A DNA stretch of 64,000 nucleotides, from the NCBI GenBank assembly GCA_963920705.1, contig CAWUCO010000268.1:2356001-2420000 (forward strand), given 5' to 3'. The stretch is from Odiellus spinosus. Lineage: Eukaryota; Arthropoda; Arachnida; Opiliones; Phalangiidae. This document shows positions 1 to 64,000 of the stretch, in pieces (within the stretch, counting starts at the first letter, position 1; each line of letters opens with the position of its first letter). A model generated the notes under the pieces. It searched no databases and was not told the origin of the DNA. It saw only the letters and a list, made by a program, of their open reading frames with translations. The position numbers and the translations under genes were made by a program.

Positions 1-28
1 TAACCAATTTTATATTTGTCACAATTTT

Positions 29-156
29 GCAATTTAGACAAAACCAAAGTCATTCGAAAGAGCAATTAATGGACAGTCTAAATAATAAGAGTTTTCAAAA
101 ATCCGTTGAAAAACAAGAAAAATATGGCCAATTCAAGAAACCATACAATATCAAAA
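29..156 (+). repeat. Arm 1 of the monomer's internal inverted repeat
   Basis: Arm 1 runs from GCAATTTAGAC to CAATATCAAAA. Reverse-complemented arm 2 aligns along its full length with about 22 mismatches and one 1-bp gap, roughly 82% identity by hand. The best-matched blocks are TCGAAAGAGCAA, AAATCCGTTGAAAAACA and AAAATATGG followed by CAATTCAA. Variation in arm 1 is concentrated near its inner end, where AAACCATACAAT alternates with AAATCATAGAAT, AAATCATAGCAT and AAATCATACAAT. These four states define useful monomer subtypes. Confidence 0.9.
100..115 (+). other. Conserved core motif in arm 1 (candidate protein-binding box)
   Basis: AATCCGTTGAAAAACA is nearly invariant in arm 1 across the window. 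The few exceptions seen include AAAATCAAG at 3' positions (monomers at 793 and 3,849), CCGTTCAAA near 26,226 and CGGTTGAAA near 30,818. The same motif lies reversed in arm 2, so each monomer can carry two convergent copies. Conservation above the surrounding sequence suggests a binding site, but that is inference. It does not match the human CENP-B box at several essential positions. Confidence 0.5.
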
Positions 157-186
157 TAGTCAAATTTCAGATTTTAAAAATTCGCT
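157..186. repeat. Centre of the monomer dyad
   Basis: About 30 bp separate the two arms, with the dyad axis near 171. The stretch includes TTTCAG, ATTTTAAAAAT and TTCGC. The main variant is ATTTTAAAAATTCGC against ATTTTCAAAATTCGC. The EcoRI-type monomers carry CAGATATTCAAAATTCCC instead. It would form the loop if the arms were extruded as a cruciform, which is inference. Confidence 0.8.
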
Positions 187-313
187 TTTTGATATTAGAT
201 GTTTTTTGAATTGTCCATATTTTCCATGTTTTTCAAGGGATTTTCAAAAACTCATGTTTTTTAGATAGACCAATATTTGCTCTTTCGAGTGGTCTTAATT
301 TTGTCTAAATCGC
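187..313 (-). repeat. Arm 2 of the monomer's internal inverted repeat
   Basis: Read on the - strand this arm begins GCGATTTAGACAAAA and contains CTCGAAAGAGCAA and AATATTGGTC, followed by the core motif region and GACAATTCAA. It is a diverged reverse copy of arm 1. It varies more between monomers than arm 1. Its + strand core occurs as TTTCAACGG, TTTCAAGGG, TTTCAACGT, TTTCATCGG and TTTTAACGG, and the neighbouring AAAACTCTTG alternates with AAAACTCATG. Confidence 0.9.
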
Positions 314-369
314 TTAAAAATCAAAAGTTTTGTGTTCATTTGAATCCAATACTCTTGGATTTTTAAGCG
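311..369 (+). repeat. Spacer hairpin dyad with nested stem
   Basis: CGCTTAAAAATC at 311-322 is perfectly complementary to GATTTTTAAGCG at 358-369, a 12-bp stem with a 35-nt loop. Inside it, ATCCAA (344-349) pairs with TTGGAT (355-360), an alternative 6-bp stem that overlaps the outer one at its foot. The dyad is present in nearly all monomers. Monomers ending AAGTG instead of AAGCG lose a stem pair. It is a possible cruciform or transcript hairpin; function is not shown. Confidence 0.8.
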
Positions 370-411
370 TTTTTGCTTAATTTTAACCAATTTTATATTT
401 GTCACAATTTT
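314..411 (+). repeat. Inter-dyad spacer of the monomer
   Basis: About 98 bp separate one arm pair from the next. The first half forms a hairpin together with the last bases of arm 2 (311-369). The second half is T-rich and holds three AATTTT runs around a TATATTTGTCAC or TATATTGGTCAC or TATAATTGTCAC variant site. Homology to the arms fades here. Confidence 0.85.
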
Positions 412-599
412 GCAATTTAGACAAAACCAAAGTCATTCGAAAGAGCAATTAATGGACAGTCTAAATAATAAGAGTTTTCAAAAATCCGTTGAAAAACAAG
501 AAAAATATGGCCAATTCAAGAAACCATACAATATCAAAATAGTCAAATTTCAGATTTTAAAAATTCGCTTTTTGACATTAGATGTTTTTTGAATTGGCT

Positions 600-3500
600 A
601 TATTTTCCATGTTTTTCAACGGATTTTCCAAAACTCTTGATTTTCAGATAGACCAATATTTGCTCTTTCGAGTGGTCTTAATTTTGTCTAAATCGCTTAA
701 AAATCAAAAGTTTTGTGTCCATTTGAATCCAATAATCTTGGATTTTTAAGCGTTTTTGCTTTATTTTAACCAATTTTATATCTGTCACAATTTTGCAATT
801 TAGACAAAACCAAAGTCATTCGAAAGAGCAATTAATGGACAGTCTAAATAACAAGAGTTTTCAAAAATCCGTTGAAAATCAAGAAAAATATGGCCAATTC
901 AAGAAACCATACAATATCAAAATAGTCAAATTTCAGATTTTAAAAATTCGCTTTTTGATAATAGATGTTTTTTGAATTGTCCATATTTTCCATGTTTTTC
1001 AAGGGATTTTCCAAAACTCATGTTTTTTAGATAGACCAATATTTGCTCTTTCGAGTGGTCTTAATTTTGTCTAAATCGCTTAAAAATCAAAAGTTTTGTG
1101 TTCATTTGAATCCAATAATCTTGGATTTTTAAGCGTTTTTGCTTAATTTTAACCAATTTTATATTTGTCACAATTTTGCAATTTAGACAAAACCAAAGTC
1201 ATTCGAAAGAGCAATTAATGGACAGTCTAAATAAGAGTTTTCAAAAATCCGTTGAAAAACAAGAAAAATATGGCCAATTCAAGAAATCATAGAATATCAA
1301 AATAGTCAAATTTCAGATTTTCAAAATTCGCTTTTTGATATTAGATGTTTTTGACTTGTCCATATTTTCCATGTTTTTCAAGGGATTTTCCAAAACTCAT
1401 GTTTTTTTGATAGACCAATATTTGCTCTTTCGAGTGGTCTAATTTTGTCTAAATCGCTTAAAAATCAAAAGTTTTGTGTCCATTTGAATCCAATAATCTT
1501 GGATTTTTAAGCGTTTTTGCTTAATTTTAACCAATTTTATATTTGTCACAATTTTGCAATTTAGACAAAACCAAAGTCATTCGAAAGAGCAATTAATGGA
1601 CAGTCTAAATAATAAGAGTTTTCAAAAATCCGTTGAAAAACAAGAAAAATATGGCCAATTCAAGAAACCATACAATATCAAAATAGTCAAATTTCAGATT
1701 TTAAAAATTCGCTTTTTGATATTAGATGTTTTTTGAATTGTCCATATTTTCCATGTTTTTCAAGGGATTTTCAAAAACTCATGTTTTTTAGATAGACCAA
1801 TATTTGCTCTTTCGAGTGGTCTTAATTTTGTCTAAATCGCTTAAAAATCAAAAGTTTTGTGTTCATTTGAATCCAATACTCTTGGATTTTTAAGCGTTTT
1901 TGCTTAATTTTAACCAATTTTATATTTGTCACAATTTTGCAATTTAGACAAAACCAAAGTCATTCGAAAGAGCAATTAATGGACAGTCTAAATAATAAGA
2001 GTTTTCAAAAATCCGTTGAAAAACAAGAAAAATATGGCCAATTCAAGAAATCATAGAATATCAAAATAGTCAAATTTCAGATTTTCAAAATTCGCTTTTT
2101 GATATTAGATGCTTTTTGAATTGTCCATATTTTCCATGTTTTTCAACGGATTTTCCAAAACTCTTGTTTTTTAGATAGACCAATTTTGCTCTTTCGAGTG
2201 GTCTAATTTTGTCTAAATCGCTTAAAAATCAAAAGTTTTGTGTCCATTTGAATCCAATAATCTTGGATTTTTAAGCGTTTTTGCTTAATTTTAACCAATT
2301 TTATATTTGTCACAATTTTGCAATTTAGACAAAACCAAAGTCATTCGAAAGAGCAATTAATGGTCAGTCTAAATAATAAGAGTTTTCAAAAATCCGTTGA
2401 AAAACAAGAAAAATATGGCCAATTCAAGAAATCATAGAATATCAAAATAGTCAAATTTCAGATTTTAAAAATTCGCTTTTTGATATTAGATGTTTTTTGA
2501 ATTGTCCATATTTTCCATGTTTTTCAACGGATTTTCCAAAACTCTTGTTTTTTAGATAGACCAATATTTGCTCTTTCGAGTGGTCTTAATTTTGTCTAAA
2601 TCGCTTAAAAATCAAAAGTTTTGTGTCCATTTGAATCCAATAATCTTGGATTTTTAAGTGTTTTTGCTTTATTTTAACCAATTTTATATCTGTCACAATT
2701 TTGCAATTTAGACAAAACCAAAGTCATTCGAAAGAGCAATTAATGGACAGTCTAAATAACAAGAGTTTTCAAAAATCCGTTGAAAAACAAGAAAAATATG
2801 GCCAATTCAAGAAACCATACAATATCAAAATAGTCAAATTTCAGATTTTAAAAATTCGCTTTTTGACATTAGATGTTTTTTGAATTGGCTATATTTTCCA
2901 TGTTTTTCAACGGATTTTCCAAAACTCTAGATTTTCAGATAGACCAATATTTGCTCTTTCGAGTGGTCTTAATTTTGTCTAAATCGCTTAAAAATCAAAA
3001 GTTTTGTGTCCATTTGAATCCAATAATCTTGGATTTTTAAGCGTTTTTGCTTAATTTTAACCAATTTTATATTTGTCACAATTTTGCAATTTAGACAAAA
3101 CCAAAGTCATTCGAAAGAGCAATTAATGGACAGTCTAAATAATAAGAGTTTTCAAAAATCCGTTGAAAAACAAGAAAAATATGGCCAATTCAAGAAATCA
3201 TAGAATATCAAAATAGTCAAATTTCAGATTTTCAAAATTCGCTTTTTGATATTAGATGCTTTTTGAATTGTCCATATTTTCCATGTTTTTCAACGGATTT
3301 TCCAAAACTCTTGTTTTTTAGATAGACCAATTTTGCTCTTTCGAGTGGTCTTAATTTTGTCTAAATCGCTTAAAAATCAAAAGTTTTGTGTCCATTTGAA
3401 TCCAATAATCTTGTATTTTTAAGCGTTTTTGCTTAATTTTAACCAATTTTATATTGGTCACAATTTTGCAATTTAGACAAAACCAAAGTCATTCGAAAGA

Positions 3501-3655
3501 GCAATTAATGGACAGTCTAAATAATAAGAGTTTTCAAAAATCCGTTGAAAAACAAGAAAAATAGGGCCAATTCAAGAAACCATACAATATCAAAATAGTC
3601 AAATTTCAGATTTTAAAAATTCGCTTTTTGATATTAGATGTTTTTTGAATTGTCC
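600..3655 (+). repeat. 8-monomer higher-order repeat, copy 1 (3,056 bp)
   Basis: Distinctive monomers recur at exactly 3,056 bp: the TATATCTGTCAC plus GAAAATCAAG monomer at 793 and 3,849, the 3-bp-deleted TAAATAAGAG monomer near 1,228 and 4,284, and the TTGTATTTTTAAG variant near 3,411 and 6,467. Identity starts around 600, within arm 2, and is close to complete. Edges are set by eye to within a few tens of bp. Confidence 0.85.
610..625 (-). other. Intact core motif in arm 2 (example)
   Basis: TGTTTTTCAACGGATT is the exact reverse complement of the arm 1 core AATCCGTTGAAAAACA. In the preceding monomer (227-242) the same place reads TGTTTTTCAAGGGATT, which breaks the CCGTTG core. Both states recur through the array, so monomers can be scored as having two intact cores or one. 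Confidence 0.6.
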
Positions 3656-6600
3656 ATATTTTCCATGTTTTTCAACGGATTTTCCAAAACTCTTGATTTT
3701 CAGATAGACCAATATTTGCTCTTTCGAGTGGTCTTAATTTTGTCTAAATCGCTTAAAAATCAAAAGTTTTGTGTCCATTTGAATCCAATAATCTTGGATT
3801 TTTAAGCGTTTTTGCTTTATTTTAACCAATTTTATATCTGTCACAATTTTGCAATTTAGACAAAACCAAAGTCATTCGAAAGAGCAATTAATGGACAGTC
3901 TAAATAACAAGAGTTTTCAAAAATCCGTTGAAAATCAAGAAAAATATGGCCAATTCAAGAAACCATACAATATCAAAATAGTCAAATTTCAGATTTTAAA
4001 AATTCGCTTTTTGATAATAGATGTTTTTTGAATTGTCCATATTTTCCATGTTTTTCAAGGGATTTTCCAAAACTCATGTTTTTTAGATAGACCAATATTT
4101 GCTCTTTCGAGTGGTCTTAATTTTGTCTAAATCGCTTAAAAATCAAAAGTTTTGTGTTCATTTGAATCCAATAATCTTGGATTTTTAAGCGTTTTTGCTT
4201 AATTTTAACCAATTTTATATTTGTCACAATTTTGCAATTTAGACAAAACCAAAGTCATTCGAAAGAGCAATTAATGGACAGTCTAAATAAGAGTTTTCAA
4301 AAATCCGTTGAAAAACAAGAAAAATATGGCCAATTCAAGAAATCATAGAATATCAAAATAGTCAAATTTCAGATTTTCAAAATTCGCTTTTTGATATTAG
4401 ATGTTTTTGACTTGTCCATATTTTCCATGTTTTTCAAGGGATTTTCCAAAACTCATGTTTTTTTGATAGACCAATATTTGCTCTTTCGAGTGGTCTAATT
4501 TTGTCTAAATCGCTTAAAAATCAAAAGTTTTGTGTCCATTTGAATCCAATAATCTTGGATTTTTAAGCGTTTTTGCTTAATTTTAACCAATTTTATATTT
4601 GTCACAATTTTGCAATTTAGACAAAACCAAAGTCATTCGAAAGAGCAATTAATGGACAGTCTAAATAATAAGAGTTTTCAAAAATCCGTTGAAAAACAAG
4701 AAAAATATGGCCAATTCAAGAAACCATACAATATCAAAATAGTCAAATTTCAGATTTTAAAAATTCGCTTTTTGATATTAGATGTTTTTTGAATTGTCCA
4801 TATTTTCCATGTTTTTCAAGGGATTTTCAAAAACTCATGTTTTTTAGATAGACCAATATTTGCTCTTTCGAGTGGTCTTAATTTTGTCTAAATCGCTTAA
4901 AAATCAAAAGTTTTGTGTTCATTTGAATCCAATACTCTTGGATTTTTAAGCGTTTTTGCTTAATTTTAACCAATTTTATATTTGTCACAATTTTGCAATT
5001 TAGACAAAACCAAAGTCATTCGAAAGAGCAATTAATGGACAGTCTAAATAATAAGAGTTTTCAAAAATCCGTTGAAAAACAAGAAAAATATGGCCAATTC
5101 AAGAAATCATAGAATATCAAAATAGTCAAATTTCAGATTTTCAAAATTCGCTTTTTGATATTAGATGCTTTTTGAATTGTCCATATTTTCCATGTTTTTC
5201 AACGGATTTTCCAAAACTCTTGTTTTTTAGATAGACCAATTTTGCTCTTTCGAGTGGTCTAATTTTGTCTAAATCACTTAAAAATCAAAAGTTTTGTGTC
5301 CATTTGAATCCAATAATCTTGGATTTTTAAGCGTTTTTGCTTAATTTTAACCAATTTTATATTTGTCACAATTTTGCAATTTAGACAAAACCAAAGTCAT
5401 TCGAAAGAGCAATTAATGGTCAGTCTAAATAATAAGAGTTTTCAAAAATCCGTTGAAAAACAAGAAAAATATGGCCAATTCAAGAAATCATAGAATATCA
5501 AAATAGTCAAATTTCAGATTTTAAAAATTCGCTTTTTGATATTAGATGTTTTTTGAATTGTCCATATTTTCCATGTTTTTCAACGGATTTTCCAAAACTC
5601 TTGTTTTTTAGATAGACCAATATTTGCTCTTTCGAGTGGTCTTAATTTTGTCTAAATCGCTTAAAAATCAAAAGTTTTGTGTCCATTTGAATCCAATAAT
5701 CTTGGATTTTTAAGTGTTTTTGCTTTATTTTAACCAATTTTATATCTGTCACAATTTTGCAATTTAGACAAAACCAAAGTCATTCGAAAGAGCAATTAAT
5801 GGACAGTCTAAATAACAAGAGTTTTCAAAAATCCGTTGAAAAACAAGAAAAATATGGCCAATTCAAGAAACCATACAATATCAAAATAGTCAAATTTCAG
5901 ATTTTAAAAATTCGCTTTTTGACATTAGATGTTTTTTGAATTGGCTATATTTTCCATGTTTTTCAACGGATTTTCCAAAACTCTAGATTTTCAGATAGAC
6001 CAATATTTGCTCTTTCGAGTGGTCTTAATTTTGTCTAAATCGCTTAAAAATCAAAAGTTTTGTGTCCATTTGAATCCAATAATCTTGGATTTTTAAGCGT
6101 TTTTGCTTAATTTTAACCAATTTTATATTTGTCACAATTTTGCAATTTAGACAAAACCAAAGTCATTCGAAAGAGCAATTAATGGACAGTCTAAATAATA
6201 AGAGTTTTCAAAAATCCGTTGAAAAACAAGAAAAATATGGCCAATTCAAGAAATCATAGAATATCAAAATAGTCAAATTTCAGATTTTCAAAATTCGCTT
6301 TTTGATATTAGATGCTTTTTGAATTGTCCATATTTTCCATGTTTTTCAACGGATTTTCCAAAACTCTTGTTTTTTAGATAGACCAATTTTGCTCTTTCGA
6401 GTGGTCTTAATTTTGTCTAAATCGCTTAAAAATCAAAAGTTTTGTGTCCATTTGAATCCAATAATCTTGTATTTTTAAGCGTTTTTGCTTAATTTTAACC
6501 AATTTTATATTGGTCACAATTTTGCAATTTAGACAAAACCAAAGTCATTCGAAAGAGCAATTAATGGACAGTCTAAATAATAAGAGTTTTCAAAAATCCG

Positions 6601-6711
6601 TTGAAAAACAAGAAAAATAGGGCCAATTCAAGAAACCATACAATATCAAAATAGTCAAATTTCAGATTTTAAAAATTCGCTTTTTGATATTAGATGTTTT
6701 TTGAATTGTCC
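3656..6711 (+). repeat. 8-monomer higher-order repeat, copy 2 (3,056 bp)
   Basis: Second copy of the 3,056-bp unit. One of the few differences from copy 1 is AAATCACTTA near 5,275 where copy 1 has AAATCGCTTA. Correspondence ends near 6,711, where the sequence changes to the AAGGG plus CATG type instead of returning to the unit start. Confidence 0.85.
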
Positions 6712-8610
6712 ATATTTTCCATGTTTTTCAAGGGATTTTCCAAAACTCATGTTTTTTAGATAGACCAATATTTGCTCTTTCGAGTGGTCTTAATTTTGTC
6801 TAAATCGCTTAAAAATCAAAAGTTTTGTGTTCATTTGAATCCAATAATCTTGGATTTTTAAGCGTTTTTGCTTAATTTTAACCAATTTTATATTTGTCAC
6901 AATTTTGCAATTTAGACAAAACCAAAGTCATTCGAAAGAGCAATTAATGGACAGTCTAAATAAGAGTTTTCAAAAATCCGTTGAAAAACAAGAAAAATAT
7001 GGCCAATTCAAGAAATCATAGAATATCAAAATAGTCAAATTTCAGATTTTCAAAATTCGCTTTTTGATATTAGATGTTTTTGACTTGTCCATATTTTCCA
7101 TGTTTTTCAAGGGATTTTCCAAAACTCATGTTTTTTTGATAGACCAATATTTGCTCTTTCGAGTGGTCTAATTTTGTCTAAATCGCTTAAAAATCAAAAG
7201 TTTTGTGTCCATTTGAATCCAATAATCTTGGATTTTTAAGCGTTTTTGCTTAATTTTAACCAATTTTATATTTGTCACAATTTTGCAATTTAGACAAAAC
7301 CAAAGTCATTCGAAAGAGCAATTAATGGACAGTCTAAATAATAAGAGTTTTCAAAAATCCGTTGAAAAACAAGAAAAATATGGCCAATTCAAGAAATCAT
7401 AGAATATCAAAATAGTCAAATTTCAGATTTTCAAAATTCGCTTTTTGATATTAGATGCTTTTTGAATTGTCCATATTTTCCATGTTTTTCAACGGATTTT
7501 CCAAAACTCTTGTTTTTTAGATAGACCAATTTTGCTCTTTCGAGTGGTCTTAATTTTGTCTAAATCGCTTAAAAATCAAAAGTTTTGTGTCCATTTGAAT
7601 CCAATAATCTTGGATTTTTAAGCGTTTTTGCTTAATTTTAACCAATTTTATATTGGTCACAATTTTGCAATTTAGACAAAACCAAAGTCATTCGAAAGAG
7701 CAATTAATGGACAGTCTAAATAATAAGAGTTTTCAAAAATCCGTTGAAAAACAAGAAAAATATGGCCAATTCAAGAAATCATAGAATATCAAAATAGTCA
7801 AATTTCAGATTTTCAAAATTCGCTTTTTGATATTAGATGCTTTTTGAATTGTCCATATTTTCCATGTTTTTCAACGGATTTTCCAAAACTCTTGTTTTTT
7901 AGATAGACCAATATTTGCTCTTTCGAGTGGTCTTAATTTTGTCTAAATCGCTCAAAAATCAAAAGTTTTGTGTCCATTTGAATCCAATAATCTTGGATTT
8001 TTAAGCGTTTTTGCTTAATTTTAACCAATTTTATATTTGTCACAATTTTGCAATTTAGACAAAACCAAAGTCATTCGAAAGAGCAATTAATGGACAGTCT
8101 AAATAATAAGAGTTTTCAAAAATCCGTTGAAAAACAAGAAAAATATGGCCAATTCAAGAAATCATAGAATATCAAAATAGTCAAATTTCAGATTTTCAAA
8201 ATTCGCTTTTTGATATTAGATGCTTTTTGAATTGTCCATATTTTCCATGTTTTTCAACGGATTTTCCAAAACTCTTGTTTTTTAGATAGACCAATTTTGC
8301 TCTTTCGAGTGGTCTTAATTTTGTCTAAATCGCTTAAAAATCAAAAGTTTTGTGTCCATTTGAATCCAATAATCTTGGATTTTTAAGCGTTTTTGCTTAA
8401 TTTTAACCAATTTTATATTGGTCACAATTTTGCAATTTAGACAAAACCAAAGTCATTCGAAAGAGCAATTAATGGACAGTCTAAATAATAAGAGTTTTCA
8501 AAAATCCGTTGAAAAACAAGAAAAATATGGCCAATTCAAGAAATCATAGAATATCAAAATAGTCAAATTTCAGATTTTCAAAATTCGCTTTTTGATATTA
8601 GATGTTTTTT
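6700..8610 (+). repeat. 5-monomer higher-order repeat, copy 1 (1,911 bp)
   Basis: The TAAATAAGAG deletion monomer (near 6,955 and 8,866) and the CGCTCAAAAATC variant (near 7,951 and 9,859) both recur at about 1,910 bp. The first monomers correspond to part of the 8-mer unit at an offset of seven monomers, so the 5-mer appears to have been cut from the older 8-mer. Confidence 0.8.
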
Positions 8611-10521
8611 GAATTGTCCATATTTTCCATGTTTTTCAAGGGATTTTCCAAAACTCATGTTTTTTAGATAGACCAATATTTGCTCTTTCGAGTGGTCTTA
8701 ATTTTGTCTAAATCGCTTAAAAATCAAAAGTTTTGTGTTCATTTGAATCCAATAATCTTGGATTTTTAAGCGTTTTTGCTTAATTTTAACCAATTTTATA
8801 TTTGTCACAATTTTGCAATTTAGACAAAACCAAAGTCATTCGAAAGAGCAATTAATGGACAGTCTAAATAAGAGTTTTCAAAAATCCGTTGAAAAACAAG
8901 AAAAATATGGCCAATTCAAGAAATCATAGAATATCAAAATAGTCAAATTTCAGATTTTCAAAATTCGCTTTTTGATATTAGATGTTTTTGACTTGTCCAT
9001 ATTTTCCATGTTTTTCAAGGGATTTTCCAAAACTCATGTTTTTTTGATAGACCAATATTTGCTCTTTCGAGTGGTCTAATTTTGTCTAAATCGCTTAAAA
9101 ATCAAAAGTTTTGTGTCCATTTGAATCCAATAATCTTGGATTTTTAAGCGTTTTTGCTTAATTTTAACCAATTTTATATTTGTCACAATTTTGCAATTTA
9201 GACAAAACCAAAGTCATTCGAAAGAGCAATTAATGGACAGTCTAAATAATAAGAGTTTTCAAAAATCCGTTGAAAAACAAGAAAAATATGGCCAATTCAA
9301 GAAATCATAGAATATCAAAATAGTCAAATTTCAGATTTTCAAAATTCGCTTTTTGATATTAGATGCTTTTTGAATTGTCCATATTTTCCATGTTTTTCAA
9401 CGGATTTTCCAAAACTCTTGTTTTTTAGATAGACCAATTTTGCTCTTTCGAGTGGTCTTAATTTTGTCTAAATCGCTTAAAAATCAAAAGTTTTGTGTCC
9501 ATTTGAATCCAATAATCTTGGATTTTTAAGCGTTTTTGCTTAATTTTAACCAATTTTATATTGGTCACAATTTTGCAATTTAGACAAAACCAAAGTCATT
9601 CGAAAGAGCAATTAATGGACAGTCTAAATAATAAGAGTTTTCAAAAATCCGTTGAAAAACAAGAAAAATATGGCCAATTCAAGAAATCATAGAATATCAA
9701 AATAGTCAAATTTCAGATTTTCAAAATTCGCTTTTTGATATTAGATGCTTTTTGAATTGTCCATATTTTCCATGTTTTTCAACGGATTTTCCAAAACTCT
9801 TGTTTTTTAGATAGACCAATATTTGCTCTTTCGAGTGGTCTTAATTTTGTCTAAATCGCTCAAAAATCAAAAGTTTTGTGTCCATTTGAATCCAATAATC
9901 TTGGATTTTTAAGCGTTTTTGCTTAATTTTAACCAATTTTATATTTGTCACAATTTTGCAATTTAGACAAAACCAAAGTCATTCGAAAGAGCAATTAATG
10001 GACAGTCTAAATAATAAGAGTTTTCAAAAATCCGTTGAAAAACAAGAAAAATATGGCCAATTCAAGAAATCATAGAATATCAAAATAGTCAAATTTCAGA
10101 TTTTCAAAATTCGCTTTTTGATATTAGATGCTTTTTGAATTGTCCATATTTTCCATGTTTTTCAACGGATTTTCCAAAACTCTTGTTTTTTAGATAGACC
10201 AATTTTGCTCTTTCGAGTGGTCTTAATTTTGTCTAAATCGCTTAAAAATCAAAAGTTTTGTGTCCATTTGAATCCAATAATCTTGGATTTTTAAGCGTTT
10301 TTGCTTAATTTTAACCAATTTTATATTGGTCACAATTTTGCAATTTAGACAAAACCAAAGTCATTCGAAAGAGCAATTAATGGACAGTCTAAATAATAAG
10401 AGTTTTCAAAAATCCGTTGAAAAACAAGAAAAATATGGCCAATTCAAGAAATCATAGAATATCAAAATAGTCAAATTTCAGATTTTCAAAATTCGCTTTT
10501 TGATATTAGATGCTTTTTGAA
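8611..10521 (+). repeat. 5-monomer higher-order repeat, copy 2 (1,911 bp)
   Basis: Second copy of the 1,911-bp unit. The match stops near 10,514, where GATGCTTTTTG replaces the GATGTTTTTTG seen at the corresponding place near 8,603. Confidence 0.8.
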
Positions 10522-12403
10522 TTGTCCATATTTTCCATGTTTTTCAACGGATTTTCCAAAACTCTTGTTTTTTAGATAGACCAATATTTGCTCTTTCGAG
10601 TGGTCTTAATTTTGTCTAAATCGCTTAAAAATCAAAAGTTTTGTGTCCATTTGAATCCAATAATCTTGGATTTTTAAGCGTTTTTGCTTAATTTTAACCA
10701 ATTTTATATTTGTCACAATTTTGCAATTTAGACAAAACCAAAGTCATTCGAAAGAGCAATTAATGGACAGTCTAAATAATAAGAGTTTTCAAAAATCCGT
10801 TGAAAAACAAGAAAAATATGGCCAATTCAAGAAACCATACAATATCAAAATAGTCAAATTTCAGATTTTAAAAATTCGCTTTTTGATATTAGATGTTTTT
10901 TGAATTGTCCATATTTTCCATGTTTTTCAAGGGATTTTCCAAAACTCATGTTTTTTAGATAGACCAATATTTGCTCTTTCGAGTGGTCTAATTTTGTCTA
11001 AATTGCTTAAAAATCAAAAGTTTTGTGTCCATTTGAATCCAATAATCTTGGATTTTTAAGCGTTTTTGCTTAATTTTAACCAATTTTATATTGGTCACAA
11101 TTTTGCAATTTAGACAAAACCAAAGTCATTCGAAAGAGCAATTAATGGACAGTCTAAATAATAAGAGTTTTCAAAAATCCGTTGAAAAACAAGAAAAATA
11201 TGGCCAATTCAAGAAATCATAGAATATCAAAATAGTCAAATTTCAGATTTTCAAAATTCGCTTTTTGATATTAGATGCTTTTTGAATTGTCCATATTTTC
11301 CATGTTTTTCAACGGATTTTCCAAAACTCTTGTTTTTTAGATAGACCAATATTTGCTCTTTCGAGTAGTCTTAATTTTGTCTGAATCGCTTAAAAATCAA
11401 AAGTTTTGTGTCCATTTTAATCCAATAATCTTGGATTTTTAAGCGTTTTTGCTTAATTTGAACCAATTTTATATTTGTCACAATTTTGCAATTTAGACAA
11501 AACCAAAGTCATTCGAAAGAGCAATTAATGGACAGTCTAAATAACAAGAGTTTTCAAAAATCCGTTGAAAAACAAGAAAAATATGGCCAATTCAAGAAAT
11601 CATAGAATATCAAAATAGTCAAATTTCAGATTTTCAAAATTCGCTTTTTGATATTAGATGTTTTTTGAATTGTCCATATTTTCCATGTTTTTCAACGGAT
11701 TTTCCAAAACTCTTGTTTTTTAGATAGACCAATATTTGCTCTTTCGAGTAGTCTTAATTTTGTCTAAATCGCTTAAAAATCAAAAGTTTTGTGTCAATTT
11801 GAATCCAATAATCTTGGATTTTTAAGTGTTTTTGCTTTATTTTAACCAATTTTATATTTGTCACAATTTTGCAATTTAGACAAAACCAAAGTCATTCGAA
11901 AGAGCAATTAATGGACAGTCTAAATAACAAGAGTTTTCAAAAATCCGTTGAAAAACAAGAAAAATATGGCCAATTCAAGAAATCATAGAATATCAAAATA
12001 GTCAAATTTCAGATTTTCAAAATTCGCTTTTTGATATTAGATACTTTTTGAATTGTCCATATTTTCCATGTTTTTCAACGGATTTTCCAAAACTCTTGTT
12101 TTTTAGATAGACCAATATTTGCTCTTTCGAGTGGTCTTAATTTTGTCTAAATCGCTTAAAAATCAAAAGTTTTGTGTCCATTTTAATCCAATAATCTTGG
12201 ATTTTTAAGCGTTTTTGCTTAATATTAACCAATTTTATATTTGTCACAATTTTTCAATTTAGGCAAAACCAAAGTCATTCGAAAGAGCAATTAATGGACA
12301 GTCTAAATAACAAGAGTTTTCAAAAATCCGTTGAAAAACAAGAAAAATATGGCCAATTCAAGAAACCATACAATATCAAAATAGTCCAATTTCAGATTTT
12401 AAA

Positions 12404-12500
12404 AATTCGCTTTTTGATATTAGATGTTTTTTGAATTGTCCATATTTTCGATGTTTTTCAACGGATTTTTGTAAACTCTTATTATTTAGACTGTCCATTA
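12404..12500. other. Orientation switch + to - (left edge of 6.8-kb inverted block)
   Basis: A + monomer reads through its centre and into arm 2 (GAATTGTCCATATTTT). Within the shared TGTTTTTCAACGGATTTT (12,452-12,469) it continues as reverse-complemented arm 1 (CTCTTATTATTTAGACTG). Two private changes flank the switch: TTTCGATG for TTTCCATG, and TTTGTAAACTC for the usual TTTGAAAACTC. The result is arm 1, centre, reversed arm 1: a longer and better palindrome than a normal monomer, with its axis near 12,404. Confidence 0.85.
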
Positions 12501-12699
12501 ATTGCTCTTTCGAATGACTTTGGTTTTGTCTAAATTGCAAAATTGTGACAAATATAAAATTGGTTAAAATTAAGCAAAAACGCTTAAAAATCCAAGATTA
12601 TAGGATTCAAATGGACACAAAACTTTTGATTTTTAAGCGATTTAGACAAAATTAAGACCACTCGAAAGAGCAAATATTGGTCTATCTGAAAATCAAGAG

Positions 12700-14215
12700 T
12701 TTTGGAAAATCCGTTGAAAAACATGGAAAATATGGACAATTCAAAAAACATCTAATATCAAAAAGCGAATTTTTAAAATCTGAAATTTGACTATTTTGAC
12801 ATTGTATGATTTCTTGAATTGGCCATATTTTTCTTGTTTTTCAACGGATTTTTAAAAACTCTTGTTATTTAGACTGTCCATTAATTGCTCTGTCGAATAA
12901 CTTTGGTTTTGTCTAAATTGCAAAATTGTGACAAATATAAAATTGGTTAAAATTAAGCAAAAACGCTTAAAAATCCTAGATTATAGGATTCAAATGGACA
13001 CAAAACTTTTGATTTTTAAGCGATTTAGACAAAATTAAGACCACTCGAAAGAGCAAATATTGGTCTATCTGAAAATCAAGAGTTTTGGAAAATCCGTTGA
13101 AAAACATGGAAAATATGGACAATTCAAAAAACATCTAATATCAAAAAGCGAATTTTTAAAATCTGAAATTTGACTATTTTGATATTGTATGATTTCTTGA
13201 ATTGGCCATATTTTTCTTGTTTTTCAACGGATTTTTGAAAACTCTTATTTAGACTGTCCATTAATTGCTCTTTCGAATGACTTTGGTTTTGTCTAAATTG
13301 CAAAATTGTGACCAATATAAAATTGGTTAAAATTAAGCAAAAACGCTTAAAAATCCAAGATTATTGGATTCAAATGGACACAAAACTTTTGATTTTTAAG
13401 CGATTTAGACAAAATTAAGACCACTCGAAAGAGCAAATATTGGTCTATCTAAAAATCAAGAGTTTTGGAAAATCCGTTGAAAAACATGGAAAATATGGAC
13501 AATTCAAAAAACATCTAATATCAAAAAGCGAATTTTTAAAATCTGAAATTTGACTATTTTGACATTGTATGATTTCTTGAATTGGCCATATTTTTCTTGT
13601 TTTTCAACGGATTTTTAAAAACTCTTGTTATTTAGACTGTCCATTAATTGCTCTGTCGAATAACTTTGGTTTTGTCTAAATTGCAAAATTGTGACAAATA
13701 TAAAATTGGTTAAAATTAAGCAAAAACGCTTAAAAATCCTAGATTATAGGATTCAAATGGACACAAAACTTTTGATTTTTAAGCGATTTAGACAAAATTA
13801 AGACCACTCGAAAGAGCAAATATTGGTCTATCTGAAAATCAAGAGTTTTGGAAAATCCGTTGAAAAACATGGAAAATATGGACAATTCAAAAAACATCTA
13901 ATATCAAAAAGCGAATTTTTAAAATCTGAAATTTGACTATTTTGATATTGTATGATTTCTTGAATTGGCCATATTTTTCTTGTTTTTCAACGGATTTTTG
14001 AAAACTCTTATTTAGACTGTCCATTAATTGCTCTTTCGAATGACTTTGGTTTTGTCTAAATTGCAAAATTGTGACCAATATAAAATTGGTTAAAATTAAG
14101 CAAAAACGCTTAAAAATCCAAGATTATTGGATTCAAATGGACACAAAACTTTTGATTTTTAAGCGATTTAGACAAAATTAAGACCACTCGAAAGAGCAAA
14201 TATTGGTCTATCTAA
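12700..14215 (-). repeat. Dimeric higher-order repeat (2 x 763 bp) in inverted block
   Basis: Private variants recur 763 bp apart: GACATTGTATG near 12,798 and 13,561, GCTCTGTCGAATAACTTT near 12,889 and 13,652, and CCTAGATTATAGG near 12,974 and 13,737. The two monomers in each dimer are clearly distinguishable. Edges are approximate. Confidence 0.75.
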
Positions 14216-15164
14216 AAAACAAGAGTTTTGGAAAATCCGTTGAAAAACATGGAAAATATGGACAATTCAAAAAACATCTAATATCAAAAAGCGAATTTTT
14301 AAAATCTGAAATTTGACTATTTTGATATTGTATGATTTCTTGAATTGGCCATATTTTTCTTGTTTTTCAACGGGTTTTTGAAAACTCTTGTTATTTAGAC
14401 TGTCCATTAATTGCTCTTTCGAATGACTTTGGTTTTGTCTAAATTGCAAAATTGTGACAAATATAAAATTGGTTAAAATTAAGCAAAAACGCTTAAATAT
14501 CCAAGATTATTGGATTCAAATGGACACAAAACTTTTGATTTTTAAGCGATTTAGACAAAATTAAGACCACTCGAAAGAGCAAATATTGGTCTATCTAAAA
14601 AACAAGAGTTTTGGAAAATCCGTTGAAAAACATGGAAAATATGGACAATTCAAAAATCATCTAATATCAAAAAGCGAATTTTTAAAATCTGAAATTTGAC
14701 TATTTTGATATTCTATGATTTCTTGAATTGGCCATATTTTTCTTGTTTTTCAACGGATTTTTGAAAACTCTTATTTAGACTGTCCATTAATTGCTCTTTC
14801 GAATGACTTTGGTTTTGTCTAAATTGCAAAATTGTGACCAATATAAAATTGGTTAAAATTAAGCAAAAACGCTTAAAAATCCAAGATTATTGGATTCAAA
14901 TGGACACAAAACTTTTGATTTTTAAGCGATTTAGACAAAATTAAGACCACTCGAAAGAGCAAATATTGGTCTATCTAAAAAACAAGAGTTTTGGAAAATC
15001 CGTTGAAAAACATGGAAAATATGGACAATTCAAAAAACATCTAATATCAAAAAGCGAATTTTTAAAATCTGAAATTTGACTATTTTGATATTGTATGATT
15101 TCTTGAATTGGCCATATTTTTCTTGTTTTTCAACGGGTTTTTGAAAACTCTTGTTATTTAGACT

Positions 15165-15190
15165 GTCCATTAATTGCTAAATTGCAAAAT
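15165..15190 (-). repeat. Monomer with 25-bp deletion, copy 1
   Basis: TTAATTGCT joins directly to AAATTGCAAAATTG at 15,178/15,179. The 25 bp holding the TTCGAA site and most of the outer arm 1 block are missing. A CT is shared at both ends of the lost segment, consistent with slippage or microhomology-mediated loss. Confidence 0.85.
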
Positions 15191-17428
15191 TGTGACAAAT
15201 ATAAAATTGGTTAAAATAAAGCAAAAACACTTAAAAATCCAAGATTATAGGATTCAAATGGACACAAAACTTTTTATTTTTAAGCGATTTAGACAAAATT
15301 AAGACCACTCGAAAGAGCAAATATTGGTCTATCTGAAAATCAAGAGTTTTGGAAAATCCGTTGAAAAACATGGAAAATATGGACAATTCAAAAAACATCT
15401 AATATCAAAAAGCGAATTTTTAAAATCTGAAATTTGACTATTTTGATATTGTATGATTTCTTGAATTGGCCATATTTTTCTTGTTTTTCAACGGGTTTTT
15501 GAAAACTCTTGTTATTTAGACTGTCCATTAATTGCTCTTTCGAATGACTTTGGTTTTGTCTAAATTGCAAAATTGTGACAAATATAAAATTGGTTAAAAT
15601 TAAGCAAAAACGCTTAAATATCCAAGATTATTGGATTCAAATGGACACAAAACTTTTGATTTTTAAGCGATTTAGACAAAATTAAGACCACTCGAAAGAG
15701 CAAATATTGGTCTATCTAAAAAACAAGAGTTTTGGAAAATCCGTTGAAAAACATGGAAAATATGGACAATTCAAAAATCATCTAATATCAAAAAGCGAAT
15801 TTTTAAAATCTGAAATTTGACTATTTTGATATTCTATGATTTCTTGAATTGGCCATATTTTTCTTGTTTTTCAACGGATTTTTGAAAACTCTTATTTAGA
15901 CTGTCCATTAATTGCTCTTTCGAATGACTTTGGTTTTGTCTAAATTGCAAAATTGTGACCAATATAAAATTGGTTAAAATTAAGCAAAAACGCTTAAAAA
16001 TCCAAGATTATTGGATTCAAATGGACACAAAACTTTTGATTTTTAAGCGATTTAGACAAAATTAAGACCACTCGAAAGAGCAAATATTGGTCTATCTAAA
16101 AAACAAGAGTTTTGGAAAATCCGTTGAAAAACATGGAAAATATGGACAATTCAAAAAACATCTAATATCAAAAAGCGAATTTTTAAAATCTGAAATTTGA
16201 CTATTTTGATATTGTATGATTTCTTGAATTGGCCATATTTTTCTTGTTTTTCAACGGATTTTTGAAAACTCTTATTTAGACTGTCCATTAATTGCTCTTT
16301 CGAATGACTTTGGTTTTGTCTAAATTGCAAAATTGTGACCAATATAAAATTGGTTAAAATTAAGCAAAAACGCTTAAAAATCCAAGATTATTGGATTCAA
16401 ATGGACACAAAACTTTTGATTTTTAAGCGATTTAGACAAAATTAAGACCACTCGAAAGAGCAAATATTGGTCTATCTAAAAAACAAGAGTTTTGGAAAAT
16501 CCGTTGAAAAACATGGAAAATATGGACAATTCAAAAAACATCTAATATCAAAAAGCGAATTTTTAAAATCTGAAATTTGACTATTTTGATATTGTATGAT
16601 TTCTTGAATTGGCCATATTTTTCTTGTTTTTCAACGGGTTTTTGAAAACTCTTGTTATTTAGACTGTCCATTAATTGCTCTTTCGAATGACTTTGGTTTT
16701 GTCTAAATTGCAAAATTGTGACAAATATAAAATTGGTTAAAATTAAGCAAAAACGCTTAAATATCCAAGATTATTGGATTCAAATGGACACAAAACTTTT
16801 GATTTTTAAGCGATTTAGACAAAATTAAGACCACTCGAAAGAGCAAATATTGGTCTATCTAAAAAACAAGAGTTTTGGAAAATCCGTTGAAAAACATGGA
16901 AAATATGGACAATTCAAAAATCATCTAATATCAAAAAGCGAATTTTTAAAATCTGAAATTTGACTATTTTGATATTCTATGATTTCTTGAATTGGCCATA
17001 TTTTTCTTGTTTTTCAACGGATTTTTGAAAACTCTTATTTAGACTGTCCATTAATTGCTCTTTCGAATGACTTTGGTTTTGTCTAAATTGCAAAATTGTG
17101 ACCAATATAAAATTGGTTAAAATTAAGCAAAAACGCTTAAAAATCCAAGATTATTGGATTCAAATGGACACAAAACTTTTGATTTTTAAGCGATTTAGAC
17201 AAAATTAAGACCACTCGAAAGAGCAAATATTGGTCTATCTAAAAAACAAGAGTTTTGGAAAATCCGTTGAAAAACATGGAAAATATGGACAATTCAAAAA
17301 ACATCTAATATCAAAAAGCGAATTTTTAAAATCTGAAATTTGACTATTTTGATATTGTATGATTTCTTGAATTGGCCATATTTTTCTTGTTTTTCAACGG
17401 GTTTTTGAAAACTCTTGTTATTTAGACT

Positions 17429-17454
17429 GTCCATTAATTGCTAAATTGCAAAAT
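17429..17454 (-). repeat. Monomer with 25-bp deletion, copy 2
   Basis: Same junction as at 15,178, here at 17,442/17,443, exactly 2,264 bp away. The identical breakpoint shows copying by unequal exchange and not an independent deletion. Confidence 0.85.
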
Positions 17455-18549
17455 TGTGACAAATATAAAATTGGTTAAAATAAAGCAAAAACACTTAAAA
17501 ATCCAAGATTATAGGATTCAAATGGACACAAAACTTTTTATTTTTAAGCGATTTAGACAAAATTAAGACCACTCGAAAGAGCAAATATTGGTCTATCTGA
17601 AAATCAAGAGTTTTGGAAAATCCGTTGAAAAACATGGAAAATATGGACAATTCAAAAAACATCTAATATCAAAAAGCGAATTTTTAAAATCTGAAATTTG
17701 ACTATTTTGATATTGTATGATTTCTTGAATTGGCCATATTTTTCTTGTTTTTCAACGGGTTTTTGAAAACTCTTGTTATTTAGACTGTCCATTAATTGCT
17801 CTTTCGAATGACTTTGGTTTTGTCTAAATTGCAAAATTGTGACAAATATAAAATTGGTTAAAATTAAGCAAAAACGCTTAAATATCCAAGATTATTGGAT
17901 TCAAATGGACACAAAACTTTTGATTTTTAAGCGATTTAGACAAAATTAAGACCACTCGAAAGAGCAAATATTGGTCTATCTAAAAAACAAGAGTTTTGGA
18001 AAATCCGTTGAAAAACATGGAAAATATGGACAATTCAAAAATCATCTAATATCAAAAAGCGAATTTTTAAAATCTGAAATTTGACTATTTTGATATTCTA
18101 TGATTTCTTGAATTGGCCATATTTTTCTTGTTTTTCAACGGATTTTTGAAAACTCTTATTTAGACTGTCCATTAATTGCTCTTTCGAATGACTTTGGTTT
18201 TGTCTAAATTGCAAAATTGTGACCAATATAAAATTGGTTAAAATTAAGCAAAAACGCTTAAAAATCCAAGATTATTGGATTCAAATGGACACAAAACTTT
18301 TGATTTTTAAGCGATTTAGACAAAATTAAGACCACTCGAAAGAGCAAATATTGGTCTATCTAAAAAACAAGAGTTTTGGAAAATCCGTTGAAAAACATGG
18401 AAAATATGGACAATTCAAAAAACATCTAATATCAAAAAGCGAATTTTTAAAATCTGAAATTTGACTATTTTGATATTGTATGATTTCTTGAATTGGCCAT
18501 ATTTTTCTTGTTTTTCAACGGGTTTTTGAAAACTCTTGTTATTTAGACT

Positions 18550-18575
18550 GTCCATTAATTGCTAAATTGCAAAAT
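18550..18575 (-). repeat. Monomer with 25-bp deletion, copy 3
   Basis: Same junction at 18,563/18,564, 1,121 bp from copy 2. The shorter interval reveals a 3-monomer step inside the 6-monomer repeat. Confidence 0.85.
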
Positions 18576-19149
18576 TGTGACAAATATAAAATTGGTTAAA
18601 ATAAAGCAAAAACACTTAAAAATCCAAGATTATAGGATTCAAATGGACACAAAACTTTTTATTTTTAAGCGATTTAGACAAAATTAAGACCACTCGAAAG
18701 AGCAAATATTGGTCTATCTGAAAATCAAGAGTTTTGGAAAATCCGTTGAAAAACATGGAAAATATGGACAATTCAAAAAACATCTAATATCAAAAAGCGA
18801 ATTTTTAAAATCTGAAATTTGACTATTTTGATATTGTATGATTTCTTGAATTGGCCATATTTTTCTTGTTTTTCAACGGATTTTTGAAAACTCTTATTTA
18901 GACTGTCCATTAATTGCTCTTTCGAATGACTTTGGTTTTGTCTAAATTGCAAAATTGTGACCAATATAAAATTGGTTAAAATTAAGCAAAAACGCTTAAA
19001 AATCCAAGATTATTGGATTCAAATGGACACAAAACTTTTGATTTTTAAGCGATTTAGACAAAATTAAGACCACTCGAAAGAGCAAATAATGGTCTATCTA
19101 AAAAACAAGAGTTTTGGAAAATCCGTTGAAAAACATGGAAAATATGGAC

Positions 19150-19439
19150 AATTCAAAAAACATCTAATATCAAAAAGCGAATTTTTAAAATCTGAAATTT
19201 GACTATTTTGATATTGTATGATTTCTTGAATTGGCCATATTTTTCTTGTTTTTCAACGGATTTTTGAAAACTCTTGTTATTTAGACTGTCCATTAATGGA
19301 CAGTCTAAATAATAAGAGTTTTCAAAAATCCGTTGAAAAACAAGAAAAATTTGGCCAATTCAAGAAACCATACAATATCAAAATAGTCATATTTCAGATT
19401 TTAAAAATTCGCTTTTTGATATTAGATGTTTTTTGAATT
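19150..19439. other. Spacer-free palindromic junction, - to + (right edge of inverted block)
   Basis: The - and + arrays meet with no intervening base. The axis lies between 19,294 and 19,295, inside CCATTAATGG. TTAGACTGTCCATT at 19,281-19,294 mirrors AATGGACAGTCTAA at 19,295-19,308 perfectly. Over about 145 bp on each side I count about four mismatches, the first being GTTATT against AATAAT. Normal monomers read GCAATTAATGGAC, so the U-turn lies on the monomer's own ATTAAT palindrome (19,292-19,297). Confidence 0.92.
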
Positions 19440-21657
19440 GGCTATATTTTCCATGTTTTTTAACGGATTTTCCAAAACTCTTGTTTTTTAAATAGAACAA
19501 TATTTGCTCTTTCGAGTGGTCTTAATTTTGTCTAAATCGCTTAAAAATCAAAAGTTTTGTGTCCATTTGAATCCAATAATCTTGGATTTTTAAGTGTTTT
19601 TGCTTAATTTTAACCAATTTTATAATTGTCACAATTTTGCAATTTAGACAAAACCAAAGTCATTCGAAAGAGCAATTAATGGACAGTCTAAATAATAAGA
19701 GTTTTCAAAAATCCGTTGAAAAACAAGAAAAATATGGCTAATTCAAGAAATCATAGAATATCAAAATAGTCAAATTTCAGATTTTAAAAATTCGCTTTTT
19801 GATATTAGACGTTTTTGAATTGTCCATATTTTCCATGTTTTTCAACGTATTTTCCAAAACTCTTCATTTTCAGATAGACCAATATTTGCTCTTTCGAGTG
19901 GTCTTAATTTTGTCTAAATCGCTTAAAAATCAAAAGTTTTGTGTCCATTTGAATCCAATAATCTTGGATTTTTAAGTGTTTTTGCTTAATTTTAACCAAT
20001 TTTATAATTGTCACAATTTTGCAATTTAGACAAAACCAAAGTCATTCGAAAGAGCAATTAATGGACAGTCTAAATAATAAGAATTTTCAAAAATCCGTTG
20101 AAAAACAAGAAAAATATGGCCAATTCAAGAAACCATACAATATCAAAATAGTCAAATTTCAGATTTTCAAAATTCGCTTTTTGATATTAGATGTTTTTTG
20201 AATTGGCTATATTTTCCATGTTTTTCAACGGATTTTCCAAAACTCTTGTTTTTTAGATAGACCAATATTTGCTCTTTCGAGTGGTCTTAATTTTGTCTAA
20301 ATCGCTTAAAAATCAAAAGTTTTGTGTCCATTTGAATCCAATAATCTTGGATTTTTAAGCGTTTTTGCTTAATTTTAACCAATTTTATATTGGTCACAAT
20401 TTTGCAATTTAGACAAAACCAAAGTCATTCGAAAGAGCAATTAATGGACAGTCTAAATAATAAGAATTTTTTAAAAATCCGTTGAAAAACAAAAAAAATA
20501 TGGCCAATTCAAGAAACCATACAATATCAAAATAGTCATATTTCAGATTTTAAAAATTCGCTTTTTGATATTAGATGTTTTTTGAATTGGCTATATTTTC
20601 CATGTTTTTTAACGGATTTTCCAAAACTCTTGTTTTTTAAATAGAACAATATTTGCTCTTTCGAGTGGTCTTAATTTTGTCTAAATCGCTTAAAAATCAA
20701 AAGTTTTGTGTCCATTTGAATCCAATAATCTTGGATTTTTAAGTGTTTTTGCTTAATTTTAACCAATTTTATAATTGTCACAATTTTGCAATTTAGACAA
20801 AACCAAAGTCATTCGAAAGAGCAATTAATGGACAGTCTAAATAATAAGAGTTTTCAAAAATCCGTTGAAAAACAAGAAAAATATGGCTAATTCAAGAAAT
20901 CATAGAATATCAAAATAGTCAAATTTCAGATTTTAAAAATTCGCTTTTTGATATTAGACGTTTTTGAATTGTCCATATTTTCCATGTTTTTCAACGTATT
21001 TTCCAAAACTCTTCATTTTCAGATAGACCAATATTTGCTCTTTCGAGTGGTCTTAATTTTGTCTAAATCGCTTAAAAATCAAAAGTTTTGTGTCCATTTG
21101 AATCCAATAATCTTGGATTTTTAAGTGTTTTTGCTTAATTTTAACCAATTTTATAATTGTCACAATTTTGCAATTTAGACAAAACCAAAGTCATTCGAAA
21201 GAGCAATTAATGGACAGTCTAAATAATAAGAATTTTCAAAAATCCGTTGAAAAACAAGAAAAATATGGCCAATTCAAGAAACCATACAATATCAAAATAG
21301 TCAAATTTCAGATTTTCAAAATTCGCTTTTTGATATTAGATGTTTTTTGAATTGGCTATATTTTCCATGTTTTTCAACGGATTTTCCAAAACTCTTGTTT
21401 TTTAGATAGACCAATATTTGCTCTTTCGAGTGGTCTTAATTTTGTCTAAATCGCTTAAAAATCAAAAGTTTTGTGTCCATTTGAATCCAATAATCTTGGA
21501 TTTTTAAGCGTTTTTGCTTAATTTTAACCAATTTTATATTGGTCACAATTTTGCAATTTAGACAAAACCAAAGTCATTCGAAAGAGCAATTAATGGACAG
21601 TCTAAATAATAAGAATTTTTTAAAAATCCGTTGAAAAACAAAAAAAATATGGCCAAT
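19360..21657 (+). repeat. 3-monomer higher-order repeat (2 x 1,149 bp)
   Basis: Linked variants recur at 1,149 bp: TAAATAGAACAAT near 19,488 and 20,637, CAACGTATTTTCC near 19,843 and 20,992, and TAAGAATTTTCAAAAATCC near 20,078 and 21,227. The second copy ends near 21,680, where ATAGTCAAATTT replaces ATAGTCATATTT. Confidence 0.8.
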
Positions 21658-22549
21658 TCAAGAAACCATACAATATCAAAATAGTCAAATTTCAGATTTT
21701 AAAAATTCGCTTTTTGATATTAGATGTTTTTTGAATTGGCTATATTTTCCATGTTTTTTAACGGATTTTCCAAAACTCTTGTTTTTTAGATAGACCAATA
21801 TTTGCTCTTTCGAGTAGTCTTAATTTTGTCTAAATCGCTTAAAAATCAAAAGTTTTGTGTCCATTTGAATCCAATAATCTTGGATTTTTAAGCGTTTTTG
21901 CTTAATTTTAACCAATTTTATAATTGTCACAATTTTGCAATTTAGACAAAACCAAAGTCATTCGAAAGAGCAATTAATGGACAGTCTAAATAATAAGAGT
22001 TTTCAAAAATCCGTTGAAAAACAAGAAAAATATGGCCAATTCAAGAAACCATACAATATCAAAATAGTCAAATTTCAGATTTTAAAAATTCGCTTTTTGA
22101 TATTAGATGTTTTTTGAATTGGCTATATTTTCCATGTTTTTCAACGGATTTTCCAAAACTCTTGTTTTTTAGATAGACCAATATTTGCTCTTTCGAGTGG
22201 TCTTAATTTTGTCTAAATCGCTTAAAAATCAAAAGTTTTGTGTCCATTTGAATCCAATAATCTTGGATTTTTAAGCGTTTTTGCTTAATTTTAACCAATT
22301 TTATATTGGTCACAATTTTGCAATTTAGACAAAACCAAAGTCATTCGAAAGAGCAATTAATGGACAGTCTAAATAATAAGAATTTTTTAAAAATCCGTTG
22401 AAAAACAAGAAAAATATGGCCAATTCAAGAAACCATACAATATCAAAATAGTCAAATTTCAGATTTTAAAAATTCGCTTTTTGATATTAGATGTTTTTTG
22501 AATTGGCTATATTTTCCATGTTTTTTAACGGATTTTCAAAAACTCTTGT

Positions 22550-24075
22550 TTTTTAAATAGACCAATATTTGCTCTTTCGAGTGGTCTTAATTTTGTCTAA
22601 ATCGCTTAAAAATCAAAAGTTTTGTGTCCATTTGAATCCAATAATCTTGGATTTTTAAGTGTTTTTGCTTAATTTTAACCAATTTTATAATTGTCACAAT
22701 TTTGCAATTTAGACAAAACCAAAGTCATTCGAAAGAACAATTAATGGACAGTCTAAATAATAAGAGTTTTCAAAAATCCGTTGAAAAACAAGAAAAATAT
22801 GGCCAATTCAAGAAACCATACAATATCAAAATAGTCAAATTTCAGATTTTAAAAATTCGCTTTTTGATATTAGACGTTTTTGAATTGTCCATATTTTCCA
22901 TGTTTTTCAACGTATTTTCCAAAACTCTTCATTTTCAGATAGACCAATATTTGCTCTTTCGAGTGGTCTTAATTTTGTCTAAATCGCTTAAAAATCAAAA
23001 GTTTTGTGTCCATTTGAATCCAATAATCTTGGATTTTTAAGTGTTTTTGCTTAATTTTAACCAATTTTATAATTGTCACAATTTTGCAATTTAGACAAAA
23101 CCAAAGTCATTCGAAAGAGCAATTAATGGACAGTCTAAATAATAAGAGTTTTCAAAAATCCGTTGAAAAACAAGAAAAATATGGCCAATTCAAGAAACCA
23201 TACAATATCAAAATAGTCAAATTTCAGATTTTAAAAATTCGCTTTTTGATATTAGACGTTTTTTGAATTGGCTATATTTTCCAGGTTTTTCAACGGATTT
23301 TCCAAAACTCTTGTTTTTTAAATAGACCAATATTTGCTCTTTCGAGTGGTCTTAATTTTGTCTAAATCGCTTAAAAATCAAAAGTTTTGTGTCCATTTGA
23401 ATCCAATAATCTTGGATTTTTAAGTGTTTTTGCTTAATTTTAACCAATTTTATAATTGTCACAATTTTGCAATTTAGACAAAACCAAAGTCATTCGAAAG
23501 AACAATTAATGGACAGTCTAAATAATAAGAGTTTTCAAAAATCCGTTGAAAAACAAAAAAAATATGGCCAATTCAAGAAACCATACAATATCAAAATAGT
23601 CAAATTTCAGATTTTAAAAATTCGCTTTTTGATATTAGACGTTTTTGAATTGTCCATATTTTCCATGTTTTTCAACGTATTTTCCAAAACTCTTCATTTT
23701 CAGATAGACCAATATTTGCTCTTTCGAGTGGTCTTAATTTTGTCTAAATCGCTTAAAAATCAAAAGTTTTGTGTCCATTTGAATCCAATAATCTTGGATT
23801 TTTAAGTGTTTTTGCTTAATTTTAACCAATTTTATAATTGTCACAATTTTGCAATTTAGACAAAACCAAAGTCATTCGAAAGAGCAATTAATGGACAGTC
23901 TAAATAATAAGAGTTTTCAAAAATCCGTTGAAAAACAAGAAAAATATGGCCAATTCAAGAAACCATACAATATCAAAATAGTCAAATTTCAGATTTTAAA
24001 AATTCGCTTTTTGATATTAGACGTTTTTTGAATTGGCTATATTTTCCAGGTTTTTCAACGGATTTTCCAAAACTC
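22550..24075 (+). repeat. Dimeric higher-order repeat (2 x 765 bp)
   Basis: GAAAGAACAATTAATGG near 22,731 and 23,496, CTCTTCATTTTCAG near 22,925 and 23,690, and TTTTCCAGGTTTTTC near 23,277 and 24,042 recur at 765 bp. One monomer of the dimer has GACGTTTTTGAATTG, one T shorter than usual. That lets a short reading frame run on into arm 2 in both copies; I do not regard it as a gene. Confidence 0.75.
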
Positions 24076-26309
24076 TTGTTTTTTAGATAGACCAATATTT
24101 GCTCTTTCGAGTAGTCTTAATTTTGTCTAAATCGCTTAAAAATCAAAAGTTTTGTGTCCATTTGAATCCAATAATCTTGGATTTTTAAGTGTTTTTGCTT
24201 AATTTTAACCAATTTTATAATTGTCACAATTTTGCAATTTAGACAAAACCAAAGTCATTCGAAAGAGCAATTAATGGACAGTCTAAATAATAAGAGTTTT
24301 CAAAAATCCGTTGAAAAACAAGAAAAATATGGCCAATTCAAGAAACCATACAATATCAAAATAGTCAAATTTCAGATTTTAAAAATTCGCTTTTTGATAT
24401 TAGATGTTTTTTGAATTGGCTATATTTTCCATGTTTTTCAACGGATTTTCCAAAACTCTTGTTTTTTAGATAGACCAATATTTGCTCTTTCGAGTGGTCT
24501 TAATTTTGTCTAAATCGCTTAAAAATCAAAAGTTTTGTGTCCATTTGAATCCAATAATCTTGGATTTTTAAGCGTTTTTGCTTAATTTTAACCAATTTTA
24601 TATTGGTCACAATTTTGCAATTTAGACAAAACCAAAGTCATTCGAAAGAGCAATTAATGGACAGTCTAAATAATAAGAATTTTTTAAAAATCCGTTGAAA
24701 AACAAGAAAAATATGGCCAATTCAAGAAACCATACAATATCAAAATAGTCAAATTTCAGATTTTAAAAATTCGCTTTTTGATATTAGATGTTTTTTGAAT
24801 TGGCTATATTTTCCATGTTTTTTAACGGATTTTCCAAAACTCTTGTTTTTTAGATAGAACAATATTTGCTCTTTCGAGTGGTCTTAATTTTGTCTAAATC
24901 GCTTAAAAATCAAAAGTTTTGTGTCCATTTGAATCCAATAATCTTGGATTTTTAAGTGTTTTTGCTCAATTTTAACCATTTTTATAATTGTCACAATTTT
25001 GCAATTTAGACAAAACCAAAGTCATTCGAAAGAGCAATTAATGGACAGTCTAAATAATAAGAGTTTTCAAAAATCCGTTGAAAAACAAGAAAAATATGGC
25101 CAATTCAAGAAACCATACAATATCAAAATAGTCAAATTTCAGATTTTAAAAATTCGCTTTTTGATATTAGATGTTTTTTGAATTGGCTATATTTTCCATG
25201 TTTTTCAACGGATTTTCCAAAACTCTTGTTTTTTAGATAGACCAATATTTGCTCTTTCGAGTGGTCTTAATTTTGTCTAAATCGCTTAAAAATCAAAAGT
25301 TTTGTGTCCATTTGAATCCAATAATCTTGGATTTTTAAGCGTTTTTGCTTAATTTTAACCAATTTTATATTGGTCACAATTTTGCAATTTAGACAAAACC
25401 AAAGACATTCGAAAGAGCAATTAATGGACAGTCTAAATAATAAGAATTTTTCAAAAATCCGTTGAAAAACAAGAAAAATATGGCCAATTCAAGAAACCAT
25501 ACAATATCAAAATAGTCAAATTTAAGATTTTCAAAATTCGCTTTTTGATATTAGACGTTTTTTGAATTGGCTATATTTTCCATGTTTTTCAACGGATTTT
25601 CCAAAACTCTTGTTTTTTAGATAGACCAATATTTGCTCTTTCGAGTAGTCTTAATTTTGTCTAAATCGCTTAAAAATCAAAAGTTTTGTGTCCATTTGAA
25701 TCCAATAATCTTGGATTTTTAAGCGTTTTTGCTTAATTTTAACCAATTTTATAATTGTCACAATTTTGCAATTTAGACAAAACCAAAGTCATTCGAAAGA
25801 GCAATTAATGGACAGTCTAAATAATAAGAGTTTTCAAAAATCCGTTGAAAAACAAGAAAAATATGGCCAATTCAAGAAACCATACAATATCAAAATAGTC
25901 AAATTTCAGATTTTAAAAATTCGCTTTTTGATATTAGATGTTTTTTGAATTGGCTATATTTTCCATGTTTTTCAACGGATTTTCCAAAACTCTTGTTTTT
26001 TAGATAGACCAATATTTGCTCTTTCGAGTGGTCTTAATTTTGTCTAAATCGCTTAAAAATCAAAAGTTTTGTGTCCATTTGAATCCAATAATCTTGGATT
26101 TTTAAGTGTTTTTGCTTTATTTTAACCAATTTTATATTTGTCACAATTTTGCAATTTAGACAAAACCAAAGTCATTCGAAAGAGCAATTAATGGACAGTC
26201 TAAATAATAAGAGTTTTCAAAAATCCGTTCAAAAACAAGCAAAATATGGCCAATTCAAGAAATCATAGCATATCAAAATAGTCAAATTTCAGATTTTAAA
26301 AATTCGCTT

Positions 26310-29300
26310 TTTGATATTAGATGTTTTTTGAATTGTAAATATTTTCCATGTTTTTCAAGGGATTTTCCAAAACTCATGTTTTTTAGATAGACCAATATTT
26401 GCTCTTTCGAGTGGTCTAATTTTGTCTAAATCGCTTAAAAATCAAAAGTTTTGTGTCCATTTGAATCCAATAATCTTGGATTTTTAAGTGTTTTTGCTTA
26501 ATTTTAACCAATTTTATAATTGTCACAATTTTGCAATTTAGACAAAACCAAAGTCATTCGAAAGAGCAATTAATGGACAGTCTAAATAATAAGAGTTTTC
26601 AAAAATCCGTTGAAAAACAAGAAAAATTTGGCCAATTCAAGAAACCATACAATATCAAAATAGTCATATTTCAGATTTTAAAAATTCGCTTTTTGATATT
26701 AGATGTTTTTTGAATTGGCTATATTTTCCATGTTTTTCAACGGATTTTCCAAAACTCTTGTTTTTTAGATAGACCAATATTTGCTCTTTCGAGTGGTCTT
26801 AATTTTGTCTAAATCGCTTAAAAATCAAAAGTTTTGTGTCCTTTTGAATCCAATAATCTTGGATTTTTAAGCGTTTTTGCTTAATTTTAACCAATTTTAT
26901 ATTGGTCACAATTTTGCAATTTAGACAAAACCAAAGTCATTCGAAAGAGCAATTAATGGACAGTCTAAATAATAAGAATTTTTTAAAAATCCGTTGAAAA
27001 ACAAGAAAAATATGGCCAATTCAAGAAACCATACAATATCAAAATAGTCAAATTTCAGATTTTAAAAATTCGCTTTTTGATATTAGATGTTTTTTGAATT
27101 GGCTATATTTTCCATGTTTTTTAACGGATTTTCCAAAACTCTTGTTTTTTAAATAGACCAATATTTGCTCTTTCGAGTGGTCTTAATTTTGTCTAAATCG
27201 CTTAAAAATCAAAAGTTTTGTGTCCATTTGAATCCAATAATCTTGGATTTTTAAGTGTTTTTGCTTAATTTTAACAAATTTTATAATTGTCACAATTTTG
27301 CAATTTAGACAAAACCAAAGTCATTCGAAAGAGCAATTAATGGACAGTCTAAATAATAAGAGTTTTCAAACATCCGTTGAAAAACAAGAAAAATATGGCC
27401 AATTCAAGAAATCATACAATATCAAAATAGTCATATTTCAGATTTTAAAAATTCGCTTTTTGATATTAGATGTTTTTTGAATTGGCTATATTTTCCATGT
27501 TTTTCATCGGATTTTCCAAAACTCATGTTTTTTAGATAGACCAATATTTGCTCTTTTGAGTGGTCTAATTTTGTCTAAATCGCTTAAAAATCAAAAGTTT
27601 TGTGTCCATTTGAATCAAATAATCTTGGATTTTTAAGCGTTTTTGCTTAATTATAACCAATTTTATATTGGTCACAATTTTGCAATTTAGACAAAACCAA
27701 AGTCATTCGAAAGAGCAATTAATGGACAGTCTAAATAATAAGAGTTTTCAAACATCCGTTGAAAAACAAGAAAAATATGGCCAATTCAAGAAATCATACA
27801 ATATCAAAATAGTCATATTTCAGATTTTAAAAATTCGCTTTTTGATATTAGATGTTTTTTGAATTGTAAATATTTTCCATGTTTTTCAAGGGATTTTCCA
27901 AAACTCATGTTTTTTAGATAGACCAATATTTGCTCTTTCGAGTGGTCTAATTTTGTCTAAATCGCTTAAAAATCAAAAGTTTTGTGTCCATTTGAATCCA
28001 ATAATCTTGGATTTTTAAGTGTTTTTGCTTAATTTTAACCAATTTTATAATTGTCACAATTTTGCAATTTAGACAAAACCAAAGTCATTCGAAAGAGCAA
28101 TTAATGGACAGTCTAAATAATAAGAGTTTTCAAAAATCCGTTGAAAAACAAGAAAAATTTGGCCAATTCAAGAAACCATACAATATCAAAATAGTCATAT
28201 TTCAGATTTTAAAAATTCGCTTTTTGATATTAGATGTTTTTTGAATTGGCTATATTTTCCATGTTTTTCAACGGATTTTCCAAAACTCTTGTTTTTTAGA
28301 TAGACCAATATTTGCTCTTTCGAGTGGTCTTAATTTTGTCTAAATCGCTTAAAAATCAAAAGTTTTGTGTCCTTTTGAATCCAATAATCTTGGATTTTTA
28401 AGCGTTTTTGCTTAATTTTAACCAATTTTATATTGGTCACAATTTTGCAATTTAGACAAAACCAAAGTCATTCGAAAGAGCAATTAATGGACAGTCTAAA
28501 TAATAAGAATTTTTTAAAAATCCGTTGAAAAACAAGAAAAATATGGCCAATTCAAGAAACCATACAATATCAAAATAGTCAAATTTCAGATTTTAAAAAT
28601 TCGCTTTTTGATATTAGATGTTTTTTGAATTGGCTATATTTTCCATGTTTTTTAACGGATTTTCCAAAACTCTTGTTTTTTAAATAGACCAATATTTGCT
28701 CTTTCGAGTGGTCTTAATTTTGTCTAAATCGCTTAAAAATCAAAAGTTTTGTGTCCATTTGAATCCAATAATCTTGGATTTTTAAGTGTTTTTGCTTAAT
28801 TTTAACCAATTTTATAATTGTCACAATTTTGCAATTTAGACAAAACCAAAGTCATTCGAAAGAGCAATTAATGGACAGTCTAAATAATAAGAGTTTTCAA
28901 ACATCCGTTGAAAAACAAGAAAAATATGGCCAATTCAAGAAATCATACAATATCAAAATAGTCATATTTCAGATTTTAAAAATTCGCTTTTTGATATTAG
29001 ATGTTTTTTGAATTGGCTATATTTTCCATGTTTTTCATCGGATTTTCCAAAACTCATGTTTTTTAGATAGACCAATATTTGCTCTTTTGAGTGGTCTAAT
29101 TTTGTCTAAATCGCTTAAAAATCAAAAGTTTTGTGTCCATTTGAATCAAATAATCTTGGATTTTTAAGCGTTTTTGCTTAATTATAACCAATTTTATATT
29201 GGTCACAATTTTGCAATTTAGACAAAACCAAAGTCATTCGAAAGAGCAATTAATGGACAGTCTAAATAATAAGAGTTTTCAAACATCCGTTGAAAAACAA

Positions 29301-29371
29301 GAAAAATATGGCCAATTCAAGAAATCATACAATATCAAAATAGTCATATTTCAGATTTTAAAAATTCGCTT
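26310..29371 (+). repeat. 4-monomer higher-order repeat (2 x 1,531 bp)
   Basis: GAATTGTAAATATTTTCC near 26,333 and 27,864, AGAAAAATTTGG near 26,622 and 28,153, GTGTCCTTTTGAATCC near 26,838 and 28,369, and GCTCTTTTGAGTGG near 27,550 and 29,081 all recur at 1,531 bp. A rare difference is TTTAACAAATTTT near 27,272 against TTTAACCAATTTT near 28,803. Confidence 0.82.
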
Positions 29372-29379
29372 TTTGATAT

Positions 29380-32300
29380 TAGATGTTTTTTGAATTGGCT
29401 ATATTTTCCATGTTTTTCATCGGATTTTCCAAAACTCTTGTTTTTTAGATAGACCAATATTTGCTCTTTCGAGTGGTCTTAATTTTGTCTAAATCGCTTA
29501 AAAATCAAAAGTTTTGTGTCCATTTGAATCCAATAATCTTGGATTTTTAAGTGTTTTTGCTTTATTTTAACCAATTTTATATTTGTCACAATTTTGCAAT
29601 TTAGACAAAACCAAAGTCATTCGAAAGAGCAATTAATGGACAGTCTAAATAACAAGAGTTTTCAAAAATCCGTTGAAAAACAAGAAAAATATGGCCAATT
29701 CAAGAAATCATACAATATCAAAATAGTCAAATTTCAGATTTTAAAAATTCGCTTTTTGATATTAGATGTTTTTTGAATTGTCCATATTTTCCATGTTTTT
29801 CAACGGATTTTCCAAAACTCTTGTTTTTAAGATAGACCAATATTTGCTTTTTCGAGTGGTCTTAATTTTGTCTAAATCGCTTAAAAATCAAAAGTTTTGT
29901 GTCCATTTGAATCCAATAATCTTGGATTTTTAAGTGTTTTTGCTTAATTTTAACCAATTTTATAATTGTCACAATTTTGCAATTTAGACAAAACCAAAGT
30001 CATTCGAAAGAGCAATTAATGGACAGTCTAAATAATAAGAGTTTTCAAAAATCCGTTGAAAAACAAGAAAAATATGGCCAATTCAAGAAACCATACAATA
30101 TCAAAATAGTCAAATTTCAGATTTTAAAAATTCGCTTTTTGATATTAGATGTTTTTTGAATTGGCTATATTTTCCATATTTTTCAACGGATTTTCCAAAA
30201 CTCTTGTTTTTTAGATAGACCAATATTTGCTCTTTCGAGTGGTCTTAATTTTGTCTAAATCGCTTAAAAATCAAAAGTTTTGTGTCCATTTGAATCCAAT
30301 AATCTTGGATTTTTAAGCGTTTTTGCTTAATTTTAACCAATTTTATATTGGTCACAATTTTGCAATTTAGACAAAACCAAAGTCATTCGAAAGAGCAATT
30401 AATGGACAGTCTAAATAATAAGAGTTTTCAAAAATCCGTTGAAAAACAAGAAAAATATGGCCAATTCAAGAAACCATACAATATCAAAATAGTCAAATTT
30501 CAGATTTTAAAAATTCGCTTTTTGATATTAGATGTTTTTTGAATTGGCTATATTTTCCATGTTTTTTAACGGATTTTCCAAAACTCTTGTTTTTTAAATA
30601 GACCAATATTTGCTCTTTCGAGTGGTCTTAATTTTGTCTAAATCGCTTAAAAATCAAAAGTTTTGTGTCCATTTGAATCCAATAATCTTGGATTTTTAAG
30701 TGTTTTTGCTTAATTTTAACCAATTTTATAATTGTCACAATTTTGCAATTTAGACAAAACCAAAGTCATTCGAAAGAGCAATTAATGGACAGTCTAAATA
30801 ATAAGAGTTTTCAAACATCGGTTGAAAAACAAGAAAAATATGGCCAATTCAAGAAATCATAGAATATCAAAATAGTCAAATTTCAGATTTTCAAAATTCG
30901 CTTTTTGATATTAGATGTTTTTTGAATTGGATATATTTTCCATGTTTTTCAACGGATTTTCCAAAACTCTTGTTTTTTAGATAGACCAATATTTGCTCTT
31001 TCGAGTGGTCTTAATTTTGTCTAAATCGCTTAAAAATCAAAAGTTTTGTGTCCATTTGAATCCAATAATCTTGGATTTTCAAGTGTTTTTGCTTAATTTT
31101 AACCAATTTTATAATTGTCACAATTTTGCAATTTAGACAAAACCAAAGTCATTCGAAAGAGCAATTAATGGACAGTCTAAATAATAAGAGTTTTCAAAAA
31201 TCCGTTGAAAAACAAGAAAAATATGGCCAATTCAAGAAACCATACAATATCAAAATAGTCAAATTTCAGATTTTAAAAATTCGCTTTTTGATATTAGATG
31301 TTTTTTGAATTGGCTATATTTTCCATGTTTTTCATCGGATTTTCCAAAACTCTTGTTTTTTAGATAGACCAATATTTGCTCTTTCGAGTGGTCTTAATTT
31401 TGTCTAAATCGCTTAAAAATCAAAAGTTTTGTGTCGATTTGAATCCAATAATCTTGGATTTTTAAGTGTTTTTGCTTAATTTTAACCAATTTTATATTTG
31501 TCACAATTTTGCAATTTAGACAAAACCAAAGTCATTCGAAAGAGCAATTAATGGACAGTCTAAATAATAAGAGTTTTCAAAAATCCGTTGAAAAACAAGA
31601 AAAATATGGCTAATTCAAGAAATCATAGAATATCAAAATAGTCAAATTTCAGATTTTAAAAATTCGCTTTTTGATATTAGATGTTTTTGAATTGTCCATA
31701 TTTTCCATGTTTTTCAACGGATTTTCCAAAACTCTTGATTTTCAGATAGACCAATATTTGCTCTTTCGAGTGGTCTTAATTTTGTCTAAATCGCTTAAAA
31801 ATCAAAAGTTTTGTGTCCATTTGAATCCAATAATCTTGGATTTTTAAGTGTTTTTGCTTAATTTTAACCAATTTTATAATTGTCACAATTTTGCAATTTA
31901 GACAAAACCAAAGTCATTCGAAAGAGCAATTAATGGACAGTCTAAATAATAAGAGTTTTCAAAAATCCGTTGAAAAACAAGAAAAATATGGCCAATTCAA
32001 GAAATCATACAATATCAAAATAGTCATATTTCAGATTTTAAAAATTCGCTTTTTGATATTAGATGTTTTTTGAATTGGCTATATTTTCCATGTTTTTCAT
32101 CGGATTTTCCAAAACTCTTGTTTTTTAGATAGACCAATATTTGCTCTTTCGAGTGGTCTTAATTTTGTCTAAATCGCTTAAAAATCAAAAGTTTTGTGTC
32201 CATTTGAATCCAATAATCTTGGATTTTTAAGTGTTTTTGCTTTATTTTAACCAATTTTATATTTGTCACAATTTTGCAATTTAGACAAAACCAAAGTCAT

Positions 32301-33660
32301 TCGAAAGAGCAATTAATGGACAGTCTAAATAACAAGAGTTTTCAAAAATCCGTTGAAAAACAAGAAAAATATGGCCAATTCAAGAAATCATACAATATCA
32401 AAATAGTCAAATTTCAGATTTTAAAAATTCGCTTTTTGATATTAGATGTTTTTTGAATTGTCCATATTTTCCATGTTTTTCAACGGATTTTCCAAAACTC
32501 TTGTTTTTAAGATAGACCAATATTTGCTCTTTCGAGTGGTCTTAATTTTGTCTAAATCGCTTAAAAATCAAAAGTTTTGTGTCCATTTGAATCCAATAAT
32601 CTTGGATTTTTAAGTGTTTTTGCTTAATTTTAACCAATTTTATAATTGTCACAATTTTGCAATTTAGACAAAACCAAAGTCATTCGAAAGAGCAATTAAT
32701 GGACAGTCTAAATAATAAGAGTTTTCAAAAATCCGTTGAAAAACAAGAAAAATATGGCCAATTCAAGAAACCATACAATATCAAAATAGTCAAATTTCAG
32801 ATTTTAAAAATTCGCTTTTTGATATTAGATGTTTTTTGAATTGGCTATATTTTCCATATTTTTCAACGGATTTTCCAAAACTCTTGTTTTTTAGATAGAC
32901 CAATATTTGCTCTTTCGAGTGGTCTTAATTTTGTCTAAATCGCTTAAAAATCAAAAGTTTTGTGTCCATTTGAATCCAATAATCTTGGATTTTTAAGCGT
33001 TTTTGCTTAATTTTAACCAATTTTATATTGGTCACAATTTTGCAATTTAGACAAAACCAAAGTCATTCGAAAGAGCAATTAATGGACAGTCTAAATAATA
33101 AGAGTTTTCAAAAATCCGTTGAAAAACAAGAAAAATATGGCCAATTCAAGAAACCATACAATATCAAAATAGTCAAATTTCAGATTTTAAAAATTCGCTT
33201 TTTGATATTAGATGTTTTTTGAATTGGCTATATTTTCCATGTTTTTTAACGGATTTTCCAAAACTCTTGTTTTTTAAATAGACCAATATTTGCTCTTTCG
33301 AGTGGTCTTAATTTTGTCTAAATCGCTTAAAAATCAAAAGTTTTGTGTCCATTTGAATCCAATAATCTTGGATTTTTAAGTGTTTTTGCTTAATTTTAAC
33401 CAATTTTATAATTGTCACAATTTTGCAATTTAGACAAAACCAAAGTCATTCGAAAGAGCAATTAATGGACAGTCTAAATAATAAGAGTTTTCAAACATCC
33501 GTTGAAAAACAAGAAAAATATGGCCAATTCAAGAAATCATAGAATATCAAAATAGTCAAATTTCAGATTTTCAAAATTCGCTTTTTGATATTAGATGTTT
33601 TTTGAATTGGATATATTTTCCATGTTTTTCAACGGATTTTCCAAAACTCTTGTTTTTTAA
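29380..33660 (+). repeat. 7-monomer repeat with 2,680-bp offset
   Basis: The segment from about 29,380 to about 31,000 is repeated from about 32,060 to about 33,650. Shared markers are CTTGTTTTTAAGATAG near 29,820 and 32,500, TTCCATATTTTTC near 30,171 and 32,851, and GAATTGGATATATTTTCC near 30,925 and 33,605. After 33,660 the sequence instead follows the GTGTCGATTTG monomer found near 31,431, so the second copy is recombined with another unit. Confidence 0.7.
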
Positions 33661-35889
33661 TAGACCAATATTTGCTCTTTCGAGTGGTCTTAATTTTGTC
33701 TAAATCGCTTAAAAATCAAAAGTTTTGTGTCGATTTGAATCCAATAATCTTGGATTTTTAAGTGTTTTTGCTTAATTTTAACCAATTTTATATTTGTCAC
33801 AATTTTGCAATTTAGACAAAACCAAAGTCATTCGAAAGAGCAATTAATGGACAGTCTAAATAATAAGAGTTTTCAAAAATCCGTTGAAAAACAAGAAAAA
33901 TATGGCTAATTCAAGAAATCATAGAATATCAAAATAGTCAAATTTCAGATTTTAAAAATTCGCTTTTTGATATTAGATGTTTTTGAATTGTCCATATTTT
34001 CCATGTTTTTCAACTGATTTTCCAAAACTCTTGATTTTCAGATAGACCAATATTTCCTCTTTCGAGTGGTCTTAATTTTGTCTAAATCGCTTAAAAATCA
34101 AAAGTTTTGTGTCCATTTGAATCCAATAATCTTGGATTTTTAAGTGTTTTTGCTTAATTTTAACCAATTTTATAATTGTCACAATTTTGCAATTTAGACA
34201 AAACCAAAGTCATTCGAAAGAGCAATTAATGGACAGTCTAAATAATAAGAGTTTTCAAAAATCCGTTGAAAAACAAGAAAAATATGGCCAATTCAAGAAA
34301 CCATACAATATCAAAATAGTCAAATTTCAGATTTTAAAAATTCGCTTTTTGATATTAGATGTTTTTTGAATTGGCTATATTTTCCATGTTTTTCAACGGA
34401 TTTTCCAAAACTCTTGTTTTTAGATAGACCAATATTTGCTCTTTCGAGTGGTCTTAATTTTGTCTAAATCGCTTAAAAATCAAAAGTTTTGTGTCCATTT
34501 GAATCCAATAATCTTGGATTTTTAAGCGTTTTTGCTTAATTTTAACCAATTTTATATTGGTCACAATTTTGCAATTTAGACAAAACCAAAGTCATTCGAA
34601 AGAGCAATTAATGGACAGTCTAAATAATAAGAATTTTTTAAAAATCCGTTGAAAAACAAGAAAAATATGGCCAATTCAAGAAACCATACAATATCAAAAT
34701 AGTCAAATTTCAGATTTTAAAAATTCGCTTTTTGATATTAGATGTTTTTTGAATTGGCTATATTTTCCATGTTTTTTAACGGATTTTCCAAAACTCTTGT
34801 TTTTTAAATAGACCAATATTTGCTCTTTCGAGTGGTCTTAATTTTGTCTAAATCGCTTAAAAATCAAAAGTTTTGTGTCCATTTGAATCCAATAATCTTG
34901 GATTTTTAAGTGTTTTTGCTTAATTTTAACCAATTTTATAATTGTCACAATTTTGCAATTTAGACAAAACCAAAGTCATTCGAAAGAGCAATTAATGGAC
35001 AGTCTAAATAATAAGAGTTTTCAAACATCCGTTGAAAAACAAGAAAAATATGGCCAATTCAAGAAATCATAGAATATCAAAATAGTCAAATTTCAGATTT
35101 TCAAAATTCGCTTTTTGATATTAGATGTTTTTTGAATTGGATATATTTTCCATGTTTTTCAACGGATTTTCCAAAACTCTTGTTTTTTAGATAGACCAAT
35201 ATTTGCTCTTTCGAGTGGTCTTAATTTTGTCTAAATCGCTTAAAAATCAAAAGTTTTGTGTCCATTTGAATCCAATAATCTTGGATTTTCAAGTGTTTTT
35301 GCTTAATTTTAACCAATTTTATAATTGTCACAATTTTGCAATTTAGACAAAACCAAAGTCATTCGAAAGAGCAATTAATGGACAGTCTAAATAATAAGAG
35401 TTTTCAAAAATCCGTTGAAAAACAAGAAAAATATGGCCAATTCAAGAAACCATACAATATCAAAATAGTCAAATTTCAGATTTTAAAAATTCGCTTTTTG
35501 ATATTAGATGTTTTTTGAATTGGCTATATTTTCCATGTTTTTCATCGGATTTTCCAAAACTCTTGTTTTTTAGATAGACCAATATTTGCTCTTTCGAGTG
35601 GTCTTAATTTTGTCTAAATCGCTTAAAAATCAAAAGTTTTGTGTCGATTTGAATCCAATAATCTTGGATTTTTAAGTGTTTTTGCTTAATTTTAACCAAT
35701 TTTATATTTGTCACAATTTTGCTATTTAGACAAAACCAAAGTCATTCGAAAGAGCAATTAATGGACAGTCTAAATAATAAGAGTTTTCAAAAATCCGTTG
35801 AAAAACAAGAAAAATATGGCTAATTCAAGAAATCATAGAATATCAAAATAGTCAAATTTCAGATTTTAAAAATTCGCTTTTTGATATTA

Positions 35890-37362
35890 GATGTTTTTTG
35901 AATTGGCTATATTTTCCATGTTTTTCAACGGATTTTCCAAAACTCTTGTTTTTAGATAGACCAATATTTGCTCTTTCGAGTGGTCTTAATTTTGTCTAAA
36001 TCGCTTAAAAATCAAAAGTTTTGTGTCCATTTGAATCCAATAATCTTGGATTTTTAAGCGTTTTTGCTTAATTTTAACCAATTTTATATTGGTCACAATT
36101 TTGCAATTTAGACAAAACCAAAGTCATTCGAAAGAGCAATTAATGGACAGTCTAAATAATAAGAATTTTTTAAAAATCCGTTGAAAAACAAGAAAAATAT
36201 GGCCAATTCAAGAAACCATACAATATCAAAATAGTCAAATTTCAGATTTTAAAAATTCGCTTTTTGATATTAGATGTTTTTTGAATTGGCTATATTTTCC
36301 ATGTTTTTTAACGGATTTTCCAAAACTCTTGTTTTTTAAATAGACCAATATTTGCTCTTTCGAGTGGTCTTAATTTTGTCTAAATCGCTTAAAAATCAAA
36401 AGTTTTGTGTCCATTTGAATCCAATAATCTTGGATTTTTAAGTGTTTTTGCTTAATTTTAACCAATTTTATAATTGTCACAATTTTGCAATTTAGACAAA
36501 ACCAAAGTCATTCGAAAGAGCAATTAATGGACAGTCTAAATAATAAGAGTTTTCAAACATCCGTTGAAAAACAAGAAAAATATGGCCAATTCAAGAAACC
36601 ATACAATATCAAAATAGTCAAATTTCAGATTTTAAAAATTCGCTTTTTGATATTAGATGTTTTTTGAATTGGCTATATTTTCCATGTTTTTCAACGGATT
36701 TTCCAAAACTCTTGTTTTTAGATAGACCAATATTTGCTCTTTCGAGTGGTCTTAATTTTGTCTAAATCGCTTAAAAATCAAAAGTTTTGTGTCCATTTGA
36801 ATCCAATAATCTTGGATTTTTAAGCGTTTTTGCTTAATTTTAACCAATTTTATATTGGTCACAATTTTGCAATTTAGACAAAACCAAAGTCATTCGAAAG
36901 AGCAATTAATGGACAGTCTAAATAATAAGAATTTTTTAAAAATCCGTTGAAAAACAAGAAAAATATGGCCAATTCAAGAAACCATACAATATCAAAATAG
37001 TCAAATTTCAGATTTTAAAAATTCGCTTTTTGATATTAGATGTTTTTTGAATTGGCTATATTTTCCATGTTTTTTAACGGATTTTCCAAAACTCTTGTTT
37101 TTTAAATAGACCAATATTTGCTCTTTCGAGTGGTCTTAATTTTGTCTAAATCGCTTAAAAATCAAAAGTTTTGTGTCCATTTGAATCCAATAATCTTGGA
37201 TTTTTAAGTGTTTTTGCTTAATTTTAACCAATTTTATAATTGTCACAATTTTGCAATTTAGACAAAACCAAAGTCATTCGAAAGAGCAATTAATGGACAG
37301 TCTAAATAATAAGAGTTTTCAAACATCCGTTGAAAAACAAGAAAAATATGGCCAATTCAAGA
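35890..37362 (+). repeat. Dimeric repeat (about 767 bp)
   Basis: CTTGTTTTTAGATAG, one T shorter than usual, near 35,945 and 36,712, and AAGAATTTTTTAAAAATCC near 36,160 and 36,928 recur about 767 bp apart. Edges are approximate. Confidence 0.6.
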
Positions 37363-38769
37363 AATCATAGAATATCAAAATAGTCATATTTCAGATTTTA
37401 AAAATTCGCTTTTTGATATTAGATGTTTTTTGAATTGGCTATATTTTCCATGTTTTTCATCGGATTTTCCAAAACTCTTGTTTTTTAGATAGACCAATAT
37501 TTGCTCTTTCGAGTGGTCTTAATTTTGTCTAAATCGCTTAAAAATCAAAAGTTTTGTGTCCATTTGAATCCAATAATCTTGGATTTTTAAGTGTTTTTGC
37601 TTTATTTTAACCAATTTTATATTTGTCACAATTTTGCAATTTAGACAAAACCAAAGTCATTCGAAAGAGCAATTAATGGACAGTCTAAATAACAAGAGTT
37701 TTCAAAAATCCGTTGAAAAACAAGAAAAATATGGCCAATTCAAGAAATCATACAATATCAAAATAGTCAAATTTCAGATTTTAAAAATTCGCTTTTTGAT
37801 ATTAGATGTTTTTTGAATTGGCTATATTTTCCATGTTTTTCAACGGATTTTCCAAAACTCTTGTTTTTTAGATAGACCAATATTTGCTCTTTCGAGTGGT
37901 CTTAATTTTGTCTAAATCGCTTAAAAATCAAAAGTTTTGTGTCCATTTGAATCCAATAATCTTGGATTTTTAAGCGTTTTTGCTTAATTTTAACCAATTT
38001 TATATTGGTCACAATTTTGCAATTTAGACAAAACCAAAGTCATTCGAAAGAGCAATTAATGGACAGTCTAAATAATAAGAGTTTTCAAAAATCCGTTGAA
38101 AAACAAGAAAAATATGGCCAATTCAAGAAACCATACAATATCAAAATAGTCAAATTTCAGATTTTAAAAATTCGCTTTTTGATATTAGATGTTTTTTGAA
38201 TTGGCTATATTTTCCATGTTTTTTAACGGATTTTCCAAAACTCTTGTTTTTTAAATAGACCGATATTTGCTTTTTCGAGTGGTCTTAATTTTGTCTAAAT
38301 CGCTTAAAAATCAAAAGTTTTGTGTCCATTTGAATCCAATAATCTCGGATTTTTAAGTGTTTTTGCTTAATTTTAACCAATTTTATAATTGTCACAATTT
38401 TGCAATTTAGACAAAACCAAAGTCATTCGAAAGAGCAATTAATGGACAGTCTAAATAATAAGAGTTTTCAAACATCCGTTGAAAAACAAGAAAAATATGG
38501 CCAATTCAAGAAATCATAGAATATCAAAATAGTCAAATTTCAGATTTTCAAAATTCGCTTTTTGATATTAGATGTTTTTTGAATTGGCTATATTTTCCAT
38601 GTTTTTCAACGGATTTTCCAAAACTCTTGTTTTTTAGATAGACCAATATTTGCTCTTTCGAGTAGTCTTAATTTTGTCTAAATCGCTTAAATACCAAAAG
38701 TTTTGTGTCCATTTTAATCCAATAATCTTGGATTTTTAAGTGTTTTTGCTTTATTTTAACCAATTTTAT

Positions 38770-38835
38770 ATTTGTCACGTCTTAGCAGTTTAGACAAAAC
38801 CAAAGTCATTCGAAAGAGCAATTAATAAACAGTCT
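38770..38835 (+). repeat. Locally diverged arm 1 start
   Basis: This monomer reads TTTGTCACGTCTTAGCAGTT where all neighbours read TTTGTCACAATTTTGCAATT, and AATTAATAAACAG for AATTAATGGACAG. At least six changes fall within about 55 bp, far above the local rate. It may be an older, non-homogenised copy or a conversion tract from a variant outside the window. Confidence 0.7.
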
Positions 38836-41800
38836 AAATAATAAGAGTTTTCAAAAATCCGTTGAAAAACAAGAAAAATATGGCCAATTCAAGAAATCAT
38901 AGAATATCAAAATAGTCAAATTTCAGATTTTCAAAATTCGCTTTTTGATATTAGATGTTTTTTGAATTGTCCATATTTTCCATGTTTTTCAAGGGATTTT
39001 CCAAAACTCATGTTTTTTAGATAGACCAATATTTGCTCTTTCGAGTGGTCTAATTTTGTCTAAATCGCTTAAAAATCAAAAGTTTTGTGTCCATTTGAAT
39101 CCAATAATCTTGGATTTTTAAGCGTTTTTGCTTAATTTTAACCAATTTTATATTGGTCACAATTTTGCAATTTAGACAAAACCAAAGTCATTCGAAAGAG
39201 CAATTAATGGACAGTCTAAATAACAAGAGTTTTCAAAAATCCGTTGAAAAACAAGAAAAATATGGCTAATTCAAGAAACCATACAATATCAAAATAGTCA
39301 AATTTCAGATTTTAAAAATTCGCTTTTTGATATTAGATGTTTTTTGAATTGGCTATATTTTCCATGTTTTCATCGGATTTTCCAAAACTCTTGTTTTTTA
39401 GATAGACCAATATTTGCTCTTTCTAGTGGTCTTAATTTTGTCTAAATCGCTTAAAAATCAAGTTTTGTGTCCATTTGAATCCAATAATCTTGGATTTTTA
39501 AGTGTTTTTGCTTTATTTTAACCAATTTTATATTTGTCACAATTTTGCAATTTAGACAAAACCAAAGTCATTCGAAAGAGCAATTAATGGACAGTCTAAA
39601 TAATAAGAGTTTTCAAAAATCCGTTGAAAAACAAGAAAAATATGGCCAATTCAAGAAATCATAGCATATCAAAATAGTCAAATTTCAGATTTTAAAAATT
39701 CGCTTTTTGATATTAGATGTTTTTTGAATTGTCCATATTTTCCATGTTTTTCAAGGGATTTTCCAAAACTCATGTTTTTTAGATAGACCAATATTTGCTC
39801 TTTCGAGTGGTCTAATTTTGTCTAAATCGCTTAAAAATCAAAAGTTTTGTGTCCATTTGAATCCAATAATCTTGGATTTTTAAGCGTTTTTGCTTAATTT
39901 TAACCAATTTTATATTGGTCACAATTTTGCAATTTAGACAAAACCAAAGTCATTCGAAAGAGCAATTAATGGACAGTCTAAATAACAAGAGTTTTCAAAA
40001 ATCCGTTGAAAAACAAGAAAAATATGGCCAATTCAAGAAACCATACAATATCAAAATAGTCAAATTTCAGATTTTAAAAATTCGCTTTTTGATATTAGAT
40101 GTTTTTTGAATTGGCTATATTTTCCATGTTTTTCAACGGATTTTCCAAAACTCTTGTTTTTTAGATAGACCAATATTTGCTCTTTCGAGTGGTCTTAATT
40201 TTGTCTAAATCGCTTAAAAATCAAAAGTTTTGTGTCCATTTGAATCCAATAATCTTGGATTTTTAAGCGTTTTTGCTTTATTTTAACCAATTTTATATTT
40301 GTCACAATTTTGCAATTTAGACAAAACCAAAGTCATTCGAAAGAGCAATTATTGGACAGTCTAAATAATAAGAGTTTTCAAAAATCCGTTGAAAAACAAG
40401 AAAAATATGGCCAATTCAAGAAATCATAGAATATCAAAATAGTCAAATTTCAGATATTCAAAATTCCCTTTTTGATATTAGATGTTTTTTGAATTGTTTT
40501 TTTGAATTCCATGTTTTTCAAGGGTTTTTCCAAAACTCATGTTTTTTAGATAGACCAATATTTGCTCTTTCGAGTGGTCTAATTTTGTCTAAATCGCTTA
40601 AAAATCCAAAGTTTTGTGTCCATTTGAATCCAATAATCTTGGATTTTTTAGTGTTTTTGCTTTATTTTAACCAATTTTATATTTGTCACAATTTTGCAAT
40701 TTAGACAAAACCAAAGTCATTCGAAAGAGCAATTAATGGACAGTCTAAATAATAAGAGTTTTCAAAAATCCGTTGAAAAACAAGAAAAATATGGACAATT
40801 CAAGAAATCATAGCATATCAAAATAGTCAAATTTCAGATTTTAAAAATTCGCTTTTTGATATTAGATGCTTTTTGAATTGTCCATATTTTCCATGTTTTT
40901 CAAGGGATTTTCCAAAACTCATGTTTTTTAGATAGACCAATATTTGCTCTTTTGAGTGGTCTAATTTTGTCTAAATCGCTTAAAAATCAAAAGTTTTGTG
41001 TCCATTTGAATCCAATAATCTTGGATTTTTAAGCGTTTTTGCTTAATTATAACCAATTTTATATTGGTCACAATTTTGCAATTTAGACAAAACCAAAGTC
41101 ATTCGAAAGAGCAATTAATGGACAGTCTAAATAACAAGAGTTTTCAAAAATCCGTTGAAAAACAAGAAAAATATGGCCAATTCAAGAAACCATACAATAT
41201 CAAAATAGTCAAATTTCAGATTTTAAAAATTCGCTTTTTGATATTAGATGTTTTTTGAATTGGCTATATTTTCCATGTTTTCAACGGATTTTCCAAAACT
41301 CATGTTTTTTAGATAGACCAATATTTGCTCTTTCGAGTGGTCTTAATTTTGTCTAAATCGCTTAAAAATCAAAAGTTTTGTGTCCATTTGAATCCAATAA
41401 TCTTGGATTTTTAAGTGTTTTTGCTTTATTTTAACCAATTTTATATTTGTCACAATTTTGCAATTTAGACAAAACCAAAGTCATTCGAAAGAGCAATTAA
41501 TGGACAGTCTAAATAATAAGAGTTTTCAAAAATCCGTTGAAAAACAAGAAAAATATGGCCAATTCAAGAAATCATAGCATATCAAAATAGTCAAATTTCA
41601 GATTTTAAAAATTCGCTTTTTGATATTAGATGTTTTTTGAATTGTCCATATTTTCCATGTTTTTCAAGGGATTTTCCAAAACTCATGTTTTTTAGATAGA
41701 CCAATATTTGCTCTTTCGAGTGGTCTAATTTTGTCTAAATCGCTTAAAAATCAAAAGTTTTGTGTCCATTTGAATCCAATAATCTTGGATTTTTAAGTGT

Positions 41801-42410
41801 TTTTGCTTAATTTTAACCAATTTTATATTTGTCACAATTTTGCAATTTAGACAAAACCAAAGTCATTCGAAAGAGCAATTAATGGACAGTCTAAATAATA
41901 AGAGTTTTCAAAAATCCGTTGAAAAACAAGAAAAATATGGCCAATTCAAGAAATCATAGCATATCAAAATAGTCAAATTTCAGATTTTAAAAATTCGCTT
42001 TTTGATATTAGATGTTTTTTGAATTGTAAATATTTTCCATGTTTTTCAAGGGATTTTCCAAAACTCATGTTTTTTAGATAGACCAATATTTGCTCTTTCG
42101 AGTGGTCTTAATTTTGTCTAAATCGCTTAAAAATCAAAAGTTTTGTGTCCATTTGAATCCAATAATCTTGGATTTTTAAGTGTTTTTGCTTAATTTTAAC
42201 CAATTTTATAATTGTCACAATTTTGCAATTTAGACAAAACCAAAGTCATTCGAAAGAGCAATTAATGGACAGTCTAAATAATAAGAGTTTTCAAAAATCC
42301 GTTGAAAAACAAGAAAAGTATGGCCAATTCAAGAAACCATACAATATCAAAATAGTCAAATTTCAGATTTTAAAAATTCGCTTTTTGATTTTAGATGTTT
42401 TTTGAATTGG

Positions 42411-42822
42411 CCATATTTTTCTTGTTTTTCAACGGATTTTTGAAAACTCTTATTATTTAGACTGTCCATTAATTGCTCTTTCGAATGACTTTCGTTTTGT
42501 CTAAATTGCAAAATTGTGACAAATATAAAATTGGTTAAAATTAAGCAAAAACGCTTAAAAATTCAAGATTATTGGATTCAAATGGACACAAAACTTTTGA
42601 TTTTTAAGCGATTTAGACAAAATTAGACCACTCGAAAGAGCAAATATTGGTCTATCTAAAAAACAAGAGTTTTGGAAAATCCGTTGAAAAACATGGAAAA
42701 TATAGCCAATTCAAAAAACATCTAATATCAAAAAGCGAATTTTTAAAATCTGAAATTTGACTATTTTGATATTGTATGGTTTCTTGAATTGGCCATATTT
42801 TTCTTGTTTTTCAACGGATTTT
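42411..42822 (-). repeat. Single inverted monomer, copy 1
   Basis: After arm 1 and the centre, the sequence switches at GAATTGG (42,404-42,410) into reversed arm 1. It passes through a reversed spacer, reversed arm 2 and the centre, and returns to + arm 2 inside TGTTTTTCAACGGATTTT (about 42,805-42,822). The inverted piece is about 405 bp, one monomer plus some 20 bp of shared arm sequence. The right flank differs from the other four copies (TTAATATTGTCTAAATCGCTAAAAATC), so this may be the oldest or a recombined copy. Confidence 0.88.
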
Positions 42823-43739
42823 CCAAAACTCTTGATTTTCAGATAGACCAATATTTGCTCTTTCGAGTGGTCTTAATATTGTCTAAATCGCTAAAAATCA
42901 AAAGTTTTGTGTCCATTTTAATCCAATAATCTTGGATTTTTAAGTGTTTTTGCTTTATTTTAACCAATTTTATATTTGTCACAATTTTGCAATTTAGACA
43001 AAACCAAAGTCATTCGAAAGAGCAATTAATGGACAGTCTAAATAACAAGAGTTTTCAAAAATCCGTTGAAAAACAAGAAAAATATGGCCAATTCAAGAAA
43101 TCATACAATATCAAAATAGTCAAATTTCAGATTTTAAAAATTCGCTTTTTGATATTAGATGTTTTTTGAATTGTCCATATTTTCCATGTTTTTCAACGGA
43201 TTTTCCAAAACTCTTGTTTTTTAGATAGACCAATATTTGCTCTTTCGAGTGGTCTTAATTTTGTATAAATCGCTTAAAAATCAAAAGTTTTGTGTCCATT
43301 TGAATCCAATAATCTTGGATTTTTAAGTGTTTTTGCTTTATTTTAACCAATTTTATATTTGTCACAATTTTGCAATTTAGACAAAACCAAAGTCATTCGA
43401 AAGAGCAATTAATGGACAGTCTAAATAATAAGAGTTTTCAAAAATCCGTTGAAAAACAAGAAAAATATGGCCAATTCAAGAAATCATAGAATATCAAAAT
43501 AGTCAAATTTCAGATTTTAAAAATTCGCTTTTTGATATTAGATGTTTTTTGAATTGTCCATATTTTCCATGTTTTTCAAGGGATTTTCCAAAACTCATGT
43601 TTTTTAGATAGACCAATATTTGCTCTTTCGAGTGGTCTAATTTTGTCTAAATCGCTTAAAAATCAAAAGTTTTGTGTCCATTTGAATCCAATAATCTTGG
43701 ATTTTTAAGCGTTTTTGCTTAATTTTAACCAATTTTATA

Positions 43740-45330
43740 TTGGTCACAATTTTGCAATTTAGACAAAACCAAAGTCATTCGAAAGAGCAATTAATGGACA
43801 GTCTAAATAACAAGAGTTTTCAAAAATCCGTTGAAAAACAAGAAAAATATGGCCAATTCAAGAAACCATACAATATCAAAATAGTCAAATTTCAGATTTT
43901 AAAAATTCGCTTTTTGATATTAGATATTTTTTGAATTGGCTATATTTTCCATGTTTTTCAACGGATTTTCCAACACTCTTGTTTTTTAGATAGACCAATA
44001 TTTGCTCTTTCGAGTGGTCTTAATTTTGTCTAAATCGCTTAAAAATCAAAAGTTTTGTGTCCATTTGAATCCAATAATCTTGGATTTTTAAGCGTTTTTG
44101 CTTTATTTTAACCAATTTTATATTGGTCACAATTTTGCAATTTAGACAAAACCAAAGTCATTCGAAAGAGCAATTATTGGACAGTCTAAATAATAAGAGT
44201 TTTCAAAAATCCGTTGAAAAACAAGAAAAATATGGCCAATTCAAGAAATCATAGAATATCAAAATAGTCAAATTTCAGATATTCAAAATTCCCTTTTTGA
44301 TATTAGATGTTTTTTGAATTGTTTTTTGAATTCCATGTTTTTCAAGGGATTTTCCAAAACTCATGTTTTTTAGATAGACCAATATTTGCTCTTTCGAGTG
44401 GTATAATTTTGTCTAAATCGCTTAAAAATCCAAAGTTTTGTGTCCATTTGAATCCAATAATCTTGGATTTTTTAGTGTTTTTGCTTTATTTTAACCAATT
44501 TTATATTTGTCACAATTTTGCAATTTAGACAAAACCAAAGTCATTCGAAAGAGCAATTAATGGACAGTCTAAATAATAAGAGTTTTCAAAAATCCGTTGA
44601 AAAACAAGAAAAATATGGCCAATTCAAGAAACCATACAATATCAAAATAGTCAAATTTCAGATTTTAAAAATTCGCTTTTTGATATTAGATGTTTTTTGA
44701 ATTGGCTATATTTTCCATGTTTTTCAACGGATTTTCCAAAACTCTTGTTTTTTAGATAGACCAATATTTGCTCTTTCGAGTGGTCTTAATTTTGTCCAAA
44801 TCGCTTAAAAATCCAAAGTTTTGTGTCCATTTGAATCCAATAATCTTGGATTTTTTAGTGTTTTTGCTTTATTTTAACCAATTTTATATTTGTCACAATT
44901 TTGCAATTTAGACAAAACCAAAGACATTCGAAAGAGCAATTAATGGACAGTCTAAATAATAAGAGTTTTCAAAAATCCGTTGAAAAACAAGAAAAATATG
45001 GACAATTCAAGAAATCATAGCATATCAAAATAGTCAAATTTCAGATTTTAAAAATTCGCTTTTTGATATTAGATGCTTTTTGAATTGTCCATATTTTCCA
45101 TGTTTTTCAACGGATTTTCCAAAACTCATGTTTTTTAGATAGACCAATATTTGCTCTTTTGAGTGGTCTAATTTTGTCTAAATCGCTTAAAAATCAAAAG
45201 TTTTGTGTCCATTTGAATCAAATAATCTTGGATTTTTAAGCGTTTTTGCTTAATTATAACCAATTTTATATTGGTCACAATTTTGCAATTTAGACAAAAC
45301 CAAAGTCATTCGAAAGAGCAATTAATGGAC
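43740..45330 (+). repeat. Segment duplicated 9,943 bp to the right
   Basis: The monomers starting near 43,740, 44,307 (EcoRI type), 44,518 (with GTCCAAATCG downstream) and 44,900 (AAAGACATTCG) recur in the same order near 53,683, 54,250, 54,461 and 54,845, always 9,943 bp away (26 monomers). The match ends near 45,320, where AATAATAAGAG with CAGAAATCC replaces AATAACAAGAG. Confidence 0.75.
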
Positions 45331-45470
45331 AGTCTAAATAATAAGAGTTTTCAGAAATCCGTTGAAAAACAAGAAAAGTATGGCCAATTCAAGAAACCAT
45401 ACAATATCAAAATAGTCAAATTTCAGATTTTAAAAATTCGCTTTTTGATTTTAGATGTTTTTTGAATTGG

Positions 45471-45882
45471 CCATATTTTTCTTGTTTTTCAACGGATTTT
45501 TGAAAACTCTTATTATTTAGACTGTCCATTAATTGCTCTTTCGAATGACTTTCGTTTTGTCTAAATTGCAAAATTGTGACAAATATAAAATTGGTTAAAA
45601 TTAAGCAAAAACGCTTAAAAATTCAAGATTATTGGATTCAAATGGACACAAAACTTTTGATTTTTAAGCGATTTAGACAAAATTAGACCACTCGAAAGAG
45701 CAAATATTAGTCTATCTAAAAAACAAGAGTTTTGGAAAATCCGTTGAAAAACATGGAAAATATAGCCAATTCAAAAAACATCTAATATCAAAAAGCGAAT
45801 TTTTAAAATCTGAAATTTGACTATTTTGATATTGTATGGTTTCTTGAATTGGCCATATTTTTCTTGTTTTTCAACGGATTTT
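45471..45882 (-). repeat. Single inverted monomer, copy 2
   Basis: Same two junctions as copy 1, exactly 3,060 bp to the right (eight monomers). A private change is AATATTAGTCTATC near 45,705 where the others have AATATTGGTCTATC. Confidence 0.88.
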
Positions 45883-46417
45883 CCAAAACTCTTGATTTTC
45901 AGATAGACCAATATTTGCTCTTTCGAGTGGTCTTAATTTTGTCTAAATCGCTTAAAAATCAAAAGTTTTGTGTCCATTTGAATCCAATAATCTTGGATTT
46001 TTAAGCGTTTTTGCTTTATTTTAACCAATTTTATATTTGTCACAATTTTGCAATTTAGACAAAACCAAAGTCATTCGAAAGAGCAATTAATGGACAGTCT
46101 AAATAATAAGAGTTTTCAAAAATCCGTTGAAAAACAAGAAAAATATGGCCAATTCAAGAAATCATAGAATATCAAAATAGTCAAATTTCAGATTTTCAAA
46201 ATTCGCTTTTTGATATTAGATGTTTTTTGAATTGTCCATATTTTCCATGTTTTTCAAGGGATTTTCCAAAACTCATGTTTTTTAGATAGACCAATATTTG
46301 CTCTTTCGAGTGGTCTAATTTTGTCTAAATCGCTTAAAAATCAAAAGTTTTGTGTCCATTTGAATCCAATAATCTTGGATTTTTAAGCGTTTTTGCTTAA
46401 TTTTAACCAATTTTATA

Positions 46418-49094
46418 TTGGTCACAATTTTGCAATTTAGACAAAACCAAAGTCATTCGAAAGAGCAATTAATGGAGAGTCTAAATAACAAGAGTTTTCA
46501 AAAATCCGTTGAAAAACAAGAAAAATATGGCCAATTCAAGAAACCATACAATATCAAAATAGTCAAATTTCAGATTTTAAAAATTCGCTTTTTGATATTA
46601 GATATTTTTTGAATTGGCTATATTTTCCATGTTTTTCAACGGATTTTCCAACACTCTTGTTTTTTAGATAGACCAATATTTGCTCTTTCGAGTGGTCTTA
46701 ATTTTGTCTAAATCGCTTAAAAATCAAAAGTTTTGTGTCCATTTGAATCCAATAATCTTGGATTTTTAAGCGTTTTTGCTTTATTTTAACCAATTTTATA
46801 TTGGTCACAATTTTGCAATTTAGACAAAACCAAAGTCATTCGAAAGAGCAATTATTGGACAGTCTAAATAATAAGAGTTTTCAAAAATCCGTTGAAAAAC
46901 AAGAAAAATATGGCCAATTCAAGAAATCATAGAATATCAAAATAGTCAAATTTCAGATATTCAAAATTCCCTTTTTGATATTAGATGTTTTTTGAATTGT
47001 TTTTTGAATTCCATGTTTTTCAAGGGATTTTCCAAAACTCATGTTTTTTAGATAGACCAATATTTGCTCTTTCGAGTGGTATAATTTTGTCTAAATCGCT
47101 TAAAAATCCAAAGTTTTGTGTCCATTTGAATCCAATAATCTTGGATTTTTTAGTGTTTTTGCTTTATTTTAACCAATTTTATATTTGTCACAATTTTGCA
47201 ATTTAGACAAAACCAAAGTCATTCGAAAGAGCAATTAATGGACAGTCTAAATAATAAGAGTTTTCAAAAATCCGTTGAAAAACAAGAAAAATATGGACAA
47301 TTCAAGAAATCATAGCATATCAAAATAGTCAAATTTCAGATTTTAAAAATTCGCTTTTTGATATTAGATGTTTTTTGAATTGGCTATATTTTCCATGTTT
47401 TCAACGGATTTTCCAAAACTCTTGTTTTTTAGATAGACCAATATTTGCTCTTTCGAGTGGTGTTAATTTTGTCTAAATCGCTTAAAAATCAAAAGTTTTG
47501 TGTCCATTTGAATCCAATAATCTTGGATTTTTAAGTGTTTTTGCTTTATTTTAACCAATTTTATATTTGTCACAATTTTGCAATTTAGACAAAACCAAAG
47601 TCATTCGAAAGAGCAATTAATGGACAGTCTAAATAATAAGAGTTTTCAAAAATCCGTTGAAAAACAAGAAAAATATGGCCAATTCAAGAAATCATAGCAT
47701 ATCAAAATAGTCAAATTTCAGATTTTAAAAATTCGCTTTTTGATATTAGATGTTTTTTGAATTGTCCATATTTTCCATGTTTTTCAAGGGATTTTCCAAA
47801 ACTCATGTTTTTTAGATAGACCAATATTTGCTCTTTCGAGTGGTCTAATTTTGTCTAAATCGCTTAAAAATCAAAAGTTTTGTGTCCATTTGAATCCAAT
47901 AATCTTGGATTTTTAAGTGTTTTTGCTTAATTTTAACCAATTTTATAATTGTCACAATTTTGCAATTTAGACAAAACCAAAGTCATTCGAAAGAGCAATT
48001 AATGGACAGTCTAAATAATAAGAGTTTTCAGAAATCCGTTGAAAAACAAGAAAAGTATGGCCAATTCAAGAAACCATACAATATCAAAATAGTCAAATTT
48101 CAGATTTTAAAAATTCGCTTTTTGATTTTAGATGTTTTTTGAATTGGCCATATTTTTCTTGTTTTTCAACGGATTTTTGAAAACTCTTATTATTTAGACT
48201 GTCCATTAATTGCTCTTTCGAATGACTTTCGTTTTGTCTAAATTGCAAAATTGTGACAAATATAAAATTGGTTAAAATTAAGCAAAAACGCTTAAAAATT
48301 CAAGATTATTGGATTCAAATGGACACAAAACTTTTGATTTTTAAGCGATTTAGACAAAATTAGACCACTCGAAAGAGCAAATATTGGTCTATCTAAAAAA
48401 CAAGAGTTTTGGAAAATCCGTTGAAAAACATGGAAAATATAGCCAATTCAAAAAACATCTAATATCAAAAAGCGAATTTTTAAAATCTGAAATTTGACTA
48501 TTTTGATATTGTATGGTTTCTTGAATTGGCCATATTTTTCTTGTTTTTCAACGGATTTTCCAAAACTCTTGATTTTCAGATAGACCAATATTTGCTCTTT
48601 CGAGTGGTCTTAATTTTGTCTAAATCGCTTAAAAATCAAAAGTTTTGTGTCCATTTGAATCCAATAATCTTGGATTTTTAAGCGTTTTTGCTTTATTTTA
48701 ACCAATTTTATATTTGTCACAATTTTGCAATTTAGACAAAACCAAAGTCATTCGAAAGAGCAATTAATGGACAGTCTAAATAATAAGAGTTTTCAAAAAT
48801 CCGTTGAAAAACAAGAAAAATATGGCCAATTCAAGAAATCATAGAATATCAAAATAGTCAAATTTCAGATTTTCAAAATTCGCTTTTTGATATTAGATGT
48901 TTTTTGAATTGTCCATATTTTCCATGTTTTTCAAGGGATTTTCCAAAACTCATGTTTTTTAGATAGACCAATATTTGCTCTTTCGAGTGGTCTAATTTTG
49001 TCTAAATCGCTTAAAAATCAAAAGTTTTGTGTCCATTTGAATCCAATAATCTTGGATTTTTAAGCGTTTTTGCTTAATTTTAACCAATTTTATA
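46418..49094 (+). repeat. 7-monomer higher-order repeat with inverted monomer, copy A (2,677 bp)
   Basis: The unit starts with a monomer ending TTAGATATTTTTTG and CCAACACTCTTG, followed by the EcoRI monomer, TATGGACAATTC plus GGTGTTAATT, CATAGCATATC, the AGAAAAGTATGG monomer, the inverted monomer, and a CATAGAATATC monomer. It holds six + monomers and one - monomer. A private change is AATGGAGAGTC near 46,475. Confidence 0.85.
48148..48559 (-). repeat. Single inverted monomer, copy 3
   Basis: Same junctions, 2,677 bp (seven monomers) from copy 2. It lies inside the 7-monomer repeat 46,418-49,094. Confidence 0.88.
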
Positions 49095-50824
49095 TTGGTC
49101 ACAATTTTGCAATTTAGACAAAACCAAAGTCATTCGAAAGAGCAATTAATGGACAGTCTAAATAACAAGAGTTTTCAAAAATCCGTTGAAAAACAAGAAA
49201 AATATGGCCAATTCAAGAAACCATACAATATCAAAATAGTCAAATTTCAGATTTTAAAAATTCGCTTTTTGATATTAGATATTTTTTGAATTGGCTATAT
49301 TTTCCATGTTTTTCAACGGATTTTCCAACACTCTTGTTTTTTAGATAGACCAATATTTGCTCTTTCGAGTGGTCTTAATTTTGTCTAAATCGCTTAAAAA
49401 TCAAAAGTTTTGTGTCCATTTGAATCCAATAATCTTGGATTTTTAAGCGTTTTTGCTTTATTTTAACCAATTTTATATTGGTCACAATTTTGCAATTTAG
49501 ACAAAACCAAAGTCATTCGAAAGAGCAATTATTGGACAGTCTAAATAATAAGAGTTTTCAAAAATCCGTTGAAAAACAAGAAAAATATGGCCAATTCAAG
49601 AAATCATAGAATATCAAAATAGTCAAATTTCAGATATTCAAAATTCCCTTTTTGATATTAGATGTTTTTTGAATTGTTTTTTGAATTCCATGTTTTTCAA
49701 GGGATTTTCCAAAACTCATGTTTTTTAGATAGACCAATATTTGCTCTTTCGAGTGGTATAATTTTGTCTAAATCGCTTAAAAATCCAAAGTTTTGTGTCC
49801 ATTTGAATCCAATAATCTTGGATTTTTTAGTGTTTTTGCTTTATTTTAACCAATTTTATATTTGTCACAATTTTGCAATTTAGACAAAACCAAAGTCATT
49901 CGAAAGAGCAATTAATGGACAGTCTAAATAATAAGAGTTTTCAAAAATCCGTTGAAAAACAAGAAAAATATGGACAATTCAAGAAATCATAGCATATCAA
50001 AATAGTCAAATTTCAGATTTTAAAAATTCGCTTTTTGATATTAGATGTTTTTTGAATTGGCTATATTTTCCATGTTTTCAACGGATTTTCCAAAACTCTT
50101 GTTTTTTAGATAGACCAATATTTGCTCTTTCGAGTGGTGTTAATTTTGTCTAAATCGCTTAAAAATCAAAAGTTTTGTGTCCATTTGAATCCAATAATCT
50201 TGGATTTTTAAGTGTTTTTGCTTTATTTTAACCAATTTTATATTTGTCACAATTTTGCAATTTAGACAAAACCAAAGTCATTCGAAAGAGCAATTAATGG
50301 ACAGTCTAAATAATAAGAGTTTTCAAAAATCCGTTGAAAAACAAGAAAAATATGGCCAATTCAAGAAATCATAGCATATCAAAATAGTCAAATTTCAGAT
50401 TTTAAAAATTCGCTTTTTGATATTAGATGTTTTTTGAATTGTCCATATTTTCCATGTTTTTCAAGGGATTTTCCAAAACTCATGTTTTTTAGATAGACCA
50501 ATATTTGCTCTTTCGAGTGGTCTAATTTTGTCTAAATCGCTTAAAAATCAAAAGTTTTGTGTCCATTTGAATCCAATAATCTTGGATTTTTAAGTGTTTT
50601 TGCTTAATTTTAACCAATTTTATAATTGTCACAATTTTGCAATTTAGACAAAACCAAAGTCATTCGAAAGAGCAATTAATGGACAGTCTAAATAATAAGA
50701 GTTTTCAGAAATCCGTTGAAAAACAAGAAAAGTATGGCCAATTCAAGAAACCATACAATATCAAAATAGTCAAATTTCAGATTTTAAAAATTCGCTTTTT
50801 GATTTTAGATGTTTTTTGAATTGG

Positions 50825-51236
50825 CCATATTTTTCTTGTTTTTCAACGGATTTTTGAAAACTCTTATTATTTAGACTGTCCATTAATTGCTCTTTCGAAT
50901 GACTTTCGTTTTGTCTAAATTGCAAAATTGTGACAAATATAAAATTGGTTAAAATTAAGCAAAAACGCTTAAAAATTCAAGATTATTGGATTCAAATGGA
51001 CACAAAACTTTTGAGTTTTAAGCGATTTAGACAAAATTAGACCACTCGAAAGAGCAAATATTGGTCTATCTAAAAAACAAGAGTTTTGGAAAATCCGTTG
51101 AAAAACATGGAAAATATAGCCAATTCAAAAAACATCTAATATCAAAAAGCGAATTTTTAAAATCTGAAATTTGACTATTTTGATATTGTATGGTTTCTTG
51201 AATTGGCCATATTTTTCTTGTTTTTCAACGGATTTT
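50825..51236 (-). repeat. Single inverted monomer, copy 4
   Basis: Same junctions, 2,677 bp from copy 3. A private change is TTTTGAGTTTTAAGCG near 51,010 where the other copies have TTTTGATTTTTAAGCG, which breaks the spacer hairpin. Confidence 0.88.
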
Positions 51237-51584
51237 CCAAAACTCTTGATTTTCAGATAGACCAATATTTGCTCTTTCGAGTGGTCTTAATTTTGTCTAA
51301 ATCGCTTAAAAATCAAAAGTTTTGTGTCCATTTGAATCCAATAATCTTGGATTTTTAAGCGTTTTTGCTTTATTTTAACCAATTTTATATTTGTCACAAT
51401 TTTGCAATTTAGACAAAACCAAAGTCATTCGAAAGAGCAATTAATGGACAGTCTAAATAATAAGAGTTTTCAAAAATCCGTTGAAAAACAAGAAAAGTAT
51501 GGCCAATTCAAGAAACCATACAATATCAAAATAGTCAAATTTCAGATTTTAAAAATTCGCTTTTTGATTTTAGATGTTTTTTGA

Positions 51585-51615
51585 ATTGGCCATATTTTTC
51601 TTGTTTTTCAAGGGA
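51585..51615 (+). other. Arm-to-arm hybrid junction without an inversion
   Basis: The monomer starting near 51,404 has AGAAAAGTATGG and GATTTTAGATG, the left flank of the inverted monomer, and enters GGCCATATTTTTCTTG, which is reversed arm 1. It then continues directly as + arm 2 (TTTTTCAAGGGATTTTCC). Arm 2 thus carries about 25 bp of reversed arm 1 while no inverted monomer follows. This looks like deletion of an inverted monomer by recombination, or arm-to-arm gene conversion. Confidence 0.75.
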
Positions 51616-52735
51616 TTTTCCAAAACTCATGTTTTTTAGATAGACCAATATTTGCTCTTTCGAGTGGTCTAATTTTGTCTAAATCGCTTAAAAATCAAAA
51701 GTTTTGTGTCCATTTGAATCCAATAATCTTGGATTTTTAAGCGTTTTTGCTTAATTTTAACCAATTTTATATTGGTCACAATTTTGCAATTTAGACAAAA
51801 CCAAAGTCATTCGAAAGAGCAATTAATGGACAGTCTAAATAATAAGAGTTTTCAAAAATCCGTTGAAAAACAAGAAAAATATGGACAATTCAAGAAATCA
51901 TAGCATATCAAAATAGTCAAATTTCAGATTTTAAAAATTCGCTTTTTGATATTAGATGTTTTTTGAATTGGCTATATTTTCCATGTTTTCAACGGATTTT
52001 CCAAAACTCTTGTTTTTTAGATAGACCAATATTTGCTCTTTCGAGTGGTGTTAATTTTGTCTAAATCGCTTAAAAATCAAAAGTTTTGTGTCCATTTGAA
52101 TCCAATAATCTTGGATTTTTAAGTGTTTTTGCTTTATTTTAACCAATTTTATATTTGTCACAATTTTGCAATTTAGACAAAACCAAAGTCATTCGAAAGA
52201 GCAATTAATGGACAGTCTAAATAATAAGAGTTTTCAAAAATCCGTTGAAAAACAAGAAAAATATGGCCAATTCAAGAAATCATAGCATATCAAAATAGTC
52301 AAATTTCAGATTTTAAAAATTCGCTTTTTGATATTAGATGTTTTTTGAATTGTCCATATTTTCCATGTTTTTCAAGGGATTTTCCAAAACTCATGTTTTT
52401 TAGATAGACCAATATTTGCTCTTTCGAGTGGTCTAATTTTGTCTAAATCGCTTAAAAATCAAAAGTTTTGTGTCCATTTGAATCCAATAATCTTGGATTT
52501 TTAAGTGTTTTTGCTTAATTTTAACCAATTTTATAATTGTCACAATTTTGCAATTTAGACAAAACCAAAGTCATTCGAAAGAGCAATTAATGGACAGTCT
52601 AAATAATAAGAGTTTTCAGAAATCCGTTGAAAAACAAGAAAAGTATGGCCAATTCAAGAAACCATACAATATCAAAATAGTCAAATTTCAGATTTTAAAA
52701 ATTCGCTTTTTGATTTTAGATGTTTTTTGAATTGG

Positions 52736-53147
52736 CCATATTTTTCTTGTTTTTCAACGGATTTTTGAAAACTCTTATTATTTAGACTGTCCATTAATTG
52801 CTCTTTCGAATGACTTTCGTTTTGTCTAAATTGCAAAATTGTGACAAATATAAAATTGGTTAAAATTAAGCAAAAACGCTTAAAAATTCAAGATTATTGG
52901 ATTCAAATGGACACAAAACTTTTGATTTTTAAGCGATTTAGACAAAATTAGACCACTCGAAAGAGCAAATATTGGTCTATCTAAAAAACAAGAGTTTTGG
53001 AAAATCCGTTGAAAAACATGGAAAATATAGCCAATTCAAAAAACATCTAATATCAAAAAGCGAATTTTTAAAATCTGAAATTTGACTATTTTGATATTGT
53101 ATGGTTTCTTGAATTGGCCATATTTTTCTTGTTTTTCAACGGATTTT
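52736..53147 (-). repeat. Single inverted monomer, copy 5
   Basis: Same junctions, 1,911 bp (five monomers) from copy 4. The shorter step results from loss of two monomers from the 7-monomer unit. Confidence 0.88.
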
Positions 53148-55213
53148 CCAAAACTCTTGATTTTCAGATAGACCAATATTTGCTCTTTCGAGTGGTCTTA
53201 ATTTTGTCTAAATCGCTTAAAAATCAAAAGTTTTGTGTCCATTTGAATCCAATAATCTTGGATTTTTAAGCGTTTTTGCTTTATTTTAACCAATTTTATA
53301 TTTGTCACAATTTTGCAATTTAGACAAAACCAAAGTCATTCGAAAGAGCAATTAATGGACAGTCTAAATAATAAGAGTTTTCAAAAATCCGTTGAAAAAC
53401 AAGAAAAATATGGCCAATTCAAGAAATCATAGAATATCAAAATAGTCAAATTTCAGATTTTCAAAATTCGCTTTTTGATATTAGATGTTTTTTGAATTGT
53501 CCATATTTTCCATGTTTTTCAAGGGATTTTCCAAAACTCATGTTTTTTAGATAGACCAATATTTGCTCTTTCGAGTGGTCTAATTTTGTCTAAATCGCTT
53601 AAAAATCAAAAGTTTTGTGTCCATTTGAATCCAATAATCTTGGATTTTTAAGCGTTTTTGCTTAATTTTAACCAATTTTATATTGGTCACAATTTTGCAA
53701 TTTAGACAAAACCAAAGTCATTCGAAAGAGCAATTAATGGACAGTCTAAATAACAAGAGTTTTCAAAAATCCGTTGAAAAACAAGAAAAATATGGCCAAT
53801 TCAAGAAACCATACAATATCAAAATAGTCAAATTTCAGATTTTAAAAATTCGCTTTTTGATATTAGATATTTTTTGAATTGGCTATATTTTCCATGTTTT
53901 TCAACGGATTTTCCAACACTCTTGTTTTTTAGATAGACCAATATTTGCTCTTTCGAGTGGTCTTAATTTTGTCTAAATCGCTTAAAAATCAAAAGTTTTG
54001 TGTCCATTTGAATCCAATAATCTTGGATTTTTAAGCGTTTTTGCTTTATTTTAACCAATTTTATATTGGTCACAATTTTGCAATTTAGACAAAACCAAAG
54101 TCATTCGAAAGAGCAATTATTGGACAGTCTAAATAATAAGAGTTTTCAAAAATCCGTTGAAAAACAAGAAAAATATGGCCAATTCAAGAAATCATAGAAT
54201 ATCAAAATAGTCAAATTTCAGATATTCAAAATTCCCTTTTTGATATTAGATGTTTTTTGAATTGTTTTTTGAATTCCATGTTTTTCAAGGGATTTTCCAA
54301 AACTCATGTTTTTTAGATAGACCAATATTTGCTCTTTCGAGTGGTATAATTTTGTCTAAATCGCTTAAAAATCCAAAGTTTTGTGTCCATTTGAATCCAA
54401 TAATCTTGGATTTTTTAGTGTTTTTGCTTTATTTTAACCAATTTTATATTTGTCACAATTTTGCAATTTAGACAAAACCAAAGTCATTCGAAAGAGCAAT
54501 TAATGGACAGTCTAAATAATAAGAGTTTTCAAAAATCCGTTGAAAAACAAGAAAAATATGGCCAATTCAAGAAACCATACAATATCAAAATAGTCAAATT
54601 TCAGATTTTAAAAATTCGCTTTTTGATATTAGATGTTTTTTGAATTGGCTATATTTTCCATGTTTTTCAACGGATTTTCCAAAACTCTTGTTTTTTAGAT
54701 AGACCAATATTTGCTCTTTCGAGTGGTCTTAATTTTGTCCAAATCGCTTAAAAATCCAAAGTTTTGTGTCCATTTGAATCCAATAATCTTGGATTTTTTA
54801 GTGTTTTTGCTTTATTTTAACCAATTTTATATTTGTCACAATTTTGCAATTTAGACAAAACCAAAGACATTCGAAAGAGCAATTAATGGACAGTCTAAAT
54901 AATAAGAGTTTTCAAAAATCCGTTGAAAAACAAGAAAAATATGGACAATTCAAGAAATCATAGCATATCAAAATAGTCAAATTTCAGATTTTAAAAATTC
55001 GCTTTTTGATATTAGATGCTTTTTGAATTGTCCATATTTTCCATGTTTTTCAACGGATTTTCCAAAACTCATGTTTTTTAGATAGACCAATATTTGCTCT
55101 TTTGAGTGGTCTAATTTTGTCTAAATCGCTTAAAAATCAAAAGTTTTGTGTCCATTTGAATCAAATAATCTTGGATTTTTAAGCGTTTTTGCTTAATTAT
55201 AACCAATTTTATA

Positions 55214-57910
55214 TTGGTCACAATTTTGCAATTTAGACAAAACCAAAGTCATTCGAAAGAGCAATTAATGGACAGTCTAAATAACAAGAGTTTTCAAAAA
55301 TCCGTTGAAAAACAAGAAAAATATGGCCAATTCAAGAAACCATACAATATCAAAATAGTCAAATTTCAGATTTTAAAAATTCGCTTTTTGATATTAGATG
55401 TTTTTTGAATTGTCCATATTTTCCATGTTTTTCAAGGGATTTTCCAAAACTCATGTTTTTTAGATAGACCAATATTTGCTCTTTCGAGTGGTCTAATTTT
55501 GTCTAAATCGCTTAAAAATCAAAAGTTTTGTGTCCATTTGAATCCAATAATCTTGGATTTTTAAGCGTTTTTGCTTAATTTTAACCAATTTTATATTGGT
55601 CACAATTTTGCAATTTAGACAAAACCAAAGTCATTCGAAAGAGCAATTAATGGACAGTCTAAATAATAAGAGTTTTCAAAAATCCGTTGAAAAACAAGAA
55701 AAATATGGCCAATTCAAGAAACCATACAATATCAAAATAGTCAAATTTCAGATTTTAAAAATTCGCTTTTTGATATTAGATGTTTTTTGAATTGGCTATA
55801 TTTTCCATGTTTTTCAACGGATTTTCCAAAACTCTTGTTTTTTAGATAGACCAATATTTGCTCTTTCGAGTGGTCTTAATTTTGTCTAAATCGCTTAAAA
55901 ATCAAAAGTTTTGTGTCCATTTGAATCCAATAATCTTGGATTTTTAAGCGTTTTTGCTTTATTTTAACCAATTTTATATTTGTCACAATTTTGCAATTTA
56001 GACAAAACCAAAGTCATTCGAAAGAGCAATTATTGGACAGTCTAAATAATAAGAGTTTTCAAAAATCCGTTGAAAAACAAGAAAAATATGGCCAATTCAA
56101 GAAATCATAGAATATCAAAATAGTCAAATTTCAGATATTCAAAATTCCCTTTTTGATATTAGATGTTTTTTGAATTGTTTTTTGAATTCCATGTTTTTCA
56201 AGGGATTTTCCAAAACTCATGTTTTTTAGATAGACCAATATTTGCTCTTTCGAGTGGTCTAATTTTGTCTAAATCGCTTAAAAATCCAAAGTTTTGTGTC
56301 CATTTGAATCCAATAATCTTGGATTTTTTAGTGTTTTTGCTTTATTTTAACCAATTTTATATTTGTCACAATTTTGCAATTTAGACAAAACCAAAGTCAT
56401 TCGAAAGAGCAATTAATGGACAGTCTAAATAATAAGAGTTTTCAAAAATCCGTTGAAAAACAAGAAAAATATGGACAATTCAAGAAATCATAGCATATCA
56501 AAATAGTCAAATTTCAGATTTTAAAAATTCGCTTTTTGATATTAGATGCTTTTTGAATTGTCCATATTTTCCATGTTTTTCAACGGATTTTCCAAAACTC
56601 ATGTTTTTTAGATAGACCAATATTTGCTCTTTTGAGTGGTCTAATTTTGTCTAAATCGCTTAAAAATCAAAAGTTTTGTGTCCATTTGAATCAAATAATC
56701 TTGGATTTTTAAGCGTTTTTGCTTAATTATAACCAATTTTATATTGGTCACAATTTTGCAATTTAGACAAAACCAAAGTCATTCGAAAGAGCAATTAATG
56801 GACAGTCTAAATAACAAGAGTTTTCAAAAATCCGTTGAAAAACAAGAAAAATATGGCCAATTCAAGAAACCATACAATATCAAAATAGTCAAATTTCAGA
56901 TTTTAAAAATTCGCTTTTTGATATTAGATGTTTTTTGAATTGGCTATATTTTCCATGTTTTCAACGGATTTTCCAAAACTCTTGTTTTTTAGATAGACCA
57001 ATATTTGCTCTTTCGAGTGGTCTTAATTTTGTCCAAATCGCTTAAAAATCAAAAGTTTTGTGTCCATTTGAATCCAATAATCTTGGATTTTTAAGTGTTT
57101 TTGCTTTATTTTAACCAATTTTATATTTGTCACAATTTTGCAATTTAGACAAAACCAAAGTCATTCGAAAGAGCAATTAATGGACAGTCTAAATAATAAG
57201 AGTTTTCAAAAATCCGTTGAAAAACAAGAAAAATATGGCCAATTCAAGAAATCATAGCATATCAAAATAGTCAAATTTCATATTTTAAAAATTCGCTTTT
57301 TGATATTAGATGTTTTTTGAATTGTCCATATTTTCCATTTTTTCAAGGGATTTTCCAAAACTCATGTTTTTTAGATAGACCAATATTTGCTCTTTCGAGT
57401 GGTCTTAATTTTGTCTAAATCGCTTAAAAATCAAAAGTTTTGTGTCCATTTGAATCCAATAATCTTGGATTTTTAAGCGTTTTTGCTTAATTTTAACCAA
57501 TTTTATATTTGTCACAATTTTGCAATTTAGACAAAACCAAAGTCATTCGAAAGAGCAATTATTGGACAGTCTAAATAATAAGAGTTTTCAAAAATCCGTT
57601 GAAAAACAAGAAAAATATGGCCAATTCAAGAAATCATAGAATATCAAAATAGTCAAATTTCAGATATTCAAAATTCCCTTTTTGATATTAGATGTTTTTT
57701 GAATTGTTTTTTGAATTCCATGTTTTTCAAGGGATTTTTCAAAACTCATGTTTTTTAGATAGACCAATATTTGCTCTTTCGAGTGGTCTAATTTTGTCTA
57801 AATCGCTTAAAAATCCAAAGTTTTGTGTCCATTTGAATCCAATAATCTTGGATTTTTTAGTGTTTTTGCTTTATTTTAACCAATTTTATATTTGTCACAA
57901 TTTTGCAATT
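55214..57910 (+). repeat. 10-monomer-period repeat, copy 1 (offset 3,824 bp)
   Basis: Monomers at 55,214, 55,596, 56,163, 56,744 and 57,692 have counterparts at 59,038, 59,420, 59,987, 60,568 and 61,516, each 3,824 bp away. About seven consecutive monomers match in order. Confidence 0.75.
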
Positions 57911-59037
57911 TAGACAAAACCAAAGTCATTCGAAAGAGCAATTAATGGACAGTCTAAATAATAAGAGTTTTCAAAAATCCGTTGAAAAACAAGCAAAATA
58001 TGGCCAATTCAAGAAATCATAGCATATCAAAATAGTCAAATTTCAGATTTTAAAAATTCGCTTTTTGATATTAGATGTTTTTTGAATTGTAAATATTTTC
58101 CATGTTTTTCAAGGGATTTTCCAAAACTCATGTTTTTTAGATAGACCAATATTTGCTCTTTCGAGTGGTCTAATTTTGTCTAAATCGCTTAAAAATCAAA
58201 AGTTTTGTGTCCATTTGAATCCAATAATCTTGGATTTTTAAGCGTTTTTGCTTAATTTTAACCAATTTTATATTGGTCACAATTTTGCAATTTAGACAAA
58301 ACCAAAGTCATTCGAAAGAGCAATTAATGGACAGTCTAAATAACAAGAGTTTTCAAAAATCCGTTGAAAAACAATAAAAATATGGCCAATTCAAGAAATC
58401 ATAGAATATCAAAATAGTCAAATTTCAGATATTCAAAATTCCCTTTTTGATATTAGATGTTTTTTTAATTGTTTTTTGAATTCCATGTTTTTCAAGGGAT
58501 TTTCCAAAACTCATGTTTTTTAGATAGACCAATATTTGCTCTTTCGAGTGGTCTAATTTTGTCTAAATCGCTTAAAAATCCAAAGTTTTGTGTCCATTTG
58601 AATCCAATAATCTTGGATTTTTTAGTGTTTTTGCTTTATTTTAACCAATTTTATATTTGTCACAATTTTGCAATTTAGACAAAACCAAAGTCATTCGAAA
58701 GAGCAATTAATGGACAGTCTAAATAATAAGAGTTTTCAAAAATCCGTTGAAAAACAAGAAAAATATGGACAATTCAAGAAATCATAGCATATCAAAATAG
58801 TCAAATTTCAGATTTTAAAAATTCGCTTTTTGATATTAGATGCTTTTTGAATTGTCCATATTTTCCATGTTTTTCAACGGATTTTCCAAAACTCATGTTT
58901 TTAAGATAGACCAATATTTGCTCTTTTGAGTGGTCTAATTTTGTCTAAATCGCTTAAAAATCAAAAGTTTTGTGTCCATTTGAATCAAATAATCTTGGAT
59001 TTTTAAGCGTTTTTGCTTAATTATAACCAATTTTATA

Positions 59038-61734
59038 TTGGTCACAATTTTGCAATTTAGACAAAACCAAAGTCATTCGAAAGAGCAATTAATGGACAGT
59101 CTAAATAACAAGAGTTTTCAAAAATCCGTTGAAAAACAAGAAAAATATGGCCAATTCAAGAAACCATACAATATCAAAATAGTCAAATTTCAGATTTTAA
59201 AAATTCGCTTTTTGATATTAGATGTTTTTTGAATTGTCCATATTTTCCATGTTTTTCAAGGGATTTTCCAAAACTCATGTTTTTTAGATAGACCAATATT
59301 TGCTCTTTCGAGTGGTCTAATTTTGTCTAAATCGCTTAAAAATCAAAAGTTTTGTGTCCATTTGAATCCAATAATCTTGGATTTTTAAGCGTTTTTGCTT
59401 AATTTTAACCAATTTTATATTGGTCACAATTTTGCAATTTAGACAAAACCAAAGTCATTCGAAAGAGCAATTAATGGACAGTCTAAATAATAAGAGTTTT
59501 CAAAAATCCGTTGAAAAACAAGAAAAATATGTCCAATTCAAGAAACCATACAATATCAAAATAGTCAAATTTCAGATTTTAAAAATTCGCTTTTTGATAT
59601 TAGATGTTTTTTGAATTGGCTATATTTTCCATGTTTTTCAACGGATTTTCCAAAACTCTTGTTTTTTAGATAGACCAATATTTGCTCTTTCGAGTGGTCT
59701 TAATTTTGTCTAAATCGCTTAAAAATCAAAAGTTTTGTGTCCATTTGAATCCAATAATCTTGGATTTTTAAGCGTTTTTGCTTTATTTTAACCAATTTTA
59801 TATTTGTCACAATTTTGCAATTTAGACAAAACCAAAGTCATTCGAAAGAGCAATTATTGGACAGTCTAAATAATAAGAGTTTTCAAAAATCCGTTGAAAA
59901 ACAAGAAAAATATGGCCAATTCAAGAAATCATAGAATATCAAAATAGTCAAATTTCAGATATTCAAAATTCCCTTTTTGATATTAGATGTTTTTTGAATT
60001 GTTTTTTGAATTCCATGTTTTTCAAGGGATTTTCCAAAACTCATGTTTTTTAGATAGACCAATATTTGCTCTTTCGAGTGGTCTAATTTTGTCTAAATCG
60101 CTTAAAAATCCAAAGTTTTGTGTCTATTTGAATCCAATAATCTTGGATTTTTTAGTGTTTTTGCTTTATTTTAACCAATTTTATATTTGTCACAATTTTG
60201 CAATTTAGACAAAACCAAAGTCATTCGAAAGAGCAATTAATGGACAGTCTAAATAATAAGAGTTTTCAAAAATCCGTTGAAAAACAAGAAAAATATGGAC
60301 AATTCAAGAAATCATAGCATATCAAAATAGTCAAATTTCAGATTTTAAAAATTCGCTTTTTGATATTAGATGCTTTTTGAATTGTCCATATTTTCCATGT
60401 TTTTCAACGGATTTTCCAAAACTCATGTTTTTTAGATAGACCAATATTTGCTCTTTTGAGTGGTCTGATTTTGTCTAAATCGCTTAAAAATCAAAAGTTT
60501 TGTGTCCATTTGAATCAAATAATCTTGGATTTTTAAGCGTTTTTGCTTAATTATAACCAATTTTATATTGGTCACAATTTTGCAATTTAGACAAAACCAA
60601 AGTCATTCGAAAGAGCAATTAATGGACAGTCTAAATAACAAGAGTTTTCAAAAATCCGTTGAAAAACAAGAAAAATATGGCCAATTCAAGAAACCATACA
60701 ATATCAAAATAGTCAAATTTCAGATTTTAAAAATTCGCTTTTTGATATTAGATGTTTTTTTAATTGGCTATATTTTCCATGTTTTCAACGGATTTTCCAA
60801 AACTCATGTTTTTTAGATAGACCAATATTTGCTCTTTTGAGTGGTCTAATTTTGTCTAAATCGCTTAAAAATCAAAAGTTTTGTGTCCATTTGAATCCAA
60901 TAATCTTGGATTTTTAAGTGTTTTTGCTTTATTTTAACCAATTTTATATTTGTCACAATTTTGCAATTTAGACAAAACCAAAGTCATTCGAAAGAGCAAT
61001 TAATGGACAGTCTAAATAATAAGAGTTTTCAAAAATCCGTTGAAAAACAAGAAAAATATGGCCAATTCAAGAAATCATAGCATATCAAAATAGTCAAATT
61101 TCAGATTTTAAAAATTCGCTTTTTGATATTAGATGTTTTTTGAATTGTCCATATTTTCCATGTTTTTCAAGGGATTTTCCAAAACTCATGTTTTTTAGAT
61201 AGACCAATATTTGCTCTTTCGAGTGGTCTTAATTTTGTCTAAATCGCTTTAAAATCAAAAGTTTTGTGTCCATTTGAATCCAATAATCTTGGATTTTTAA
61301 GCGTTTTTGCTTTATTTTAACCAATTTTATATTTGTCACAATTTTGCAATTTAGACAAAACCAAAGTCATTCGAAAGAGCAATTATTGGACAGTCTAAAT
61401 AATAAGAGTTTTCAAAAATCCGTTGAAAAACAAGAAAAATATGGCCAATTCAAGAAATCATAGAATATCAAAATAGTCAAATTTCAGATATTCAAAATTC
61501 CCTTTTTGATATTAGATGTTTTTTTAATTGTTTTTTGAATTCCATGTTTTTCAAGGGATTTTCCAAAACTCATGTTTTTTAGATAGACCAATATTTGCTC
61601 TTTCGAGTGGTCTTATTTTGTCTAAATCGCTTAAAAATCCAAAGTTTTGTGTCCATTTGAATCCAATAATCTTGGATTTTTTAGTGTTTTTGCTTTATTT
61701 TAACCAATTTTATATTTGTCACAATTTTGCAATT
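59038..61734 (+). repeat. 10-monomer-period repeat, copy 2
   Basis: Second copy of the segment at 55,214-57,910. Private changes include TATGTCCAATTC near 59,528, GTGTCTATTTG near 60,120, GTGGTCTGATTTTG near 60,461 and TTTTTTTAATTGG near 60,754. The last of these removes a TGA and lengthens a meaningless reading frame. Confidence 0.75.
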
Positions 61735-64000
61735 TAGACAAAACCAAAGTCATTCGAAAGAGCAATTAATGGACAGTCTAAATAATAAGAGTTTTCAAAA
61801 ATCCGTTGAAAAACAAGAAAAATATGGACAATTCAAGAAATCATAGCATATCAAAATAGTCAAATTTCAGATTTTAAAAATTCGCTTTTTGATATTAGAT
61901 GCTTTTTGAATTGTCCATATTTTCCATGTTTTTCAACGGATTTTCCAAAACTCTTGTTTTTTAGATAGACCAATATTTGCTCTTTCGAGTGGTCTTAATT
62001 TTGTCTAAATCGCTTAAAAATCAAAAGTTTTGTGTCCATTTGAATCCAATAATCTTGGATTTTTAAGCGTTTTTGCTTAATTTTAACCAATTTTATATTG
62101 GTCGCAATTTTGCAATTTAGACAAAACCAAAGTCATTCGAAAGAGCAATTAATGGACAGTCTAAATAATAAGAGTTTTCAAAAATCCGTTGAAAAACAAG
62201 AAAAATATGGCCAATTCAAGAAATCATAGAATATCAAAATAGTCAAATTTCAGATTTTAAAAATTCGCTTTTTGATATTAGATGCTTTTTTAATTGTCCA
62301 TATTTTCCATGTTTTTCAACGGATTTTCCAAAACTCTTGTTTTTTAGATAGACCAATATTTGCTCTTTCGAGTGGTCTTAATTTTGTCTAAATCGCTTAA
62401 AAATCAAAAGTTTTGTGTCCATTTGAATCCAATAATCTTTAATTTTTAAGCGTTTTTGCTTAATTTTAACCAATTTTATATTGGTCACAATTTTGCAATT
62501 TAGACAAAACCAAAGTCATTCGAAAGAGCAATTAATGGACAGTCTAAATAATAAGAGTTTTCAAAAATCCGTTGAAAAACAAGAAAAATATGGCCAATTC
62601 AAGAAATCATAGAATATCAAAATAGTCAAATTTCAGATTTTCAAAATTCGCTTTTTGATATTAGATGTTTTTTGAATTGTCCATATTTTCCATGTTTTTC
62701 AAGGGATTTTCCAAAACTCATGTTTTTTAGATAGACCAATATTTGCTCTTTCGAGTGGTCTAATTTTGTCTAAATCGCTTAAAAATCAAAAGTTTTGTGT
62801 CCATTTGAATCCAATAATCTTGGATTTTTAAGTGATTTTGCTTTATTTTAACCAATTTTATATTTGTCACAATTTTGCAATTTAGACAAAACCAAAGTCA
62901 TTCGAAAGAGCAATTAATGGACAGTCTAAATAATAAGAGTTTTCAAAAATCCGTTGAAAAACAAGAAAAATATGGCCAATTCAAGAAATCATAGAATATC
63001 AAAATAGTCAAATTTCAGATTTTCAAAATTCGCTTTTTGATATTAGATGTTTTTTGAATTGTCCAGATTTTCCATGTTCTTCAAGGGATTTTCCAAAACT
63101 CATGATTTTTAGATAGACCAATATTTGCTCTTTCGAGTGGTCTAATTTTGTCTAAATCGCTTAAAAATCAAAAGTTTTGTGTCCATTTGAATCCAATAAT
63201 CTTGGATTTTTAAGCGTTTTTGCTTAATTTTAACCAATTTTATATTGGTCACAATTTTGCAATTTAGACAAAACCAAAGTCATTCGAAAGAGCAATTAAT
63301 GGACAGTCTAAATAATAAGAATTTTTTAAAAATCCGTTGAAAAACAAGAAAAATATGGCCAATTCAAGAAATCATAGAATATCAAAATAGTCAAATTTCA
63401 GATTTTAAAAATTCGCTTTTTGATATTAGATGCTTTTTGAATTGTAAATATTTTCCATGTTTTTCAAGGGATTTTCCAAAACTCATGTTTTTTAGATAGA
63501 CCAATATTTGCTCTTTCGAGTGGTCTAATTTTGTCTAAATCGCTTAAAAATCAAAAGTTTTTTGTCCATTTGAATCCAATAATCTAGGATTTTTAAGCGT
63601 TTTTGCTTAATTTTAACCAATTTTATATTGGTCACAATTTTGCAATTTAGACAAAACCAAAGTCATTCGAAAGAGCAATTAATGGACAGTCTAAATAATA
63701 AGAGTTTTCAAAAATCCGTTGAAAAACAAGAAAAATATGGCCAATTCAAGAAACCATACAATATCAAAATAGTCAAATTTCAGATTTTAAAAATTCGCTT
63801 TTTGATATTAGATGTTTTTTGAATTGGCTATATTTTCCATGTTTTTCAACGGATTTTCCAAAACTCTTGTTTTTTAGATAGACCAATATTTGCTCTTTCG
63901 AGTGGTCTTAATTTTGTCTAAATCGCTTAAAAATGAAAAGTTTTGTGTCCATTTGAATCCAATAATCTTGGATTTTTAAGCGTTTTTGCTTAATTTTAAC

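Follow-up and report, generated by a model that had tools for sequence, protein, structure and literature searches.

The window, by which we mean the whole 64-kb stretch analysed here (C261:2356001-2420000), consists of a 383-bp satellite with an AT content of 73%. A 383-bp consensus was built from 132 + strand monomers, and 138 full + monomers share a mean pairwise identity of ~96.6% (self-pairs included). The monomer itself is an imperfect palindrome (79%), with 222 of 281 columns identical when coordinates 7-285 are aligned to their own reverse complement. This alignment defines two arms, L and R, whose partner positions sum to ~292, whilst the other ~100 bp of the monomer form a spacer.

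Monomer coordinates 7-146: arm L (palindrome alignment)
Monomer coordinates 147-285: arm R (palindrome alignment)

Strand labels, assigned by Viterbi annotation against the consensus with strand jumps allowed, revealed 12 strand switches across the window, 10 of which bound five inverted pieces. A separate inverted block has an arm-homologous left junction (+201>-90, giving strand and monomer coordinate on either side of the switch) and a right junction that is a fold-back at ATTAAT (-40>+46).

12452-19297, - strand: separate inverted block of ~18 monomers, 6.8 kb (Viterbi annotation)

All five inverted pieces carry the same left junction (+182>-109) and the same right junction (-76>+217), and their starts at 42404, 45464, 48141, 50818 and 52729 are spaced by 3060, 2677, 2677 and 1911 bp, or 8, 7, 7 and 5 monomers of 382-383 bp. 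The identical junctions and the spacings recorded in the first-pass annotation were thereby reproduced; its description of each piece as a single inverted monomer stands in so far as there are five single pieces, but at 416 bp each exceeds one monomer. Together with its + flanks, each piece forms a cassette.

42222..42985, + strand: cassette copy 1, made of + coordinates 1-182, inverted piece 42404-42819 (- strand) and + coordinates 217-383
45282..46046, + strand: cassette copy 2, inverted piece 45464-45879
47959..48723, + strand: cassette copy 3, inverted piece 48141-48556
50636..51400, + strand: cassette copy 4, inverted piece 50818-51233
52547..53311, + strand: cassette copy 5, inverted piece 52729-53144

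The junction coordinates pair on the dyad (182+109 and 76+217, both ~292), so that inverted repeats lie at the breakpoints, as in a crossover inversion. A second emission model placed the junctions at 188/103 and 73/220, the exact junction base being undefined because the arms match fully or almost fully there. On its left side each cassette forms a 417-bp inverted repeat (95.7-96.6% identical, 73-bp loop) and on its right side one of ~277 bp (95.3-97.5% identical, 140-bp loop); long inverted repeats of this type are expected to be unstable. The cassettes differ pairwise at 0-6 of 765 columns, which against a mean monomer identity of ~96.6% excludes chance. Copies 2-5 differ at 0-2 columns, with copies 3 and 5 identical over 765 bp, and copy 1 shows 5-6 differences from the others; the five columns separating copy 1 from copies 3 and 5 all lie outside the inverted piece. 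The inverted pieces differ among themselves at 0-2 of 416 positions.

When monomers were assigned to classes by sequence clustering, the order along the array read cassette-9-5-15-29-20-30, cassette-5-15-29-31-21 (twice), cassette-32-31-21, and cassette-5-15-29-20-30 and onward. The repeated order corresponds to two adjacent units of mixed strand.

45282..47958, + strand: 7-monomer mixed-strand unit 1 (cassette plus five + monomers of classes 5-15-29-31-21)
47959..50635, + strand: 7-monomer mixed-strand unit 2
51401..51782, + strand: class-32 monomer with a sixth left junction (at 51572) and without an inverted monomer

The two 7-monomer units match at 2675 of 2677 positions, far above both the between-monomer identity and that of four control pairs of adjacent 7-monomer blocks (95.4-98.2%), and the last two monomers of the 5-monomer unit match those of the 7-monomer unit at 764 of 764 positions. 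Unit length is variable (8, 7, 7 and 5 monomers) and the array spans just 11 kb, rather than a long array of constant unit length. Within the window, the substitutions A97G and A169T occur together at six places, every one a left junction, and nowhere else. The sixth place is the monomer at 51401-51782, which carries these left marks followed by a class-5 right part (C212G, T229A, T270-, T375G). C20G was considered as a mark private to the cassette, and within the window it is confined to the five inverted pieces; its 153 copies genome-wide ruled this out, leaving it as a weak mark, and A97G and A169T together with the junction were retained as the strong marks. Local amplification of one mixed-strand cassette together with the rest of its tandem higher-order unit, as first proposed, is therefore well supported by the near-identity of the units and by the marks at all six left junctions. 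The case for one origin of all five copies rests on the linked marks and identical neighbours, not on the identity of the junctions.

Genome-wide counts were made on the assembled sequence (443 Mb, 286 contigs). The left junction, represented by a 57-mer, has 2,572 exact copies (1,306 and 1,266 per strand), a figure that may include arms returning to R sequence further along, and the reversed-pattern control for this 57-mer gave no copies genome-wide. At C6:271601-275000, where the strand alternates about every monomer, the left junctions are real switches. The L-middle>R-right switch of the right tract (34-mer) has 1,364 copies, an R arm with an L-type middle (RLR; 57-mer) has 102 exact copies, and the ordinary R arm (34-mer) has 44,297. 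The R-middle>L-right pattern gave 7,196 matches, some of which may be strand switches, so the two switch directions cannot be balanced from these counts. L-left>R-middle gave 1,070 matches; 11 of the first 12 places sit 22 bp ahead of an R-middle>L-right match in the same arm, and these 11 paired places are L arms whose middle is R-like, not switches. One exact pattern had no matches in either viral_contigs or genome_contigs. Left and right junctions are thus widespread in the genome's satellite, and what the window shows is an arrangement common elsewhere that has been multiplied locally.

Mixed-strand units were found on several other contigs and elsewhere on C261, contrary to the initial impression that the arrangement was peculiar to this locus. 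Six tandem 765-bp units alternate in strand at C215:215542-220129 (neighbours 97.1-99.7% identical), C229 holds five 1148-bp mixed-strand units (99.0-100%), C132 holds two of 2680 bp (2679/2680), and four cassettes with identical 404-bp pieces lie at C6:3.28-3.30 Mb. The inverted pieces at other loci differ from those of the window at 6-16 bases (in-register comparisons) and have the junction tracts in common. Since these junctions flank different bodies, their identity is no proof of a single origin, and the refuting observation proposed at the outset, junctions that differ between copies, has low power. Two cassettes at C261:3998627 and 3999774, 1.6 Mb away and in a 3-monomer unit, carry the A97G, A169T, junctions and C20G of the window and are 98.3-98.4% identical to its cassettes over 765 columns. 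One more marked left junction occurs on C206, in a cassette that extends beyond the sequence examined.

The polarity of the switches was scored over 270,800 bp, comprising the window plus 22 other loci. Eight switches adjoining non-satellite DNA were excluded, which left 214; of the added loci, 18 had been picked for the right junction and two (L050 and L051) for the left. Switches from + to - fell in the left tract 94 times, in the right tract twice and at other dyad positions 11 times, and those from - to + fell in the left tract 0 times, in the right tract 97 times, at other dyad positions six times and at non-dyad positions four times. Hence 191 of the 214 were + to - in the left tract or - to + in the right, most loci being pre-selected. 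In unselected DNA (the window and its flanks L040 and L041) the corresponding counts were 8, 1 and 0, and 0, 8, 1 and 1. A Fisher value for this polarity overstates it, since amplified copies are not independent. The runs of identical bases measure 8 bp in the left tract (R>L', + to -) and 18 bp in the neighbouring right tract (L'>R, - to +).

Free exchange between arms is expected to use both tracts in both directions. The fixed polarity points either to descent from a small number of founder junctions or to a pre-existing L-type middle in R arms. Under the latter explanation, an RLR arm acted as an adaptor: with ~39 bp of perfect identity to an inverted L arm, exchange anywhere within it would give the same two apparent junctions, and the switches may then be recurrent. 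Such an origin would account for the L-type middle found at both kinds of junction, and RLR arms do exist, both among the 102 exact 57-mers and in the window as the monomer at 51401. They are nevertheless much less frequent than the left junction (102 and 2,572 copies, respectively), they make up none of 597 scored arms in 23 loci (L029-L051) and one of 185 in the window, and they may equally be the scars of lost inverted monomers, leaving recurrent exchange through such arms a tentative and rather unlikely explanation.

The first-pass annotation had attributed the cassette to one inversion produced by exchange between opposed arms and then amplified, and arm homology at the junctions was confirmed. 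For a simple inversion of x..y in an ordered array, however, the ends are +(x-1)>-y and -x>+(y+1), and those observed would require x to be 183 and 76 at once. When simple inversions of 60 to ~1150 bp were fitted to 47577-49105 on a 6-bp grid, with the best refined, the lowest edit cost was 51, compared with 27 for a model with two junctions and 137 for no inversion. In the two-junction model 34 bp give way to ~417 inverted bp; the array thereby lengthens by one monomer and register is kept. One crossover between opposed arms that reciprocally inverted about one monomer, followed by amplification, would fit the arm-homologous junctions and the near-identical copies, yet the two ends do not match as products of one exchange and only later conversion at one end could rescue it, so that this origin is improbable.

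Artefacts of assembly or reads (fold-back reads and mis-joins) deserve consideration in mixed-strand tandem arrays, which are difficult to assemble, but are very improbable here: the junctions recur on many contigs with differing bodies and unit lengths, and at the fold-back at 19297 the arms are just 92.5-96.6% alike over 200-6800 bp, unlike a read with a missed adapter. Five independent exchanges at a hot spot, though in keeping with the presence of these junctions around different bodies at other loci, can be set aside as extremely improbable given the common flank marks and near-identical neighbours of the copies in the window.

We consider it probable that the cassette, whose local amplification is shown above, had a two-ended origin and belongs to a satellite through which a few ancestral junctions have spread. 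When an R arm exchanges with an inverted L arm, the strand is flipped and register stays intact. One route to the cassette would start from a broken end, or a stalled fork, within an R arm: slightly more than one monomer would be copied from an array of opposite orientation before the copying returned through the next L arm; an inversion followed by a deletion would be an equivalent alternative. Unequal crossing-over would subsequently have amplified the cassette into units of 8, 7, 7 and 5 monomers, and ordinary concerted evolution may have spread the small ancestral set of junctions through the satellite, a process for which we claim no cellular function. A bolder possibility, which we regard as doubtful, is that the satellite inverts itself: one short arm-to-arm conversion tract would have created both preferred switch sites of fixed polarity, from which much of the satellite would have been remodelled into varied mixed-strand higher-order repeats, one of them being amplified here and losing its inverted monomer at 51401.

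The block at 12-19 kb was examined as donor of the inverted body and rejected, its - monomers reaching at most 97.6% identity to the inverted piece compared with 98.8% for the best local + monomers. The body is also nearer to these local + monomers than to the sister cassettes at 3.998 Mb (97.6-97.8%), so that the body may have been converted or have arisen locally on its own.

Ordinary satellite higher-order repeats, such as those of alpha satellite, are multi-monomer units with near-identical copies amid diverged monomers. The present units resemble them in having near-identical copies (99.9%) amid more diverged monomers, but differ in that one monomer lies on the other strand. The closest precedent is found in the macro-dyad satellites of Tribolium. 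For Tribolium madens, one report (PMC13081366) describes TmSat1 and TmSat2 arrays in which subarrays several kb long are inverted and the inversion sites, reported in thousands of copies, are highly conserved; it gives the TmSat2 monomer long dyads, and states that macro-dyad arrays had been documented in Tribolium only. It also cites a 1061-bp satellite of Tribolium brevicornis with inversely oriented ~470-bp subunits (Mravinac et al. 2005, cited in PMC13081366). The satellite described here shares with T. madens arrays that change strand, conserved inversion sites and a dyad within the monomer, and it likewise shows opposed multi-kb subarrays (the block at 12452-19297, with alternating or mixed arrays on other contigs) and few types of inversion site (the 191 of 214 switches above, mostly from pre-selected loci). 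The T. madens arrays differ in their several-kb inverted subarrays and degenerate subunits at the inversion site, whereas the present satellite also has single flipped monomers inside higher-order repeats, and its junctions fall where the two arms of the monomer correspond by homology. The T. brevicornis unit is likewise a mixed-strand repeat in tandem, comparable to the alternating 765-bp units on C215, but is a fixed complex monomer, whereas here many unit lengths exist alongside one-strand arrays. The Tribolium work excepted, none of the titles and abstract openings surveyed on mixed-orientation satellite units described the arrangement, an observation that carries no claim of its absence from print. 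What the present case adds is single-monomer flips inside higher-order repeats, and a pair of junctions that are polar and lie at homologous positions in the arms.

The strand orientation of monomers in a satellite unit is commonly taken as fixed; here it acts as an inherited, amplified variant. Identical breakpoints in palindromic repeats should not be read alone as proof of a single origin. The two defined junctions can be counted in reads, which makes it testable whether array inversions recur or descend from few events, the same question that is raised by the conserved inversion sites of the Tribolium satellites.

Unusual structures containing the 383-bp satellite, whose monomer is an imperfect palindrome, were located both within the window and at sampled loci elsewhere in the genome assembly (G000):

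Window 12452-19297: inverted block of 6.8 kb that closes on the right with a short, perfect fold-back at ATTAAT (-40>+46)
L029-L032 (G000:C47:1086001-1134000): monomers with a flip confined to the palindrome's central 98 bp
L049 (G000:C3:23306101-23310500): dispersed fold-back-like element within a 29-Mb contig

The right-end switch of the block is one of four non-dyad switches among the 214 scored over the window and 22 further loci (270,800 bp), and the arms of its fold-back are 92.5-96.6% alike. Three minus-strand monomers of the block (window 15176, 17440 and 18561) carry an identical 25-bp deletion. At L029-L032, the centrally flipped monomers recur every one to several monomers.

A long strand-alternating array is possible in the first 1.06 Mb of contig C6, because a 3.4-kb sample from this region alternates strand about every monomer; among the matches listed there, left junctions (+182>-109) all lie on the same strand (100/100).

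The L049 element combines non-satellite ends with satellite monomers, and its arms (1-832 versus 3464-4293) are 98.2% alike. It is reminiscent of Tetris of Drosophila virilis, described as a fold-back transposon from which a satellite arose (PMC4079207). Among the listed places of an ordinary R-arm 34-mer, C5:7089657 matches the spacing of the L049 element, and a second layout is common to C1:33020931 and C5:18269154.

At ten labelled places in the window (40497-61541), one class of monomer is distinguished by a tandem duplication of 12 bp (TGTTTTTTGAAT); it occurs both beside the 765-bp cassettes that hold a single inverted piece and without an adjoining cassette.
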